Shown here: piece by piece, positions 1 through 64,000 of the stretch
How the letters are laid out: the number at the start of each line of letters is the position of its first letter
Position numbering within the stretch: position 1 is the stretch's first letter
Assembly: GCF_002872075.1 (NCBI RefSeq)
Contig: NZ_PGGU01000006.1
Span: 248,001 to 312,000 of the forward strand
Direction of reading: 5' to 3'
Length of the DNA stretch: 64,000 nt
DNA from: Microbacterium aurantiacum
GTDB lineage: Bacteria; Actinomycetota; Actinomycetes; Actinomycetales; Microbacteriaceae
Made by a program: the position numbers and the translations under genes
Notes under the pieces: generated by a model
What the model saw: the letters and a program-made list of their open reading frames with translations, nothing else
Database searches by the model: none
Told to the model about the DNA's origin: nothing

Positions 1-280
1 GGCGAAACTCGTGGAACCCCTCGACCTGCGACATCGTGAAGACGAATCGGAAGCGCGAATCCTCGACCTCCGAGACGACGTAACGCACGGCGCCGTGCCC
101 GCCGGCTGATCCCACGGTGATTCCCCGGTCGAGCAGCATCGGATCCCAGCCGTCCCCCGGCCAGACTCCACTGCCCGGATCGGCGACCTTGAGCGCCAGC
201 TCCCACGCGGCGTCGATGTCGGAATACGGGCGCCGGTGCACGTTGCTGATGTCGTTCGCGATTCGTGTCGTCCAGGTCAT
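1..280 (-). CDS. SRPBCC-like hypothetical protein, C-terminus outside window
   Basis: The first 93 residues of a protein whose 3' end runs off the left edge. Translation begins MTWTTRIANDISNVHRRPYS and continues with alternating charged and hydrophobic strands. The pattern resembles small SRPBCC/polyketide-cyclase-like proteins (a ligand-binding helix-grip fold), but no diagnostic motif is visible, so the family is a guess. The ATG at 280 is preceded by TACGGT and exactly six bases, the pattern of a leaderless actinobacterial promoter. It is divergent from the TetR gene at 366, which may regulate it. No enzymatic role can be assigned from the visible part. Confidence 0.55.
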   Translation of the reverse strand, partial: MTWTTRIANDISNVHRRPYSDIDAAWELALKVADPGSGVWPGDGWDPMLLDRGITVGSAGGHGAVRYVVSEVEDSRFRFVFTMSQVEGFHEFR

Positions 281-286
281 GCGATC

Positions 287-292
287 ACCGTA
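287..292 (-). promoter_or_regulatory. Candidate -10 of leaderless promoter
   Basis: TACGGT (minus strand) lies six bases before the ATG at 280, matching the TANNNT-N6-start pattern that recurs in this window. Confidence 0.45.
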
Positions 293-310
293 GCAGTAAA
301 CGAATCCATA

Positions 311-318
311 TTCTAGAA
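311..318. promoter_or_regulatory. Small palindrome TTCTAGAA in divergent intergenic region
   Basis: An 8-bp perfect palindrome between the divergent SRPBCC-like and TetR genes. It is a possible core of the TetR operator, but it is short and could be chance. Confidence 0.25.
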
Positions 319-365
319 CCGGCGCTCGCTACCCATGAGCCGGTGCGGGGTGATTGAATCGCCAT

Positions 366-995
366 GTGCCTCGCCCCTCTCGTTTCACCACCGACGACGT
401 GCTGGATGCCGCCCTGCAGTCCATCGCAGAAAAAGGCCGAGACGTCACGATCTCGATGATCGCGGACCACCTGGGCGGTCCCGTCGGATCGATCTATCAC
501 CGGTTCGAATCCCGCGACGAGATCCTCGTCCGGCTCTGGCTCCGCTGCGTCCGCCGTTTCCAGGCCGCGTTCATCAGCGCAGCGGAAGACAACGACGACC
601 CGTTCGAGGCTCTGCTGGCCTGCGCCGTGTCCATACCGCGCTTCTGCGCCGAGCACCCTGCGGAAGCGGTCGGCCTCACCCTGTACCGGCAGGAGCGACT
701 CCTCGCGACCCTCCCCTCCGGGGCCCTCCGTGACGAGGTCGCCGGAATGAACATAGACGTGATGGAACTGATGACCACGCTCGCGCGACGACAGTATCCG
801 GACGCACGGGACGCCGTGGAACGCGTCGACCTCGCCATCCGGGTGATCCCATACGGCATCGTGCGGGGGCTGCTCGGCGGTCCGATCCCTGCGCTGATCG
901 AACCGGCCGTGATCGCCGCCGCGAAAGCCGTCCTCTCCGCCGACACCACGACGACTCCTCCGCCACACTCTGGATCGGCTTCGCCCGCCTCCTGA
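366..995 (+). CDS. TetR/AcrR-family transcriptional regulator
   Basis: A 209-residue one-component repressor. The N-terminal helix-turn-helix lies at about residues 5-50 (FTTDDVLDAALQSIAEKG, then a GSIYHRF recognition helix), which is diagnostic of TetR. The remaining helical part is a ligand-binding domain whose inducer cannot be read. I chose the GTG at 366 because TTGAAT stands six bases before it, as at several leaderless genes here. A TTG at 354 would add four residues. It is divergent from the SRPBCC-like gene, which is its most likely target together with itself. Confidence 0.85.
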   Translation: MPRPSRFTTDDVLDAALQSIAEKGRDVTISMIADHLGGPVGSIYHRFESRDEILVRLWLRCVRRFQAAFISAAEDNDDPFEALLACAVSIPRFCAEHPAEAVGLTLYRQERLLATLPSGALRDEVAGMNIDVMELMTTLARRQYPDARDAVERVDLAIRVIPYGIVRGLLGGPIPALIEPAVIAAAKAVLSADTTTTPPPHSGSASPAS

Positions 996-1033
996 CCCTG
1001 TCCGGCGTCGGATGCCGGTGGCAGAATGCGAGG

Positions 1034-2557
1034 ATGATGCTCGCGGACGCCGTCACCACGACCGAGGAGGTCGCGGCCACGTCGTCGCGACTGGCGAAGA
1101 TCGAAGCCCTTGCCGGGCTGCTCCAGCGCGCAGCCCCCGACGAGGTCCTCCCCCTCACCGGGTTGCTGCTCGCGAGTCCTCGTCAGGGCCGGCTGGGAGT
1201 CGGCTGGCGCGGAATCTCCGCCCTTGACGTCTCGCATGCGGATGCCCCGACGCTGAGCATCGCGGACGTCGACGTCGCTCTGACCGTTCTGGCGGCGGCA
1301 TCCGGATCCGGCTCCGCGACCGCACGGAACCGGCAGCTGTCGGATCTCGCTGCGCGCGCGACGGCGGAGGAATGGGATTTCCTCGCCCGCGCCATGCTCG
1401 GCGAGCTGCGCACGGGTGCGCTCGGAGGCGTGCTGCTGGACGCGATCGTCCGGGCCTCCGGGCGCGCCCCCGCTGCGGTCCGTCGCGCCGCGATGCTCTC
1501 CGGGGATCTCGGCGAGACCGCGCTTCTCGCGCTCACCGGCACCGCCGAGCAACTCGACGATGTCCGTCTGGTCGTCGGCCGCCCGGTGCTGCCGATGCTC
1601 GCGGCGACCGCTGCGACGCCCACGGCGGCGCTCGAGATCACCGGCGAGGCCTCCGTCGAGTACAAGCTCGACGGCGCGCGGATCCAGGTCCACCGACGCG
1701 GTGATGAGGTCGGCGTCTACACTCGCAGCCTCGCCGACATCACCCATCGGGTGCCCGAGATCGTCGAGATCGTGCGCCGCCTTCCCGCGCGCGACCTGAT
1801 CCTCGACGGCGAGACGCTCTCGCTCGATGAGGACGGCGGACCGCGGCCGTTCCAGGAGACCATGTCGCGGTTCGGCGCCGACGTCTCCCGCGAAATCGTC
1901 CTGCGCCCATGGTTCTTCGACCTGCTGCATGTCGACGGACGCGATCTCATCGATGAGCCGCTCGGCGTGCGCCTGGCCGAACTCGACCGGATCGCCGGCG
2001 AGTGGCGGATGCCCGGCATCATCACGGACGACGCGGATGCCGCCGAGCGGCTGTCGCTCGAGGCACTCGCCGCCGGGCACGAGGGCGTCGTCGTCAAGGC
2101 GACGGACTCGCCGTACATGGCCGGGAGACGCGGCAAGTCCTGGGTCAAGGTCAAGCCGGTGCACACCTACGATCTCGTCGTGCTCGCCGCGGAGTGGGGT
2201 TCGGGTCGCCGACGAGGCTGGCTGTCGAACATCCACCTCGGCGCACACGATCCAGACGGCGAGTTCGGCGAACCCGGAGGATTCGTCATGGTCGGAAAGA
2301 CCTTCAAGGGCCTCACCGACGAACTGCTGCGGTGGCAGACCGAGACGTTCCCCGCGCACGAGACGCACCGCACCGGGGCCGCGGTCTTCCTGCGTCCGGA
2401 GATCGTCGTGGAGATCGCGATCGACGGCGTGCAGCGATCGCCCCGCTACCCGGGCGGCATCGCCCTGCGTTTCGCGCGCGTGAAGCACTACCGACCGGAC
2501 AAGTCGCCGACGGATGCCGACACGATCCAGACCCTGCGCGGACTCCTCCGCGGCTGA
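1034..2557 (+). CDS. ligB: ATP-dependent DNA ligase (LigB-type)
   Basis: Seals 3'-OH/5'-phosphate nicks through a lysyl-AMP intermediate. It has 507 residues, the same length I recall for mycobacterial LigB. Domain order: a helical DNA-binding region (about 1-180), then the adenylation domain with motif I EYKLDGARIQ (catalytic Lys211), EGVVVK and SWVKVKP motifs, and a C-terminal OB fold ending in the RSPRYPGGIALRF region. No polymerase or nuclease domain is fused, so this is not full LigD. The start is the first of two adjacent ATGs. CAGAAT lies six bases upstream and there is no Shine-Dalgarno, so translation may be leaderless. Its role is probably accessory repair alongside the NAD ligase LigA, which is not in this window. 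Confidence 0.93.
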   Translation: MMLADAVTTTEEVAATSSRLAKIEALAGLLQRAAPDEVLPLTGLLLASPRQGRLGVGWRGISALDVSHADAPTLSIADVDVALTVLAAASGSGSATARNRQLSDLAARATAEEWDFLARAMLGELRTGALGGVLLDAIVRASGRAPAAVRRAAMLSGDLGETALLALTGTAEQLDDVRLVVGRPVLPMLAATAATPTAALEITGEASVEYKLDGARIQVHRRGDEVGVYTRSLADITHRVPEIVEIVRRLPARDLILDGETLSLDEDGGPRPFQETMSRFGADVSREIVLRPWFFDLLHVDGRDLIDEPLGVRLAELDRIAGEWRMPGIITDDADAAERLSLEALAAGHEGVVVKATDSPYMAGRRGKSWVKVKPVHTYDLVVLAAEWGSGRRRGWLSNIHLGAHDPDGEFGEPGGFVMVGKTFKGLTDELLRWQTETFPAHETHRTGAAVFLRPEIVVEIAIDGVQRSPRYPGGIALRFARVKHYRPDKSPTDADTIQTLRGLLRG

Positions 2558-2578
2558 CCCGGCACGGTCTCCGCGGGC

Positions 2579-3112
2579 TCACGCCGACGGCGGCAGACCC
2601 AGGTCCTCTTCGCGCACCGTGCCCGGGAACGACCAGGGGAAGTTGATCCAGAGATCGGTGTCCTTCCAGGCGAAGTCCGGCTGGATGATCGTCGAGGGCT
2701 TCGTGTAGATCGTCACCGAACGGACATCCGCGCCCTTCTCCTGGAGGAGCTGCACGGCGAGGGCGAGAGTGCGTCCCGAGTCGGCGACGTCGTCGACGAG
2801 CAGCACGCGGCGCCCGTCGAGGTACGCCATGTCGAGCTCGGGCGGCAGCACCTCAGGAGCATCCAGAACGGTCCCGATGCCCGTGTAGAACTCGACGTTG
2901 ATGGCACCGCAGTTCTTGGCGCCGAGGCCGTAGGCGATGGCACCCGCCGGGAGCAGACCGCCACGTGCGATCGCCACCACGACCTCCGGTTCGAACCCGG
3001 AGGCGAGGACGCTCCGCGCGAGATCGCGCGTCGCCGTGCCGAAGCCATCCCAGGTCAGCGTCTCGCGCTCGATCAGTGCATCACTCAAGGACTCGTCTTC
3101 TTCCGCCGTCAT
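2579..3112 (-). CDS. Phosphoribosyltransferase family protein (purine PRT-like)
   Basis: A 177-residue type I phosphoribosyltransferase. The PRPP loop is clear: VLLVDDVADSGRTL at about residues 104-117, two acidic residues followed by the Gly-Arg-Thr loop. An upstream VAIARGGLLPAGAIA strand-loop is also typical. Members transfer ribose 5-phosphate from PRPP to a nucleobase, commonly xanthine, guanine or hypoxanthine. The base specificity cannot be read here. The ATG is supported by GGGGAG eight bases upstream. It ends 21 bp from the convergent ligase gene. Confidence 0.85.
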   Translation of the reverse strand: MTAEEDESLSDALIERETLTWDGFGTATRDLARSVLASGFEPEVVVAIARGGLLPAGAIAYGLGAKNCGAINVEFYTGIGTVLDAPEVLPPELDMAYLDGRRVLLVDDVADSGRTLALAVQLLQEKGADVRSVTIYTKPSTIIQPDFAWKDTDLWINFPWSFPGTVREEDLGLPPSA

Positions 3113-3163
3113 GGTCTGTGCTCCCCTACTCTCGCACGCGCCGAATCCGACGCGCAGAGCACC

Positions 3164-4009
3164 TCATCCGAGCCGGGTCAGTTCCACCGAGACGAACAGC
3201 TCGGATGCGCTGGGCCCCGCATAGACACCTCGAAGCGGAGCCACGTCGGCGTACTCGCGTCCGTGTCCGACGTACACATGGGATTCGCCGATCTCGGTGA
3301 GGTTCGTCGGGTCGTATCCGCGCCACTCACCGGAGTACCACTCGACCCAGGCGTGAGATTCTCCGACGACCGGCTGCCCGATCGGTGCGCTCGGGTCAGG
3401 GTGCAGATAACCCGACACGTAGCGTGCGGGAATGCCGGCCGCCCGCAGCACACCGAGGGCGACATGCGCGATGTCCTGGCACACGCCGGAGCGCGCAGAC
3501 CACGCATCGCGCGCCGTGGAATTCACACCGGTCACGCCGCTCCGGTACTCCATCGCCTCGCCGACCGTGCGGCAGATCGCGAGGGCCGTCTCATCGAGCC
3601 CGCCGCCCCCGGCCTCGATGCGCAGGGCGAGGTCGATCATGTCCGCATCCGGAGCTGTCGCCGGAGTCTGCGCGACGCACTCCGCGAGTGCCAGCGACAT
3701 CGGGATCCGCGCCGCGACCTCATCCCAGTCCAGACTCGGCCCCGTGGGAGGCACCGGTCGCACGTCGACGACGCTCGTCGCCGTGACCGACAGCATCTGG
3801 TGCGGGACGAGCACCTCGAATGTCGACACTCGCGTGTCCCAGTAGTCCGAATACGAATGCTGCGTCGCGGTGGCCGATATCTCCAGGCTCGCCTGCAGGA
3901 CGAACTGTCCTTCTCGCGAGTGGGGCAGCATCCGCGCTTCGTTGTACGACGCCGTCGCCGGTTGCTCGTAGCGGAAACCCGTCCGATGGACGATCCGCAG
4001 CCGGCTCAC
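3164..4009 (-). CDS. Transglutaminase-like protease/amidase of the alpha-E/ATP-grasp cluster
   Basis: A 281-residue protein with an N-terminal beta region (RIVHRTGFRYEQPATASYNE) and a C-terminal transglutaminase core. The catalytic triad is visible: Cys177 in SGVCQDIAH, His219 in GESHAWVEW and Asp233 in GYDPTN. The start is the GTG at 4009, which overlaps the stop of the alpha-E gene as GTGA, so the two are translationally coupled. A longer reading upstream to 4237 only shadows the alpha-E gene. Known neighbours of this family are the alpha-E protein and circularly permuted ATP-grasp enzymes, exactly as here. The trio is thought to make and trim a peptide or amide linkage, but the product is unknown. 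Predicted cytoplasmic, with no signal peptide. Confidence 0.9.
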   Translation of the reverse strand: MSRLRIVHRTGFRYEQPATASYNEARMLPHSREGQFVLQASLEISATATQHSYSDYWDTRVSTFEVLVPHQMLSVTATSVVDVRPVPPTGPSLDWDEVAARIPMSLALAECVAQTPATAPDADMIDLALRIEAGGGGLDETALAICRTVGEAMEYRSGVTGVNSTARDAWSARSGVCQDIAHVALGVLRAAGIPARYVSGYLHPDPSAPIGQPVVGESHAWVEWYSGEWRGYDPTNLTEIGESHVYVGHGREYADVAPLRGVYAGPSASELFVSVELTRLG

Positions 4010-4932
4010 AGTGCCTCTCCGATCCATACGGGCATGGCGATCGACGGGAAGTACCGTTCTCGGACGGCGTCGCTCGCCCTGGACACCCCGACCTGGACCT
4101 CCTCCATGCTCTCGGACAGGTAGTGGACGATGTCGCCGATCGGCCGGTACTCCAGCTCGGACCGCATCCGGCCGAGCACCTGATGGGCGCGGCCCGGTGC
4201 CCCGAATGCACCCGCGGGATCGATCCCGCGAAGGCACTCCTCCGCCTGCAGCACGCTCGACAGGACGGAGCGGGGGAACAGCCGGTCGACGAGTAGGAAC
4301 TCCACTGCGGATGCCGCCGTCGGCACCGCCCGATGGCTCCGCAGGTGCGCCTCGTAGGCCCCGCAGCTGCGCAGAAGCGTGGTCCAGCTCGGCCCGCCGG
4401 CATCGGTGAGCGAACGCGTCGCGAGCAGCCGCGCGGTCATGTCGGCCCGCTCGATGGACCTCCCCAGCACGAAGAAGTGCCAGGCCTCGTCTCGGCTCGT
4501 CGACGAGTCGACGACGCCGAATGCCAGCGCCGACCTGTCGCGCACCCAGCGGAAGAACGGGTGGGTCTTGTCGGAGGCGATGCGGCGCGGCATCCGCGCG
4601 TGCGATTCGTTCAGCGTCTCCCAGAGATCGGTGGAGATGATCTCCCTCGCCCGCCGTGCGTTCTCTCTCGCTGCGACGATCGAGTGCCCGATCGAGGCCG
4701 AATGCTCACGATCGAGTGCGAGCAGCCGCATCACGTCGTCGCGATTGAGGGCCGTCGCATCGTCGACCGTCGTGCCCATGACCGACAGCAGCGCGCGACA
4801 GGCGGTGTCCTCGTCCACCCACGGATCCTCGAGCAGGAGCTGCAGATGCACGTCCAGGATGCGGGCGGTGCCGTCGGCCCGCTCGATGTAGCGTCCGATC
4901 CAGAACAGGGCCTCGGCGATGCGACTCAGCAT
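4006..4932 (-). CDS. Alpha-E domain-containing protein
   Basis: A 308-residue, almost wholly helical protein that opens MLSRIAEALFWIGRYIERAD, the hallmark start of the alpha-E family. No catalytic motif is known. The family almost always sits between a permuted ATP-grasp enzyme and a transglutaminase and is presumed to be a partner or scaffold of the ligase. The ATG has AGGAG five bases upstream. It overlaps the ATP-grasp gene by 7 nt and the transglutaminase gene by 4 nt, indicating a tightly coupled operon. Confidence 0.92.
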   Translation of the reverse strand: MLSRIAEALFWIGRYIERADGTARILDVHLQLLLEDPWVDEDTACRALLSVMGTTVDDATALNRDDVMRLLALDREHSASIGHSIVAARENARRAREIISTDLWETLNESHARMPRRIASDKTHPFFRWVRDRSALAFGVVDSSTSRDEAWHFFVLGRSIERADMTARLLATRSLTDAGGPSWTTLLRSCGAYEAHLRSHRAVPTAASAVEFLLVDRLFPRSVLSSVLQAEECLRGIDPAGAFGAPGRAHQVLGRMRSELEYRPIGDIVHYLSESMEEVQVGVSRASDAVRERYFPSIAMPVWIGEAL

Positions 4933-6608
4933 GAGGGCTCCTGTCGCTGCTGTTGCTGTTGCTGTTGCTGCTGGTGATGTCGCAACTCGACGTCTTCGTC
5001 CTGCGGAGAGGAGAGGAACGGCGTGTACGGCTCCCTGCGCGACGGGGAGACCGTCGCGATCGCTCCGGTCGCGAGCGACACCTCATCGGATGCCGGATCC
5101 GACCCGCCCGCGACCGTCACCGTCGGTCCGGTCAGCAGCGAGGGGTCCAGGACCCAGGTGTCCTTCGACCCTCCGCCCTGGCTCGAGTTCACGACGAGCT
5201 GCCCTTCCGGCAACGCCACGCGGGTCAGCCCACCGGGAAGAACCCAGATGTTCTCGCCGTCGTTGACGGCGAACGGTCGCAGATCGACGTGCCGCGGACG
5301 GAAGCCGTCTTCGACGAGTGTCGGGATCGTCGACAACTGGACCACGGGTTGGGCGATCCAGCCGCGCGGATCGGCGAGGAGCGAGCGACGCAGTTCCTCG
5401 AGCGTCTCCCGGGAGGCATCCGGTCCCACGACGAGCCCCTTGCCGCCGGAGCCGTCGACGGGCTTCACCACGAGCTCGTCCAGGCGGTCGAGCACCTCCT
5501 CCAGCGCCTCGGGTTCCTCCAGCCGCCAGGTGTCGACGTTCGGGATGATCGGCTCCTCGCCGAGGTAGTACTCGATGAGCGCGGGAACGTACGTGTAGAC
5601 GAGCTTGTCGTCGGCGACGCCGTTGCCCACCGCGTTCGCGATGGTGACGTTGCCGAGCCGCGAGGCGAGCATGAGTCCGGGCGCCCCCAGCACGGAGTCA
5701 GGGCGGAAGTGCTGCGGATCGAGGAACTCGTCGTCGACTCGGCGGTAGATGACGTCGACCCGCGTGGGACCGGCGGTGGTGTGCATCCACACGCGTCCGC
5801 CCGAGCAGAAGAGGTCACGGCCCTCGACGAGCTCGATGCCCATCATCCGGGCGAGCAGCGTGTGCTCGTAGTAGGCCGAGTTGTGCACGCCGGGTGTCAG
5901 CACCACGACGGTCGGGTGATCCACGCCCTGCGGTGCAGCCGCCCGCAGCGCCTGCAGCAGCCGGCCCGGATAGTCGACGACGGGTCGCACGCGGAGACTG
6001 GTGAACAGCTCGGGAAGGGTCTGCGCCATCACCCGCCGGTTCGCGAGCACGTAGCTGACACCACTGGGCACGCGCACATTGTCCTCGAGGACTCGCCAGG
6101 CGCCGTTCTCATCGCGGATGAGATCGATGCCCGCGACGTGGATGCGCACACCGTTCGCACCCACGATTCCGGCCGCCTGGCGGTGGAAGTGCGAGGAGGA
6201 GCTGATCAGGGACGCAGGGATGACGCCGTCGTGAAGAGCAAGCTGCGGACCGTAGACATCGGCGAGGAACGCCTCCAGTGCGCGGACCCGCTGCGTGACG
6301 CCCGACTCCACGTAGCGCCAGTCGTCTGCGGCGATGACGCGTGGCACGACGTCGAGCGGGAACGGCCGCTCCTCCCCGGCGAAATCGAAGGTCACCCCCT
6401 GAGCGAGGTACGAGCTGGCCAGCGCATCCGTCCTGGCACGCAGCTCCGCGTCGTCCATCGCAGCCAGTGCGGGATACATGTCCCGGTACGGGGCGCGCAC
6501 CTCCGCGCCACCGGGGAGCACGTCCGCCGGGAACATCTCGTCCCATGCACGAGGTCCGGGCCCGGTCGGGCCACGGCGAGAGGTGTATCCGTTGAACAGC
6601 GACTCCAT
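4926..6608 (-). CDS. Circularly permuted type 2 ATP-grasp protein
   Basis: About 560 residues starting MESLFNGYTSRRGPTG. The ATG at 6608 is preceded by GGGAG at nine bases; a longer frame upstream lacks support. Typical motifs of the permuted ATP-grasp family are present: GVTFDFAGEERPFPLDVVPR near the N-terminus, RVLEDNVRVPSGVSYV, and VVKPVDGSGGKGLVVGP as the nucleotide-binding loop. Members are inferred to be carboxylate-amine ligases working with the downstream alpha-E and transglutaminase proteins. Odd feature: the C-terminus ends in nine consecutive glutamines encoded by a CAG/CAA run directly before the overlap with the alpha-E start. Confidence 0.92.
   Translation of the reverse strand: MESLFNGYTSRRGPTGPGPRAWDEMFPADVLPGGAEVRAPYRDMYPALAAMDDAELRARTDALASSYLAQGVTFDFAGEERPFPLDVVPRVIAADDWRYVESGVTQRVRALEAFLADVYGPQLALHDGVIPASLISSSSHFHRQAAGIVGANGVRIHVAGIDLIRDENGAWRVLEDNVRVPSGVSYVLANRRVMAQTLPELFTSLRVRPVVDYPGRLLQALRAAAPQGVDHPTVVVLTPGVHNSAYYEHTLLARMMGIELVEGRDLFCSGGRVWMHTTAGPTRVDVIYRRVDDEFLDPQHFRPDSVLGAPGLMLASRLGNVTIANAVGNGVADDKLVYTYVPALIEYYLGEEPIIPNVDTWRLEEPEALEEVLDRLDELVVKPVDGSGGKGLVVGPDASRETLEELRRSLLADPRGWIAQPVVQLSTIPTLVEDGFRPRHVDLRPFAVNDGENIWVLPGGLTRVALPEGQLVVNSSQGGGSKDTWVLDPSLLTGPTVTVAGGSDPASDEVSLATGAIATVSPSRREPYTPFLSSPQDEDVELRHHQQQQQQQQQRQEPSC
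4947..4973 (-). repeat. CAG/CAA microsatellite encoding nine glutamines
   Basis: Nine trinucleotide units (CAG or CAA on the minus strand) near the 3' end of the ATP-grasp gene, 15 nt before the alpha-E start codon. Length change by slippage would keep frame if whole codons are gained or lost. Confidence 0.9.
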
Positions 6609-6714
6609 GGCCGCATGCTCCCGCGTCGCGGTTTCGCCCGTGTTACGGCATGAAGTCAGTGTGTCGCCGGGATGAGGCGCGGTAGAATTCCGATGTCCGG
6701 TACGACGTTTGCCG

Positions 6715-6733
6715 GTGTCCGAAAAAGGGACAC
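6715..6733. promoter_or_regulatory. Inverted repeat GTGTCC-N7-GGACAC
   Basis: Perfect 6-bp arms in the divergent region between the ATP-grasp and ThDP genes. It directly abuts the LacI-type palindrome at 6733, so it may be a second operator or a small hairpin. Confidence 0.4.
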
Positions 6734-6744
6734 GAAGCGCTTCG
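6733..6744. promoter_or_regulatory. LacI-type operator palindrome CGAAGCGCTTCG
   Basis: A 12-bp perfect palindrome with the central CG typical of LacI/GalR operators. The same 12-mer occurs at 54106-54117 upstream of the sugar ABC transporter. It lies 61 bp before the ThDP gene and 125 bp from the ATP-grasp start. Confidence 0.55.
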
Positions 6745-6804
6745 CGAAGATGCGGGGGCGAGACACATACGGATCCCTCCGTTCCCGTCTCGAAAGGCTT
6801 TCGC

Positions 6805-8451
6805 ATGCCCACCGTCTCCGCACACGTCGCGCTCACCCTCGCCCAGCACATCGACGCCGTCTTCGGGGTGATGGGGAACGGCAACGCCTACTTCCTCGAC
6901 GCCATCGTGAGGCAGACGGATGCCGTGTTCACAGCCGTGCGCCACGAGCAGGGTGCCGTCGTCGCCGCCGACGCGCATTTCCGCGCATCGGGGCGGATCG
7001 CCGCCGCGACATCGACTTACGGCGCCGGCTTCACGAACACCATCACCGCGCTGGCCGAGGCGGTGCAGGCGCATGCCCCGCTGGTGCTCGTCGTCGGAGA
7101 CGAGCCGACGTCGGGTCCGCGTCCGTGGGACGTCGATCAGATCGCCCTCGCCTCGGCGGTGGGCGCCCGAACGTACACGGTGGGACGGGCGGATGCCGCG
7201 GCCACCACCGTCATCGCGATCGAGCACGCTCTGACCTACCGGGTGCCCGTCGTGCTGGCGATCCCCTACGACGTCGCCTCGCTGGAGGCCGGCTGGGTAC
7301 CGGCGGCGCCGGCGCCTCGCATCCCGGCTCCGCTCACCCCGAAGGGCGAGTTCGCCGAGGGGATGCTGGCGGAGATCGCCGCCGCGCTGCGCGGTGCCGA
7401 ACGCCCGCTCCTGCTCGCCGGCCGAGGGGCCTGGCTCGCGGGGGCACGCGACGCGCTGGGCGCGTTGGCGGAGGCCACCGGAGCCCTCACCGCATCGTCA
7501 GCGCTCGGGCGCGGCGTCTTCCCGGCCGCGCAGTACGACCTCGGCGTCGCCGGCGGGTTCGGAGCCGACGGCGCCATGTCGCTCATCCGCGAGGCCGACG
7601 TGGCGGTCGTGTTCGGAGCATCGCTCAACCAGTTCACGATGCGCTTCGGCGAACTGTTCGCACCGGGCACCCGCATCTACCAGGTCGACATCGCGCCGAC
7701 CGCGACCCACCCGCATGTCGGCGGTTTCGTGCGCGGCGATGCCCGGCTGGTCGCCGAGAAGCTGGTGCGACTCGTCGGCCCCCGCGCGTCGGCGCCGTGG
7801 CGGGAGACCGTCGACGTCGCATCGGCTCGCGCGTACGCGGAAGGCGACGACCTCGCGCCCGACGGGCGCCTCGACCCGCGCTCCGCCGCACGCCGGATCG
7901 CCGAGCTCCTGCCGCAGGATCGCGTCGTCGTCTCCGACGGCGGCCACTTCATCGGCTGGGCGAACATGTACTGGCCGGTGCGCTCCCCTGACCGGATGAT
8001 GATGATCGGCACGGCGTTCCAGTCCATCGGGCAGGGCTGGCCGAGCGTCGTCGGAGCGGCTCTCGCGCGCCGTCGGTCGACCGTGGTGCTGACGTCGGGC
8101 GACGGCGGCGGGCTCATGGCGATCGCCGACCTCGAATCCGCCGTTCGTGCCGCCGGAGGTCGCGGCATCGCGGTCATCTGGAACGATGCCGCCTACGGCG
8201 CCGAGGTGAATCTGTACGGACTCAAAGGCCTCGCGGAGGGGCCGATGCGCATCCCCGAGGTGGACTTCGCCGCGTTCGGCGCCGCCGTCGGGGCCGAAGG
8301 CGTCGTGGTGCGCACGCTGGACGACCTCGATCGGCTGGCGACGTGGGCTGAAGAGGATGCGGCGTCCCGCCGCTTCCTGCTGCTGGACCTGCGCATCTCC
8401 GGTGACATCGTCGCGCCGTACCAGCAGGAGATCATCCGCGTGAACTCCTGA
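6805..8451 (+). CDS. Thiamine-diphosphate-dependent enzyme (acetolactate synthase/benzoylformate decarboxylase-like)
   Basis: A 548-residue ThDP enzyme. The N-terminal pyrimidine-binding domain carries the activating glutamate Glu48 in VRHEQGAVVAAD. A central TPP-enzyme domain follows. The C-terminal PP domain carries the Mg-ThDP motif: GDG at 432-434 and Asn460 in VIWND. The family covers acetohydroxyacid synthase, 2-oxoacid decarboxylases and lyases; the substrate is not readable, and no small regulatory subunit is adjacent, which argues against ilvB. The start ATG follows GAAAGG at a good distance; an upstream in-frame TTG at 6709 runs through the palindromic leader and is unlikely. The two inverted repeats upstream suggest sugar- or LacI-type control. 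Confidence 0.82.
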   Translation: MPTVSAHVALTLAQHIDAVFGVMGNGNAYFLDAIVRQTDAVFTAVRHEQGAVVAADAHFRASGRIAAATSTYGAGFTNTITALAEAVQAHAPLVLVVGDEPTSGPRPWDVDQIALASAVGARTYTVGRADAAATTVIAIEHALTYRVPVVLAIPYDVASLEAGWVPAAPAPRIPAPLTPKGEFAEGMLAEIAAALRGAERPLLLAGRGAWLAGARDALGALAEATGALTASSALGRGVFPAAQYDLGVAGGFGADGAMSLIREADVAVVFGASLNQFTMRFGELFAPGTRIYQVDIAPTATHPHVGGFVRGDARLVAEKLVRLVGPRASAPWRETVDVASARAYAEGDDLAPDGRLDPRSAARRIAELLPQDRVVVSDGGHFIGWANMYWPVRSPDRMMMIGTAFQSIGQGWPSVVGAALARRRSTVVLTSGDGGGLMAIADLESAVRAAGGRGIAVIWNDAAYGAEVNLYGLKGLAEGPMRIPEVDFAAFGAAVGAEGVVVRTLDDLDRLATWAEEDAASRRFLLLDLRISGDIVAPYQQEIIRVNS

Positions 8452-8739
8452 ATGCAGGCGAACGGCTGTTGCGAGCGGACTGGGCGACCCTTCCGGGCGG
8501 ACGCACGCTCCCTCGCCACGCGACCGAGGGTCCGCAAGCTTGACGGCGCACCGCTCTCAGTCAGTGAGCGGGCCTCTTCCTCGGTCGTTGAGCGAGGAAG
8601 GCGAGCCGTAAAAGGTTCGCTCCGAGACCGAGTTCGGCCAGGCATGATACGACTCGGACGCGGCGCACCCTCACCACGCGACCGAGGATGTGCGAGCTGA
8701 ACGGCGTGCCATTCTCGGTTCGCCACGCGACCCTCTTCA

Positions 8740-8820
8740 TCGGTCGTTGAGCGAGCGGAGCGAGACGAAACGCGCCTCCTGCCTCGGTCGTTGAGCGAGC
8801 GGAGCGAGACGAAACGCGCC
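8740..8820 (+). repeat. Two 37-bp identical direct repeats, period 44 bp
   Basis: Copies at 8740-8776 and 8784-8820 share the core GGTCGTTGAGCGAGCGGAGC and continue into GAGACGAAACGCGCC. The core reads partly as an inverted repeat. Similar elements are scattered through microbacterial genomes, from memory. Confidence 0.85.
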
Positions 8821-8900
8821 ATCATCGGTCGGGCTCCAGAAGTCGTGAAAAGTTTCTCTGATCTGCTGGTTTTCGGGGTTGGAATGTCGGTGGCCCCCTG

Positions 8901-8906
8901 TTGAAT
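8901..8906 (+). promoter_or_regulatory. Candidate -10 (TTGAAT) of a leaderless promoter
   Basis: TTGAAT ends six bases before the ATG at 8913. The GGAGG between them is only one base from the ATG, too close to act as a normal Shine-Dalgarno. TTGGAA at 8879-8884 is a possible -35. Confidence 0.4.
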
Positions 8907-8912
8907 GGAGGC

Positions 8913-10412
8913 ATGAACAACCCGTTGGCTCTCCTGGATCAGGTCGTCTCCGACCTCGACCGGGTGCTGGGTGCGGATGGGTTCGGGTCGTTGTCGGATG
9001 CCGACCGGATGAACGTGCTCCGCGTCGCCGGGGACGCGTTCCGCCGCATCGAGGCGGTCGTCGTGGAGACGGCCTCTGGTGCCGAGCCGGGATTCTCCGA
9101 TCAGTTCGGATGCCGGAACATGAACGAGTTGCTGCAACGTGTGCTCCGTGTCGATGCGTCGGGGGCGGCGCGGGTCGTGAAGGCCGCGGACCTCGTGCAT
9201 CGGGACGTGGAGCTGACGTCCGGGGCACCGCTGCCGGCCCGGTGGCCGGCGTTACGGGACGCGATGCGGGACGGGACCATCGGGGTCGCCGGACTGCTCG
9301 CCGCGACCGGACCGATCGATCGTGCCGGTGCCCGGATCGGGCTCGCCGATCGGCTCCGCGCCGATGCGGAACTGGCGAACCAGGCCCGCGGGTATGTGCT
9401 CGCCAGCACCGACGCTGCCGATGCCGACGCCGATGGAGATGCCGACAGCGCCGATGCCGATGCTCGGGTCCCTGAGCTTGTCGAAGGGCCCGGACCCGAC
9501 GATGCCGCCCCGACCGCAACGCCGGAGGACTTGAAGCAGTTCGCGCAACTGGTCGCGATGTATCTGGACCCGGACGGATCCGCCCCGTCAGCGGCGGAAG
9601 CATCCCAGGGCAGGTCGTTCACCATCGGCCGGCTCCACAACGGGACGTACCCGGTCCGCGGGAACCTGCTCCCCGAGGTCTACGCCCAACTCCAGTTGCT
9701 CTTCGACGCGCAGCTGAACCCCAAGACCACGGGCCCGACGGACCTGGGTGTGCAGTTCCGGCCCTCTGACGAGATCGACAGCGACGGCAGCGACGGGGAT
9801 CCCTTCAACAAAGATCCGCGGAATGTGATCGACCCGCGCACCCGCCCGCAGAAACAGCACGACGCCCTCGCCACCGCACTCGGCATCGCCGCCCGGCATG
9901 ACGAGATGCCATCCCTGGGTGGTGCGGCGCCAACCCTGGTCGTGCACGTCGACGCGAAAGACTTCGCCGAAGATGACCGGTGGGCGACGATCTCCGGCAT
10001 CGACACCCCCGTCTCCGCCACCGTCGCCTCCCACACCGCCTGCACCGGAACAGTCCAACGTGTCCTGTTCGACGAGGGCCGCATCATCGGGATCAGCGTC
10101 ACCGACCGCGTCTTCACCGTCCACCAGAGACGGGCAATCATCGCCCGCGACAAGGAATGCCTCATCCCCGGCTGCCACGTCCCCGCCACTTGGTGCGAAA
10201 TCCACCACGTCACCGAACACGCCCGCGGCGGACCCACCCACACCGACAACGGAGTCCCGCTGTGCTGGCACCACCACCGCACCCTCGACACCTCCGGATG
10301 GGAGATCCGCACCACGAACGGCATCCCCCAGATCCGCGGACCCGCATGGTGGGACCCCACCCGACAATGGCGCACCCCACGCCCCACCCTCCAAACGCTC
10401 ACCCGCACCTGA
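8913..10412 (+). CDS. DUF222 domain-containing HNH endonuclease
   Basis: A 499-residue member of the actinobacterial DUF222 (13E12-like) family. The N-terminal two thirds is the helical DUF222 domain (GDAFRRIEAVVVETASG near the start). The C-terminus is an HNH nuclease: CLIPGCH (Cys416), EIHHVTEHARGG (His431, His432), then a CWHHH cluster near 456. The domain probably binds Zn and cuts DNA, but no biological role is established for the family, which is often multicopy. Odd feature: the linker around residues 165-200 is a GATGCCGAC-type Asp-Ala repeat followed by an in-frame REP-like element (9464-9499) coding for PELVEGP. Start at ATG 8913; TTG 8901 is the only nearby alternative. Confidence 0.9.
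   Translation: MNNPLALLDQVVSDLDRVLGADGFGSLSDADRMNVLRVAGDAFRRIEAVVVETASGAEPGFSDQFGCRNMNELLQRVLRVDASGAARVVKAADLVHRDVELTSGAPLPARWPALRDAMRDGTIGVAGLLAATGPIDRAGARIGLADRLRADAELANQARGYVLASTDAADADADGDADSADADARVPELVEGPGPDDAAPTATPEDLKQFAQLVAMYLDPDGSAPSAAEASQGRSFTIGRLHNGTYPVRGNLLPEVYAQLQLLFDAQLNPKTTGPTDLGVQFRPSDEIDSDGSDGDPFNKDPRNVIDPRTRPQKQHDALATALGIAARHDEMPSLGGAAPTLVVHVDAKDFAEDDRWATISGIDTPVSATVASHTACTGTVQRVLFDEGRIIGISVTDRVFTVHQRRAIIARDKECLIPGCHVPATWCEIHHVTEHARGGPTHTDNGVPLCWHHHRTLDTSGWEIRTTNGIPQIRGPAWWDPTRQWRTPRPTLQTLTRT
9411..9464 (+). repeat. Low-complexity GATGCCGAC-type coding repeat
   Basis: Degenerate 6-9 bp units encode an Asp-Ala-rich linker (DADADGDADSADADA) inside the HNH gene, immediately before the REP-like element. 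Confidence 0.8.
9464..9499. repeat. REP-like palindromic element inside a coding sequence
   Basis: Outer arms TCGGGTCC (9464-9471) and GGACCCGA (9492-9499) flank the core CCTGAGCTTGTCGAAGGG. This core is a widespread REP-type element of actinobacteria and other high-GC bacteria. It is in frame and reads VPELVEGPGPD. Confidence 0.8.
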
Positions 10413-10492
10413 TGGGCGGGTCCCTCTCCGAGCGTGCGCCCCGGCACTGGGGCCCTGGGTCGGTTCGGCTCGGCACTCCATAGTCGGTGCTC

Positions 10493-10516
10493 CGCCGCCC
10501 CGGGCTTCAGGCGGCG
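10493..10516 (+). terminator. Hairpin downstream of the HNH gene
   Basis: CGCCGCC (10493-10499) pairs with GGCGGCG (10510-10516) across a 10-nt loop, with no T run. It lies between the convergent HNH and DUF1905 genes and may act as a weak terminator. Confidence 0.35.
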
Positions 10517-10576
10517 TATCCGCCTCTTGAGGTCGCGCTCAGAATCGGATCCGTGGCACGCAGTGCCCCGCGGCGG

Positions 10577-10870
10577 TCAGTTCAGCCGCTGCTGCAGGTG
10601 GACCGTGATGGTGTCTCCGGCTTGCTTTCCAAGTTCGCGGCGCAGCTTCGCGGCGACCGGGAGTTTGTGGGTACCGTCACCGAGGGCCATGAACGAGCTG
10701 GTGAACGGAACCCCGTCCATCGTTCCCGTGACCTTGACGAGGCCGCGCGTGCCGAAGTACTCGGCGGAGTCGTCGAGCTTCACGTAGGTCCAGCCGCCCT
10801 TTGCGTCGCTCTGCAGCAGCACAGCACTGAACGTGCGGTCGATCGGACCAGGAGAGGTGATCGCGGACAT
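10577..10870 (-). CDS. DUF1905 domain-containing protein
   Basis: A small 97-residue protein: [20 protein letters not shown], then [27 protein letters not shown] and a [18 protein letters not shown] motif, typical of the DUF1905 beta-barrel. The biochemical function is unknown. The ATG at 10870 follows GAAGGGAAG; the longer frame (131 aa) crosses the tandem repeat at 10880-10924 and is rejected. It probably forms an operon with the DUF1761 gene 46 bp upstream, under the divergent TetR regulator. Confidence 0.85.
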
Positions 10871-10879
10871 GAGACTTCC

Positions 10880-10924
10880 CTTCGCTTCAGTGGACGTCGC
10901 TTCAGTAGGCGTCGCTTCAGTGGA
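10880..10924. repeat. Three 15-bp tandem repeats over the DUF1761 stop codon
   Basis: Units at 10880-10894, 10895-10909 and 10910-10924 share TCGCTTCAGT. On the minus strand each contains an ACTGAAG with a TGA stop in register, as if the 3' end of the DUF1761 gene had been triplicated. Confidence 0.85.
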
Positions 10925-11303
10925 TGAGCCCGAGGACGAGCGCCACGAGCAGCAGCTTGAGCAGCCAGTCACCGGCGTGGATGGCCGCGGTCTGCCACGG
11001 CACGCGCTCCCAGATGATCGAGCCGGTGAGCAGGACGAGCGGGAACGCGATCCACAGCACGACCGCCAGGAGCACAGCGCCGGGCAGCGTCAGCATGCCG
11101 GCCTGCGCAGCGACCCAAGCGAACGCTGCACCCACGACCGCCGTGCGCAGCAGCTCAGTGACCACCTTCCATACAGCGGGTTTCCCTCGGTCGATGAGGC
11201 GGTCGCCGAGCGCCCGCTTCTCGATGGGAGTGGTGACGATGTAGTAGATCGAGCTGAGGATGAAGGCCGCGACGGCGGCGACGGCGATACCGAGTGCGAT
11301 CAT
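10917..11303 (-). CDS. DUF1761-like small membrane protein
   Basis: A 128-residue integral membrane protein with about four hydrophobic segments (roughly residues 1-22, 50-68, 72-97 and 108-127). An [16 protein letters not shown] loop lies between the first and second. The pattern fits DUF1761; the function is unknown. It is the first gene transcribed from the operator-rich divergent region facing the TetR gene at 11374, and DUF1905 follows it. Its ATG has GGAGGG upstream. The last codons and stop lie in a tandem repeat. Confidence 0.75.
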
Positions 11304-11317
11304 GATGACCCTCCTTT

Positions 11318-11333
11318 AGTACTTGCCAGTACT
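11318..11333. promoter_or_regulatory. TetR-type operator, copy 1 (AGTACT-N4-AGTACT)
   Basis: Two AGTACT palindromes separated by TGCC. It lies just upstream of the DUF1761 start. The centre is 31 bp from that of copy 2, about three helical turns. Confidence 0.8.
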
Positions 11334-11348
11334 CTAATGCGCGCCGGG

Positions 11349-11364
11349 AGTACTGTCCAGTACT
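11349..11364. promoter_or_regulatory. TetR-type operator, copy 2 (AGTACT-N4-AGTACT)
   Basis: Same architecture as copy 1, with GTCC as spacer. It overlaps the candidate -10 TACTAT (11361-11366), which stands seven bases before the TetR ATG, so binding would block autogenous transcription. Confidence 0.8.
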
Positions 11365-11373
11365 ATTTTGGAC

Positions 11374-12015
11374 ATGCCTGATGCAGCACCCCCATCTCGC
11401 GGCCGGCCAGGTGGCAGCCGCGGCACCGATCTGCTCGCCATCGCCCGCGAGATCTTCCTCGCGCACCAGTACGCGGGGACGACGATGGATGCCGTCGCAT
11501 CCCGCGCTCGGATCTCCAAGCAGACCCTCTACCGGCAGTACCCGTCGAAGGAGGAGCTGTATGCGGCCGTCGTCCACGACTGGGTCGACCGCGGGCGCGA
11601 TGCGATGAGCCCGCATCTGCAGAAGCTGACGTCGTCGCAAGACATCCGAATCGGATTGCTCGACCTATCCAGAACTCTCCAAGCCGCGGTACTGAGCCGC
11701 CCCGTCCTCCAGATGCGCACACTGATCACCGCCGAGGCCGAGCGGTTCCCCGACGTCGCGGCCGACTACGTCCGGCGCAGCTGGGATCGCAACCAGACGC
11801 TGCTCGCTGAGGCATTCGAGCAACTGGACGGGCGAGGGCTCCTGCGCATCGCCGACGCGCAGATCGCCGCCGAGCAGTTCACCTGGCTCTCTCTCGCGGC
11901 CCCACTGAATCGCCTGACCCTCACCGCGGGAGCAGCCGCATATACGCCGGAACAGCTGGAGCACCTCGCTGAGGAGGCCGTGGCCACGTTCCTCGACCGG
12001 TACGGAGACCGATGA
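11374..12015 (+). CDS. TetR/AcrR-family regulator of the DUF1761-DUF1905 operon
   Basis: A 213-residue TetR protein. The HTH spans about residues 18-65 (LLAIAREIFLAHQYAGTTMDAVASRARISKQ region, ending TLYRQYPSKEELYAAV). A C-terminal TetR_C-like domain follows; the ligand is unknown. ATG 11374 is preferred to the TTG at 11368 because TACTAT lies seven bases before it. Twin AGTACT-N4-AGTACT sites fill the 70-bp divergent region, so it almost certainly represses both itself and the small membrane-protein operon. Confidence 0.9.
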   Translation: MPDAAPPSRGRPGGSRGTDLLAIAREIFLAHQYAGTTMDAVASRARISKQTLYRQYPSKEELYAAVVHDWVDRGRDAMSPHLQKLTSSQDIRIGLLDLSRTLQAAVLSRPVLQMRTLITAEAERFPDVAADYVRRSWDRNQTLLAEAFEQLDGRGLLRIADAQIAAEQFTWLSLAAPLNRLTLTAGAAAYTPEQLEHLAEEAVATFLDRYGDR

Positions 12016-12055
12016 CGGCATCCCTCCGCGCCATCACGATCGATCCTCCGATCGA

Positions 12056-13810
12056 TCAGTCGAGGTCCTCGATGCCCTGCAGCCGTACCTGCTCGAGATC
12101 GAGGCGCGCCGAGATGCGACGCACGATGAGGTCGTCGACCGTACCCGCCCGACGAAGCCCGTGCAGAACCTCTCGCTTCTGCTCGAGCATCGCGAGCTTC
12201 AGCCGCGAATACTCCTCATGGCGCACCAGCGGCGAGCGCTGCAGCATGTCGACATCGGCCGAGGTCGCCACCATCTGAAGCGTCCCTCCTTCCGGGAGAA
12301 CCGTCGCACCTCCGACGCCGCCGGTCGTCTCGTCAGCGCCGTCGGCCGTCGATGCCAGCGGATCAGGAGCATCCAGCATGCCCTCCATCGCCACCACCTC
12401 GGCGTCGATCAGCGCACGCTCCCGGGCCATCGCACGCGCGTTGGCCAGCTCGAGCATCTCGTAGCCCTCGCGGCGGACCCTGTCCCGCATCTCCGCACTG
12501 ATCTCGTGCTCGGATGCGAGCCGATCGAGCGCGGCCATCGCTGCGCCCGAGATCGCTCGTTCGGCGAGTTCGTACTCCTCGTCCTCGCCGTGGTCCTCAG
12601 GGAATCCTGCCCAGCGCACCACGGCCGGGAGCATGGGGCCCTGCACGAGCAGACTCAGCAGGATCACGCCGGCGGTGACGAACACGACTTCGTCGCGACC
12701 GGCCAGGGGGGACCCGTCGGATGTCGTGAACGGCACCGACAGCGCGATGGCGAGCGATACCGCGCCGCGCATGCCGGCGACCGTGCTCACGACTTGCGCC
12801 CGGGTGCGCAGCCCCCGGGCGTGGACTGTGCCGCCTCCGATGCGCTGGAACGGCACGGAGAGGAGCTGGAACACGAAGCGCACGACGAGCAACGTGACCC
12901 AGACCGCGACGGTCGTGAGCACGAGCCATCCGACGGTCCGCGCGGAGGTCTGGTGGATGACCCACTGCACCTCGAGGCCGATGAGCACGAAGAGTGCGCC
13001 GTTGAGCAGGAAGACGCCGAACGGCCAGACCGATTCGGCCTGGCGGCGGGAAGCGGCCGTGGTGATCTGCGGGCGGACGAATGCGACGACGAGGCCCGCG
13101 ACGACGACGGCCAGCACTCCCGAGGCGTGCCCCATCTCGGCGAGCAGGAACGCGGTGAAGGGAACCAGCAGCAGGGCGACGTTGATGGCCATCGTCGTGC
13201 GCACGCGCCGCAGCAGAAGCCAGGCCGCGGCCGCCACGATCGCCCCGGCGGCGATGCCGCCGAGGTAGGAGACGATCACGGTCATGGTGACGGTGAGGGG
13301 CGTGATGTGGCCGCCGACGGCCAGCGAGACCGCGATGGCGTACAGCACGAGGGCCGTGCCGTCGTTGGTGAGGCTCTCCGCCTTCAGCTTCATGAAGCCA
13401 CGCCGAGGCAGCAGCCGGCCGAGGGCTGCGACGGCCGTGGCATCCGGCGGCGCGACGGCGGCTCCGAGGATGAGCGCGATCTCCCAGGGCAACCCCAGGA
13501 GAACCGCCACGCCCGCGACGGCGAACGCCGAGGCGACGACGAGCAGCGTGCTCATCGGAAGGATGTAGCGGAAGTCGCGGCGGATCGAGCGCAGCGACGT
13601 CGTGAGGCTCTCCCAGAACAGCATCACGGGCAGGAAGAGAAGCAGCACCGTCTCCGGCGGCAGCTGGATCTCCCGCAGCGCGGGCACGAAGCCCAGCAGC
13701 AGGCCGAAGACGACCAGGACCAGCGGAAGCGCCACCCGCAGCCGCGGCGCCAGCATCGTCCCCACCAGGATCGTGAGCCCGAGGAGGACCGTGATCTCGA
13801 GACCTTCCAT
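12056..13810 (-). CDS. CPA1-family Na+/H+ antiporter
   Basis: A 584-residue cation:proton antiporter with about 12 membrane helices up to residue 410 and a cytoplasmic, acidic C-terminal tail of about 170 residues. Family landmarks visible are ALILGAAVAPPDATAVAALG (the ion-binding aspartate), LTNDGTALVLY and VAGMRGAVSLAIALS. It exchanges Na+ or K+ for protons to control pH and sodium. The ATG at 13810 has GAGGAG upstream; an upstream extension would add about 20 residues without support. It converges on the TetR gene with 40 bp between stops. Confidence 0.92.
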   Translation of the reverse strand: MEGLEITVLLGLTILVGTMLAPRLRVALPLVLVVFGLLLGFVPALREIQLPPETVLLLFLPVMLFWESLTTSLRSIRRDFRYILPMSTLLVVASAFAVAGVAVLLGLPWEIALILGAAVAPPDATAVAALGRLLPRRGFMKLKAESLTNDGTALVLYAIAVSLAVGGHITPLTVTMTVIVSYLGGIAAGAIVAAAAWLLLRRVRTTMAINVALLLVPFTAFLLAEMGHASGVLAVVVAGLVVAFVRPQITTAASRRQAESVWPFGVFLLNGALFVLIGLEVQWVIHQTSARTVGWLVLTTVAVWVTLLVVRFVFQLLSVPFQRIGGGTVHARGLRTRAQVVSTVAGMRGAVSLAIALSVPFTTSDGSPLAGRDEVVFVTAGVILLSLLVQGPMLPAVVRWAGFPEDHGEDEEYELAERAISGAAMAALDRLASEHEISAEMRDRVRREGYEMLELANARAMARERALIDAEVVAMEGMLDAPDPLASTADGADETTGGVGGATVLPEGGTLQMVATSADVDMLQRSPLVRHEEYSRLKLAMLEQKREVLHGLRRAGTVDDLIVRRISARLDLEQVRLQGIEDLD

Positions 13811-13901
13811 GCGACCGCTCCTCATCTGCCGTGCGCCGGCGAATGCGCGCACGTGCTCAGAGCACAGCATCCGCAGAGGACACGGTATTCCCGTGACGCG
13901 T

Positions 13902-13948
13902 TCGGCGGAAGGACTCGGGCTGGCCTTCCCACAGAGCCCTTCCGCCGA
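13902..13948 (-). terminator. Hairpin downstream of the VOC gene
   Basis: TCGGCGGAAGG (13902-13912) pairs perfectly with CCTTCCGCCGA (13938-13948). It sits 12 bp after the VOC stop; there is no U tract. Confidence 0.5.
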
Positions 13949-13960
13949 TCGCGGCCGCCG

Positions 13961-14344
13961 TCAGCTCTGCGCGCTGTAGTCCGGCAGCTCCTGAAGCGTC
14001 CACGTGTTCCCATCCGGATCGTCGAAGGTGACGAAGCGACCCCATGCCTGCTCGTCCACGCCCTGCGCCTCGACTCCGAGACCGCGCAGGTGCGCCAGTG
14101 CCTCATCGGCATCCGGGACCACGACCTGGATCGTGTTCTGCATACCGGGTTCGAGGGTCCCCTCCCCCAGCCCGGTCCCGAACGCGATCGAGCACGCGGA
14201 TCCGGGCGGCGTCATCTGCACGAACCGCAGCCCCTCCATCGGCGTCTGATCATGGTCGGCGTTGAAGCCGATCTTCTCGTAGAAGTCCTTCGACCGGTCG
14301 ACATCCGACACCGGTACGAAGATGAGCTCGATCTTCCAGTCCAC
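13961..14344 (-). CDS. VOC-family (glyoxalase/bleomycin-resistance-like) protein
   Basis: A 127-residue single-module VOC protein: ELIFVPVSDVDRSKDFYEKIGF opens the first beta-alpha-beta unit and GRFVTFDDPDGNTWTLQELP closes the fold with the usual metal-ligand glutamate position. The substrate is unknown; members include lyases, antibiotic-binding proteins and dioxygenases. GTG 14344 is chosen because AGGAGG lies nine bases upstream; GTG 14353 would have no spacer. It stands 98 nt after the response regulator stop and may be the tail of that operon or independent. Confidence 0.8.
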   Translation of the reverse strand: MDWKIELIFVPVSDVDRSKDFYEKIGFNADHDQTPMEGLRFVQMTPPGSACSIAFGTGLGEGTLEPGMQNTIQVVVPDADEALAHLRGLGVEAQGVDEQAWGRFVTFDDPDGNTWTLQELPDYSAQS

Positions 14345-14442
14345 AGCGCACACCCTCCTGGCGGGCGCGGTCGCCCGTCCGCGTCCAAACTACGACGCAG
14401 CCCCGGCACAGCGCCAGGGGTGTCCGACGCGAAGGACGACGG

Positions 14443-15078
14443 TCAGATCCAGCCCTTGTCCGATGCCGTCCGCACCGCCTGTGCCCTGTTTACGGCCCCG
14501 GTCTTGCCGATGGCCGCCGACAGGTGATTGCGCACCGTCCCCGCCGACAGGAACACCTCGGCTGCGATCATCGCCGCCGACCGCCCGTCGGCCGCCAGCC
14601 GCAGGATCTGCTGCTCCCGGTCGCTGAGCGGATTCGCGCCCTCGAACAGGCTCTCCTCCGCGAGGGCGGGATCCAGCACCCGAAGGCCGGCGTGCACGCG
14701 ACGCACAGCCTCGGCCAGCTCCTCCGCCGGGGTGTCCTTGACGATGAATCCGCTGGCTCCGGCATCCAGCGCCGACCGCAGGTAGCCGGGCCTCGCGAAC
14801 GTCGTGACGATCAGGACTCGCGTGCCCGGACTCGTCGCGCGAACGCGTCGCGTCGCCTCGACGCCGTCCATTCCTGCCATCTGGATGTCCATCAGGCACA
14901 CATCGGGCGCGAGCTCCTCCACCAGCCGCACCGCCTCGGCGCCGTCCCCCGCAACGCCGCACACCTCCAGGTCTTCCTCGAGTTCCAGGAGCGCGGCCAT
15001 CGCCCCGCGCACGAGCGCCTGGTCATCCGCGATCACCAGGCGGATCCCGCCGCGATCCTCCTCGGAACGGGTCACCAT
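14443..15078 (-). CDS. LuxR/NarL-family response regulator
   Basis: A 211-residue two-component regulator. The receiver domain covers residues about 12-125, with phospho-acceptor Asp64 (CLMDIQM), the acidic pair in IADDQ, Thr92 and Lys114. The C-terminal LuxR-type HTH (LSDREQQILRLAADGRSAAMIAAEV region) binds DNA. It overlaps the kinase gene by 7 nt, so it is its partner. The perfect palindrome at 18067-18084 upstream of the operon is a candidate target. Confidence 0.93.
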   Translation of the reverse strand: MVTRSEEDRGGIRLVIADDQALVRGAMAALLELEEDLEVCGVAGDGAEAVRLVEELAPDVCLMDIQMAGMDGVEATRRVRATSPGTRVLIVTTFARPGYLRSALDAGASGFIVKDTPAEELAEAVRRVHAGLRVLDPALAEESLFEGANPLSDREQQILRLAADGRSAAMIAAEVFLSAGTVRNHLSAAIGKTGAVNRAQAVRTASDKGWI

Positions 15079-16268
15079 GTCAGTTCCACCCGCGTTCCCG
15101 AGTTCGCGAGGGGCCGCACCGTCAGCGCCGCGCCCGCCGCCGCGGCGCGCTCCCTCATCCCCCGGATGCCGTTCCCCTCGCGATCCCCTGGTCCGGCACC
15201 GTCATCCTCCACGACCAGCGAACCGGGTGCTATCAGCACCCGCACGGCTCGCGCCCGGGAGTGCCGGAGGGCGTTCGTCGTGGCCTCCCGCAGGATCCAG
15301 CTCGCCGTCAGCGACTGCACCGGCGACAGCGCGCTCGGCGCCCCTTCCACCCGCACTCGAATCTCTGCGGACTCGAGGGCTGCCCGACTGGCCGCCAACT
15401 GCTCGACGAGCGTGGCCCCACGCGCCTCGGTGACCGAGGCGCGGACCCCCGCGATCGCCTCGGCGGTGAGCGCCTCGATGTCGGCGAGTTCGGCCTTCGC
15501 CCGTTCCGGATCGGACTCCATGAGGCGCCGCACCAGCTGCGCCTTCAGCCCGACCACCGTGAGCGAGTGCCCGATCAGATCGTGCACATCGCGCGCGACC
15601 GCCTCGCGACCCTCGCTCGTCGCCAGCTCGAGGCCGAGACGTTCCGCCTGGGCCGACCGGACGATGAGCCAGGTCGACACTGTGTTCACCACGCCGAGCA
15701 GACCGACGATCGCGAGCAGCGAGAGGTAGTCGATCCCACCCGGGATGAGGAAGACGCACAGCGCGGTGACCGCGACGGCTCCGACGGTGGCGATCCAGTG
15801 CCATGTCCGCGTCAGGCCGTACGAGGCGAACGACATGATGAACGGCAGAAAGCTCAGCGCCGAGCCGCCCTCCGCGGGAATCGAGAGCAGCGCGCACACG
15901 ATCAGCGCCGCAAACGTGGCCCACTGCCGCACGGACGGAGTCTTCCCGAGCCCGCCTCCCCCGCGCATGCCGTGCATGAAGCCGGCGACGTACAGGACGA
16001 TGAAGGCCACGAGCGTCACCCAGCCGACGATGATCCACGCTACGGGGGCGGTCGAACGCAGCAGTGCGAGCACCGGGTAGATCAGGAAGACCAGCCAGAT
16101 CACCGCCATGAGCCAGCCGAACCGCGCCCATGGATCGTTGGCGGCAGACGAACGCGCTCCGGCGCCCGACCACGCGGCAGGTGGAGCGCCCGCAGCGGCG
16201 AACTGCGCGGCCGATCGAGATGGACCGGCCGATGCCGCTCCATCTCGAGGGGGTGGTCGCATCATCAT
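15072..16268 (-). CDS. Sensor histidine kinase (HisKA_3 type)
   Basis: A 398-residue DesK/NarX-like kinase. The N-terminus is Ala/Pro-rich and cytoplasmic, followed by about six membrane segments (51-70, 76-98, 116-130, 138-150, 160-175, 182-203). The dimerisation/phosphoacceptor box is AVARDVHDLIGHSLTVVGLK with His229. The C-terminal HATPase_c domain has LREATTNALRHSRA (N box) and VEDDGAGPG (G1). No extracellular sensor loop is obvious, so it probably senses a membrane or transporter state. It is cotranscribed with the ABC exporter upstream and the response regulator downstream. Confidence 0.92.
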   Translation of the reverse strand: MMMRPPPRDGAASAGPSRSAAQFAAAGAPPAAWSGAGARSSAANDPWARFGWLMAVIWLVFLIYPVLALLRSTAPVAWIIVGWVTLVAFIVLYVAGFMHGMRGGGGLGKTPSVRQWATFAALIVCALLSIPAEGGSALSFLPFIMSFASYGLTRTWHWIATVGAVAVTALCVFLIPGGIDYLSLLAIVGLLGVVNTVSTWLIVRSAQAERLGLELATSEGREAVARDVHDLIGHSLTVVGLKAQLVRRLMESDPERAKAELADIEALTAEAIAGVRASVTEARGATLVEQLAASRAALESAEIRVRVEGAPSALSPVQSLTASWILREATTNALRHSRARAVRVLIAPGSLVVEDDGAGPGDREGNGIRGMRERAAAAGAALTVRPLANSGTRVELTW

Positions 16269-16274
16269 TCCAAC

Positions 16275-17030
16275 CTACTGGCGAGTCCGTGAGCGCTTCA
16301 TGCCCGCCGCCACCAGCACCGCGAACACCACCAGCCAGACGACGACGTTCAGGAGCAGCATCCACATCGGGTCGCTCTGCCCTGTGGTGAGCGTGCCGTC
16401 GGTGAGCGGCCATCGACTCAGGGCGACGAAGCCGTACAGCGGGGTGAACCGTGCGATGTCGAGCATGACTCCGTCGAGAGGCATGAACACGTTCCCGAAG
16501 AAGGCGAAGAAGGTCATCGAGATGGAGGCGAGGGCCGCGGCCGAATCCGAGCTGAAGAACAGCCCGACGCCGAGCCCGAACAGGCCGTAGATCAGGCCGA
16601 GTCCGAGGATGATCCCGGCCGTCGCCGCCCATCGCCACATGTCGTCGACCTGGGCGCCTGTCAGGGCTCCCGCGGTGAACACGGCCACGAGCGCCAGGGC
16701 GGCGAAGCTGACAGCGGTGAGCAGCTTCGTGGCCGCATAGCCGGCGGTCGTCAACGGTGTCATCGCCAGCTGGCGCCCCCAGCCTTGCTTCGCCTCTGTC
16801 GCCGCGAGCGAGGTGAGCGAGCTCATGGCGACCGCCGTCCCGTACGCCGCCATCGAGGTCATGACGTAGAACGAGACGTTCCCGTTGCCGGCGGAGAGAG
16901 TGCCGTATCCCATGCCCGCGCCGAACAGGAGGTACATCGCCACGGGCATGCCGAGGGTGAAGGCGAGCGTGTAGGGGTTGCGAAGCTGCCGGACGCCCTC
17001 GATACGCAGCATCGTCGATGAGATCAGCAT
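16275..17030 (-). CDS. ABC-2 type transporter permease
   Basis: A 251-residue permease with six predicted membrane helices and the N-terminal LRIEGVRQLRNPYTLAFTLGMP element typical of ABC-2 drug/lipid exporters. It pairs with the ATPase encoded immediately upstream (2-bp gap) and is followed by the kinase after 6 bp. Exporter-kinase-regulator operons of this type usually respond to membrane-active compounds; the substrate is unknown. Confidence 0.9.
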   Translation of the reverse strand: MLISSTMLRIEGVRQLRNPYTLAFTLGMPVAMYLLFGAGMGYGTLSAGNGNVSFYVMTSMAAYGTAVAMSSLTSLAATEAKQGWGRQLAMTPLTTAGYAATKLLTAVSFAALALVAVFTAGALTGAQVDDMWRWAATAGIILGLGLIYGLFGLGVGLFFSSDSAAALASISMTFFAFFGNVFMPLDGVMLDIARFTPLYGFVALSRWPLTDGTLTTGQSDPMWMLLLNVVVWLVVFAVLVAAGMKRSRTRQ

Positions 17031-17032
17031 GG

Positions 17033-18010
17033 TCAGTCCTCCGTGAGTGCCGTGAAGGCGGTTTCGAGTGTGGGAGCGGCGATCTCCAGGTCATGCGCGC
17101 CGGCGGCGAGCAGCGCGCGGGCGACGGCGTCGGAGTCGGATGCCCGCAGGCTGAGTCGATCCGCATCCAGCCGCACGTCGACGACTCCGGACATCGCCCG
17201 CAGCGAGGCGACGAGATCCGCCGACCCACCGGCCGCGACGGATGCGGAGATCGTGCGTTCCCCCAGACCGGCGCGCAGCCGCGCCGTCGGGGCATCGGCC
17301 ACGATCGTGCCGCGATGCATCACCACCGTGCGGTGGGCGAACTGCTCCGCCTCTTCGAGATAGTGGGTCGCGAAGATGATCGTGCGGCCGGCATCCGCAT
17401 CCGCTCGCATGACGTCCCAGAAGTGGCGTCGTGCCGTGACGTCCATTCCCGCCGTCGGCTCGTCCAGCACGAGGATGTCGGGATCGGAGACCATCGCGAG
17501 TGCGAACTTCACACGCTGCTGCTCACCACCGGAGCACTTCGACACACGGCGCCGGGCGAGGTGCACGAGATCGGCCCTCGCCATGACCGAGGCGACCCGG
17601 GCCAGGGCCGCGGCACCATACAGAGACGCGATGAGCCGGACGGTCTCCTGCACCGTCAGATCCGACAGGAGGCCGCCGGTCTGCAGCACGGCGGCGATCG
17701 ATCCGCCCGCCGTCGCACGGTCGGGCGTCGAGCCCAGCACGCGCACCGTGCCCTCGCTCGGCTCGATGAGGCCGAGGAGCATGTCGAGCGTGGTCGTCTT
17801 GCCCGCGCCGTTCGGTCCGAGCAGGGCGACGACCTCGCCACGACGCACGGTCAGGTCGACGCCGTCGACCGCCTGGACGCGCCGCTCGCCGCCACCGAAA
17901 TGACGGCGGACCCCGGTGAGTTCGATGACGATGGAGCTGTCTGCCGACAGGTCGGCGGTCGGCCGCTCGGCGACCTGCGTCGCCGAGCCGTGCGCTGGTG
18001 TCGTGTTCAT
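17033..18010 (-). CDS. ABC transporter ATP-binding protein
   Basis: A 325-residue ATPase of an ABC-2 exporter. Walker A is GPNGAGKTT (Lys71), with a Q-loop in AAVLQTGGL, signature SGGEQQRVKFA, Walker B DILVLDEPTAGMD and an H-loop FATHYLEEAE. The residue before the signature is Cys where Leu is usual (KCSGGEQ), a tolerated variation. A C-terminal accessory domain of about 80 residues follows. This is the first gene of the four-gene operon with the permease, kinase and regulator. Confidence 0.93.
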   Translation of the reverse strand: MNTTPAHGSATQVAERPTADLSADSSIVIELTGVRRHFGGGERRVQAVDGVDLTVRRGEVVALLGPNGAGKTTTLDMLLGLIEPSEGTVRVLGSTPDRATAGGSIAAVLQTGGLLSDLTVQETVRLIASLYGAAALARVASVMARADLVHLARRRVSKCSGGEQQRVKFALAMVSDPDILVLDEPTAGMDVTARRHFWDVMRADADAGRTIIFATHYLEEAEQFAHRTVVMHRGTIVADAPTARLRAGLGERTISASVAAGGSADLVASLRAMSGVVDVRLDADRLSLRASDSDAVARALLAAGAHDLEIAAPTLETAFTALTED

Positions 18011-18066
18011 ACCTCCAGCGTGGTCGCCCGGCGGCCACGGCGCCGGACGGCGATGTCACGTTCTCG

Positions 18067-18084
18067 GCATGACACCTGTCATGC
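18067..18084. promoter_or_regulatory. Perfect palindrome GCATGACA-N2-TGTCATGC
   Basis: An 18-bp inverted repeat 57 bp upstream of the ABC-kinase-regulator operon start, with a further TGTCAC half-site at about 18053. Its position and form suit a NarL/LuxR-type response-regulator dimer, here probably autoregulatory. Confidence 0.55.
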
Positions 18085-18121
18085 GATCGCTCGGTCCGCT
18101 CCTGTTCGCGAGAGGGACGGC

Positions 18122-19993
18122 TCAGCGGGCCGGCAGCAGCGCGCCCTCGAGGAACCCTTCCAGAGCTGCCGCTGCCGATAGCGGTAGCACAGCGGCGACA
18201 TACTGATCCGGGCGTACGACGACGACGACGCCGTCGCGCGACAGCTCCCGCTCGGCGAAGATGTCGGCGCTGGTCCATACGGTCGGGCCGGCCGCGTAGA
18301 CCTTCTCCCAGTCGGTCAGGCCCAGCGGCCCGGTCTTCGGCAGGAACAACTCCGGTGCCGAGGTGATCTCGAACTCGTCGTACCGCTGCTGATAGACCGC
18401 CTTCACATCGAAGACGGCATCCGGGTCGGCATCCGCAGGAGTGAACCGGGCGAGCACGGGCGCGACGGCCTCGGCCCACGACCGGAGCGCGTCGCCCGAC
18501 GCGTCGGCGAATGCGTAGATCCGCCAGCGGCCGTCCGCCTTCGCGTGGTGCCCGAGATGCACGGCGTTGCCGTCGCACACCCGGGTGACCTCGACCGACT
18601 TGAAGCGCTTGCCGAGCGGGAAGCCGGCGGCGAGCCCCTGGTGCTCGTCATCCGCCACGATCTCCGACCTGCCGTACTGCGTCATGAACCCCGACGGGAA
18701 CTCCGCTGTGGCGAGGTAGTAGGTCGCGAGGTCCTGCGGGTCGGAGATCTCCCCTGGCTTGCGCGCCATCAGCGCCGACCATTCCTTGTCGAAGTCGATG
18801 AGCTGCTGCGCCACCGGCTTGCGCTCGGCGGAGTACGTCGCGAGCAGCGACTCCGGACTGCGTCCGGTGAGCACCGATCCCAGCTTCCAGCCGAGGTTGA
18901 AGCCGTCCTGCATCGAGACGTTCATGCCCTGTCCGGCCTTGGCGCTGTGCGTGTGGCATGCGTCGCCGGTGAGGAACACGTGCGGGGTGCGCCCTGAGCC
19001 GTCGATCACATCGTCGAAGCCGTCGGTGACCCGATGCCCGACCTCGTAGACGCTGTGCCAGGCGACCTGCTTCACATCGAGGGTGTATGGATGCAGGATC
19101 GCATTGGCCCTGCGGATGATCTCGCCGATCGGCGTCTGCCGCACCCGATGGTTGTCATCGCCGGCGACCTCGCCGAGGTCGATGTACATGCGGGAGAGAT
19201 AGCCGCCCTCGCGCGGGATGTGCAGGATGTTGCCCGCCTCGGAATTGATCGCGCACTTGGTGCGCCAGTCCGGGAAGTCGGTGTTGACGACCACATCCAT
19301 GACTCCCCAGGCATGCGCCGAGAAGGCGCCGACGTGCGTGCGTCCGATCGCGTCGCGGACACCGCTGCGCGCGCCGTCGCAGCCGACGACGTACTTCGCC
19401 CGCACGGTCCGCTCCTCGCCGGCGCGCTCGCCGGCCACATGCCGCAGGCGCACCTCGACCGGGTACTCGCCGACCTCGTGCACCACGAGACCGGCGAACT
19501 CCACGCCGTAGTCGGGGACGATCCGGCCCGGTCCGTGCGCCGCCGCCTCGGCGAAGTAGTCGAGCACGCGCGCCTGGTTCACGATCAGATGCGGGAACTC
19601 GCTGATCTTCAGCGCGTAGTCCTCGGTCCGCGAGGTGCGGATGATGTTCTGCGTGTTCGCGGGATCCGGTGCCCAGAAGTTCATCCAGCCGATGTTGTAC
19701 GCCTCGGCGACGATCCGCTCCGCGAATCCGAACGCCTGGAAGGTCTCGACGCTGCGGGGCTGGATGCCGTCGGCCTGGCCGAGGACGAGTCGTCCGTCGC
19801 GCTTCTCGATGATGCGGGTGCTGACATCCGGGTACTGCGACATCTGCGCGGCGAGGAGCATGCCGGCGGGGCCGGAGCCCACGATGAGCACGTCGAGCTC
19901 GTCGGGGAGGTCGGATGGGCGATCGAGGCCGATGCCCGCGGCATCCTGCACGCGCGGGTCCCCGGAGACATAGCCGTGGTGGTGGAACTGCAT
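18122..19993 (-). CDS. FAD-dependent aromatic monooxygenase (phenol/3-hydroxybenzoate hydroxylase-like)
   Basis: A 623-residue single-component flavoprotein hydroxylase. The FAD motif is VLIVGSGPAGMLLA, the DG motif VGCDGARSGVR, and the GD motif VFLTGDACHTHSAKAGQGMN; a C-terminal thioredoxin-like dimerisation domain follows, as in phenol 2-monooxygenase and MobA (3-hydroxybenzoate 4-hydroxylase). It should use NAD(P)H and O2 to ortho-hydroxylate a phenolic acid. Its neighbours encode homoprotocatechuate cleavage, so a hydroxyphenylacetate giving 3,4-dihydroxyphenylacetate is the attractive substrate, though 3-hydroxybenzoate is equally possible by similarity. It is divergent from the IclR gene, with twin operators between. 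Confidence 0.85.
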   Translation of the reverse strand: MQFHHHGYVSGDPRVQDAAGIGLDRPSDLPDELDVLIVGSGPAGMLLAAQMSQYPDVSTRIIEKRDGRLVLGQADGIQPRSVETFQAFGFAERIVAEAYNIGWMNFWAPDPANTQNIIRTSRTEDYALKISEFPHLIVNQARVLDYFAEAAAHGPGRIVPDYGVEFAGLVVHEVGEYPVEVRLRHVAGERAGEERTVRAKYVVGCDGARSGVRDAIGRTHVGAFSAHAWGVMDVVVNTDFPDWRTKCAINSEAGNILHIPREGGYLSRMYIDLGEVAGDDNHRVRQTPIGEIIRRANAILHPYTLDVKQVAWHSVYEVGHRVTDGFDDVIDGSGRTPHVFLTGDACHTHSAKAGQGMNVSMQDGFNLGWKLGSVLTGRSPESLLATYSAERKPVAQQLIDFDKEWSALMARKPGEISDPQDLATYYLATAEFPSGFMTQYGRSEIVADDEHQGLAAGFPLGKRFKSVEVTRVCDGNAVHLGHHAKADGRWRIYAFADASGDALRSWAEAVAPVLARFTPADADPDAVFDVKAVYQQRYDEFEITSAPELFLPKTGPLGLTDWEKVYAAGPTVWTSADIFAERELSRDGVVVVVRPDQYVAAVLPLSAAAALEGFLEGALLPAR

Positions 19994-20044
19994 CGTCGTC
20001 GATTCCTTCCGACTGCTTCGTCAGTCTTGCTTCCCCGAACCGCT

Positions 20045-20061
20045 TGTTCTATATTCGAACA
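20045..20061. promoter_or_regulatory. IclR-type operator, copy 1 (TGTTC-N7-GAACA)
   Basis: A perfect 5-bp-arm inverted repeat in the monooxygenase/iclR divergent region. Its centre (20053) is 20 bp from that of copy 2, two helical turns. Confidence 0.7.
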
Positions 20062-20065
20062 TGCC

Positions 20066-20080
20066 GTTCTACTATTGAAC
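20066..20080. promoter_or_regulatory. IclR-type operator, copy 2 (GTTC-N7-GAAC)
   Basis: Same architecture as copy 1 with 4-bp arms; the outer base pair is broken. It lies nearer the iclR gene. Confidence 0.6.
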
Positions 20081-20123
20081 ACATCGTATGCGCACACCCC
20101 TCTGAGCACAAGAGAGCGAAGCA

Positions 20124-20828
20124 ATGACTGAGCCCGGATCACCCGCCTCGCAGACCCTGAGTCGCGGCATCCGGATCCTCGAGATCCTCGCCGACGCGCG
20201 CGGCCCGCTGGCCATCGACGAGATCTCGACGCGTCTCGGGGTGCATCGTTCGATCGCCTACCGCCTGCTGCGGACCCTCGAGGATCATCGACTCGTCGGC
20301 CGCGACGCGGCCGGCGCCGTCAGCCTGGGTGCACGGATGGCCGCACTCGCCGCGGGCGTCGCACACGACCTCCAGGCCGAGGCGCTGCCCGAACTCACCG
20401 CGGTCGCCAACGACCTCGGCATGACCTGCTTCCTCGCCGTGCTCGACGGCGAGGAGTGCATCACGCTCGCGAGCGTCGAGCCCCGGCACGCCGTCGCCAG
20501 CGTCGCGCAGCGCCCCGGCGCCCGGCATCCGGTCACCGCCGGCGCGCCCGGCAAGGCGATCCTCACGCAGATCCCGTCGTCGGACTGGAACGCGGATGTC
20601 GACGCGCGTCTGCGGGCAGAGGTCGAGACGACGAGCCGACGCGGCTACGCGACAAGTCACGACGAGGTGATCCCGACCGTGCAGTCCGTCGCCGTGCCGC
20701 TCGTGCTCCGCGGGCACCGACCGGCCGCGATCGCCGTCGTCCACGTCGCCACCTCTCTCGACGACGCGGACATCGCCGCCCGCCTGCAGCGTTCGGCATC
20801 CGTCATCCGCGAGGCACTCGACGGCTGA
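20124..20828 (+). CDS. IclR-family transcriptional regulator
   Basis: A 234-residue IclR protein. The N-terminal winged HTH spans about residues 9-70 (LSRGIRILEILADARGPLAI, then RLGVHRSIAYRLLRTLED). The C-terminal effector-binding domain has GAPGKAIL and SRRGYATSHDEV motifs. Family members control aromatic catabolism and bind the pathway substrate or intermediate. It is divergent from the flavin hydroxylase, and the two TGTTC/GAAC repeats between them are the likely binding sites. The start ATG at 20124 fits the HTH position. Confidence 0.92.
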   Translation: MTEPGSPASQTLSRGIRILEILADARGPLAIDEISTRLGVHRSIAYRLLRTLEDHRLVGRDAAGAVSLGARMAALAAGVAHDLQAEALPELTAVANDLGMTCFLAVLDGEECITLASVEPRHAVASVAQRPGARHPVTAGAPGKAILTQIPSSDWNADVDARLRAEVETTSRRGYATSHDEVIPTVQSVAVPLVLRGHRPAAIAVVHVATSLDDADIAARLQRSASVIREALDG

Positions 20829-20846
20829 GCGGCCGCATCGGAGCCA

Positions 20847-20900
20847 GGGGGATGGATTCCGACGGTTCCGCAGCCCGCGGACCGGCGGAATCCATCCCCC
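20847..20900. terminator. Bidirectional terminator between iclR and MHS transporter
   Basis: A 15-bp perfect stem: 20847-20861 (GGGGGATGGATTCCG) pairs with 20886-20900. The loop is 24 nt. It sits between convergent genes and lacks a long T run. Confidence 0.75.
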
Positions 20901-20907
20901 GCCAGGC

Positions 20908-22287
20908 TCAGGCCCGCGACATCCCGTAGATCGGGCTGACGGCCTGCTCCGCTTCATGGTCGGGGCCGAGCGGGATGCCGGAGCGGTCGCGCAGCAGCAG
21001 CGTCGCGATGAGGCCGAGCACGGTCATCCCGGCGAGGTACCAGGTCACCGCGTCGGTCGAGCCCGTCGCCGCGACGATGGCCGTGGCGATCGTCGGAGCG
21101 AACGCACCGCCGGCGATCGCACCGATCGCGTACGAGATCGAGACACCGGAGAACCGGATGGATGCCGGGAACAGCTCGGCGTAGAGCGCCGCCTGCGGCC
21201 CGTAGGTGAATCCGAGGCCGATGGTGAGGATCGCGAGACCCGCGAACAGGGGCAGGATCTCGCCGGTGTTCACCAGCGGGAACAGGGCGAACACGCCGCC
21301 GAGCTGAAGGACCCAGCCGATGATGTACGTCGTACGGCGTCCGATCCGATCCGAGATCCATCCGGCGAAGAGGGTCGAGATCAGCCACGTGACGGCCGAT
21401 CCGGCGACCGCCCACAGCACCGGCCCGCGCTCGAGCCCGATCGAGCCCTCGGGGTTGGTGGCGTAGCCCTGGATGTAGCCGCCGGTCGTCATGTAGCCGA
21501 CGGCGTTGTTGCCTGCGAACACGAGCGCGGCGATGACCACGAGGAGCGCGTGCTTGGCGAAGAGCTGCACGATCGGCATCCGCGCCTTCTCCTTGCGCTC
21601 GGCGAGCTCCGCGAACACCGGGCTCTCCTCGACCTTGCGCCGCACGTAGTAGCCGACGAGGATCAGCACGACGCTGAGCAGGAACGGGATGCGCCAGCCC
21701 CAGGCGAGGAACTGGTCCCCCGGCGCGATGACCGTCATCAGGGCCATGACGCCCGAGGCGAGCAGCAGGCCGAGCGGCACGCCGATCTGCGGGGAGGCGC
21801 CGAAGACGCCGCGCTTCGCCTTCGGCGCGTGCTCGACGGCCATCAGCACCGCGCCGCCCCACTCGCCGCCCGCCGAGATCCCCTGCAGAATGCGCAGGAG
21901 CACCAGCAGGATGGGCGCCATCATTCCGATCGCCTCGTAGGTCGGCAGCATGCCGATCAGCGCGGTCGCCGCGCCCATGAGGATCAGCGTCCACATCAGC
22001 ACGGTCTTGCGTCCGAGCTTGTCGCCGAAGTGACCGGCGAGGAATGCCCCGAGCGGTCGGAACAGGAAGCTGACGCCGACGGTGGCGAAGCCGATCAAAG
22101 CGCTGTTCTGCCCGAGCGGGGCGAAGAAGAGCTGCCCGAACACGAGCCCGACGGCTGTGGCGTAGATGAAGAAGTCGTACCACTCCACAGTGGTGCCGAC
22201 GACGGTGGCGAAGACGACGCGGCGACGATCGGCCGCGGTCGCGATGGTGCCGGTGGGAGTGAACCCACCCTGTGACTGCCCGCTCAT
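20908..22287 (-). CDS. MFS transporter, metabolite:H+ symporter (MHS) type
   Basis: A 459-residue, 12-helix transporter. The MHS/ShiA-like start VVFATVVGTTVEWYDFFIYA and the signature loops GHFGDKLGRKTV and GWISDRIGRRTT are clear. MHS members import shikimate, dicarboxylates and aromatic acids with protons. It faces the hpa-type operon across a 131-bp divergent region, so it probably imports the aromatic acid that feeds it. AAGGAG stands seven bases before the ATG. Confidence 0.9.
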   Translation of the reverse strand: MSGQSQGGFTPTGTIATAADRRRVVFATVVGTTVEWYDFFIYATAVGLVFGQLFFAPLGQNSALIGFATVGVSFLFRPLGAFLAGHFGDKLGRKTVLMWTLILMGAATALIGMLPTYEAIGMMAPILLVLLRILQGISAGGEWGGAVLMAVEHAPKAKRGVFGASPQIGVPLGLLLASGVMALMTVIAPGDQFLAWGWRIPFLLSVVLILVGYYVRRKVEESPVFAELAERKEKARMPIVQLFAKHALLVVIAALVFAGNNAVGYMTTGGYIQGYATNPEGSIGLERGPVLWAVAGSAVTWLISTLFAGWISDRIGRRTTYIIGWVLQLGGVFALFPLVNTGEILPLFAGLAILTIGLGFTYGPQAALYAELFPASIRFSGVSISYAIGAIAGGAFAPTIATAIVAATGSTDAVTWYLAGMTVLGLIATLLLRDRSGIPLGPDHEAEQAVSPIYGMSRA

Positions 22288-22340
22288 GGGGTGTCTCCTT
22301 ATGGTTGTGACGGCGTTGTCACGGCATGCGCATTCGGCGC

Positions 22341-22370
22341 TTGCCGAGGGATGACACGATGATATATGAT
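22341..22370 (+). promoter_or_regulatory. Probable sigma-70-type promoter of the hpa operon
   Basis: TTGCCG (22341-22346) and TATGAT (22365-22370) are 18 bp apart. Transcription would start near 22377, 42 nt before the GTG start with its GAGGAGG ribosome site. The AT-rich stretch around 22361-22378 may also hold the GntR site. Confidence 0.55.
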
Positions 22371-22418
22371 TTCAAATACGACGCACAAGGCGTCCCAGAC
22401 GAGCGCGAGGAGGCGCCA

Positions 22419-23879
22419 GTGACGGTTCCCGGTGAACGCCCCGGCAAGATCATCGCCATCCATCTGAGCTACGCCTCCCGCGCCGACCAGCGCGGCCGGC
22501 GCCCGGCCGCCCCCTCCTACTTCTTCAAGCCGGCAAGTTCCATCGGCATCACCGGCGGCACCGTCGAGCGGCCCGCCGGCACCGAGCTCCTCGCCTTCGA
22601 GGGCGAGATCGCCCTCGTCATCGGCACCGCCGCGCGCCACGTCTCCCAGGCCGACGCCTGGGATCACGTCGGGTGGGTCACGGCATCCAACGACCTCGGC
22701 CTCTACGACCTCCGTGCGAACGACAAAGGTTCGAACGTCCGCTCCAAGGGCGGTGACGGGTTCACCCCGCTCGGCCCTGAGTTGATCGACGCCCGCTCCG
22801 TCGCTCCGGATGCCCTGCGCGTGCGCGCCTGGGTGAACGGCGAGCTCCGCCAGGACGACACCACCGCCGGACTGATCTTCCCCTTGACGCAGCTGGTCGC
22901 CGACCTCTCCCAGCACTTCACACTGGAGCCGGGCGACGTCATCCTCACGGGAACCCCGGCCGGGTCGTCCGTCATCGTGCCCGGCGACGTCGTGGAGGTG
23001 GAGGTGGATGCACCGGATGCGCCGGGTGCGCCGACCTCAGGACGCCTCGTCACGACCGTCGTCCAGGGCGAGGTGCCCTTCGACCCGGAACTCGGTTCGC
23101 TCCCCGCCGTCGACGACCTGCAGCGCACCGAAGCCTGGGGGTCCCGTGAGGAGGCCGGGCTCGCCCCGCTCTCCGAGGAATCGGTCCTCTCCCCCGAACT
23201 CCGCGCGAAGCTGATGGAAGCGCCGACCGCCGGCCTCTCCGCCCAGCTGCGCAAGCGCGGTCACCACTCCTGCTTCATCGATGGCGTCGCGGCGAACATC
23301 CCCGGCAGCAAGATCGTCGGCACCGCCAAAACCCTCCGGTTCGTGCCGTTCCGCGAAGACCTGTTCAAGACCCACGGCGGCGGCTACAACGCCCAGAAGC
23401 GCGCGTTCGATGCCGTGAACGAGGGCGAGATCATCGTGATCGAGGCCCGCGGCGACGCCAGCACCGGCACGCTCGGCGACATCCTCGCGCTGCGCGCCAT
23501 GGCGCGGGGAGCCGCCGGCGTCGTCACCGACGGCGGCGTGCGCGACTTCGACGCCGTCGCGGAGATCGGGCTGCCTGTCTTCTCGAAGGGCGCGCATCCC
23601 TCCGTCCTCGGACGCAAGCATGTGCCCTGGGACTTCGACGTCACCATCGCCTGCGGCGGCGCCAGCGTGCAGCCCGGCGACATCATCGTCGGCGACGGCG
23701 ACGGCGTGATCGTCATCCCGCCCTCTCTCGCCGAGCAGGTCGTCGACGACACGCTCGCGCAGGAGGTCGAGGACGCCTGGATCGCCGAGCAGGTCGCCGC
23801 AGGCAACCCGGTCGACGGCCTGTTCCCGATGAACGCCGAGTGGCGCGCACGCTACGAAGCCGAGATGGGTTCGCGATGA
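22419..23879 (+). CDS. Fusion of FAH-family hydrolase/isomerase/decarboxylase and RraA-like domain
   Basis: A 486-residue two-domain protein. Residues about 1-235 are an FAH-superfamily domain of HpaG type (FEGEIALVIGTAA metal-ligand region; DVILTGTPAGSSVIVPGD). Residues about 285-470 are RraA-like, with ARGDASTGTLGDILALRA and GAAGVVTDGGVRDF, the metal/substrate motif of HMG/CHA aldolase-oxaloacetate decarboxylases. E. coli HpaG instead carries two FAH repeats. In context it should decarboxylate/isomerise the tricarboxylate from the HpaE step; the RraA half may supply the decarboxylase. The GTG start is fixed by GAGGAGG five bases upstream and by the promoter position. It overlaps the gntR gene as ATGA. 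Confidence 0.85.
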   Translation: MTVPGERPGKIIAIHLSYASRADQRGRRPAAPSYFFKPASSIGITGGTVERPAGTELLAFEGEIALVIGTAARHVSQADAWDHVGWVTASNDLGLYDLRANDKGSNVRSKGGDGFTPLGPELIDARSVAPDALRVRAWVNGELRQDDTTAGLIFPLTQLVADLSQHFTLEPGDVILTGTPAGSSVIVPGDVVEVEVDAPDAPGAPTSGRLVTTVVQGEVPFDPELGSLPAVDDLQRTEAWGSREEAGLAPLSEESVLSPELRAKLMEAPTAGLSAQLRKRGHHSCFIDGVAANIPGSKIVGTAKTLRFVPFREDLFKTHGGGYNAQKRAFDAVNEGEIIVIEARGDASTGTLGDILALRAMARGAAGVVTDGGVRDFDAVAEIGLPVFSKGAHPSVLGRKHVPWDFDVTIACGGASVQPGDIIVGDGDGVIVIPPSLAEQVVDDTLAQEVEDAWIAEQVAAGNPVDGLFPMNAEWRARYEAEMGSR

Positions 23880-24562
23880 CCGACCTCGCCACTCTCAGCA
23901 AGTCCGAGCAGGCGTACGCCTGGATCCGCTCGCGCATCTCCGGGCACACGTTCGGGCCTGGATACCGGCTGGTCCTGGGACCGATCGCCGATGAGCTCGG
24001 CATGAGCGTCGTGCCCGTGCGCGAGGCCATCCGCCGGCTCGAGGCCGAAGGGCTCGTGACGTTCGAGCGCAACGTCGGCGCGCGGGTCACACTCGTGGAC
24101 GAGACCGAGTACGCGCACACGATGGAGACGCTCGGCGTCGTCGAAGGCGTGGCCACCGCGCTCTCGGCCCCGTTCCTCGACGAAGCGGCGCTCGACGCCG
24201 CCCAGGCCGTCAACGACCGGATGGCGCGGCTGCTCGAGCACTTCGACGCGCACCTGTTCACCGAGCTGAACAGGCAGTTCCACTCCCTGCTCTTCGAGCC
24301 GTGCCCGAACCCGCACCTGCTCGACCTCGTGCACCGCGGCTGGTCCCGGCTCTCCGGCATCCGCGACTCCACCTTCGCCTCGGTTCCGGGCCGTGCCACG
24401 CACTCGGTCGCGGAGCACACGCAGATCCTCGACCTCATCCGATCCGGCGCCGACCCCCTCGAGATCGAACTCGCCGCCCGCAACCACCGCTGGCGCACCA
24501 AGGACGCATTCCTCGACGCACTGCACTCCCGTTCCCGTCATTCCTCCGGAGGAGACTCATGA
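23876..24562 (+). CDS. GntR-family transcriptional regulator
   Basis: A 228-residue GntR protein: winged HTH at residues about 8-72 (SKSEQAYAWIRSRISGHTF, VVPVREAIRRLEAEGLV) and a helical C-terminal FCD-like ligand domain. It is embedded in the hpa operon with ATGA overlaps at both ends, so it is co-expressed with the enzymes and likely autoregulates the promoter near 22341-22370. ATG 23876 replaces a longer frame that only shadows the preceding gene. Confidence 0.9.
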   Translation: MTDLATLSKSEQAYAWIRSRISGHTFGPGYRLVLGPIADELGMSVVPVREAIRRLEAEGLVTFERNVGARVTLVDETEYAHTMETLGVVEGVATALSAPFLDEAALDAAQAVNDRMARLLEHFDAHLFTELNRQFHSLLFEPCPNPHLLDLVHRGWSRLSGIRDSTFASVPGRATHSVAEHTQILDLIRSGADPLEIELAARNHRWRTKDAFLDALHSRSRHSSGGDS

Positions 24563-26058
24563 CCGCTTCACGCATCCCCACTGACCTGCCCGACCACATC
24601 CAGCACTACATCGACGGTTCCTTCGTCGATTCGGTCGACGGTGACACGTTCGACGTGCTCGATCCGGTGACCAACAAGACGTACACGACGGCAGCGGCCG
24701 GCAAGAAGGCCGACATCGAGCTCGCCGTCGCCGCGGCGAAGCGCGCGTTCGAGGAGGGCCCTTGGCCTCGGATGCTGCCGCGCGAGCGCTCGCGGGTGCT
24801 GCACCGCATCGCCGACATCGTCGAATCGCGCGATGCCCGCCTCGCCGAGCTCGAGTCCTACGACTCGGGCCTGCCGATCACGCAGGCGCTCGGCCAGGCG
24901 CGTCGCGCCGCCGAGAACTTCCGCTTCTTCGCCGACCTGATCGTCGCGCAGGCCGACGACGCGTTCAAGGTTCCCGGCAAGCAGATGAACTACGTCAACC
25001 GCAAGCCGATCGGCGTCGCCGGGCTCATCACGCCGTGGAACACGCCGTTCATGCTCGAATCCTGGAAGCTCGGGCCTGCACTCGCGACCGGCAACACCGT
25101 CGTACTCAAGCCCGCCGAGTTCACGCCGCTGTCGGCATCCCTCTGGGCCGGCATCTTCGAGGAGGCGGGCCTCCCCCGCGGCGTCTTCAACCTCGTCAAC
25201 GGCCTCGGCGAAGACGCCGGCGACGCGCTCGTGAAGCACCCGGACGTGCCCCTCATCTCCTTCACCGGCGAGAGCCGCACCGGACAGATCATCTTCGGCA
25301 ACGCGGCCCCCTTCCTCAAGGGCCTGTCGATGGAGCTGGGCGGCAAGTCGCCCGCCGTCGTCTTCGCCGATGCCGACATCGAGGCCGCGGTGGATGCGAC
25401 GATCTTCGGCGTCTTCTCCCTCAACGGCGAGCGCTGCACGGCCGGTGCCCGCATCCTCGTGGAGCGGTCGGTCTACGACGACTTCGTCGAGCGCTACGCG
25501 GCGCAGGCGAAGCGCGTGAAGGTCGGCTACCCGAACGACCCGGCCACCGAGGTCGGCGCCCTGGTGCACCCGGAGCACTACGAGAAGGTCATGAGCTACG
25601 TCGAGATCGGCAAGACGGAAGGGCGCCTCGTCGCCGGCGGCGGCCGCCCCAACGAGTTCCCCGAGGGCAACTTCGTGCAGCCGACGGTGTTCGCCGACGT
25701 CTCCCCCGACGCCCGGATCTTCCAGGAGGAGATCTTCGGCCCGGTCGTCGCGATCACGCCGTTCGACTCCGACGAGGAGGCGCTCGCGCTCGCGAACAAC
25801 ACGCGCTACGGCCTCGCCGCCTACATCTGGACGAACGACCTCAAGCGCGCGCACAACTTCGCCGGCGCCGTCGAGGCCGGCATGGTGTGGCTGAACAGCA
25901 ACAATGTGCGGGACCTCCGCACCCCGTTCGGCGGCGTGAAGGCGTCCGGTCTCGGCCACGAGGGCGGCTACCGCTCGATCGACTTCTACACCGATCAGCA
26001 GAGCGTGCACATCACGCTCGCGGCCCACTCGCACAACCCCACCTTCGGCAAGAACTGA
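24559..26058 (+). CDS. hpaE: 5-carboxymethyl-2-hydroxymuconate-semialdehyde dehydrogenase (HpaE-like ALDH)
   Basis: A 499-residue NAD-dependent aldehyde dehydrogenase. Signature motifs: LITPWNTPFMLESWKLGPAL (NAD site), LSMELGGKSPAVVFADAD (catalytic-base Glu) and FSLNGERCTAGARI with the catalytic Cys. The C-terminal FGGVKASGLGHEGG is family-typical. Placement between the ring-cleavage dioxygenase and the FAH enzyme assigns it to oxidation of the meta-cleavage semialdehyde to 5-carboxymethyl-2-hydroxymuconate. The start is set by GGAGGAG just upstream and the ATGA overlap with gntR; a longer frame upstream is a shadow. Confidence 0.88.
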   Translation: MTASRIPTDLPDHIQHYIDGSFVDSVDGDTFDVLDPVTNKTYTTAAAGKKADIELAVAAAKRAFEEGPWPRMLPRERSRVLHRIADIVESRDARLAELESYDSGLPITQALGQARRAAENFRFFADLIVAQADDAFKVPGKQMNYVNRKPIGVAGLITPWNTPFMLESWKLGPALATGNTVVLKPAEFTPLSASLWAGIFEEAGLPRGVFNLVNGLGEDAGDALVKHPDVPLISFTGESRTGQIIFGNAAPFLKGLSMELGGKSPAVVFADADIEAAVDATIFGVFSLNGERCTAGARILVERSVYDDFVERYAAQAKRVKVGYPNDPATEVGALVHPEHYEKVMSYVEIGKTEGRLVAGGGRPNEFPEGNFVQPTVFADVSPDARIFQEEIFGPVVAITPFDSDEEALALANNTRYGLAAYIWTNDLKRAHNFAGAVEAGMVWLNSNNVRDLRTPFGGVKASGLGHEGGYRSIDFYTDQQSVHITLAAHSHNPTFGKN

Positions 26059-26071
26059 CCTCATACCACCC

Positions 26072-26130
26072 CTCCCGTCGCGAAAAAGCCCGGAATGACA
26101 GCCGGAAAGCGGGCTATTTCGCGACGGGAG
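26072..26130 (+). terminator. Long stem-loop between hpaE and hpaD
   Basis: A 21-bp stem with one mismatch: 26072-26092 pairs with 26110-26130, with a 17-nt loop. It begins 14 bp after the hpaE stop and ends 20 bp before the hpaD start. It may attenuate transcription or protect mRNA ends within the operon rather than end it. Confidence 0.75.
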
Positions 26131-26149
26131 CTCACGCAAGGATGCTGAC

Positions 26150-27316
26150 ATGACCGACAAGACTGCGAAGACGCTGACCTCCTCGGGCTACTACGTGTCG
26201 CAGGAGGCCCCCATCCGGGCCGACAACCCCGTCGCGACGCCTGCCGCCACACCCCCCGATGTCCTGCGCTGCGCGTACATGGAGCTCGTCGTCACCGACC
26301 TGGCGGCCTCACGCGTCTTCTACGTCGACGTCCTCGGCCTGTACGTGACCGAAGAGGACGACGAGGCGATCTACCTGCGCTCCACCGAGGAGTTCATCCA
26401 CCACAACCTGGTTCTGCGCAAGGGGCCGATCGCCGCCGTCGCCGCGTTCTCGTACCGCGTGCGCACCGCCTCGGACCTCGACCACGCCGTCGCGTTCTAC
26501 ACCGAGCTCGGCTGCGACGTCCGGCGCAACGAGACCGGCTTCGTCAAGGGCATCGGCGACTCGGTGCGCGTCGTCGACCCGCTCGGCTTCCCCTACGAGT
26601 TCTTCCACCAGACCGACCACGTCGAGCGGATGTCGTGGCGCTACGACCTGCACACCCCCGGCGAACTGGTGCGGCTCGACCACTTCAACCAGGTCACCCC
26701 CGACGTCCCGCGCGCGGTGAAGTTCATGCAGGACCTCGGCTTCCGCGTCACCGAGGACATCCAGGACGACGAGGGCACCGTGTATGCGGCATGGATGCGG
26801 CGCAAGCCCACCGTGCACGACACCGCCATGACCGGCGGCGACGGACCGCGGATGCACCACGTGTGCTTCGCCACGCATGAGAAGCACAACATCCTCGCGA
26901 TCTGCGACAAGCTCGGCGCACTCCGCCGCTCCGACGCGATCGAACGCGGCCCCGGCCGGCACGGCGTGAGCAACGCGTTCTACCTGTACCTGCGCGACCC
27001 CGACGGTCACCGCGTCGAGGTCTACACCCAGGATTACTACACCGGCGACCCCGACAATCCGGTCATCACCTGGGACGTGCACGACAACCAGCGCCGCGAC
27101 TGGTGGGGCAACCCCGTCGTGCCGTCGTGGTACACCGAGGCATCCCTCGTGCTCGACCTCGACGGCAACCCGCAGCCCGTCGTCGCCCGCACCGATTCGA
27201 GCGAGATGGCCGTGACCATCGGAGCCGACGGCTTCTCGTACACGCGGCCCGACGAGGGCGAGGCGTCGATGCCCGAGTACAAGCAGGGCGAGTACAAACT
27301 GGGCCACCAGCTGTGA
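26150..27316 (+). CDS. hpaD: 3,4-dihydroxyphenylacetate 2,3-dioxygenase (homoprotocatechuate 2,3-dioxygenase, VOC type)
   Basis: A 388-residue extradiol dioxygenase that opens homoprotocatechuate at the 2,3 bond. Two VOC modules are visible. Compared from memory with the Brevibacterium fuscum/Arthrobacter enzyme (about 365 aa) there is a 23-residue N-terminal extension; the metal ligands fall at His178 (VRLDHFNQ), His237 (RMHHVCF) and Glu290 (HRVEVY), and the second-shell His223, His271 and Tyr280 are also kept. The C-terminal lid NQRRDWWGNPVVPSWYTEA is nearly the same as in that enzyme. This fixes the island as a homoprotocatechuate pathway. AAGGA precedes the ATG; the stop overlaps hpaH. 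Confidence 0.95.
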   Translation: MTDKTAKTLTSSGYYVSQEAPIRADNPVATPAATPPDVLRCAYMELVVTDLAASRVFYVDVLGLYVTEEDDEAIYLRSTEEFIHHNLVLRKGPIAAVAAFSYRVRTASDLDHAVAFYTELGCDVRRNETGFVKGIGDSVRVVDPLGFPYEFFHQTDHVERMSWRYDLHTPGELVRLDHFNQVTPDVPRAVKFMQDLGFRVTEDIQDDEGTVYAAWMRRKPTVHDTAMTGGDGPRMHHVCFATHEKHNILAICDKLGALRRSDAIERGPGRHGVSNAFYLYLRDPDGHRVEVYTQDYYTGDPDNPVITWDVHDNQRRDWWGNPVVPSWYTEASLVLDLDGNPQPVVARTDSSEMAVTIGADGFSYTRPDEGEASMPEYKQGEYKLGHQL

Positions 27317-28101
27317 CGCTTCCCACCGAGACCATCGCTCAGATCGCGGCCGAGCTGGCCGAGGCCGACCGCGCGCACAGTGTGATCCCGCGCATCACTG
27401 CACGCTTCCCGGATGCGACCGTCGAGGACTCGTACGCGATCCAGGGCGTCTGGCGCGATTCGCAGATCGCGGCCGGCCGCCGGCTCGTCGGTCGCAAGAT
27501 CGGTCTCACCTCGAAGGCGATGCAGCAGGCGACCGGCATCTCGGAGCCGGATTACGGCGTGATGTTCGACGACACCGTGTACGAGTCGGGCGCCGAGATC
27601 CCGGTGGACCACTTCTCGAACGTGCGTATCGAGGTGGAGCTGGCGTTCGTGCTGAAGCATCCGCTCGCAGGTCCCGACTGCACACTCGACGACGCGCTCG
27701 CCGCGATCGACTACGCCGTCCCCGCTCTCGAGGTGCTGAACTCGCACATCGAGCTCGAGGGCCGAACGATCGTCGACACGATCAGCGACAACGCGGCGTA
27801 CGGCGCCATGGTGCTCGGGGTCGTGCACAAGCGCCCCGATGAGATCGACCTTCGCTGGGTGCCCGGCGTGCTCTCCCGCAACGGCGAGATCGAGGAGACC
27901 GGGGTCGCCGCCGGCGTGCTCGGCCACCCGGCCACCGGCGTCGCCTGGCTGGCGAACAAATTCCACCAGCACGGCGCGCGTCTGGAGGCCGGGGAGATCA
28001 TCCTGGCAGGATCGTTCACGCGCCCGATGTGGGTGTCGCGCGGCGATGAAGTGCTGTGCGATTACGGACCGATGGGAACAATCCGATGCCGCTTCGTCTA
28101 G
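27313..28101 (+). CDS. hpaH: 2-oxo-hept-4-ene-1,7-dioate hydratase
   Basis: A 262-residue member of the 2-oxopent-4-enoate hydratase/FAH superfamily, close to the usual 267 of E. coli Hpa[31 protein letters not shown] and [10 protein letters not shown] (metal-binding acidic residues) are characteristic. It adds water to 2-oxohept-4-ene-1,7-dioate to make the HpaI substrate. The start is the GTG at 27313, overlapping the hpaD stop as GTGA; the stop lies within hpaI. An upstream extension to 27103 shadows hpaD. Confidence 0.92.
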
Positions 28102-28889
28102 CCCCGTCGTTCCGCGAGCAGCTCGCGGGCTCCGGCCACCCCTTCGTCGGCATGTGGGTGTGCTCCGGCAGCCCGCTCCTGGCGGAGGTCGCTGCGGGAT
28201 CCGGACTGGACTGGCTGCTGATCGACATGGAGCACTCGGCGAACACGCTCGAGAGCGTGCAGCTGCAGTTGCAGGCCGTCGCCGCGTATCCGATCGTCCC
28301 GCTCGTCCGGGTGCCGTCCAATGACGCCGTCGCGATCAAGCAGATCCTCGACCTCGGCGCGCAGAACCTCATCGTTCCGATGGTCTCGTCCGCCGACGAG
28401 GCGGGCACGGCGGTCGCCGCGACCCGCTACCCCCCGGAAGGCGTGCGGGGCGTGGGCAGTGCACTCGCGCGCAGCGCGCGCTGGAACCGCGTCGACGGCT
28501 ATCTGCAGGACGCCGCGCAGTACACCTCGCTCACCGTGCAGATCGAGACGGCCGCCGGAGTGGATGCTGCCGCGGAGATCGCCGCGGTCCACGGCGTCGA
28601 TGCGGTCTTCGTCGGCCCGTCCGACCTCGCAGCGTCGATGGGACTCCTGGGCAAGCAGACCCATCCCGACGTCATCGCCGCCGTCGAGCGGGTCTTCGCC
28701 GCGGTCAAGGCTGCCGGCAAGCCGGTCGGCGTGAACGCCTTCGACCCGGCCGCAGCCGACGCCTATCTCGAGGCCGGAGCGGACTTCGTGGCCGTCGGCG
28801 CCGATGTGGCGCTGCTCGCCCGGGCATCCGAGGCACTGGCGACCCGGTTCATTCCGGCATCCGACGGGGCAGACCGCGGCAGCTACTGA
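28086..28889 (+). CDS. hpaI: 4-hydroxy-2-oxoheptane-1,7-dioate aldolase
   Basis: A 267-residue class II aldolase that cleaves 4-hydroxy-2-oxoheptanedioate to pyruvate and succinate semialdehyde. Active-site residues align with E. coli HpaI at a constant offset of five: His50 (LLIDMEH), Arg75 (PLVRVPS), Glu154 (VQIETAAG) and Asp180 (FVGPSDLAASMG). The ATG at 28086 overlaps hpaH by 16 nt. It is the last gene of the operon; a strong stem-loop follows. No succinate-semialdehyde dehydrogenase follows in this cluster. Confidence 0.93.
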   Translation: MPLRLAPSFREQLAGSGHPFVGMWVCSGSPLLAEVAAGSGLDWLLIDMEHSANTLESVQLQLQAVAAYPIVPLVRVPSNDAVAIKQILDLGAQNLIVPMVSSADEAGTAVAATRYPPEGVRGVGSALARSARWNRVDGYLQDAAQYTSLTVQIETAAGVDAAAEIAAVHGVDAVFVGPSDLAASMGLLGKQTHPDVIAAVERVFAAVKAAGKPVGVNAFDPAAADAYLEAGADFVAVGADVALLARASEALATRFIPASDGADRGSY

Positions 28890-28900
28890 CGTTCGCCACT

Positions 28901-28959
28901 TTCGAAGAGCGCAAACGGCTGCATCCGGGCCCCATATCGAGCCGTTTGCGCTCTTCGAA
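28901..28959 (+). terminator. Terminator hairpin of the hpa operon
   Basis: A 20-bp perfect stem (28901-28920 with 28940-28959, arm TTCGAAGAGCGCAAACGGCT) and a 19-nt loop, 11 bp after hpaI. There is no U tract, but it is the strongest hairpin in the window. Confidence 0.8.
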
Positions 28960-28989
28960 CGCCGCGCGGCGCCATGACAGGATGGCAGA

Positions 28990-30255
28990 GTGATGCTCAG
29001 AAACGAGGCGCCGACGCCTGCGAGGCGCCTGGGCGCGATGCAGGACCGCAACTTCCGCTGGTTCTTCCTCGCCAGGGCGATCACGCTCATCACCGGCTCG
29101 ATGTCGTCGATCGCTCTGGCATTCGCCGTACTCGATATCGACAACGACGCACGTTCGCTCTCCCTCGTGCTCGCCGCCTTCACGATCAGCAACATCGTCT
29201 TCGTGCTCTTCGGCGGAGTCATCGCCGACCGGCTGCCGCGGGCGCTGATCATCCAGTCCTGCTATGTCGTCGACATCCTCTCCATCGGGGCGATCGCGGC
29301 TCTGCTGTTCACCGGAACGGCGACGGTTCCGTCGATCGCGATCCTCGCCGCGGTCAACGGAGCATCCACGGCCTTCGTGCTGCCCGCGATGCAGGGACTC
29401 ATCCCGCAACTGACCACGCCCGAGCACCTCCAGCAGGCGAACGCGATGCTGTCGTTCGTCCGCTCGATGGTGACCATCGGCGGGCCGATCATCGCCGGGG
29501 TGCTCGTCGCCACGGCCGGTCCCGCCTGGGCGATGGTCGTGCAGGCCGCCGGATGGGTGATCGCGATCCCGATCCTCGCCCTCGTGAAGCTGCCCCCTCC
29601 CGCGCACGGCGGCGGAACGACCATGTTCCACGACCTGCGCATCGGCTGGCAGGAGTTCTGGAGCCGATCGTGGCTGTGGGTCATCGTGCTCGCCTTCATG
29701 GTGATGAACGCGATCCATGTCGGCGCCTGGGGCGTCGCCGGCCCGTACATCGCGAAGAACAACGATCTGCTGGGCATCAGCGGCTGGGGCTGGGTGGTCA
29801 GCGCCGAGGGCGTCGGCGTGCTCCTGATGACGCTGATCCTGATGTGGTTCCCGCTGAAGAAGCCGCTGCGCTACGGCATGATCGGCATGGCTGCCTTCGC
29901 CATCCCGCTCACGGTTCTCGGCGTGCATCCGGCGGTCGTGCTGCTCGCGATCGCGGCGTTCATCGCCGGAGCGGGCGCAGAGGTGTTCAGCACCGGCTGG
30001 AACCTCGCGATGATGGAGAACATCCCGGGCGAGAAGCTCTCCCGGGTCTCCAGCTACGACATGCTGGGCAGCTTCGTCGTGATGCCGATCGGCACGCTCA
30101 TCTACGGCTGGCTGATCACGCATGCGGATGCCGCAACTGTGCTGATCACATCGGGCATCGTGTACGCCGCGGTGGCACTGGCCACGCTGGTCGTGCCGAG
30201 CGTGTGGCGGATGGGGCGCCCGACGGATGCGGCGCCGGAGACCGCCGCCCGCTGA
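28990..30255 (+). CDS. MFS transporter
   Basis: A 421-residue, 12-helix major facilitator of the EntS/multidrug-like branch: MQDRNFRWFFLARAITLITGS start and GGVIADRLPRALIIQ as motif A. The substrate is unknown. It lies just after the hpa terminator, so it is probably a separate unit. GTG 28990 has CAGGAT six bases before it, resembling the leaderless pattern; ATG 28993 is the alternative, one residue shorter. Confidence 0.85.
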   Translation: MMLRNEAPTPARRLGAMQDRNFRWFFLARAITLITGSMSSIALAFAVLDIDNDARSLSLVLAAFTISNIVFVLFGGVIADRLPRALIIQSCYVVDILSIGAIAALLFTGTATVPSIAILAAVNGASTAFVLPAMQGLIPQLTTPEHLQQANAMLSFVRSMVTIGGPIIAGVLVATAGPAWAMVVQAAGWVIAIPILALVKLPPPAHGGGTTMFHDLRIGWQEFWSRSWLWVIVLAFMVMNAIHVGAWGVAGPYIAKNNDLLGISGWGWVVSAEGVGVLLMTLILMWFPLKKPLRYGMIGMAAFAIPLTVLGVHPAVVLLAIAAFIAGAGAEVFSTGWNLAMMENIPGEKLSRVSSYDMLGSFVVMPIGTLIYGWLITHADAATVLITSGIVYAAVALATLVVPSVWRMGRPTDAAPETAAR

Positions 30256-30269
30256 CGCGAGGCGAGATG

Positions 30270-30297
30270 CTGGCGCATTCATAGCGACGCGCGCCAG
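30270..30297 (+). terminator. Weak hairpin after the MFS gene
   Basis: CTGGCGC (30270-30276) pairs with GCGCCAG (30291-30297), 14-nt loop. It overlaps the candidate -10 CAGACT of the next gene. Confidence 0.3.
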
Positions 30298-30306
30298 ACT
30301 GGGGGC

Positions 30307-31035
30307 ATGACCTTCGCCGCACTCCAGCCGCTCGCCGACCGGGCGATCCTGTTCACCTCGCTCCGCCAGGACGCGCTCTCCGCCGCCGCCGATGCGCTCG
30401 GCGAGCACCGCTGGGATGCAGACATGCAGGCCGGCACGCTCACGTTCACCGCGAACGCCGACCCGAGCCGCCAGCTCGTCACGCGCGCGCACCTCATCGC
30501 CACGATCGCTCCCGGCCCGCGCTCGCTGCTCTGGGCGTGGGCGCACCCGCGTGGCGACGCCGGAGGTCTCGCCGCGCAGCTGCAGGCGTACGGCGCCCAG
30601 CACGGCGTCGCAGAACTCACCTCGCCCGAGCTCGCCTTCCCCGCTGATGTCGATGCCGACGTCGACGGCTGGATCTCCCGGGCCGCCCACACCGTCGGCG
30701 GCGTCGCCGTTGAGCTGACCGGCCGGTCGCCGTACTACTCCGCTCCGGTCGGCGGGGGCACCCGGGCCGTCTTCCTCCTCGATGCCCCGCTGCCGCCGCT
30801 CACCGTCGCCGATGCGATGATCGCGCTCCCCCGCATCCTGTCCGGCCTCGCTCTGGCCGATGCACGGACCGCCGTCTGGGATCTCGCGCGCCTCGCGAGC
30901 TGGACGCTCACCTGGACCGACGAGTCGTTCAGCGGCGCGACCGTCACCGATGCCACCGGATCCGCGACGTTCCGCTTCGACGAGCACGCACGCATCGCCG
31001 GCATCGAGAGCACGGTCGGCCCTCAGGCGCCGTGA
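30307..31035 (+). CDS. Hypothetical protein, DUF6882-like
   Basis: A 242-residue soluble protein of unknown function. It shows a repeated pattern of short helices and strands: HRWDADMQAGTLTFTANADP near residue 38 and SLLWAWAHPRGDAGGLA near 75 resemble the DUF6882 family as I remember it. No catalytic motif or signal peptide is visible. CAGACT sits six bases before the ATG, so it may be leaderless. A membrane-protein gene follows after 28 bp and is probably cotranscribed. Confidence 0.7.
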   Translation: MTFAALQPLADRAILFTSLRQDALSAAADALGEHRWDADMQAGTLTFTANADPSRQLVTRAHLIATIAPGPRSLLWAWAHPRGDAGGLAAQLQAYGAQHGVAELTSPELAFPADVDADVDGWISRAAHTVGGVAVELTGRSPYYSAPVGGGTRAVFLLDAPLPPLTVADAMIALPRILSGLALADARTAVWDLARLASWTLTWTDESFSGATVTDATGSATFRFDEHARIAGIESTVGPQAP

Positions 31036-31063
31036 ACACGCCCGTCCAGATCAAGGAAGTCGC

Positions 31064-31612
31064 ATGAAGAACGCCATCGTCCGCTTCGCCTCGCTCTACG
31101 TCTTCAATGTCGCGGTGCTGCTGCTCATCGGGCTGCTGATGACGAACGTCCGCGTCGGATGGGACGCGCTCTGGGCCTCGGTGATCCTCACCCTGGCCGC
31201 ACTCTTCGTGAAGCCGGCGCTGGCAGCGGTGTTCCGCCGGTCCGCCGCGAAGTCGTCCGCCAGCCGCACGCGCGTCGGCGAGAAGGTCGTGCAGTACGGG
31301 CTCGTCTACGTGGTCGAGCTGATCATCTGGGTGCTGACGGTGTGGCTGAGCGGCGTCAGCGTCGCCGGATTCTTCTGGGGCTACGTACTGCCGCCGCTCG
31401 GCCTGCTGCTCGGCTGGGTGATCTACGACCAGGTCGACGACCGGCTGCATGCGAAGGCGTCGGAGGTCTACGACACGGTCCAGTCGCGGGTGCAGGGATC
31501 CCGGAGCGGCTCCGCCACGCCTGCTCCGGAATCGCCGCAGACCGCTGCGGGGCGCGCCGAGCTGAACGACGGTCTCACCCCGGAACAGCGGCGGATGCTG
31601 GACGAGCTCTAG
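31064..31612 (+). CDS. Hypothetical membrane protein
   Basis: A 182-residue protein with about four membrane segments (roughly 10-27, 34-52, 77-96 and 99-118) and a hydrophilic C-terminal tail ending in [14 protein letters not shown] do not recognise a family. ATG 31064 is preceded by AAGGAAG; the longer upstream frame overlaps the previous gene. Its stop overlaps the convergent folD stop by 4 nt. Confidence 0.75.
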
Positions 31613-32502
31613 TCGCGACCGGAGGCCACGAGCCGCTCGGCGGCCTCGACCACGTTCGTCATGAGCAGCGCGACCGTCATCGGGCCGACCCCGCCGGGGT
31701 TCGGCGAGATCCACCCAGCCACCGACGCGACGTCGGGATGCACATCGCCGAAGACCAGGCTCTTGCCCGTCTCGTCATCCGCTTCCCGCGTCACGCCGAC
31801 ATCGAGCACGGCCGCGCCGGGCTTCACGTCTTCGGCGCGGATGAGGTGCTTGACGCCGGCCGCCGCGACGATGACGTCGGCTTCACGCAGGTAGCGAGGC
31901 ATGTCGACGGTACCGGTGTGCGTGAGCGTGACCGTGGCGTTGATGTCGCGGCGGGTCAGCAGCAGGCCGATCGACCGCCCGATGGTGACGCCGCGTCCGA
32001 CGACGACGACGTGCTTGCCCTTGAGGTCGTAGTCGTTGCGCAGGAGCAGTTCGATGACGCCGCGCGGGGTGCACGGCAGCGGCGTGTGGATCGGCGCGTT
32101 GACGTTGAGCACGAGCCGGCCGAGGTTGGTCGGATGCAGGCCGTCGGCGTCCTTCGCCGGATCGATCCGCTCGAGGATGGCGTCGGTGTCGATGTGCTTC
32201 GGCAGCGGAAGCTGCACGATGTAGCCGTGGCAGTCGGGGTCGGCGTTGAGCTCGTCGATGAGCGCCTCGACGTCAGCCTGCGTGGCATCCGCCGGCAGCT
32301 CGCACTGGATCGAGTTCATCCCGATCGCCTCGGATTGCCGGTGCTTCATGCCGACGTAGAGCTGCGACGCCGGATCGGCGCCGACGAGCACCGTGGCGAT
32401 ACCGGGGATGATGCCAAGCGCACGCAGTGCTGCCACGCGCTCGGTGAGCTCGGCCTTGATGGACGCGGCTGCGGCCTTGCCATCGAGGATCTTCGCGGTC
32501 AT
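31609..32502 (-). CDS. folD: Methylenetetrahydrofolate dehydrogenase/cyclohydrolase FolD
   Basis: A 297-residue bifunctional enzyme that interconverts 5,10-methylene-, 5,10-methenyl- and 10-formyl-tetrahydrofolate with NADP. Signatures: [16 protein letters not shown] with the catalytic Lys, [30 protein letters not shown] (nucleotide-binding) and [18 protein letters not shown] at the end. GGAAGAG precedes ATG 32502. It lies downstream of glyA on the same strand, separated by two hairpins, and shares one-carbon metabolism with it. Confidence 0.96.
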
Positions 32503-32552
32503 GTCGTTTCTCTTCCTACTGGTCCCCACGCGCCGAGTGCACGACTTGGCAC

Positions 32553-32592
32553 CGAGTGCACGGCTTCTTCACGTCGAGAAGCCGTGCACTCG
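32553..32592 (-). terminator. Perfect 16-bp hairpin between glyA and folD
   Basis: CGAGTGCACGGCTTCT (32553-32568) pairs with 32577-32592 around an 8-nt loop. GTGCAC recurs four times in this 133-bp spacer. It could uncouple folD from glyA. Confidence 0.65.
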
Positions 32593-32628
32593 CCGCGATC
32601 CCGTGCACTCGACGCGGCGGGATCGCGG
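32593..32628 (-). terminator. Second hairpin, directly after glyA
   Basis: CCGCGATCCCG (32593-32603) pairs with CGGGATCGCGG (32618-32628), 14-nt loop, 8 bp from the glyA stop. Confidence 0.6.
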
Positions 32629-32635
32629 ATGCTGC

Positions 32636-33910
32636 TTACTGCTGCAGGTCGGGGTACAGCGGGAACGCCGCGGCGAGCGCGTCGACACGGGCGCGGAGCG
32701 CCTCGACGTCTGCGCCCGGCAGAAGCGCCAGGGCGATGACGTCGGCGACCTCTGTGAACTCGGCGTCGCCGAAGCCACGCGTGGCGAGCGCCGGGGTGCC
32801 GATGCGCAGGCCCGAGGTCACCATCGGCGGACGCGGGTCGTTCGGGACGGCATTGCGGTTCACGGTGATGTGGATCTCGTGCAGGAGGTCCTCGGCCTGC
32901 TTGCCGTCGATCTCGGCGTCACGCAGGTCGACGAGCACCAGGTGCACGTCGGTGCCGCCGGAGCGCACGCCGATTCCGGCGTCCTTCACATCCTGCTGCG
33001 ACAGGCGCTCGGCGATGAGCGAGGCGCCGCGCAGTACGCGCTCCTGACGCTCCTTGAACTCCGGGGTGCCGGCGAGCTTGAACGCGGTCGCCTTGGCCGC
33101 GATCACGTGCATGAGCGGGCCGCCCTGCTGGCCCGGGAACACGGCCGTGTTGATCTTCTTCGCGAGGTCGGCGTCGTTCGTGAGGATGAAGCCCGAACGC
33201 GGGCCGCCGATCGTCTTGTGCACCGTCGAGGAGACGACGTGCGCGTGCGGCACCGGGTTCGGGTGCAGACCCGCGGCGACCAGGCCGGCGAAGTGCGCCA
33301 TGTCGACCCAGAGGAGCGCGCCGACCTCGTCCGCGATCTCGCGGAAGGCGGCGAAGTCGAGCGTGCGCGGGTAGGCCGACCAGCCGGCGATGATGACCTT
33401 CGGCTTGTGCTCGACGGCGAGGCGACGAACCTCGTCCATGTCGATCGTCGAGGTCTCGGGGTCCACTCCGTAGGCGACGATGTTGTAGAGACGGCCGGAG
33501 AAGTTGATCTTCATGCCGTGGGTGAGGTGGCCGCCCTGGTCGAGGGAGAGGCCGAGCAGGGTGTCACCGGGGCGCGCGATCGCGTGCAGCACGGCGGCGT
33601 TCGCGGTGGCGCCGGAGTGCGGCTGCACGTTCGCGAACTCCGAGCCGAAGAGCTCCTTGGCGCGGGCGATCGCCAACTCCTCGGCGACGTCGACCTCTTC
33701 GCAGCCGCCGTAGTAGCGGCGGCCGGGGTAGCCCTCGGCGTACTTGTTGGTGAGCACCGAGCCCTGCGCCTGCAGGACGGACACGGGAACGAAGTTCTCG
33801 GATGCGATCATCTCGAGGAACGTCTGCTGACGCTTGAGTTCGCGGTCCAAGACCTGGGCGATCTCCGGATCGACCTCGGAAAGGGGGGCGTTGAAGTAAC
33901 GATCGGTCAT
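32636..33910 (-). CDS. glyA: Serine hydroxymethyltransferase
   Basis: A 424-residue PLP enzyme: serine + tetrahydrofolate to glycine + methylene-tetrahydrofolate. [34 protein letters not shown] and the PLP-lysine motif [14 protein letters not shown] are diagnostic. ATG 33910 follows GAGGAGC; a 14-codon upstream extension lies in the riboswitch leader and is rejected. The minus-strand leader contains a ZTP riboswitch, and folD follows, forming a one-carbon unit. Confidence 0.97.
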
Positions 33911-33949
33911 GACGTGCTCCTCTGACAACGGATTCGAAAGGGTGGTCCT

Positions 33950-34033
33950 CATCGGCCCAGGCGCGCGGTCGAATTCCGTGGTCAGCCGCTCCCCGGTGGT
34001 AGTCCACCCAGACGCCAGTCGCGACGGTTACGA
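33950..34033 (-). promoter_or_regulatory. ZTP (pfl) riboswitch upstream of glyA
   Basis: In the glyA leader the minus strand carries, in order, the conserved pieces of the pfl motif: CGCGACTGGCG (within 34013-34024), then ACCACCGGGGAGCG (33987-34000), and after a variable stem the CGCCTGGGC pseudoknot block (33955-33963). ZTP riboswitches sense ZTP/ZMP during folate stress and typically control glyA, folD and pur genes. No U-rich terminator follows, so control of translation is more likely. Confidence 0.88.
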
Positions 34034-34038
34034 GCATA
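34033..34038 (-). promoter_or_regulatory. Candidate -10 (TATGCT) for the glyA leader RNA
   Basis: TATGCT on the minus strand would start transcription near 34026, at the 5' edge of the riboswitch. No strong -35 is visible. Confidence 0.45.
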
Positions 34039-34073
34039 GCGGATTCCTCCAGCGCGTCTGGCCCGGCGCAGGG

Positions 34074-34079
34074 TAGGTT
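34074..34079 (+). promoter_or_regulatory. Candidate -10 (TAGGTT) of leaderless GH20-nagA operon
   Basis: TAGGTT lies six bases before the ATG at 34086, with no Shine-Dalgarno. Confidence 0.5.
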
Positions 34080-34085
34080 TTGTTC

Positions 34086-35603
34086 ATGGTCCTTACCCAT
34101 TCCCTTCCGCTCGTCCCCGTGCCCGCATCCGCCGCCGCCGGAGACGGACGGATGCCGCTCACCGACGCAGCGCGAGTGCACGGCGACTCCCCCGCCGCGG
34201 CTCAATTGATCGATGCCATCGAGCGCCGCACCGGCATACGCCCCTTCCCCGGCGATGGCACCACGAAACCAGGCGACATCACGTTGCGGATCGACCCGAC
34301 CGCCGCAAAAAGTGAGGGCTACACCCTCCACGTCGGCGACCGCGCCGAGATCGTCGGCGCCGACGAGGCCGGTCTCTTCTACGGCGTCCAGACTCTCCTG
34401 CAGCTGCTTCGTGAAGAGGACCAAGGCTGGAGCCTCCTCCAGGCCGACATCTCCGACGCTCCGCGATTCGGCTACCGCGGCGTGATGCTCGACGTCGCCC
34501 GGCACTTCTTCGGCGTCGACGACATCAAGAAGTACATCGACAGCACGAGCGCCCTGAAGTTCAACCACCTGCACCTGCACCTCAGCGATGACCAGGGGTG
34601 GCGCATCCAGATCGACTCCTGGCCCCTGCTGACCGAGCGCTCCTCGAGCACCTCGGCGAACGGCGACCCCGGCGGCTTCTACACGAAGGACGACTACCAG
34701 CAGATCGTGGAGTACGCGGCATCGCGCCACATGATCGTCGTCCCCGAGATCGACCTGCCCGGTCACACCCACGCGATCGGCGTCGCCTACCCCGAGCTCG
34801 TCGAGGCCCCGGTGATGAACGACGAACTGATCGCCGACTCCGAGCGCCTCGGGCAGCCGCTGCCCGTCGCGGGCGAGAGCTACCTCGGCTGGGGCGTCGG
34901 TCACTCCAGCGTGCGCATCCACGAGGAGCGCACCTACGACTTCGTGCGCGACGTCGTCCGCGAGCTCGCAGAGATGACTCCCGGCCCCTACATCCACGTC
35001 GGCGGCGACGAGTCGCACGGCACCTCCCAGCAGGACTTCGACCATTTCGTCGCACGCGCCACGGCGATCGTCGTCGAAGCGGGGAAGGTCCCGGTCGCGT
35101 GGCACGAGGTCGGCGCCGCTGCCGGCATCGCCGAGGGAACCGTCGGCCAGTACTGGGGCATGACCGTGCCCCAGGGATCCCACGCCGCCGAGGCGGCGCA
35201 CTTCGTCGAGCGCGGTGGGGCGCTGATCCTGTCGCCGGCGAACGTCGCCTACCTCGACATGAAGTACAGCGCAGACTTCCCGTTCGGACTCGCGTGGGCC
35301 GGCCTCGTCGATGTCCGCACGGCGTACGAGTGGGAGCCCGCGTCGGTCCTCGACATCCGCGATGATGCGATCCTCGGCGTCGAGGCGCCCCTGTGGAGCG
35401 AGACGACCCGCACGATGGCAGAGGTCGAACAGCTCGTCTTCCCTCGCGTCGCGGCGCAGGCCGAGATCGCCTGGTCGCCGAAGGATGCTCCGGAACGCGC
35501 CTGGGAGTCCTTCCGCGTGCGCGTCGGCTCGCTCGCCCCGCTGTGGAAGGCTGAGGATATCGCGTACCACCCGGCCGCCGAGATCCCCTGGAGCGAGCGA
35601 TGA
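34086..35603 (+). CDS. Beta-N-acetylhexosaminidase, GH20
   Basis: A 505-residue glycoside hydrolase family 20 enzyme. An N-terminal GH20b-like domain (about 30-120) precedes the catalytic barrel with HLHLSDDQGWRIQID and the Asp308-Glu309 pair in HVGGDESHGT, which stabilises the acetamido intermediate and protonates the leaving group. It removes terminal GlcNAc/GalNAc from chito- or muro-oligosaccharides. No convincing signal peptide is visible, so it may act inside the cell. The start ATG follows a TAGGTT-N6 leaderless signal. The stop overlaps nagA as ATGA, coupling release of GlcNAc to its deacetylation. Confidence 0.93.
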   Translation: MVLTHSLPLVPVPASAAAGDGRMPLTDAARVHGDSPAAAQLIDAIERRTGIRPFPGDGTTKPGDITLRIDPTAAKSEGYTLHVGDRAEIVGADEAGLFYGVQTLLQLLREEDQGWSLLQADISDAPRFGYRGVMLDVARHFFGVDDIKKYIDSTSALKFNHLHLHLSDDQGWRIQIDSWPLLTERSSSTSANGDPGGFYTKDDYQQIVEYAASRHMIVVPEIDLPGHTHAIGVAYPELVEAPVMNDELIADSERLGQPLPVAGESYLGWGVGHSSVRIHEERTYDFVRDVVRELAEMTPGPYIHVGGDESHGTSQQDFDHFVARATAIVVEAGKVPVAWHEVGAAAGIAEGTVGQYWGMTVPQGSHAAEAAHFVERGGALILSPANVAYLDMKYSADFPFGLAWAGLVDVRTAYEWEPASVLDIRDDAILGVEAPLWSETTRTMAEVEQLVFPRVAAQAEIAWSPKDAPERAWESFRVRVGSLAPLWKAEDIAYHPAAEIPWSER

Positions 35604-36787
35604 GCGTCCATTCCACCGAGACCGGTTCGCTGGTCATCCACTCCGCCCGCGTCGTCGATCGCGGCGAGCTTGTCGAAGACGCCTGGGTGCGCTTCGAGGA
35701 CGGCCGGATCGTGGCGCGCGGCACCGGTTCGGATTGGTCGACAGCCGACGAGGTCGTCGACGCGACCGAGGTCGCCGGAAGCGGCGCGCTGCTCACACCC
35801 GGCTTCGTCGACATCCACGGACACGGCGGCGTCGGCGCCGCATTCGACGACGGCGTGGACGCCATCCGCACCGCTCGTGCCCTGCATCGCGCGCACGGCA
35901 CCACCCGCGCCGTGGTCTCCCTGGTCACCGCTTCACTCGACGACCTCGCCCGCAGCGTCAGCGAGATCGCCGACCTGATGACGACGGATGCCGACATCCT
36001 CGGCTCGCATCTGGAGGGTCCGTTCCTCGACCCCGGACACCAGGGCGCGCACGAGCCCACGCTGCTGCGCGCACCGGCACCGGCAGACGTCGCACGCCTG
36101 CTCGAGGCCGGTCGCGGCACCGTGCGGCAGGTGACCATCGCCCCCGAACTGCCCGGCGGGCTGGACGCGATCCGGCAGATCGTCGCGGCCGGCGCGGCGG
36201 CTGCCGTCGGTCACACCGACGCGGATGCCGAGATGGCTCAGGCGGCCTTCGACGCCGGCGCCTCGATCCTCACCCACGCGTTCAACGCTATGAACGGCAT
36301 TCATCACCGCGCCCCCGGCCCCGTGCTCGCAGCGGCGGCCGACCACCGCGTGGTGCTCGAGGCGATCGCCGACAACGTGCACCTCGCCCCCCACGTCATC
36401 AAACTGGTCTTCGACGCGGCGCCGGATCGGGTCGCCCTCGTCACCGACGCGATGGCGGCGGCGGGCGGCGCCGACGGGCACTACGACCTCGGCGCCGTGA
36501 GCGTCACGGTCACCGACGGCATCGCCCGCACAGACGACACCGGTTCGATCGCAGGCTCCACCCTCACGCAGGACGTCGCGCTGCGACGCGCGGTGCAGGC
36601 GGGTGCCGGGCTGATCCCGGCGATCCGGGCGCTCACCGAGACCCCGGCGAGGGCGATCGGGCTCGACGATGAGATCGGCTCGCTGCGGAACGGCTTCGTG
36701 GCCGATGCCGTGCTGCTGGATGAGCAGCTGAACGTCGCACGGGTCTGGGCGGGCGGGCGCCTCTCGCGCGGGAAGGGCAAGGCTTGA
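35600..36787 (+). CDS. nagA: N-acetylglucosamine-6-phosphate deacetylase
   Basis: A 395-residue amidohydrolase that converts GlcNAc-6-P to GlcN-6-P plus acetate. Landmarks: LLTPGFVDIHGHGG (metal site), GSHLEGPFLDPGHQGAHEP with the metal-ligand Glu, AVGHTDADAEMA, ILTHAFNAMNGIHHR and LVTDAMAAAGGADG with the catalytic Asp. It forms a two-gene operon with the GH20 enzyme. The matching deaminase nagB lies 5 kb away on the other strand. Confidence 0.94.
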   Translation: MSVHSTETGSLVIHSARVVDRGELVEDAWVRFEDGRIVARGTGSDWSTADEVVDATEVAGSGALLTPGFVDIHGHGGVGAAFDDGVDAIRTARALHRAHGTTRAVVSLVTASLDDLARSVSEIADLMTTDADILGSHLEGPFLDPGHQGAHEPTLLRAPAPADVARLLEAGRGTVRQVTIAPELPGGLDAIRQIVAAGAAAAVGHTDADAEMAQAAFDAGASILTHAFNAMNGIHHRAPGPVLAAAADHRVVLEAIADNVHLAPHVIKLVFDAAPDRVALVTDAMAAAGGADGHYDLGAVSVTVTDGIARTDDTGSIAGSTLTQDVALRRAVQAGAGLIPAIRALTETPARAIGLDDEIGSLRNGFVADAVLLDEQLNVARVWAGGRLSRGKGKA

Positions 36788-36790
36788 GGC

Positions 36791-36809
36791 CGCCGTTCCC
36801 CAGACGGCG
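36791..36809 (+). terminator. Hairpin directly after nagA
   Basis: CGCCGT (36791-36796) pairs with ACGGCG (36804-36809), 7-nt loop, 3 bp after the stop. Confidence 0.45.
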
Positions 36810-36908
36810 ACCTCATTCCCCCCTTGCGTAGAGCGAGGGGCCCGGTGAGTTCCTCCCCCGAGGCTCCCGGACCGCCTCGACCGGCGGGATCGCTCCCGGC
36901 ACGGCGCC

Positions 36909-36934
36909 ACGGCTCCGCCCCCCGGTGGAGCCGT
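36909..36934. terminator. Second hairpin downstream of nagA
   Basis: ACGGCTCC (36909-36916) pairs with GGAGCCGT (36927-36934); the stem can extend inward by three pairs including one wobble. Confidence 0.5.
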
Positions 36935-37153
36935 ACTGGCTGTCTCTACCTGATGAGACGACGCGGTCCGCCGTTCATTACGCGACTTCGAGGATTTCTT
37001 TTCCCGAGATCGCGTTTCGAGGTGGACGACACCGAGTTCCAAACTGGGGTAGCCAGGCTGGGAGTTTCGGGAGAGAATGGAAAATACGCGTGATGCGGAC
37101 AGCTTCTGCGCGTCTCTTCAAGTGAGAGGGCTCCTGCCCCTCACGACAGATGG

Positions 37154-39304
37154 ATGATTGTGCCCTACGACAACACCTCCCCCGGCGGCGAAGCCACCGC
37201 CGACGCCGACCTGGTCCTGCGCACCCGCTCAGGAGACACGGAGGCCTTCGGCGAACTCTGGCGACGACACTATTCGGCCGGGATGTCGGTGGCACGCTCG
37301 TTCACGTCGTCCATCGACGCCGACGACCTGGTGCAGGAGGCGTACACGCGCATCTATCAGGCGATCATCAAAGGCGCGGGACCCAACGGCTCCTTCCGGG
37401 CGTACCTCTTCACCAGCATCCGCAACACCGCCGCGGCCTGGGGCCGTTCCCGGCGCGAGACCGCGATCGACGAGCTCGACTCGGTCGCCGACCCCGACAG
37501 CAGCGAGCAGGCGGCGGGCGAAGCGCTCGATCGCAGTCTGACCGCCCATGCCTTCCGCAGCCTGCCTTCACGCTGGCAGGAGGTGCTCTGGTACACCGAG
37601 ATCGAGCAGATGAAGCCGCAGGAAGTGGCGCCGCTCCTCGGCATGAAGTCGGGTGCGGTGTCGCAGCTCGCCTTCCGCGCTCGCGAAGGCCTGCGCGAGG
37701 CATGGATCCAGGCGCACCTGCGCAGCGCCGACCCCGGCTCCGACTGCCAATGGACCATCGAGCACCTGGGCGCGTACTCGCGCGGCAACCTGGGCACCCG
37801 TGATCACAAACGTCTCGAGCTGCACCTCGACGAGTGCGCCCGATGCATCATCGTCGCCGCCGAGGCGAAGGATGTCTCCACGCGCCTCGCTCTGGTGCTC
37901 CTTCCGCTCGTGCTCGGGGTCGCCGGCTCCACCGGCTATCTCGCCACGCTGCAGGGCGGTGTACCGGTCGTCGCACTGGCGGCGATGCCGTCCAGCGTCT
38001 TCGGCGGCGCTGTCGTCGTCGGATCCGGCACTGCATCGGCCGGCACGACGGGCGGTTCGGTCGGCAGCGGTTCAGCCGCTGGCGGTACGACCGCCGGCGG
38101 AGGTGGAAGCGCCGGAGGCGTGTTCAGCGGAGTGGGCGCTCTGATCGGAGCCGGCTCGGCCGCTCTCGTCGTCGCCGGCGTCGTCGCCGCAGCGACCACC
38201 ATCCCCGGAATCGTAGGTGCTGTGCCGGCATCGTCACAACCCAATGCGGGCGACAGCGACCCGTCGTCGATATCCGCGGAAGTCAGTCCAGATTCGACCA
38301 TGGCGCTCGACGAACCCATGATCATCGAGCTGCCGGCCCCGGTCGAGCCGACCACGGAGCCGACCCCGAAACCGAAACCGAAACCGACCGAGCCCGCGGA
38401 CTCGAAGCCCGACGAAGCCGCCTCAGTGGTTTCGCCGCCGACACAGGACCCGAAACCGGAGCCCAGTATCGCTCCTGAACCATCCCCGACTCCCACTCCG
38501 ACTCCCACTCCCACACCGACTCCCACACCGACTCCCACTCCCACACCGACTCCCACTCCCACTCCCACACCGACTCCCACACCGACTCCCACTCCCACAC
38601 CGACTCCCACTCCCACTCCCACACCGACTCCCACACCGCCTGTTCAGATCCCAGGCCTCCCGGGCGGGACACCGACCGCCGTTTCGACGGTTGTCAGTTG
38701 CGAGGAATCCGACTCCCACATCTTCTGGGTCACTCGCTATCGTGTGGAGGTCCAGGGCGCGCCGGATGCCCAAGTGCAGCCGTTCCTGAATGGCTCGACT
38801 GGAGGCACGTCCAGCGCGGTTCTCGACGAGAACGGTGTTGGCTTCGTGGAACTGCGTCCGTCCGCGCTTCAGATCATCTTCAATGCAGATGTCACCTTCC
38901 AGTACGTCTTCGAAGCTCAAGTGGGCCCGCTCACCGATCCGATTGCGCTAAGGGATCTCCCCGCCCAGTCCGGACAAGACTGCCGGCCCCGTTTCCCGCT
39001 CTCGGCTGAGACCGCATCCGACGAGCAGCAGACCGAGGAGGCTGTCGTTCCGGCAGCGCCAATCGACGGCGGCGAGACCGAACCCGCCCCCGTCGGCCCC
39101 GCAGCGCCTGTCGACGAGTCCCTCCCTGGCGAGACGCCGCCCGTCCAGGATGATGCCCCGGCCACTCCCGCCCCCGAGTCCCTCGATCCCTCACAGATCC
39201 CCGCGACACAGGAGCAAGGGCTTTTCGGCCCCGTCATAGACACTGTGGACATCGACGACGACGCCACTGCTCCCCCGGCCGAGGAACCCGCGCCCGCCGA
39301 ATAG
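37154..39304 (+). CDS. ECF-type sigma factor fused to zinc anti-sigma domain, membrane segments and Thr-Pro-repeat exported region
   Basis: A 716-residue modular protein. Residues about 25-95 are sigma region 2 ([35 protein letters not shown]); about 130-182 are region 4 ([21 protein letters not shown]). Next comes a zinc anti-sigma module: Cys198, then His224-x3-Cys228-x2-Cys231. Hydrophobic segments lie at about 243-266 and 327-355, separated by a Gly-rich stretch. A Pro/Thr/Lys region leads into a (Thr-Pro)n tract (about 445-495) and a C-terminal region of about 220 residues with two cysteines (about 515 and 613) and an acidic Pro-rich tail, probably outside the cell. The sigma and its anti-sigma are thus one polypeptide. 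ATG 37154 is used; GTG 37160 is possible. Its regulon is unknown. Confidence 0.85.
38489..38640 (+). repeat. Thr-Pro coding satellite with 54-bp higher-order period
   Basis: ACTCCC and ACACCG hexamers alternate. The arrangement repeats every 54 bp: the CACACCGACTCCCACACCG block recurs at 38512, 38566 and 38620. It encodes the uninterrupted Thr-Pro linker. Confidence 0.9.
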
Positions 39305-39307
39305 ACT
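39302..39307 (+). promoter_or_regulatory. Candidate leaderless -10 (TAGACT) sharing the upstream stop codon
   Basis: TAGACT is six bases before ATG 39314; its first three bases are the TAG stop of the sigma-factor fusion. Confidence 0.45.
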
Positions 39308-39313
39308 GGGTCC

Positions 39314-39685
39314 ATGCCCCAGGATTCCGCACCAGTACCGGGCGTCGATCGTCCCGTCGTCACCGCTCTCGATGTCGTCCGCGTGATCGTCCTGGTCCTC
39401 GCCATGGCCTCCCTGGCCCTGTGGGGATTCGCCGCCTGGCCGCTGCCGTGGAACGTCGTCCTCGGTCTCGGCGCACCGCTGCTCGTGCTCCTGGTGTGGG
39501 CGCTCTTCCTCTCGCCCCGGCCGGTTCTGCGGTTGCATCCGTTCCTGCGGGCAGCCGTCGAGCTGCTCATCTACGCCGGCGTCACCGTCGCGTGGTGGTC
39601 GATGGGGCAGGGCCTGATCGGCTCCGCCTTCGCCATCGTCGCCATCGGCGCGGGCCTCGCCGCCGGTCGCCGCACCGTTTCATAG
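39314..39685 (+). CDS. YrdB-like (DUF2568) small membrane protein
   Basis: A 123-residue protein with four membrane helices (about 22-42, 46-66, 80-97 and 100-117). The PWNVVLGLGAPLLVLLVWALFLSPRPVLRL segment matches my memory of the DUF2568/YrdB family. Function unknown. Start ATG 39314, with no ribosome site and a TAGACT-N6 leaderless signal. It stands 9 bp after the sigma-factor gene. Confidence 0.8.
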   Translation: MPQDSAPVPGVDRPVVTALDVVRVIVLVLAMASLALWGFAAWPLPWNVVLGLGAPLLVLLVWALFLSPRPVLRLHPFLRAAVELLIYAGVTVAWWSMGQGLIGSAFAIVAIGAGLAAGRRTVS

Positions 39686-39688
39686 GCT
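39683..39688 (+). promoter_or_regulatory. Candidate leaderless -10 (TAGGCT) sharing the upstream stop codon
   Basis: TAGGCT is seven bases before GTG 39696; its TAG is the stop of the DUF2568 gene, the same arrangement as at 39302. Confidence 0.4.
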
Positions 39689-39695
39689 CTCCGTC

Positions 39696-41060
39696 GTGAG
39701 CGTTCTCGCAGAGCTCCAGGCAGCGCTCGGCGCGCTCGTCGACATCGGCGAAGAGACCCTCCAGCTCGCCAGAGCAGACCGCTCAGGGCACGCCGCGGCC
39801 GGTCGTCCCCTGGCCGTCGTGCACGCCGAGACCGTCGAGCACGTGCAGCAGACGCTGCGCATCGCGACGGCCACCCGCACCCCGGTGGTGGTGCGCGGCG
39901 CAGGCACCGGCCTCGCCGGCGCCGCCAACGCAGGCGACGGCGAGATCGTGCTGTCGACTCTGCGCATGACCGCGGTCAAGGAGATCCGTCCGGACGACCT
40001 CCTCGCCGTGGTCGAACCCGGCATCCTCAACGCCGACCTCAACGACATTCTGCGCGAGCACGGTTTGTGGTGGGCACCCGATCCTGCGAGCAGGGCGATC
40101 TCGACGGTGGGCGGCAACATCGCCACGGGCGCCGGCGGACTGCTGTGCGCGAAGTACGGCGTGGTCCGGGATGCGGTCCTCGGCGTGGACCTCGTGCTCG
40201 CCGACGGCCGTCTTCTGCATCTCGGTCACCGCAGCGTGAAGGGCGTGACCGGACTCGATCTGACTTCACTCGTGATCGGATCCGAGGGCACCCTCGGCGT
40301 CGTCGTCGGCGCCACGCTGAAACTGCGGCGACTGATCGTCGGAACCACCTGCACGGTGATCGCTTCCTTCCCCGGGGTCGGGGCGGCAGCGGCGGCATCC
40401 GCAGCGGTGACCGCCGCCGGGATCCAGCCCGCGATCATGGAGCTGATGGATGCCCCGAGTCTCGCAGCCGTGCATCGTCATCTCCGCCTGGCGGCGCCTG
40501 CGGCGGGAACCGCACAGCTCACCATCCAGACGGACGGACCGGCCGCGATCACGGAAGCGGAGGCCGTCGCAACGATCCTCCGTGCTCTCGGGGGCGAGAT
40601 CTCCGTCTCAGAGGACCCCGAGGAGGGCGAGCGCCTGCTCGCGATCCGCCGAGCCATGCACCCGGCGATGGCGGCTCTCGGCACCACTCTCATCGAAGAC
40701 GTCTCGGTGCCGCGCAGTGCGATGCCCGCGATGTTCGACGAGATCGCCCGCATCGAGAAGGCGTACGGCCTGAGCATCCCCACCGTCGCGCACGCCGGCG
40801 ACGGCAACCTGCACCCGAACTTCATCTTCGAGGGCGCGGAGGTGCCCGAGCGCATCTGGGCGGCCGCCGACGAGCTGTTCCGCGCGGCGATCGCGCTCGG
40901 CGGCACGCTCACCGGCGAGCACGGCATCGGCGTGCTGAAGCAGCGCTGGCTCGCCGACGAGCTGGGCGAGGACCAGTGGGAACTGCAGAGACAGATCACC
41001 CGGGTCTTCGATCCCCTCGGCATCCTGAACCCCGGCAAGGTGTTCCCCGCCGATGCCTGA
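39696..41060 (+). CDS. FAD-linked oxidase (glycolate oxidase GlcD/D-lactate dehydrogenase-like)
   Basis: A 454-residue FAD-dependent 2-hydroxyacid dehydrogenase. The PCMH-type FAD domain has VVVRGAGTGLAGAAN, GGNIATGAGGLLCAKYG and VIGSEGTLGVV. The C-terminal domain has AHAGDGNLHPNF and TGEHGIGVLKQRWL. Substrates in the family include glycolate and D-lactate; D-lactate from muramic acid would fit the amino-sugar neighbourhood but is speculative. GTG start at 39696. It overlaps the Nudix gene by 8 nt. Confidence 0.88.
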   Translation: MSVLAELQAALGALVDIGEETLQLARADRSGHAAAGRPLAVVHAETVEHVQQTLRIATATRTPVVVRGAGTGLAGAANAGDGEIVLSTLRMTAVKEIRPDDLLAVVEPGILNADLNDILREHGLWWAPDPASRAISTVGGNIATGAGGLLCAKYGVVRDAVLGVDLVLADGRLLHLGHRSVKGVTGLDLTSLVIGSEGTLGVVVGATLKLRRLIVGTTCTVIASFPGVGAAAAASAAVTAAGIQPAIMELMDAPSLAAVHRHLRLAAPAAGTAQLTIQTDGPAAITEAEAVATILRALGGEISVSEDPEEGERLLAIRRAMHPAMAALGTTLIEDVSVPRSAMPAMFDEIARIEKAYGLSIPTVAHAGDGNLHPNFIFEGAEVPERIWAAADELFRAAIALGGTLTGEHGIGVLKQRWLADELGEDQWELQRQITRVFDPLGILNPGKVFPADA

Positions 41061-41460
41061 CATCCACGTCAGCGCGGCGGTGATCGTCGACGAGAACGAC
41101 CGCGTGCTCGTCGTCCGCAAGCACGGCACCACCCGATTCATGCAGCCCGGTGGCAAGCCCGAACCCGGCGAGTCGGCCGCGCAGACACTGGTCAGGGAAC
41201 TCGACGAGGAACTCGGCGTGCGGCTGGACGAGGGAGACCTGCGCCCGCTGGGCACGTTCATCTCAGCAGCCGCCAACGAGCCGGGCCACCGTGTCGTCGC
41301 CGTCGCCTTCGCCGCCACGATCGACCCGGCCACTGTGTCCGTGCAGGCCGAGCTGGCAGAGCTCCGCTGGATCTCAGTCGCCGATGTACCCGGCCTGCCG
41401 CTCGCGCCGCTCAGCGTGGAGCACCTGCTGCCGCTGGCCTGGCCGGGGCGCACCTTCTGA
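41053..41460 (+). CDS. Nudix hydrolase
   Basis: A 135-residue Nudix protein with a canonical box, GKPEPGESAAQTLVRELDEE followed by LGV, which binds Mg2+ and positions the diphosphate substrate. Pyrophosphohydrolase of a nucleoside-diphosphate derivative; the substrate cannot be read (MutT-like/NUDIX general). Translationally coupled to the FAD oxidase by an 8-nt overlap. It converges with nagB, 24 bp away. Confidence 0.92.
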   Translation: MPDIHVSAAVIVDENDRVLVVRKHGTTRFMQPGGKPEPGESAAQTLVRELDEELGVRLDEGDLRPLGTFISAAANEPGHRVVAVAFAATIDPATVSVQAELAELRWISVADVPGLPLAPLSVEHLLPLAWPGRTF

Positions 41461-41484
41461 CGCACCCGCCGGTCCGGCTCGAGT

Positions 41485-42264
41485 TCAGATGCCCTGCCAG
41501 GCCGGCTTGTTCGCGTAGGTGTACCGGTAGTAGTCGGCGAGCTTGAGCCGGGATGCCGCCGCCTCGTCGACCACGACTGTCGCGTGCGGATGCAGCTGGA
41601 TGGCGGAACCGGGCAGGAACGCGGTGAGGGGCCCCTCGACCGCATCGGCGACGGTCTGCGCCTTGCCTTCGCCGAACGCGAGCAGGACCAGGTGCCGGGC
41701 GCGGAGGATCGTGCCGAGTCCCTGCGTGATGCAGTGAAGCGGCACGTCGTCGATGGAGTCGAAGAAGCGGGCGTTGTCCTCGCGGGTCTGCACGGTCAGC
41801 GTCTTCACGCGGGTCTGCGACGCGAAGGAGGAACCGGGCTCGTTGAACCCGATGTGACCGTCGGTGCCGATGCCGAGGATCTGCAGATCGACGCCGCCCG
41901 CCGCCTCGATCGCGGCCTCGTAGTCGGCGCCGGCGCGTTCGATGGTGGCGACCGCCCCGTTGGGGACATGGATGCGCTGCGGGTCGAGGCCCAGCGGCTC
42001 GACGACCTCTCGCGTGATCACCGAACGGTAGCTCTCCGGATGGGCGGGATCGAGGCCGACGTACTCGTCGAGCGCGAATCCGCGCACCCGTGACACGTCG
42101 ACGCCGGCGAGTCGCGTGCGCAGCGCCTGGTACACGGCGAGCGGCGTCGAACCGGTCGCGAGCCCGAGCACCGCGTCGGGGCGCGCCTCGATGAGCTCGG
42201 CGATCTCCTGCGCGACCAGAGCGCCCGCGGCGTCCTTGTTCTCGACGATGACGACTTCAGCCAT
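41485..42264 (-). CDS. nagB: Glucosamine-6-phosphate deaminase
   Basis: A 259-residue isomerase/deaminase converting GlcN-6-P to fructose 6-phosphate and ammonia. Motifs: LGLATGSTPLAVYQAL (phosphate loop), FALDEYVGLDPAHPESYRS (catalytic Asp) and LGIGTDGHIGFNEPGSSF (catalytic His). It ends the minus-strand amino-sugar operon and overlaps the ROK kinase gene by 8 nt. With nagA at 35.6 kb it completes entry into glycolysis. Confidence 0.95.
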   Translation of the reverse strand: MAEVVIVENKDAAGALVAQEIAELIEARPDAVLGLATGSTPLAVYQALRTRLAGVDVSRVRGFALDEYVGLDPAHPESYRSVITREVVEPLGLDPQRIHVPNGAVATIERAGADYEAAIEAAGGVDLQILGIGTDGHIGFNEPGSSFASQTRVKTLTVQTREDNARFFDSIDDVPLHCITQGLGTILRARHLVLLAFGEGKAQTVADAVEGPLTAFLPGSAIQLHPHATVVVDEAAASRLKLADYYRYTYANKPAWQGI

Positions 42265-43222
42265 GGGCCATGATCTCCTTCTCTGGTGCGGATGCTCCGA
42301 CGACCGCGGCGCCGAAGGCAGCAGCCGGCGAACCTGCGGCGAGCAGTTCGATTCTCGCGTCCAGGTGGAGCGAGCTCATGAACGGCGACTTCTCGGCCTC
42401 ATCCCGGAGGGTGGCTCGGATGCCGTCCTCGAGGCGCGCGCCGAGAGAGGTGATCCCGCCGCCGATGATGACCTTCTCCACGTCGGCCGACAGCACGAGG
42501 ACGCGTACCGCGGCCGCAGCGCCGTGGATGAGGTCGGCCTTGAGGGCCATCGCATCGGCGTCGCCCGATTCGGCGGCGTCGAAGATGTCGCGGACCGGTA
42601 GCGCACCGGGGCGTCCCCAGGCGCGGGCGAGAGCGCCGCCGCCGCAGAAGGTCTCGATGCACCCGCGCTGACCGCAGCCGCAGAGTCTGCCCCGCGGATC
42701 GACCGAGATGTGGCCGACCTCGCCGGCCGTGCCTGTGGCTCCCCGCCAGATCCGGCCCTCGACGACGATGCCGGCCGCGACGCCGGTGCCGAGGTTCAGG
42801 TAGGCCATCGACCCGGTGACGCCGCGCAGCACCGCCGCCCCCAGCGCCGCGGCCTTCACGTCGTTCTCGACCCGGAAGGGGATGCCCATCTCCGCCTGTG
42901 CGCGTGGCGCGAGATCGAGCGATTCGACGCCGAGGTTCACGGCATGCAGCACGCGGCCGGAACGGGCGTCGACGAGTCCGGGGATTCCGACGCCCACCGA
43001 GCGGACCTCGGCCATCGGATAGCCGATCTCGTCGGCGAGGGCCGTGACGGCGTCGACGATCCCTGCGAGAACGGCATCCTCACCCCAGCCGGTGGGGCGG
43101 CGAAGGCGTCCGAGGATGTCTCCCTCCGAAGAGACGGCGACGGCGTCGATCTTCGTACCGCCGACATCCAGGCCCACGCGAATGTGCCGACCGTCGAGGT
43201 CGGCGTCGTCTGCACCCGTCAT
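42257..43222 (-). CDS. ROK-family sugar kinase (N-acetylglucosamine/glucose kinase-like)
   Basis: A 321-residue ROK kinase. DVGGTKIDAVAV (phosphate-binding loop), AYLNLGTGVAAGIVV, the catalytic ENDVKAAALG region and the zinc motif GEVGHISVDPRGRLCGCGQRG with CIE are all present. There is no HTH, so it is an enzyme, not a repressor. In an operon with nagB and a ROK regulator, GlcNAc (NagK-like) is the most likely substrate; glucose or ManNAc cannot be excluded. AGGAG lies nine bases before the ATG. Confidence 0.9.
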   Translation of the reverse strand: MTGADDADLDGRHIRVGLDVGGTKIDAVAVSSEGDILGRLRRPTGWGEDAVLAGIVDAVTALADEIGYPMAEVRSVGVGIPGLVDARSGRVLHAVNLGVESLDLAPRAQAEMGIPFRVENDVKAAALGAAVLRGVTGSMAYLNLGTGVAAGIVVEGRIWRGATGTAGEVGHISVDPRGRLCGCGQRGCIETFCGGGALARAWGRPGALPVRDIFDAAESGDADAMALKADLIHGAAAAVRVLVLSADVEKVIIGGGITSLGARLEDGIRATLRDEAEKSPFMSSLHLDARIELLAAGSPAAAFGAAVVGASAPEKEIMAHG

Positions 43223-43271
43223 CGGATGGCGCTCCTGCGTGTGGTCGAGGTGGTCTGGCCTGCGCAGCGGA

Positions 43272-44459
43272 TCACGAGACTCCCAGCTGGCCGGACAGCA
43301 CCATCACCGCGGCACCGCGGAGCACGATGTCGTCCTGGGTGGTGAGCCGGATGGCGACGTCTTCGAAGACCCCTTCCAGCGTCCGCGCGTGCAGGGTCTC
43401 GATGGCGGCGTCGATGAGGATCCCGTCGAGCATCTCGGCGGGACCGGACAGCACGACCTCGGACAGGTCGAGGGCGGCGACGATGGGGGCGATGGCGATC
43501 GCCATCCGCGTGCCCGCATCCCGGAGGATGTCGTCGCGACCCTCGGGATTCTCGGCGATGGCCGCGCGGAGGCGGGTGATGCTCAGCCACGCCTCGAGGC
43601 ATCCGTCCTTGCCGCACGCGCACCGCGGTCCGCCGTCGGTTCCGACGACGACGTGACCGATCTCACCCGCCGCGTAACGGCTGCCCACGAGCGGCTGACT
43701 GCCGGTGATCAGGCCGGCGCCGACGCCCTTGCCGATCTTGATGAGCATGAAGTCCGTCTTGGCGTCGCCGAAGGTGTACTCGGCGAGCACGGCGGCGTTG
43801 GCGTCGTTGCGGGCCAGCGCGGGGAGCCCGAGATCCGCGCCCAGCTTCGCCTCGAGCGGGAAGTTCGCCCAGCCGAGGTTCGGAGAGCTCAGTACGACCC
43901 CGTCCGGGCGGACCACGCCGGGCGTGCCGATGCCGACGCCGAGCAACGGCCGGGTGGAGAGCTCGACGAGGCCTCTGGCGAGCGCGAGCGTGGCCGCGTA
44001 CGCCGCCTCGCCGTCCGGCAACTCGGGGCGGGATACTTCCTGGCGTTCGAGCACTTCGCCGTCGAGGCTCAGTACGGCGCCGGAGAAGGCGTTCGGACCG
44101 GAGAGATCGAGCCCGATGATCTGGTGCCCGGCGCGGTCGATGTCGATGAGGATCGGGGGCTTCCCCGGGCCGGCCACGGCTCGCACGCCCATCTCGATGA
44201 CGATGCCGTCCGCGACGAACTCGGCGACGAGATCGGAGATGGTGACCCTCGTCAGTCCGGTCTCGCGCGAGAGGTCGGCCCGGCTCATGGCGCCGGCGTG
44301 GAAGAGCGTCTGCAGGACGAGCGCGCGGTTGTGTCCTCTGGCGTGCTCGGGCAGCACCTTGGAGCGGGAGCGCAGGTGGCGGCCGGGGCCGAAGGCGTGC
44401 GTGTTCGCACCGGCGTGGGCAGACGGCGATGCGGAACGCGACTCATCCAATGCGGACAT
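43272..44459 (-). CDS. ROK-family transcriptional repressor (NagC-like)
   Basis: A 395-residue NagC/Mlc-type regulator. A disordered N-terminus (about 1-40) precedes a winged HTH (NRALVLQTLFHAGAMSRADL, TGLTRVTISDLVAEF). The ROK sugar-binding domain has GLDLSGPNAFSG, a LGVGIGTPGVV segment and the zinc motif AAGEIGHVVVG followed by CACGKDGCLEAW. It likely senses GlcNAc or GlcNAc-6-P and represses this operon; the imperfect palindrome covering its own start (44459-44483) is a candidate operator. It sits 28 bp after the deacylase-GH20 fusion and 49 bp before the kinase. Confidence 0.92.
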   Translation of the reverse strand: MSALDESRSASPSAHAGANTHAFGPGRHLRSRSKVLPEHARGHNRALVLQTLFHAGAMSRADLSRETGLTRVTISDLVAEFVADGIVIEMGVRAVAGPGKPPILIDIDRAGHQIIGLDLSGPNAFSGAVLSLDGEVLERQEVSRPELPDGEAAYAATLALARGLVELSTRPLLGVGIGTPGVVRPDGVVLSSPNLGWANFPLEAKLGADLGLPALARNDANAAVLAEYTFGDAKTDFMLIKIGKGVGAGLITGSQPLVGSRYAAGEIGHVVVGTDGGPRCACGKDGCLEAWLSITRLRAAIAENPEGRDDILRDAGTRMAIAIAPIVAALDLSEVVLSGPAEMLDGILIDAAIETLHARTLEGVFEDVAIRLTTQDDIVLRGAAVMVLSGQLGVS

Positions 44460-44483
44460 GTTTGTTAGTAGACCTTACGAACA
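44459..44483. promoter_or_regulatory. Imperfect palindrome, candidate ROK operator
   Basis: Arms TGTTTGTTAG and CTTACGAACA match at eight of ten positions around a 5-bp centre. It overlaps the start codon of the NagC-like gene, suiting autoregulation. Confidence 0.5.
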
Positions 44484-44487
44484 TGAT

Positions 44488-47400
44488 TTACGCAAGCCCG
44501 GCCCCGCGGCTTGCGGGGAGGGTTACCGAAACGTTATGCGTCTCGGGTGGGTGCCCATCATATGGCTTCGCGCGCTCCAGGAGCACGCTGACGAGGCCCG
44601 CCACGATCTCCTCGCGCGCCGCGATCGTGAGCGGCTTGCCGGGTATTCCTGGGCGCCGCTGATCCGGCGTCGGACCGTCGAGCGGGCGGTAGGCGACACC
44701 CGCGACGGCGAGCCGGCGCAGATGCACCTGCAGCCGTCGTGCGAAGTCGTCGAACGCCCCGGGCTCGCCGCCGTCCCACAGCCGCTCGGCCGTCGCCGCG
44801 AGGCGCGGGAACATCGCGAAGTCGACCCTTTCGCGGGTCGGCAGATGCTCGGTCCAGACGTTCGCCTGGCCGCCGAGCGCGCCCTCCTCCACACGCAGCG
44901 AGTATGCGCGTTCGATCGTCAGCGGCGGCCCGACGCGAATCGGCTCTTCGGCGGAGTCGGATTGCGGGTAGTCGAGATACACCTGGAGGTCAGGGCAGGC
45001 GATCACCGGGATGCCTCGGCGCAGCGCCTCCCGCATGGCCACAGGGCCCCGCCAAGCGAGGATCCGCACGCCATCGGGAACATCGCCCTCCAGCACCTCG
45101 TCCCAGGCGAGGGCGGTGCGGCCGCGAGCGCGCACGTGCGCGGCGAAGTGCGCGGTGAACCACGGCTGGATCTCGTGCGGCGACGAGAGGCTGAGCTGCC
45201 GCATCCGCTCCGCCGCGGCCGGGCTCTGCTGCCACTCGGTCACCGGCACCTCGTCGCCTCCGATCCCGATCCACTCCGAGTCGAACAGGTCGCACAGCGC
45301 GTCGATGGCCGCCCGGCCGAACGCCAGCGAGGCCTCGGTCAGCGCGAGCGTCCGCGGGTTGACGCCGAACCGCTCCCACGGGGTCGTGGCGGGCTCGGCC
45401 GCGTCGAGATTGCCCAGCTCCGGATAGGCGGCGAGAGCGGCCTGCACATGCCCAGGCAACTCCACCTCGGGTACCAGCGTGACGAAGCGCTCGGCGGCGT
45501 AGGCGACGAGCTCGCGCAGCTCGGCATCCGCGTAATGGCCCTCGTGCACACCCTGCTCGACGGTCGCCCGCTCGCCGTGCCCCCGTTGCGTCGCATCGCG
45601 GCGAGCACCGATCTCCGTCAGGCGCGGGAACCCGGGAACCTCGAAACGCCATCCCTGGTCGTCGCTGAGATGCAGGTGGAGAACGTTCAGGTGGTGGTCG
45701 GCCAGCAGGTCGACGATGCGGCGGATGTCGGCTGCCGGGCGGAAGTGGCGCGCGACGTCGAGCATGACGCCGCGCCAGCCGTACGCCGGCGCCCCCTCCC
45801 ACACTCCGGCGGGGATACGCGCCTCGGTGTCCTCCGGTGGGCGGAGCTGGCGGAAGACGGTGGCGCCGCGGAAGATCCCGGCGGCCGTCGCACCGCGGAT
45901 CTCGACGCCGTCGGCCGCGACCGTCACCCGGAACGCCTCTGCACCGGAGCGAGCTCGGGCGAAAGCCGCATCGGCGAGTCCCGCGTCGAGCACGAGGGTG
46001 ATCGCGGGGGCACTGTCAGCGGGGGCACTGTCAGCGGGCGTGGGGTCCGTGCCGCCACCGAGTATCGCGACCGTGCCCGCCAGTTCGGCGCCGGCCGGCT
46101 CGGCGCCGGCGACGATCGGCGTCCGCGGCGTCCAGACGAAGCCATCGGAATCGTGGATCACCGCGTCGATGCGGGGCAGTGTCGCCCGGTGCGCCGGTGG
46201 CGGCATCCGCAGGGCGCGCCCAGCCGTCGTTCCGGTGACCGCCCCGTCCTCGACGACCGTGACTCCGCCGACCAGTACCTCGATGATGCCCACCGGCGGT
46301 GAGTGCGGGGCGTCGAAGGTCGCCCCTGCCGCGACCGTCTCGGGGTCGAAGAGCACGAGGTCGGCTGTCGCTCCGACGCGGATCACGCCACGCGGCGCGT
46401 CGCCTCGATGCAGCCCGAGACGCTCGGCCGGGGTGCCGGAGAGGTGCCGCACCGCCTCTTCGAGCGTGAGCACGCCCAGGTCTCGCACGTAATGCCCGAG
46501 GTAGCGAGGGAAGGTGCCGCGTGCGCGCGGATGCGGCCGTGCGCCGATGAGGATGCCGTCGCTGCCGCCGGTGTGGCGCGGATGGCGCATGATCGCCCTG
46601 ACGTTGCCCTCGTCGCCGACGTGCATGAGGATGCTGGTCGCCCCGGCATCCCGAACGATCGTGTCGAGCACGACGTCCACCGCACGCCGACCGCTGTCCT
46701 CGGCGATCTCGGCGATCGTACGCCCGACGAGCGTTCCGAGGGCGGGGTCTCCGGTGCCGGCGATCTGGATGCTGTCCCAATCGGCCCGTTCGCCGTGGAA
46801 GCCGTCGCATCCGATGCCCTCCAGCTCGACGCGCACGCGCTCGCGGGCCTCGGCGTCGAGGCCGGCGATCACGCCCAGGAGGTCGCCGCTCTCCGCGAGG
46901 CGGCTGGGGAGCAGTGACGCGAGCGTCGTCGAACCCGGCAGGTACGGATAGGTGTCGAGCGTCACGTCGACCCCCTCTGCGATCGCCTCATCGATGAGCG
47001 CGAGCAGGTCGTCGGCGCGACCCCGGTTCGGCGCGAAGTTCATCGTCGCGTGGGTCAGGTGGATCGGGCAGCCCGTGCGCCGGCCGATGTCGAGCACCTC
47101 CCGGTACGCCGAGAGAGCGGCACCGCCGTAGCTGCGGGTGTGCGGCGCCCAGTACCCGCCGCGTTCGGCGACCACCCGGCAGAGCGCCTCCAACTCGGCG
47201 ATGTCCGCGTGCATCCCCGGCGTGTAGGTCAGACCGCTGGACATTCCGAACGCCCCCGCATCGAGCGCCGCACCGAGGAGGCCGCGCATCGCCTCGATCT
47301 CCTCGGCCGTCGCCGGCCGGTTCTCGTGCCCGACGACGATCATGCGCAGGTTGCCCTGCGGGACGAGGACTGCTGCGTTCCCCACGGTCGCGACATCGAT

Positions 47401-47847
47401 CGCATCGAGGAGATCGTCCATCGAGCGCCAGGGCACCGCGGCCGGCGTTCCGTTCCAGCCGGCGATCTGTGCAGGGATGACGGATGCTGCGGCATCGTCG
47501 AGCGGCGCGTAGCCGAGCCCGTCCTGCCCGAGCACCTCGGTCGTGACGCCCTGCAGGATCTTCGCGTCATGAGCTGCGCCGGTCAGCACAGCGAGGTCGC
47601 TGTGGGCGTGCATGTCGATGAATCCGGGCGCGAGGACGACGCCTGCGGCGTCGACCTCGACGGCGCCGTCCGGCAGCTCGAGCGTGTCGGCGGCTGGAGG
47701 GTCCGTGAGGGGCAGCACCGCGACGATCCGCGCCCCCTCGACGGCGACGTCGGCACGGTACCGGGGCGCGCCGGTGCCATCGACGACCGTCGCCCCTCGG
47801 TACACGCGCACGCGCCCCGCGGCGGCCTGCTCAGCGCTCAGAAGCAT
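44488..47847 (-). CDS. Fusion of N-acyl-D-amino-acid deacylase (amidohydrolase) and GH20 beta-N-acetylhexosaminidase
   Basis: A single open frame of 1119 residues. Residues about 12-545 form a D-aminoacylase-type amidohydrolase: GFIDMHAHSDLAVL (His80, His82), the GVTTEVLGQDG loop, PIHLTHATMN, and a C-terminal composite-barrel return ending TTAGRALR. Residues about 550-1119 form a complete GH20: an N-terminal GH20b-like domain, HLHLSDDQGWRFEV, and the catalytic Asp865-Glu866 in GIGGDEVPVTEW. No stop separates them; an internal ATG at 46206 (residue 548) could start a separate GH20. The ATG at 47847 overlaps the upstream PLP-enzyme gene by 10 nt. No signal peptide, so it probably acts on imported material. 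Stand-alone deacylases are about 480-530 aa, so both halves are full length. Confidence 0.88.
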   Translation of the reverse strand: MLLSAEQAAAGRVRVYRGATVVDGTGAPRYRADVAVEGARIVAVLPLTDPPAADTLELPDGAVEVDAAGVVLAPGFIDMHAHSDLAVLTGAAHDAKILQGVTTEVLGQDGLGYAPLDDAAASVIPAQIAGWNGTPAAVPWRSMDDLLDAIDVATVGNAAVLVPQGNLRMIVVGHENRPATAEEIEAMRGLLGAALDAGAFGMSSGLTYTPGMHADIAELEALCRVVAERGGYWAPHTRSYGGAALSAYREVLDIGRRTGCPIHLTHATMNFAPNRGRADDLLALIDEAIAEGVDVTLDTYPYLPGSTTLASLLPSRLAESGDLLGVIAGLDAEARERVRVELEGIGCDGFHGERADWDSIQIAGTGDPALGTLVGRTIAEIAEDSGRRAVDVVLDTIVRDAGATSILMHVGDEGNVRAIMRHPRHTGGSDGILIGARPHPRARGTFPRYLGHYVRDLGVLTLEEAVRHLSGTPAERLGLHRGDAPRGVIRVGATADLVLFDPETVAAGATFDAPHSPPVGIIEVLVGGVTVVEDGAVTGTTAGRALRMPPPAHRATLPRIDAVIHDSDGFVWTPRTPIVAGAEPAGAELAGTVAILGGGTDPTPADSAPADSAPAITLVLDAGLADAAFARARSGAEAFRVTVAADGVEIRGATAAGIFRGATVFRQLRPPEDTEARIPAGVWEGAPAYGWRGVMLDVARHFRPAADIRRIVDLLADHHLNVLHLHLSDDQGWRFEVPGFPRLTEIGARRDATQRGHGERATVEQGVHEGHYADAELRELVAYAAERFVTLVPEVELPGHVQAALAAYPELGNLDAAEPATTPWERFGVNPRTLALTEASLAFGRAAIDALCDLFDSEWIGIGGDEVPVTEWQQSPAAAERMRQLSLSSPHEIQPWFTAHFAAHVRARGRTALAWDEVLEGDVPDGVRILAWRGPVAMREALRRGIPVIACPDLQVYLDYPQSDSAEEPIRVGPPLTIERAYSLRVEEGALGGQANVWTEHLPTRERVDFAMFPRLAATAERLWDGGEPGAFDDFARRLQVHLRRLAVAGVAYRPLDGPTPDQRRPGIPGKPLTIAAREEIVAGLVSVLLERAKPYDGHPPETHNVSVTLPASRGAGLA

Positions 47848-49055
47848 GTCGCCACCGCCCCGATCACGCGTGGATCGGCGGCATCCGGATCGTCGATCAC
47901 CGCGACGACCCGCCATTTGTCGAACGCCGTGCACGGATGCGAGAGTCCGAGCCGCACCACGTCGCCGACGTTCACGGTCGAACCCGGGGCGAGGGCGAGG
48001 AAGGCGTGCTGATCGTTGAGAGCCGTGATCCGGCCCGGCACAGTCTGCGGCGCGGGCAGGTCGATGTCGAAGGGCACGTCGCGCCGGCCGGCATCGAGCA
48101 GCGCGAGCCCCTCCTCCGGCTGCGAGACCACCCTCGCCCAGGCATGCATCGCGGAGCGCAGGGGCGGCGTGCCGAGCAACGGGCCGAACGGCGACATCCG
48201 TGAGTAGAAGCCGTCATCATGGATCTGGAAGGCCCCCGAGCGCAGCACCAGGTCGGCGTCGTCGCCGTGCGCGCCGAGCACCGCGGCCACGCGATCGGGG
48301 AAGGAGCTCCCCCCGGCGGTCAGGACCGGACGCATGCCGTCGGGATAGTCGAGTCGCTGATGCAGGTCGACGAGTGTGTGCAGAAATGCGTCGACGGCGG
48401 CCACGGAATCCGCGGAGCGGTCGGGTCCGAACGGACCCTCGTACCCCGCGACGCCGGCGAGGCGGAGCCCCGGGGTCGCTGAGATGGCCGCGGCGATCCG
48501 TTCTCCTTCGGCGATGGTGCGCGCTCCGGTACGGCCGCCCGTTCCACCGAGCTCGACGAGCACGTCGAGGGGACGGCCGGCGCCGACGAGCGCATCGGCC
48601 AGAATCCCGACCGTGGCCGGCGAGTCGGCCCAGCACAGGATGCGCAGCTGCGGATCCGCGTCCAGCAAAGCCCCGAGCCGCCTCGCGGCCGCACGATCGA
48701 CGACGGCGTTGGCGATGAGCACGGTCGGCACGCCCGCCTCGACGGCCACCTCGGCCTGCCACGGCGTGGCCACCGAGATCCCCCAGGCGCCGGCGTCGAG
48801 CAGTCGTTGCCAGAGGGCAGGCGCCATCGTGGTCTTGCCGTGCGGGGCGAGGAGGATCCCCTGGCTCGCGGCCCAGGAGAACACCGTCGCCTCGTTGTGC
48901 GCCATCGCGGATTCCTGCACCGTGAGCACGGGGGACACCAGATCGGAGAGGCGCAGTCCGGCCCCTGCGATATCGGAGAGGCGCATCCCGGCGACGTGGG
49001 CCGGAAAGCCCTTCGTCCGCACGCCGAGAACCGGATCCGGAATTTGTAGAGGCAT
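47838..49055 (-). CDS. D-serine dehydratase-like/D-threonine aldolase-like PLP enzyme (DSD1 family)
   Basis: A 405-residue fold-type III PLP enzyme. The alanine-racemase-like barrel has the PLP lysine in APHGKTTMAPALWQ. The C-terminal domain has HPCTAFDKW, the His-x-Cys zinc ligands of eukaryotic-type D-serine dehydratase and related D-amino-acid deaminases/aldolases. It should act on a D-hydroxy-amino acid such as D-serine or D-threonine. It heads the amino-sugar operon, overlaps the deacylase-GH20 gene, and is divergent from RidA, which detoxifies enamines made by PLP dehydratases. TAGCGT six bases before the ATG suggests a leaderless mRNA. Confidence 0.87.
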   Translation of the reverse strand: MPLQIPDPVLGVRTKGFPAHVAGMRLSDIAGAGLRLSDLVSPVLTVQESAMAHNEATVFSWAASQGILLAPHGKTTMAPALWQRLLDAGAWGISVATPWQAEVAVEAGVPTVLIANAVVDRAAARRLGALLDADPQLRILCWADSPATVGILADALVGAGRPLDVLVELGGTGGRTGARTIAEGERIAAAISATPGLRLAGVAGYEGPFGPDRSADSVAAVDAFLHTLVDLHQRLDYPDGMRPVLTAGGSSFPDRVAAVLGAHGDDADLVLRSGAFQIHDDGFYSRMSPFGPLLGTPPLRSAMHAWARVVSQPEEGLALLDAGRRDVPFDIDLPAPQTVPGRITALNDQHAFLALAPGSTVNVGDVVRLGLSHPCTAFDKWRVVAVIDDPDAADPRVIGAVATCF

Positions 49056-49061
49056 CTAACA

Positions 49062-49074
49062 ACGCTACTAGGCT
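49062..49074. promoter_or_regulatory. Back-to-back leaderless -10 elements, DSD1-like gene and ridA
   Basis: Minus-strand TAGCGT (49062-49067) stands six bases before the ATG at 49055. Plus-strand TAGGCT (49069-49074) stands six bases before the ATG at 49081. They are one base apart in a 25-bp intergenic region, so polymerase binding should be mutually exclusive. Confidence 0.55.
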
Positions 49075-49080
49075 GACGAC

Positions 49081-49485
49081 ATGACTGCGAAGACCCGCGT
49101 TTCCACTGAGGCCGCACCGGCTCCCGCCCACACCTTCTCGCAGGGCGTCCGCAAGGGGCCGATCGTCCAGATCTCGGGCCAGGGCCCCGTCGATCCTGTG
49201 ACGAACGAGTACCTCCACCCCGGCGATGTCGCCGCGCAGACCACGCGCACGCTGGAGAACGTGAAAGCGATCGTCGAGGCATCCGGTGCCACCTTCGACG
49301 ATGTCGTGATGCTCCGCGTCTACCTCATCAAACGCGAGGACTTCGCGATCATGAACGAGGCATACGGCGCCTTCGTCGCCGCGCACACCCCGAGCGGGGT
49401 ACTCCCCTCCCGGACCACGGTGATGACCGGACTGCCCCGCGAAGAGATGCTCGTCGAGATCGACGGCCTCGCCGTCGTCGCCTGA
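49081..49485 (+). CDS. RidA-family enamine/imine deaminase
   Basis: A 134-residue RidA/YjgF protein. VQISGQGPVDPVTNEYLHPG, the NVKAIVEASGATFDDVVMLRVYL segment, LPSRTTV with the substrate-binding Arg, and VEIDGLAVV at the end are typical. It hydrolyses reactive 2-aminoacrylate-type enamines to keto acids. Its divergent neighbour is a D-serine-dehydratase-like enzyme that would generate such enamines, giving a coherent pair. Trimeric and cytoplasmic in known members. Confidence 0.92.
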   Translation: MTAKTRVSTEAAPAPAHTFSQGVRKGPIVQISGQGPVDPVTNEYLHPGDVAAQTTRTLENVKAIVEASGATFDDVVMLRVYLIKREDFAIMNEAYGAFVAAHTPSGVLPSRTTVMTGLPREEMLVEIDGLAVVA

Positions 49486-49588
49486 GTACGCACGGCGCCG
49501 GAGCCCCAGCGACCTTTACCTCCCCGTTACCTGCCATCCCGTATCATAAGGAGACAGGACACGTTATGTGAACCGGGGGGTGATGTGC

Positions 49589-51076
49589 GTGACCGATCTG
49601 ATTTCCGCGCCTGATGCGAAGGCTGGGGCGCCCGGCGATACGCCCGCACCCACCGAGGTCCTCACCTCGATCGATGGCGCACCGCCCGCGGACGGCACTC
49701 AGTCGCTCGCCTGGGTACCCGTCGAACCGAAGCCGAAGAAGAAGCGCCTCGCGCTCTGGATCGGCATCGGACTCGGCGTCTTCGCCCTGGGCGCAGGTGC
49801 GGCGTCCGCGATCCTCATCGCGCCCGGCACGACCGTCGCCGGCATCCCCGTCGGGTGGCTGACACCCGGCGCGGCCGCCGACGCCGTCGACGCGCATCTC
49901 GCCGGCACGGAGATCACGCTCACCGGAGACGGTGAAGGAGCGGTGCTGACCGGCGCGGACCTCGGGGCGAGCATCGACGCCGCCGCTCTGGCCGACAAGG
50001 CCTTCGCAGAGCGCCCCCTGTGGAACCTCGGGGCGTGGATGGGCGACCCCATCGCCGCCGACATCACCCTCGACCCGGCCAAGGCCGAGAGCGCCCTGCG
50101 GGCCGCCGTGCCGTCGAGCTTCGATGACCCGGTCGACGCCGGCGTCTCGTTCGACGCGACGAGCGGAACCTACGTGATCACGCCCGGCGAAGCCGGTACG
50201 GCGATCGACATCGAGGCGCTGACCGCCGCGATCGTCGGCACCGTCGCCGATGGCCGCAAGAACCTGGACTTCCCCGGCGGCCCCGCCGAGGCTCTCCCCG
50301 CCGTCTCCGACGACGACGCCACCGCGACCGCCGGCACCCTGAACTCGATGCTCACGACGATCGGCTTCTACGTCGGCACCGAGCGCACCGTGCCCGTCGC
50401 ACCGGCCGTCGCCGCCACCTGGCTCAAGGTCATCGATGTCGACGGAAAGCTGGTGATCGAGGCCGACCGGGCCGCGATCCAGGCCGCCGTCGACGGTCTC
50501 GCCCCGCTGATCCATCGCCCACCTGTGAACGCGCAGGCGGTCGTCAACTCGTCCGGCTCCGTGCTGGAAGAGCTCACCACAGGCGTCACCGGTCGCGATC
50601 TCGGAGACGTCTCCGGAGCGGCCGACGACTTCGCGGAGTTGCTGGAGGGCGGTGAGGCGGTCTTCACCGTCCCGGTCACCGAGACCCCGTTCGTCACGGC
50701 CACCCTGCATCGCCGGATCGACGTCAACCTCAGCAACCAGACCGTCACGGTGCTGGAGAACGGTGCCGCGGTCGACTCCTGGGAGGTCTCCTCCGGGGCG
50801 GGCGAGTTCGCCACCCACACCGGTTCGTTCGCGGTGGGATGGAAGACGACGAGCCAGAACATGGGCAACCGCGACCTCACGCAGGCGCCGTTCTACTTCC
50901 AGCCCGACATCAAGTGGGTCATGTACTTCAACGGCGACGAGGCCTTCCACGGCGTCTACTGGCACTCCAACTGGGGCACTCCGATGAGCCACGGTTGCGT
51001 CGGAATGCCCGAGTGGCGCGCCGCCTGGCTCTTCGACTGGGCCCCTGAGGGCACCGAGGTCAACGTCCACTACTGA
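49589..51076 (+). CDS. L,D-transpeptidase (YkuD) with N-terminal membrane anchor
   Basis: A 495-residue cell-wall enzyme. A cytoplasmic N-terminus (1-50, ending KPKKKRL) is followed by one membrane helix (about 54-77), so the rest is outside. Residues about 80-370 are repeat-like beta domains resembling peptidoglycan-binding/VanW-associated modules. The C-terminal YkuD domain starts near 375 (RRIDVNLSNQTVTVLENG) and has the catalytic motif HSNWGTPMSHGCVGMPEW with Cys470. It makes 3-3 crosslinks or attaches proteins to peptidoglycan. GTG 49589 fits GGGGGG eight bases upstream; GTG 49568 or 49580 and ATG 49583 are in-frame alternatives. Confidence 0.9.
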   Translation: MTDLISAPDAKAGAPGDTPAPTEVLTSIDGAPPADGTQSLAWVPVEPKPKKKRLALWIGIGLGVFALGAGAASAILIAPGTTVAGIPVGWLTPGAAADAVDAHLAGTEITLTGDGEGAVLTGADLGASIDAAALADKAFAERPLWNLGAWMGDPIAADITLDPAKAESALRAAVPSSFDDPVDAGVSFDATSGTYVITPGEAGTAIDIEALTAAIVGTVADGRKNLDFPGGPAEALPAVSDDDATATAGTLNSMLTTIGFYVGTERTVPVAPAVAATWLKVIDVDGKLVIEADRAAIQAAVDGLAPLIHRPPVNAQAVVNSSGSVLEELTTGVTGRDLGDVSGAADDFAELLEGGEAVFTVPVTETPFVTATLHRRIDVNLSNQTVTVLENGAAVDSWEVSSGAGEFATHTGSFAVGWKTTSQNMGNRDLTQAPFYFQPDIKWVMYFNGDEAFHGVYWHSNWGTPMSHGCVGMPEWRAAWLFDWAPEGTEVNVHY

Positions 51077-51111
51077 GCGCGGCCCGCATGCCGGGCCGGA
51101 CAGTGGAACGA

Positions 51112-51145
51112 GAAGAGGGTGGATGCCGTGGCATCCACCCTCTTC
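51112..51145. terminator. Bidirectional terminator between L,D-transpeptidase and icd
   Basis: A 15-bp perfect stem (51112-51126, GAAGAGGGTGGATGC, with 51131-51145) and a 4-nt loop. It ends the two convergent genes. Confidence 0.85.
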
Positions 51146-51157
51146 CTGTTCTGTCGA

Positions 51158-53377
<2,220 letters not shown>

Positions 53378-53472
53378 CTGGAGGTTCTCCGTTCGCGAGG
53401 GCAAATTGTCTCGACTCCAAGATACCTGAGGCGTTGTCTCGACGTTTGCGTGTGCACTTCGCCGGTAGGGGT

Positions 53473-53478
53473 TAGCCT
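53473..53478 (+). promoter_or_regulatory. Candidate leaderless -10 (TAGCCT)
   Basis: TAGCCT is six bases before ATG 53485; a GGGAG in between is too close to the ATG for a normal ribosome site. Confidence 0.45.
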
Positions 53479-53484
53479 GGGAGC

Positions 53485-53943
53485 ATGTCCGAACTGCGCA
53501 TGGTCGAACTCTCCGCTGCGACGATCGTCGCCGTGAACAACCTGTCGCTCAAGCCCGGGCAGGAGCAGTACCTCGCTCCCGTGTCCTACGGGATTGCGGC
53601 GACTGTCATCAATCCGCAGACGTCCTGGCAGCGGGTCGTGCTCGATCGCAACGAGGTCGTCGGCTTCGTGAGCGCGAGCTTCGATCCAGATGCCCCGGAA
53701 GAGCACTTCAGCTCGGTGCTGTGGCGGATCAACGTCGACGCCGACGATCAGGGGCGCGGGGTCGGCCGGTTCGCCGTCGAGAGCCTGATCGAAGAGGCGC
53801 GCACGCGCGGCGTCGATCACGTCAACGTCATCTACGAGGCCGGCGACGGCGGCCCCGAGGCCTTCTTCCACCGTGTCGGTTTCACGCCGGTGGGCGAAAC
53901 CGAGTACGGCGAGATCATCGCCGAGATCCGTCTCGCCGACTAG
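53485..53943 (+). CDS. GNAT-family N-acetyltransferase
   Basis: A 152-residue single-domain acetyltransferase. The acetyl-CoA loop is [20 protein letters not shown] (Q/R-x-x-G-x-G/A pattern), followed by [21 protein letters not shown]. It resembles diamine/streptothricin-type GNATs, but the acceptor is unknown. A monocistronic unit: a strong terminator follows 57 bp downstream. Confidence 0.88.
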
Positions 53944-53999
53944 AGCGGCGGCGGGGTCTCGAATCCCCTCCCCCATCGAGACCTCGTCGCCTTAGTCCC

Positions 54000-54036
54000 A
54001 GCCCCCGACGTGCTCCGTGCACGCCGGGGGCTTTTT
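54000..54036 (+). terminator. Intrinsic terminator after the GNAT gene
   Basis: AGCCCCCG (54000-54007) pairs with CGGGGGCT (54025-54032), followed by TTTTT (54032-54036). The clearest rho-independent terminator in the window. Confidence 0.9.
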
Positions 54037-54057
54037 GTCGGCGCCCGCAACAAAAGT

Positions 54058-54087
54058 TTGCACATCGGCTCGGACTCGGCCTATCAT
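54058..54087 (+). promoter_or_regulatory. Promoter of the alpha-xyloside ABC operon
   Basis: TTGCAC (54058-54063) and TATCAT (54082-54087) with an 18-bp spacer. The predicted start is near 54094, just upstream of the LacI-type operator. Confidence 0.65.
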
Positions 54088-54104
54088 CGATCTCAGTTCG
54101 CGTA

Positions 54105-54118
54105 TCGAAGCGCTTCGA
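54105..54118. promoter_or_regulatory. LacI-type operator TCGAAGCGCTTCGA
   Basis: A 14-bp perfect palindrome about 11-25 bp downstream of the predicted transcription start, a road-block position. The core 12-mer is identical to that at 6733-6744. No LacI-family gene is in this window. Confidence 0.8.
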
Positions 54119-54214
54119 CACTCCTGGATCCGACCAGGACGAAACGTCCGCGAAGGCGTCACCCGACCCACCGAAGTGTCCGGCCTCTGGGCCACCGAGA
54201 AAGGAGTGCCGACG

Positions 54215-55519
54215 ATGGCACGAACAATCCGCAAGACGAAGATGCTGGCGACGGCCGCGGTGCTCACCGTTGCCGGCCTCGCACTGAGCGGCTGCGCAGG
54301 CGACGGCTCCGAGACCGAAGACGGCAAGACCCTCAAGCTCTGGCACTACGAAGGCGCCGACAGTGCGATGGGCAAGGCCTGGGCCGAGGCGATCAAGATC
54401 TTCGAGGAGGAGACCGGCGCGAAGGTCGAGTTCGAGGAGAAATCCTTCGAGCAGATCCAGAAGACGGCGAGCCAGGTGCTCGATACAGACGCGGCACCGG
54501 ACCTCATGGAGTTCAACAAGGGGAACGCGACGGCCGGGTTCCTCGCGTCGACCGGCCTGATCACCGACATCTCCGACGCCGTGGCCGAGTACGGCTGGGA
54601 TGAGAAGCTCGCTCCGTCCTTGCAGACCACCGCCAAGTACAGCGAAGACGGCGTCATGGGCGGCGACACCTGGTACGGCATCCCGAACTACGGCGAGTTC
54701 GTCGGCGTGTACTACAACGAGGATGCCTTCGCGGCGGCCGGGCTCGAGATCCCCGCCACCTACGACGAGTTCGTCAGCGTCCTCGACGCATTCGTCGCCA
54801 AGGGCATCACACCGCTCGCGGAAGCGGGTGCGGAGTACCCCCTGGGCCAGCTCTGGTACCAGCTCGCTCTCCTCGAAGGCGACCGCGGGTTCGTCGACGA
54901 CTATCAGCTCTACAAGAACCCGGTGGACTGGCAGGGGCCCGAGGTCACGTCCGCGACCGAGACCCTGAAGGAGTACGTCGACAAGGGGTACATCGCCTCC
55001 GACGTCTCCTCGGTCAAGGCGGAGGACGCGGGTGTCTCGTTCATCAACGGCACCTCCCCGATCTTCGTCTCCGGCTCCTGGTGGTTCGGCCGCTTCGTCA
55101 CCGAGGCCACCGGCTTCGACTGGACGATGAACGCCTTCCCCGGCGCGGATCTGTCGCTCGGCTCGTCCGGAAACCTCTGGGTCGTTCCGGAGAACGCCGC
55201 GAACAAGGAACTCGCCTACGAGTTCATCGACATCACGATGCGCCCCGAGATCCAGGCGATCATCGGCAACAACGGCGGTCTGCCCGTCGCCGTCGACCCC
55301 GCCGACATCACCGACGAGAAGAGCGCCGAACTGATCGAGACGTTCAACGGCGTGCTCGATGCCGACGGTCTCTCGTTCTACCCCGACTGGCCGGCGCCGG
55401 GCTTCTACGACGTTCTCGTGCAGGAACTGCAGGGCCTCGTCACCGGCGTGCAGGACGTGAAGACCACGAACACGAACCTCGGCGAGCAGTACGACGAAGG
55501 CACCGCGGACTTCCGTTGA
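54215..55519 (+). CDS. ABC transporter sugar-binding lipoprotein
   Basis: A 434-residue family-1 extracellular solute-binding protein. The signal peptide has RTIRKTK, a hydrophobic core and the lipobox LSGC with lipidated Cys27. Mature domain opens KTLKLWHYEGADSAMGKAW, typical of oligosaccharide-binding proteins. It delivers substrate to the two permeases downstream; with the GH31 alpha-xylosidase in the operon an alpha-xyloside is likely. GAAAGGAG sits eight bases before ATG 54215. The earlier frame (from 54017) crosses the promoter/operator and is rejected. No ATPase is encoded here; a shared MsiK-type ATPase is usual in actinobacteria. Confidence 0.93.
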   Translation: MARTIRKTKMLATAAVLTVAGLALSGCAGDGSETEDGKTLKLWHYEGADSAMGKAWAEAIKIFEEETGAKVEFEEKSFEQIQKTASQVLDTDAAPDLMEFNKGNATAGFLASTGLITDISDAVAEYGWDEKLAPSLQTTAKYSEDGVMGGDTWYGIPNYGEFVGVYYNEDAFAAAGLEIPATYDEFVSVLDAFVAKGITPLAEAGAEYPLGQLWYQLALLEGDRGFVDDYQLYKNPVDWQGPEVTSATETLKEYVDKGYIASDVSSVKAEDAGVSFINGTSPIFVSGSWWFGRFVTEATGFDWTMNAFPGADLSLGSSGNLWVVPENAANKELAYEFIDITMRPEIQAIIGNNGGLPVAVDPADITDEKSAELIETFNGVLDADGLSFYPDWPAPGFYDVLVQELQGLVTGVQDVKTTNTNLGEQYDEGTADFR

Positions 55520-55525
55520 TCCATC

Positions 55526-55553
55526 GCGGGGGCGGCTCGGTGGCCGCCCCCGC
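55526..55553 (+). other. Intra-operon stem-loop after the binding-protein gene
   Basis: An 11-bp perfect GC stem (55526-55536, GCGGGGGCGGC, with 55543-55553), 6-nt loop, no T run. Such hairpins commonly stabilise the binding-protein message relative to the permeases. Confidence 0.7.
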
Positions 55554-55573
55554 ACCCTCCTGGAGATGAACCC

Positions 55574-56536
55574 ATGTCACTCGCCACCCGCGGCGGCCGC
55601 ACGAAGCTGCCACCCGAACAGCCGTCCATCCCGCAGCGCAGCGGCGGGACCGGGGCTTACTGGATGTACCTGCTTCCTGGCTTCGTGCTGCTGCTCGTCG
55701 TCGTCATCGTGCCGCTCATCTGGAACGTGTACCTCACCTTCACGAAGTGGAAGGGAGTGCGCGCGCCGGAGTTCATCGGACTCGAGAACTGGCAGAAGAT
55801 CCTCACCGACAGCGACTTCTGGACGTCCTTCACCAACTCGGTGTGGATGATCCTGGCCATGGTCGTCGTGCCGACGATCGTCGGCCTCATCGTCGCCGCC
55901 CTCCTGTTCGACGTCGTCGGACGCAAGTTCGGCGGCAAGGTCGGCAGCTTCCTGCGGGCCACGTACTACCTCCCGCAGATCCTCCCCATCGCCGTGGCCG
56001 GCATCGTGATCGGATGGATCGTGCGTCCGGGCGGAGACGGCGCCCTGAATCAGATCCTCGGCGCTTTCGGCCTCCCCGCATACGACTGGCTGGGGCAGAT
56101 GCCCTCCGCCCTCATCGTGCTCATGCTGGTCATGGTCTGGGTGCAGCTCGGCTACCCGGTCGTCGTGTTCATGGCGGCCCTGCAGCGCGTCGATCCGGAG
56201 CTCTACGAGGCGGCAGAGCTCGACGGCGCGAACTGGCTGCAGCGGTTCTCCGCCATCACGATGAGCATCATCCGACCGGAGATCTTCGTCGTGACCCTCA
56301 CCTGCACGATCGCGGCCCTCAAGCTGTTCGGTCCCGTCTACATCATCACGCGCGGAGGGCCTGCCGGCTCGACGCTGGTGCCGGCCTACTACGCATATCA
56401 GGAGTTCTTCACCAAGCGGAACGTCGGCTACGGCGCGACGATCGCCACCGTGCTCACCATCGTCGTGGTCATCGTGTCGATCGTGTTCATCCGTGTGCAG
56501 AACTCCCTCGAACGGAAAGAGAGGGCGGGACTGTGA
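55574..56536 (+). CDS. ABC sugar transporter permease (MalF-like)
   Basis: A 320-residue inner-membrane permease with six helices. The EAA loop is EAAELDGANWLQRFSAITMS (EAA-x3-G), which docks the ATPase. First of the permease pair; GGAG precedes the ATG. Overlaps the next permease start by a base. Confidence 0.93.
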   Translation: MSLATRGGRTKLPPEQPSIPQRSGGTGAYWMYLLPGFVLLLVVVIVPLIWNVYLTFTKWKGVRAPEFIGLENWQKILTDSDFWTSFTNSVWMILAMVVVPTIVGLIVAALLFDVVGRKFGGKVGSFLRATYYLPQILPIAVAGIVIGWIVRPGGDGALNQILGAFGLPAYDWLGQMPSALIVLMLVMVWVQLGYPVVVFMAALQRVDPELYEAAELDGANWLQRFSAITMSIIRPEIFVVTLTCTIAALKLFGPVYIITRGGPAGSTLVPAYYAYQEFFTKRNVGYGATIATVLTIVVVIVSIVFIRVQNSLERKERAGL

Positions 56537-57423
56537 TGCACGCCACCACCGCCATCGTCACCGGGAAGCCGTCGAAGAGCCGGCCTCGGGGCGGCATGAC
56601 GAAGAAGCGACCCGTCGACTGGCTGCTGCTCGCCCTGGTCGTCGTGGGTGCGCTGCTCGTCATCGCCCCCTTCTATCTCGTGCTGGTCAACTCGTTCAAG
56701 TCGCCGGTCGACTACGCGAACTCCGGCCCCCTCGCCTTCCCGGAGATGCTCGACTTCGGCGGGATCATCAAGTTCTGGGAGCGCGTGAACTTCCCAGAGA
56801 AGGTCTGGAACTCGATCTTCATCTCGGGCATCGTCGCCGTGCTGGCGGTGGTGATCTCGATGCTCAACGCCTTCGCGATCGGCATCGGCCGCATCCGCGG
56901 GCGCAGCTGGATCGTGCTTCTGTTCCTGATGGCCAACCTGCTGCCGCAGGAGGCCCTGCTCTACCCGCTGTACTACATGTTCAAGTCGGTCGGTCTCTAC
57001 GACAACGTCTGGGCCGTGATCATCGTCTTCACCGTGATCCAGGCCGCGTTCGGCACGTATCTGCTCTCCTCGGTGTACGGAACGTTCCCCAAGGAGATCC
57101 TGGAAGCAGCATCCCTGGACGGTGCCACCCGCTGGCAGATCCTGTGGCGCGTGATCTTCCCGATCAGCCGGCCGACGCTCTCCGTGCTGCTCATCTTCTT
57201 CTTCATCTGGACGTGGAACGAGTTCCTCATCCCGTTGACCTTCCTCGCGTCCAATGCGAATCAGACCGTCCCTGTCGCGATCAGCGTGCTGCAGGGCGAC
57301 CGCCTGATGGACGTCACGACCACGAGCGCCTCCGCGCTTCTCGGCATCATCCCGACGCTCATCTTCTTCCTCATCTTCCAGCGCACGCTGACCCGCGGCA
57401 TCACAGCAGGAGCAGTCAAGTAA
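56536..57423 (+). CDS. ABC sugar transporter permease (MalG-like)
   Basis: A 295-residue permease with six helices; an N-terminal cytoplasmic stretch TGKPSKSRPRGGMTKKRPV precedes the first. EAA loop: EAASLDGATRWQILWRVIFP. The ATG shares a base with the preceding stop (TGATG); a GTG one codon earlier is the alternative. Its stop likewise overlaps the GH31 start as TAATG. A longer upstream frame to 55747 is a shadow. Confidence 0.92.
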   Translation: MHATTAIVTGKPSKSRPRGGMTKKRPVDWLLLALVVVGALLVIAPFYLVLVNSFKSPVDYANSGPLAFPEMLDFGGIIKFWERVNFPEKVWNSIFISGIVAVLAVVISMLNAFAIGIGRIRGRSWIVLLFLMANLLPQEALLYPLYYMFKSVGLYDNVWAVIIVFTVIQAAFGTYLLSSVYGTFPKEILEAASLDGATRWQILWRVIFPISRPTLSVLLIFFFIWTWNEFLIPLTFLASNANQTVPVAISVLQGDRLMDVTTTSASALLGIIPTLIFFLIFQRTLTRGITAGAVK

Positions 57424-59657
57424 TGAAGTTCACCGATGGTTTCTGGCAGCTCCGCCCCGGCGTCGCCGCCCTCTACGCCCAGGAGGCGTATGACATCGAC
57501 GCGACCGACGACACCCCTGACGGACCCGGCATCGTCGTCACGGCGCCCACGGCGGTCATCGCCAGACGCGGCGACGTCCTGAACCGGGCCACGCTGACGA
57601 CCACGCTCTCCTCCCCCGCCGAGGGAGTCATCCGAGTGCGCATCGCGCACCATTCGGGCGGTCGCCGGCACGGCGGTTTCCCGCTTCCGGGCGCGGGGAC
57701 AGGCACCCCATCCGTTTCCGTGTCCGATGCCGGCGGGGTTCTGGATGCCGGTTCGCTGGTGGCACGGATCGCACCAGGCGCGCCGTGGGACCTGTCCTTC
57801 GAGGTCGACGGGCGTCGCGTGACGGGCAGCGGCCACAAGGCCCAGGGGTACATCCGCCTCTCCGCGGATGCGGCGGTCGACGCCGGCGTCGTGGGCAACA
57901 CGCAGTACGACGCCGGGATACCCGCGGCGTCCGCCTTCGTGCACGAGCAGCTCGATCTCGGGGTCGGCGAGCTCGTCTACGGCCTCGGCGAACGCTTCGG
58001 ACCGCTGGTGAAGAACGGCCAGTCCGTGGACATCTGGAACGCCGACGGCGGCACGTCCAGCGAGCAGGCGTACAAGAACGTGCCGTTCCACCTCTCGAAC
58101 CGCGGCTACGGCGTGCTCGTGAACGACGCGGGTCACGTGTCGTACGAGATCGGCTCCGAGGCGGTCGAGCGGGTGCAGTTCTCGGTCACCGGCGAGGTGC
58201 TCGAGTACTTCGTCTTCGCCGGCCCCACGCCGAAGGAAGTGCTCGGCCGCTACACCGCGCTGACCGGCCGCCCGCCCGTCGTTCCGGCCTGGTCCTACGG
58301 CCTCTGGTTGTCGACGAGTTTCACCACCGACTACGACGAGCAGACCGTGACGTCGTTCATCGACGAGATGGCGGCCAGAGAGCTGCCGGTCTCGGTGTTC
58401 CACTTCGACTGCTTCTGGATGCGCGAGTTCAACTGGTGCGACTTCGAGTGGGACGCCCGGGTCTTCCCGGATCCGGACGGGATGCTCGCCCGCCTCCACG
58501 ACAAGGACCTCCGGGTCTGCGTCTGGATCAACCCGTACATCGGGCAGCGCTCTGCCCTCTTCCGCGAGGCGGCCGACCAGGGGTTCCTGGTCGCCCGACC
58601 GGACGGTTCGGTGTGGCAATGGGACCTGTGGCAGGCGGGGATGGGACTGGTCGACTTCACGAACCCGGATGCCACGGCCTGGTATCAGGCGAAGCTGCGC
58701 GCACTCGTCGATCAGGGCGTCGACTGCTTCAAGACCGATTTCGGCGAACGCATCCCCACCGATGTCGTGTGGGCCGACGGCAGCGACCCCGAGCGCATGC
58801 ACAACCTCTACACCGATCTCTACAATCGCGCCGTGCACGACGTGCTGGTCGACGCTCGCGGCGCAGGCGAGGCCGTGCTGTTCGCCCGCTCGGCGACCGC
58901 GGGAGGCCAGAGCATGCCGGTGCACTGGGGAGGCGACTCGACCTCCACCTTCTCCTCGATGGCGGAGACGCTCCGCGGCGGTCTCTCCCTCGCGCTCAGC
59001 GGCTTCGCGTTCTGGAGCCACGACATCGGCGGCTTCGAGGGCACACCGGATGCCGGTGTGTTCAAGCGCTGGACCGCATTCGGCATGCTCGGGTCGCACT
59101 CCCGATTCCACGGCTCCAGCTCCTACCGGGTGCCGTGGGCCTTCGATGAGGAGGCCGTCGACGTCACCCGCCTGTTCACTCACCTGAAGATGCGCCTGAT
59201 GCCCTACCTGTACCAGCAGGGTCTGGATGCCGCGCAGACCGGCGTGCCGCTGATGCGCCCGATGGCACTCGAGTTTCCGGACGATCCGGCGACCGGCCAT
59301 CTGGACCGTCAATACATGCTCGGCTCCGAGCTGCTCGTCGCCCCTGTGTTCAGCGAGGACGGCACCGTCGACTTCTACCTTCCGGCCGGTGAATGGACCT
59401 CACTGCTCAGCGGCGAGACCGTCACCGGCGGCACCTGGCGCCGCGAGACGCACGGCTTCGATTCGCTGCCGCTGTACGCCCGTCCCGGTGCCGTGCTGCC
59501 GTGGGGCGCGCGCAGCGATCGGCCGGACTACGACTACCACGACGGACTGCGCCTGCGGGTGTTCCCCGGCGGTACCGGGGTCGCGACCGTGACGGTCACG
59601 GCTCCCGGCGGCGTTGCCACGACCTACACGGTCGACCGCGCTGAGGTCACGGGATGA
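57423..59657 (+). CDS. yicI: Alpha-xylosidase, GH31 (YicI-like)
   Basis: A 744-residue family-31 glycosidase releasing xylose from the non-reducing end of alpha-xylosides such as isoprimeverose. Beta-sandwich N-terminal domain (to about 245), then the barrel. Catalytic nucleophile Asp439 lies in CFKTDFGERIP and the acid/base Asp505 in HWGGDSTS; the 66-residue spacing equals that of E. coli YicI (416/482). FHFDCFWMREFNWCDF is the YicI-type substrate loop, which favours xylosides over glucosides. No signal peptide, so hydrolysis is intracellular after ABC import. Start at the TAATG overlap. Confidence 0.93.
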   Translation: MKFTDGFWQLRPGVAALYAQEAYDIDATDDTPDGPGIVVTAPTAVIARRGDVLNRATLTTTLSSPAEGVIRVRIAHHSGGRRHGGFPLPGAGTGTPSVSVSDAGGVLDAGSLVARIAPGAPWDLSFEVDGRRVTGSGHKAQGYIRLSADAAVDAGVVGNTQYDAGIPAASAFVHEQLDLGVGELVYGLGERFGPLVKNGQSVDIWNADGGTSSEQAYKNVPFHLSNRGYGVLVNDAGHVSYEIGSEAVERVQFSVTGEVLEYFVFAGPTPKEVLGRYTALTGRPPVVPAWSYGLWLSTSFTTDYDEQTVTSFIDEMAARELPVSVFHFDCFWMREFNWCDFEWDARVFPDPDGMLARLHDKDLRVCVWINPYIGQRSALFREAADQGFLVARPDGSVWQWDLWQAGMGLVDFTNPDATAWYQAKLRALVDQGVDCFKTDFGERIPTDVVWADGSDPERMHNLYTDLYNRAVHDVLVDARGAGEAVLFARSATAGGQSMPVHWGGDSTSTFSSMAETLRGGLSLALSGFAFWSHDIGGFEGTPDAGVFKRWTAFGMLGSHSRFHGSSSYRVPWAFDEEAVDVTRLFTHLKMRLMPYLYQQGLDAAQTGVPLMRPMALEFPDDPATGHLDRQYMLGSELLVAPVFSEDGTVDFYLPAGEWTSLLSGETVTGGTWRRETHGFDSLPLYARPGAVLPWGARSDRPDYDYHDGLRLRVFPGGTGVATVTVTAPGGVATTYTVDRAEVTG

Positions 59658-59683
59658 CGGTGGGCCGGCAGCGGTCCGGCTGA

Positions 59684-60487
59684 TCAGTCGTTCTTGCCGG
59701 GGCGGCTGCGGTTCGTCCACGCGGCGATGGCGGATGCGGCGGCGCCGGCTGCTCGATCGAGGGCCTCGGCCGAGCGGCTGAGAACGTCCTGCGCCGCGTC
59801 CTGCCAGGCGGGGGCGGGCGGCGCTTCGCCCGCCTGCACCTTCGCGGCGTGCTCAGCGACCTCGAAAGCGCGCTCGAGGTCGGCGACCGCGTCCCGATAG
59901 GCGGCGAACTCGGCAGGGGTGACCTTCCCGGTGGCCGCGCGACGCAGCTCGACGGCATGCGCTGCCGCGCGGAGGTACGACGCCGTCGCCGGCCGCTTCA
60001 CATCGGTCATCGCCGGGTACGCGATCTGTCGCGCGGCGTCGGTCTCGTACTGCATCCACCGGGCGGTCACCGCATCATGGGCGGCGTGCAGGCGCTCCAG
60101 CGGACGTGGACCGGATGCGGCGGGGATCTCGGCGCGGGCCGCGGTCAGCCGTGCCTGTCTCGCGCGCACTTCGGCCGCCGCGGTCTTCGCGTCGCGCTCG
60201 GCCTCCCGGAGCATCCGCTTCGCGCTCGCGACCTGCTCCGGCGTCGCCCGCTGCGCTGCCCGCTGGGCCGTGACGTGTACGAGATCGGCCCGTGCCACCT
60301 TGAGCGCCAGGCGGCGCTCCGTCGCGGTCTGCTTCGCCGCCTTCAGGTCCTGGCGCGCAGCGTCGAAGGCGAGACGCCGCCCGCTCGAACGCCCGCGTCC
60401 GCGAACACCCATCACGCCGATCGCACCCGCGCCGGCCGCGGTCGGCGCGATCCACCACCACTCGGCCATCAGCAGCAACGGATCCAT
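59684..60487 (-). CDS. Hypothetical coiled-coil protein with N-terminal hydrophobic segment
   Basis: A 267-residue protein of unknown function. A hydrophobic segment lies at about residues 10-28; residues about 40-125 are an Ala/Arg/Glu-rich helix with coiled-coil heptads; the rest is helical, with a WMQYETDAARQIAYPAMTD segment shared, as far as I can tell, by small actinobacterial proteins. It may be a membrane-anchored helical protein. TAGCAT six bases before the ATG indicates a leaderless start. It is independent of the surrounding xylose genes. Confidence 0.7.
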   Translation of the reverse strand: MDPLLLMAEWWWIAPTAAGAGAIGVMGVRGRGRSSGRRLAFDAARQDLKAAKQTATERRLALKVARADLVHVTAQRAAQRATPEQVASAKRMLREAERDAKTAAAEVRARQARLTAARAEIPAASGPRPLERLHAAHDAVTARWMQYETDAARQIAYPAMTDVKRPATASYLRAAAHAVELRRAATGKVTPAEFAAYRDAVADLERAFEVAEHAAKVQAGEAPPAPAWQDAAQDVLSRSAEALDRAAGAAASAIAAWTNRSRPGKND

Positions 60488-60493
60488 GACTCG

Positions 60494-60499
60494 ATGCTA
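60494..60499 (-). promoter_or_regulatory. Candidate leaderless -10 (TAGCAT)
   Basis: TAGCAT on the minus strand, six bases before the ATG at 60487. Confidence 0.45.
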
Positions 60500-60516
60500 C
60501 CGACGACGACGCGACA

Positions 60517-60575
60517 GCGGTTCAGGCGTCAGGGTTCGCGGTTCAGGCGTCGGTGTTCGCGGTTCCGGCGAGCGG
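60517..60575. repeat. 21-bp tandem repeats at the 3' end of the xylose repressor gene
   Basis: GCGGTTCAGGCGTC-type units start at 60517, 60538 and 60559 (the third diverges). On the minus strand they contain the last codons and TGA stop of the repressor gene, repeated in register. Confidence 0.8.
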
Positions 60576-61727
60576 ATCGGCGAGGAGCGACGCGAACGCG
60601 ATCTCGGCCGCTCCGATGAGCAGGCGGTCATCGCCCAGAGCCGCCGGGAGGATCATCACGTCGGCGACGGGGTCGGACATCGCCTGCGCGCGCACCGCCG
60701 CGACGAGTGCATCGGCGTCGTGGGTGAGGATCATGCTGAGGAATCCGCCGAGCACCACCGCCGAGGGGTTGAGGACGTTGACCGCGCTCGCCAGGGTCGG
60801 GGAGAGGATGCGCCTCTGCCTCGACACCTCCTCGAACACGTCCGCGTCCGTCGCCGCGGCGAGGGCATCGGCGAGCGCCACGTCATCAGCGGCAGCGAGT
60901 CCCAGCACACCCAGCAGTCGACTGCGGGACACTTCGTCCTCGAGCACCCCTTCGCCGGCACGCCGGTCGGCCGGAGCCAGGATCACGGGGCGGTTCTGCC
61001 CCCATTCGCCTGCATAGCCGCCGGAGCCGCCGACAAGCCTGCCGTCGACGATGAGACCGCCGCCGATGCCGCTCGCACCGCCGTTGAGGTAGACGACGTC
61101 GAGATGCCCGACAGCGGCGCCGAAGAGATGCTCGGCCATCGCGCCGAGGCTCGCGTCGTTTCCGACCGCCACCGGCAGACCCGTCGCCTCCTGCACCAGG
61201 GCGCCGACGGAGGCATCCCGCCAGCCGAGATGGGGGGCGTACCGCACCACCGCATCGGTGGCGCGGACGAGGCCCGGCACCGCGATGCCGACACCGACCA
61301 CGCGGAGGCCGGCCAGCTCACCGGCGCGCCACTCCCTGAGCGTCCGCGCCACCGATGCCGCAGCCTCCTCAGGGGTGATCAGCCGGTCCAGTTCCTCGCG
61401 CACGCGTGCGCGGACCTCTCCGTTCAGGCCGACCGCTGCCATCTCGATCGCGTCGACCTCGGGGTTGACTGCGAACGCGACGACGTCACCGCTCGCCGCG
61501 ACGACAGGAGAGGGACGGCCGACGCGGCGGGTCTGATCGGGCTCTCGTTCGACCACGAGGCCCGCATCGGCGAGGGTCGTGACGAGATCCGCCACCGTGG
61601 AGCGATTCAGGCCGGTGGCCGCCGTGAGCCGTGCGCGGGACTGCGGCCCGCCCTCGTGCACCAGCCGGAGCATCTCGCCGAGGTTGCGACGACGCACACC
61701 CTCCACGCTCCTCGCGCCGTCCGCCAC
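60543..61727 (-). CDS. xylR: ROK-family xylose-operon repressor (XylR-like)
   Basis: A 394-residue ROK repressor. The winged HTH is near the N-terminus (RRRNLGEMLRLVHEGGPQSR, ATGLNRSTVADLVTTLADAG). The ROK domain has VGVGIAVPGLV, VGNDASLGAMAEH and YLNGGASGIGGGLIV; the zinc Cys cluster of kinases is absent, as in XylR-type members. It is divergent from xylA and should bind the ATAAGTTG-N7-CAACTTAT palindrome, released by xylose. GTG 61727 has GAGGGGAG upstream; a 20-residue longer start at ATG 61787 is less likely. Confidence 0.92.
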   Translation of the reverse strand: MADGARSVEGVRRRNLGEMLRLVHEGGPQSRARLTAATGLNRSTVADLVTTLADAGLVVEREPDQTRRVGRPSPVVAASGDVVAFAVNPEVDAIEMAAVGLNGEVRARVREELDRLITPEEAAASVARTLREWRAGELAGLRVVGVGIAVPGLVRATDAVVRYAPHLGWRDASVGALVQEATGLPVAVGNDASLGAMAEHLFGAAVGHLDVVYLNGGASGIGGGLIVDGRLVGGSGGYAGEWGQNRPVILAPADRRAGEGVLEDEVSRSRLLGVLGLAAADDVALADALAAATDADVFEEVSRQRRILSPTLASAVNVLNPSAVVLGGFLSMILTHDADALVAAVRAQAMSDPVADVMILPAALGDDRLLIGAAEIAFASLLADPLAGTANTDA

Positions 61728-61803
61728 GGATGCTCCCCTCTCGCCGGGGGCACCCCCGGACCGCTCGTTCAGCCTAGCCAGTCCCATTCGACCCGAATGG
61801 GGC

Positions 61804-61832
61804 TGGACAGGCCGACGATCATGTCATAAGTT
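61804..61832 (+). promoter_or_regulatory. Candidate xylA promoter
   Basis: TGGACA (61804-61809) and TAAGTT (61827-61832) with a 17-bp spacer; the -10 lies inside the XylR operator. Confidence 0.4.
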
Positions 61833-61848
61833 GTTGTTGCCAACTTAT
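61826..61848. promoter_or_regulatory. XylR operator ATAAGTTG-N7-CAACTTAT
   Basis: Perfect 8-bp arms around TTGTTGC in the divergent xylR-xylA region, 26 bp before the xylA ATG. Confidence 0.88.
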
Positions 61849-61873
61849 CCGATCTTCCCCGCTGGAGCCTCCC

Positions 61874-63061
61874 ATGACAACCCCCACCCGCGACGACAAG
61901 TTCTCCTTCGGCCTGTGGACCGTCGGCTACAACGGAGCCGACCCCTTCGGCGGCCCCACCCGACCGGCGCTCGATGTCGTGCACGCCGTCGAGAAGCTCG
62001 CCGAGCTCGGCGCTTACGGCCTCACGTTCCACGATGACGACCTCTTCGCCTTCGGGTCGACCGACGCCGAGCGGCAGACGCAGATCGACCGCCTGAAGGG
62101 CGCTCTGGCCGACACCGGCCTGATCGTGCCGATGGTCACCACGAACCTCTTCAGCGCCCCGATCTTCAAGGACGGCGGATTCACCTCGAACGACCGCGAC
62201 GTGCGCCGTTTCGCCCTGCGCAAGGTGTTCCGTCAGCTCGACCTCGGCGCCGAGCTCGGCGCGAAGACCTTCGTCATGTGGGGCGGCCGCGAAGGGGCGG
62301 AGTACGACTCCGCGAAGGACATCCGCGCCGCACTCGAGCGCTATCGCGAAGCCGTGAACCTGCTCGGCGACTACGTCACCGACAAGGGATACGACATCCG
62401 CTTCGCCATCGAGCCGAAGCCGAACGAGCCGCGCGGCGACATCCTGCTGCCCACTCTCGGTCACGCGATCGCTTTCATCGACTCGCTCGAGCGCCCCGAA
62501 CTGGTCGGCGTCAACCCCGAGGTCGGCCACGAGCAGATGGCCGGGCTCAACTTCGCCGCAGGCATCGCGCAGGCGCTGTTCCACGGCAAGCTCTTCCACA
62601 TCGACCTCAATGGCCAGCGTGGCATCAAGTACGACCAGGATCTGGTGTTCGGACACGGCGACCTGCACAACGCGTTCGCGCTCGTCGACCTGCTCGAGAA
62701 CGGCGGCCCCGGCGGCGTGCCCGCCTACGACGGCCCTCGACACTTCGACTACAAGCCCTCGCGCACCGAGGACGAGAAGGGCGTCTGGGACTCGGCCGCC
62801 GCGAACATGCGCACCTACCTGCTGCTCAAGGAGCGCGCGGCCGCGTTCCGCGCCGACCCCGAGGTGCAGGAGGCGCTTGCCGCCGCACGTGTCGACGAAC
62901 TCTCCGTCCCCACGCTCGGAGACGGCGAGTCGTACGAGGACTTCCTCGCCGACCGTTCGGCCTACGAGGACTTCGACGCGTCGACGTACTTCGGCGGCAA
63001 GGGCTTCGGGTTCGTCCGTCTGCAGCAGCTCGCGACCGAGCACCTTCTCGGCGCGCGCTGA
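61874..63061 (+). CDS. xylA: Xylose isomerase
   Basis: A 395-residue class I (actinobacterial) xylose isomerase converting D-xylose to D-xylulose. [17 protein letters not shown] opening, [39 protein letters not shown] (metal ligand Glu180) and [14 protein letters not shown] are all present. GGAG precedes the ATG. xylB follows after 2 bp, forming the xylose operon controlled by the ROK repressor. Confidence 0.97.
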
Positions 63062-63063
63062 TC

Positions 63064-64000
63064 ATGCCCCTCGTTCTCGGGGTCGACTCCTCGACCCAGT
63101 CCTGCAAGGCACTCGTCGTCGATACCGCGACGGGAACCGTCGTGCGGTCGGGGCGCGCCGCGCACCCCGACGGGACGGCGGTCGACCCCGAGGAGTGGTG
63201 GCGAGCACTGAACACCTCCATCGAGGAAGCCGGTGGCCTCGACGACATCGAGGCGTGGTCGATCGGCGGCCAGCAGCACGGCATGGTCGCGCTGGCCGCT
63301 GATGGCACGGTGATCCGGGACGCGCTGCTGTGGAACGACACCCGTTCCGCCGGCGCCGCGGCGGATCTCATCGCCGAGTTCGGCGCGGAGACGCTGGCGG
63401 CGCGAACGGGTCTCGTCCCGGTGGCGTCGTTCACGATCACGAAGCTGCGGTGGCTGCGCGACAACGAACCGGAGAACGCGGCGCGTGTCGCCGCTGTCGC
63501 GCTGCCGCACGACTGGCTGACGTGGCGTCTGCGCGGCTACGGCCCGGAGAATCCGGCGCTCACCGAACTCGTCAGCGACAGATCCGACGCCTCGGGCACG
63601 GGGTACTGGAACCCGGCGACGGGCGAGTACGACCGTGAGCTGCTGGCGGCTGCGCTCGGCCACGATGCGGTCCTCCCCCGCGTACTGGGTTCCGACGAGG
63701 CGGTCGCCGATGCGGACGGTCGTCACGTCGGCCCCGGCGCCGGCGACAACGCGGCCGCTGCACTCGGGCTGGACACCCGCCCCGGCGACGTCGTCGTCTC
63801 GATCGGCACGTCGGGCACCGTGTTCGCGATCAGCACGGAGCGCGTCGAGGACCCGACGGGCACCGTGGCGGGCTTCGCCGATGCCTCGGGCCGGTTCCTC
63901 CCCCTGGTGGCGACGTTGAACGCGGCGAGAGTCCTGGACGTCACGGCGGCCCTCCTGGGCGTCTCGCTCGACGAGTTCAGCGATCTCGCCCTGCAGGCGT
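63064..64000 (+). CDS. xylB: Xylulokinase, 3' end outside window
   Basis: The first 312 residues of an FGGY-family kinase phosphorylating D-xylulose; no stop is reached before the right edge. [19 protein letters not shown] is the N-terminal phosphate/Asp motif, [14 protein letters not shown] and [11 protein letters not shown] form the sugar site, and [30 protein letters not shown] begins the second FGGY signature. Located 2 bp after xylA, hence cotranscribed. Expected full length is about 460-500 aa. Confidence 0.95.

Follow-up and report, generated by a model that had tools for sequence, protein, structure and literature searches.

A conserved Microbacterium operon with a fused amidohydrolase–GH20 protein, predicted to break down chitobionic acid

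The window, which is the whole stretch of 64 000 nucleotides of Microbacterium aurantiacum DNA analysed here, contains an operon of five minus-strand genes and a divergent RidA gene (Table 1). The intergenic distances from NagB to RidA are, in order, -8, 49, 28, -10 and 25 bp. The open reading frames and families of these genes, with their overlaps and short gaps, had been read from the sequence in a preliminary description, and were borne out by profile matches and measurement of the gaps. That inventory was correct but overlooked NagA and a second GH20, approximately 5–6 kb from the operon. The second GH20 is distantly related to the fused GH20 and lies far from it in the tree. No NCBIfam model matched the ROK kinase above its own cut-off.

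Table 1. Genes and features of the operon and of the related genes nearby.
Feature	Position	Strand	Evidence
NagB, glucosamine-6-phosphate deaminase	41485..42264	-	NF001684 404.5 bits (cut-off 326); TIGR00502 238 (cut-off 236.9)
ROK sugar kinase, proposed GlcNAc kinase	42257..43222	-	Pfam ROK
ROK-family transcriptional regulator	43272..44459	-	Pfam ROK, starting at aa 115; sub-cut-off matches to Mlc and NagC models, starting at aa 43-44
D-aminoacylase-fold amidohydrolase and GH20 fusion	44488..47847	-	Pfam Amidohydro_3, GH20b, GH20
DSD1-like fold-III PLP D-amino-acid dehydratase	47838..49055	-	Pfam D-ser_dehydrat; motifs; tree
RidA-type enamine/imine deaminase, OngD-like role proposed	49081..49485	+	Pfam Ribonuc_L-PSP
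Divergent gap, 25 bp, candidate operator/promoter	49056..49080	.	17-bp block conserved through genus
NagA, GlcNAc-6-P deacetylase, outside operon	35600..36787	+	TIGR00221 232.1 bits (cut-off 225.65)
Second GH20, adjoining NagA	34086..35603	+	Pfam GH20 and GH20b

The 17-bp block in the divergent gap was recognized in an alignment of 41 sequences, the window being one of them, and the conservation extends into the DSD1 coding sequence. No second copy of the block occurs in the window at up to three mismatches, and a promoter and terminator scan predicted no promoter in the gap. An FAD oxidase (39696–41060) was tried as a GlcNAc oxidase and rejected, because it has an FAD-oxidase_C domain of the GlcD group and keeps its own neighbours. 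An ABC transporter (54176–57423), which adjoins a GH31 gene, was considered as a possible uptake system and set aside, though not rejected.

The fusion protein is encoded by a single open frame. If translation starts from the ATG at 47847, the N terminus reads MLLS, which is also the case in 29 of 46 called relatives. The amidohydrolase occupies residues 1–551 and the GH20 beta-N-acetylhexosaminidase residues 552–1060, approximately. Confidence in the predicted structure is high for each of the two halves (mean pLDDT 86.3, pTM 0.87), with low-confidence stretches at residues 600–603, 965–968, 1055–1071 and 1095–1119. The fusion of deacylase and GH20 reported in the preliminary description is therefore real, being one frame with both Pfam domains and a confident model, fused across 46 loci of the genus. 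The GH20 half matched PF00728 with 296.7 bits and contains the Asp-Glu pair in a GGDE motif at residues 863–866. Its nearest solved structure is 3rcn, a GH20 of Arthrobacter aurescens (37–39% identity), with which it has the GH20b domain and the catalytic domain with the DE pair in common. Unlike GH20s of the 3rcn type, the fused GH20 sits behind an amidohydrolase, and no signal peptide was seen by eye on the fusion; this half is apparently cytosolic.

All matches of curated models to the amidohydrolase half fell below cut-off, under the name 'amidohydrolase family protein'. Its model has the D-aminoacylase fold, a TIM barrel with a small beta domain, and aligned with 1m7j, 3gip and 9kb3 at Z scores of 51.6–52.1 over 472–476 residues. 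These scores are tied, including the 52.1 to the GlcNAc1A complex of the GlcNAc1A deacetylase PpOngB (PDB 9kb1, 9kb3 and 9kb4; PMC12017989), and in this ranking OngB is indistinguishable from the D-aminoacylases. The best PDB sequence matches are the D-aminoacylase AfDam (1m7j) and the N-acyl-D-Glu deacylase BbDam (3gip). The half is closer in sequence to 1m7j (267 bits) than to PpOngB (198 bits), to which it is 34% identical in the structural alignment.

A Cys ligand and a carboxylate-binding Lys are strictly conserved in OngB-, AfDam- and BbDam-like enzymes, and the OngB-type site consists of a Cys/His/His subtype V zinc site and a catalytic Asp, with Ser292 and Gln298 determining specificity (PMC12017989). 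The corresponding residues of the amidohydrolase half include His80, His82, Asp109, His236, His266, Asp430 and Arg441. Asp109 stands at the position of the Cys zinc ligand, whereas His236, His266 and Asp430 are retained. The carboxylate-binding Lys (Lys254 in PpOngB) is replaced by Thr268, and the fusion thus differs from AfDam and BbDam at both of these shared residues. The position of Ser292 is taken by Thr307, as placed by spacing from a conserved Tyr, and that of Gln298 falls in an unaligned insertion. At the carboxylate site, Tyr300, Ser306 and Arg441 are retained. This mapping was made via the 1m7j alignment and the residue numbers of PMC12017989. The amidohydrolase half belongs to what appears to be a clade separate from OngB. 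The deacylase tree comprised 123 thinned rows, 18 of them labelled fused, with SH-aLRT support only.

The DSD1-like protein contains Lys74 in an HGKT motif and His373 and Cys375 in SHPC, thus carrying the PLP Lys motif and the His/Cys metal motif that we take to be the DSD1-family signature. Among 78 DSD1 sequences, the HGK motif was found in 75 and an HPCxxFDKW-type motif in 73. In the tree of these 78 thinned rows, the window protein grouped with DSD1s of KDG-kinase/KDPG-aldolase clusters; a genus DSD1 with D-peptide-type neighbours, as judged by eye (locus L220), was on a different branch.

The gene order was sought across the genus. Among 345 genomes searched, 90 were deacylase-positive and 79 of these were of the fused type by identity (at least 71%). 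The loci of 46 fused-type genomes were fetched, and in the other 33 the fusion is assigned by identity, with not all checked. All 46 loci encode one protein of 1063–1124 amino acids with both domains. The complete order, including the divergent RidA, is kept in 40 of the 46 (tblastn), which excludes an oddity of this strain, and the remaining six lack DSD1 only. Two pairs among the loci analysed have identical deacylases (L052/L147 and L057/L154), and L051 and L178 look like a single contig. A second DSD1 elsewhere in the genome, with 49–54% identity, was found in 6/6 genomes lacking the cluster DSD1 versus 2/40 keeping it (p=3e-6). Five of the six second copies lie no more than two genes from a KDPG aldolase, four of them likewise near PfkB, while the sixth (locus L219) has no KDG genes alongside. 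Within the operon, a transporter was present at one of the 46 loci (L202). Genes were called with a custom codon-usage caller, which missed some DSD1 and PfkB genes (locus L216 and several Streptomyces loci), and key counts were therefore made via tblastn.

The neighbourhoods of unfused relatives were informative for the product of the PLP enzyme. KdgK and KDPG aldolase had been set beforehand as a test, and among the relatives tested KDPG aldolase was found beside 5/5 and a PfkB kinase beside 3/4. At 11 unfused loci of the genus, KDPG aldolase was present at nine, a GH20 two genes from the deacylase at eight and a called PfkB at five; these neighbours, like those of the second DSD1 copies, were counted with the codon-usage caller and BLAST. 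Among the best 80 of 454 actinomycete deacylase loci, tblastn found within 5 kb of the deacylase (and beyond 5 kb, in brackets) DSD1 at 71 (0), RidA at 69 (0), IclR at 60 (2), PfkB at 58 (0), KDPG aldolase at 16 (1), GntP at 14 (22), GH20 at 4 (2) and lactonase at 4 (0). GntP was frequently on the far side of RidA, and one of the four nearby GH20s is a fusion. Pfam identified a GntP permease in 4/4 and a beta-propeller lactonase in 3/3 neighbours tested. Three lactonase loci (L067, L080 and L084) also have GH20 and, by eye, ABC genes, and in a tree of 40 rows the fused GH20 clustered with their GH20s (98/95). Because of this linkage to KDG kinase, KDPG aldolase, GntP and lactonase, and of the second DSD1 copies near KDPG aldolase, the product of the DSD1-like enzyme is most likely 2-keto-3-deoxygluconate (KDG) and the pathway substrate N-acetyl-D-glucosaminate (GlcNAc1A). 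The enzyme is proposed to be a D-glucosaminate dehydratase with an OngC-like role. Against this reading, neither PfkB nor KDPG aldolase lies within 5 kb in 21 of the best 80 of 454 loci, certain loci instead have BadF kinase, beta-lactamase-like, SIS or GH4 genes, and GntP permeases also comprise the D-serine carrier DsdX. The departures of the amidohydrolase half from OngB-type residues, and its greater sequence similarity to 1m7j, also speak against it.

The window operon has no KDG kinase or KDPG aldolase by Pfam, and no transporter. ManD, KdgA and KdgK genes are present elsewhere in the genome, unlinked to the operon, and the KDG kinase and KDPG aldolase score below NCBIfam cut-offs. KDPG aldolase genes were found in 6/6 genus genomes tested, two of them without the fusion, and mere presence therefore says little. 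The genome also has a GH18 chitinase, which occurs in 3/8 fused genomes tested (G000, G667 and G755).

GlcNAc1A is the chitin end made by LPMOs, and chemically it is an N-acetyl-D-amino acid with a beta-hydroxyl. Among the C1-oxidised chitin fragments that LPMOs and chitinases leave behind, chitobionic acid (GlcNAc-beta-1,4-GlcNAc1A) is the smallest. The operon probably breaks down this disaccharide after uptake into the cytoplasm, a prediction from sequence in its uptake, substrate, regulation and each catalytic activity. The GH20 half would split GlcNAc from GlcNAc1A, and the amidohydrolase half would then strip acetate off GlcNAc1A to give D-glucosaminate. The DSD1-like enzyme would dehydrate and deaminate D-glucosaminate to KDG and ammonia, with RidA perhaps assisting imine hydrolysis. 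KDG kinase and KDPG aldolase, unlinked here and linked in relatives, would yield pyruvate and glyceraldehyde-3-phosphate, and the ROK kinase, NagA and NagB would convert GlcNAc to fructose-6-phosphate. The ROK regulator would control the operon. Chitobionic acid is not cleaved by an ordinary chitobiase (PMC10067821), so a GH20 dedicated to it would be reasonable.

The preliminary description had proposed a pathway joining an amino-sugar and a D-amino-acid-like half, and both this idea and most of its enzyme roles stand, with the order conserved; peptidoglycan fragments as its source are not supported. Such salvage, in which the deacylase would act on peptidoglycan pieces to release D-amino acids, the PLP enzyme would deaminate D-Ser or D-Thr and NagB would take the freed GlcNAc, is quite improbable. 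It would suit the nearness of the deacylase sequence to D-aminoacylases and the closest solved relative of the PLP enzyme, the D-serine deaminase 3gwq; OngC also acts on D-Ser and D-Thr, according to the text available of PMC9537276. BadF-type kinases at L038 and L063, a beta-lactamase-like gene at L038 and an L,D-transpeptidase gene past RidA in the window point the same way. However, D-amino-acid breakdown would not need the KDG kinase, KDPG aldolase and gluconate-type permease with which the deacylase/dehydratase pair travels, nor does salvage explain DSD1 complementation near KDPG aldolase. Amidase, NagZ, MurQ and D-peptidase families were not found by Pfam in the six operon genes, RidA included. 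MurQ (above the TIGR00274 cut-off) lies approximately 78 kb away beside a BadF-like kinase, as judged by eye, without operon genes, and the D-peptide-type DSD1 of L220 is on another branch. The preliminary description had hedged with 'another D-acyl glycoconjugate', which GlcNAc-GlcNAc1A fits.

The same chemistry could serve an N-acetyl-2-amino-2-deoxyaldonate not derived from chitin LPMOs, such as GalNAc aldonate, or GlcNAc aldonate that arises from other glycans through sugar dehydrogenases or oxidases. This is unlikely, even though matching models do not separate KDG from KDGal kinases and aldolases and AA10 LPMO is absent from the M. aurantiacum genome (0/1) and from 81/90 deacylase-positive genus genomes (9/90 have one), an absence that also counts against chitobionic acid as the substrate. 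NagB and NagA indicate GlcNAc, clusters of lactonase, GH20 and ABC genes suit a beta-linked oxidised disaccharide, and LPMO-bearing neighbours could provide the product. Within the genus, the deacylase occurs in 9/13 LPMO genomes versus 81/332 others (p=0.001). In the class sample the association is 58/74 versus 62/320 by genome and weak by genus (9/20 versus 31/117, p=0.11); shared ancestry may explain part of the co-occurrence. Loss of the carboxylate-binding Lys and the Cys ligand, and the union of both domains in one chain, might suggest instead that the amidohydrolase half deacetylates the intact disaccharide or a lactone, with GH20 acting second or on a de-N-acetylated aglycone. This order of events is highly improbable: Tyr300, Ser306 and Arg441 are kept, and GH20 is rare near the deacylase at the best 80 of 454 loci, so that monomeric GlcNAc1A is the simpler substrate for the unfused relatives.

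Actinobacteria are major chitin degraders. The wider proposal, about as likely as not, is that a pathway for chitin ends oxidised by LPMOs is widespread in Actinomycetota. Its deacetylase would belong to a fourth D-aminoacylase-fold clade, which has an Asp zinc ligand and acquired activity on GlcNAc1A independently of gammaproteobacterial OngB; in Microbacterium, fusion of this deacetylase with a cytosolic GH20 would have given one enzyme converting chitobionic acid to GlcNAc, acetate and D-glucosaminate. If true, a pathway known from marine bacteria would be extended to actinobacteria, and a deacylase clade that curated models match only below cut-off would gain a defined role in many actinomycetes. 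No literature was found on Microbacterium and oxidized chitooligosaccharides or on Sco4986, and the literature found does not tell of actinobacterial use of oxidised chitin ends. Four of the seven putative LPMOs of Streptomyces coelicolor group with chitin-oxidising ones (PMC10067821).

The closest known system is the ong cluster of Pseudoalteromonas prydzensis, in which, according to the available text of PMC9537276, OngA cuts GlcNAc-GlcNAc1A, OngB deacetylates and OngC yields KDG. That text places complete ong clusters in Gammaproteobacteria and one betaproteobacterium, and names neither Actinobacteria nor Streptomyces. GH20, a D-aminoacylase-fold deacetylase, a fold-III PLP deaminase and RidA, which with a KDG kinase act there on C1-oxidised chitin, occur together in the window and in 40/46 fused genus loci. 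The host here belongs to Actinomycetota. OngA is described as predicted periplasmic and the ong regulator as MurR/RpiR, whereas the window has an apparently cytosolic, fused GH20 and a ROK regulator. The window operon includes NagB and a ROK kinase, unlike the ong cluster, and has no TonB receptor or SSS symporter, which the ong cluster as described contains. KdgK and KdgA are unlinked in this genome, while ong-type clusters include KDG kinase and some KDPG aldolase. With its separate deacetylase clade, fused GH20 and different regulator, the window system most likely works like the ong pathway without being a copy of it.

The operon of the window would most likely use the oxidised ends of chitin through its predicted activities, all of which we infer. 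Its six genes, named in a preliminary description, were confirmed as written by open reading frames and family matches: a DSD1-like PLP dehydratase (DSD1), a D-aminoacylase-fold amidohydrolase (the deacylase half) fused to GH20, a ROK regulator, a ROK kinase and NagB, with RidA divergent. The intergenic distances within the operon are -8, 49, 28 and -10 bp, and DSD1 and RidA start 25 bp apart on opposite strands. The gap between these two starts holds a block conserved across the genus and is short for two ordinary promoters; overlapping promoters or leaderless transcription are possible. The fusion is one frame of 1119 codons with its ATG start at 47847. Both domains are confident throughout in its AlphaFold2 model (34 alignment rows), and structure comparison matched approximately residues 2-552 to D-aminoacylase-fold structures and 553-1057 to GH20 structures. 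The genome totals 3.83 Mb, with the window in its contig C32; among the matches listed, Microbacterium sp. SZ1 is the closest named relative, at 81% across the deacylase half.

Features located in the window and in loci fetched for comparison
Feature	Stretch	Position	Strand
Second GH20 and NagA, genes overlapping	Window	34086-36787	+
716-aa protein combining sigma-70 region 2/4 and a zinc-finger domain; long Pro-Thr repeat	Window	37154-39304	
Deacylase-GH20 fusion	Window	44488-47847	-
25-bp gap between divergent starts, with conserved block	Window	49056-49080	
L,D-transpeptidase (YkuD) with peptidoglycan-binding domain	Window	49583-51076	
ABC sugar transporter, then GH31	Window	54176-59657	
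Deacylase-DSD1 cluster with GH4 and BadF kinase	L063	11710-18490	
Shortened fusion-like gene, 841 aa	L034 (G296)	8558-11083	
Second DSD1 of G906 and neighbours	L220	8609-11820	

Among the surrounding genes, the YkuD gene lies directly past RidA and shows 54-62% identity between species, below the genes around it. The transporter and GH31 genes are kept with the neighbourhood in the relative L032.

N-acetyl-D-glucosaminate (GlcNAc1A), the C1-oxidised form of GlcNAc, has the structure of an N-acetyl-D-amino acid that bears a hydroxyl at the beta position; therefore, a D-aminoacylase-type enzyme followed by a D-serine-dehydratase-type enzyme would convert it to 2-keto-3-deoxygluconate (KDG). KdgK and KDPG aldolase were named as the test of this before any relatives were examined. 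By Pfam, KDPG aldolase was a neighbour of the unfused relatives in 5/5 tested and a PfkB kinase, the candidate KDG kinase, in three of four, the fourth being an unrelated TPR/acetyltransferase protein. Of the 11 unfused loci of the genus, nine have KDPG aldolase, eight place GH20 two genes away from the deacylase, and PfkB was called in five. In the best 80 of at least 454 confirmed deacylase matches in Actinomycetota, DSD1, RidA, PfkB, KDPG aldolase, GntP and GH20 were found within 5 kb of the deacylase in 71, 69, 58, 16, 14 and 4 loci, and from there to the locus ends in 0, 0, 0, 1, 22 and 2 loci respectively; 21 of these 80 loci lacked any KDG gene in the 5-kb range. All four candidates tested proved to be GntP permeases, and the one tested for TIGR00791 (gluconate symporter) exceeds the cut-off, in a family that also includes D-serine carriers. 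Three clusters (L067, L080 and L084) all encode a beta-propeller lactonase together with GH20, and ABC genes were recognized there by eye; according to the available part of one report, GlcNAc1A and the corresponding 1,5-lactone are in equilibrium (PMC12017989). Locus L063 has a ROK regulator and, by eye, ABC genes; GH20 and NagB are replaced there by GH4 and BadF kinase, which may be an alternative route for opening an amino-sugar glycoside.

The operon had originally been read as muropeptide-type salvage. Given the links to KDG genes in relatives and the MurQ gene, which lies at a distinct place in the genome of the window, that reading is replaced by oxidised chitin ends. A second DSD1 (49-54% identity) occurs in all six genomes whose fused locus has no DSD1 vs 2/40 that keep the cluster copy (G977 and G735; Fisher p=3e-6); counting any second DSD1 of at least 43% identity, the latter figure is 5/40 (p=5e-5). 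The context comparison covered the six copies of the DSD1-less loci and L220. Five of the six lie no more than two genes from KDPG aldolase and four of them also from PfkB; the sixth (L219) is near neither. Because every genome whose fused locus lacks DSD1 has a second one, near KDG genes in five of six, the dehydratase step seems to be required alongside the fusion and linked to KDG genes. Of the six stretches, L214, L216, L217 and L219 showed no deacylase; L215 has a distant one (37%) and L218 a fragment at its edge. In the tree the six DSD1 copies form one group, which also includes L048 from this genus. G906 carries a second DSD1 (L220) that is more distant, on another branch, and its neighbours resemble, by eye, D-aminopeptidase and dipeptide-ABC genes; this cluster is likely a true D-amino-acid pathway.

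The deacylase half is present in 90/345 Microbacterium genomes (E up to 1e-110), of which 79 have the fused type (at least 71% identity) and 11 are at 57-63% identity, judged unfused from their loci. Loci were fetched for 46 of the 79, and all 46 encode a single protein of 1063-1124 aa. A check of gene order in these loci found divergent RidA, DSD1, fusion, ROK regulator, ROK kinase and NagB, in this order, in 40 of the 46; the other six lack DSD1 only. L202, a divergent fused member, has ABC sugar-transporter genes within the operon. The fused proteins, together with the contig-cut L032, form a single clade in the tree of deacylases. This clade is nested in one of 37 rows that also contains the unfused KDPG-aldolase-type deacylases of the genus; the larger clade is Microbacteriaceae as far as its rows were placed. 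The fused GH20 is nearest to GH20s of Pseudonocardiaceae clusters (98/95), not to the adjacent GH20s of the genus; thus, the fusion did not arise by simple joining with the neighbouring GH20 of unfused species. In L034 the deacylase part of the shortened gene has diverged, and DSD1, RidA, kinase and NagB were not seen in that stretch; its genome, G296, has an LPMO and a separate DSD1-deacylase-aldolase cluster elsewhere (L048).

In the fused cluster type the GlcNAc half is represented by ROK kinase and NagB genes (with NagA 5 kb away in the window), and in the unfused type of the genus the KDG half is represented, so that the two are complementary and would jointly cover both halves of chitobionic acid (GlcNAc-GlcNAc1A). 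The NagA/second-GH20 pair with the operon's NagB and kinase makes up a full predicted GlcNAc route. At another site, the same genome has ManD-KdgA-KdgK; ManD is above its NCBIfam cut-off, and the kinase and aldolase are above Pfam and below NCBIfam cut-offs. KDPG aldolase genes were found in 6/6 genus genomes tested, irrespective of fusion. The genome has a GH18 chitinase, a family present in 3/8 fused genomes tested.

LPMO (AA10 type) is absent from this genome and from 81/90 deacylase-positive genomes of the genus; these strains would therefore live on chitin ends cut by others. Counted by genome, LPMO-deacylase co-occurrence was 58/74 vs 62/320 in the class and, within the genus, 9/13 LPMO genomes vs 81/332 others (p=0.001); by genus in the class, the association was not clear (9/20 vs 31/117, p=0.11). 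Shared ancestry may explain part of the co-occurrence.

The closest known system is the ong pathway of Pseudoalteromonas. In the available part of the report, knock-outs and assays assign OngA (GH20), OngB (D-aminoacylase-like), OngC (PLP deaminase, which also accepts D-Ser and D-Thr) and KdgK to GlcNAc1A use; OngD (RidA) was required by knock-out, its role unknown, and complete clusters were described from Gammaproteobacteria and one betaproteobacterium (PMC9537276). Other sources, as far as available, noticed a comparable cluster in Paraglaciecola but did not assign it to this pathway (PMC7014002), sought a GlcNAc1A route in Aeromonas that could not be confirmed (PMC11653859) and reported that ordinary chitobiase halts at chitobionic acid (PMC10067821). 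The structure and specificity residues of OngB have also been determined, according to the part available (PMC12017989). The window system would work like ong, but its predicted deacetylase departs from the definition of OngB: the Cys ligand is Asp in 17/18 aligned sequences including that of the window (the exception is L045), and in the window protein the carboxylate-binding Lys is Thr268 and Ser292 is Thr307. Its sequence score to D-aminoacylase is also higher than that to OngB. Compared with ong, the new features would be the enzyme fusion and a deacetylase clade possibly of separate evolution.
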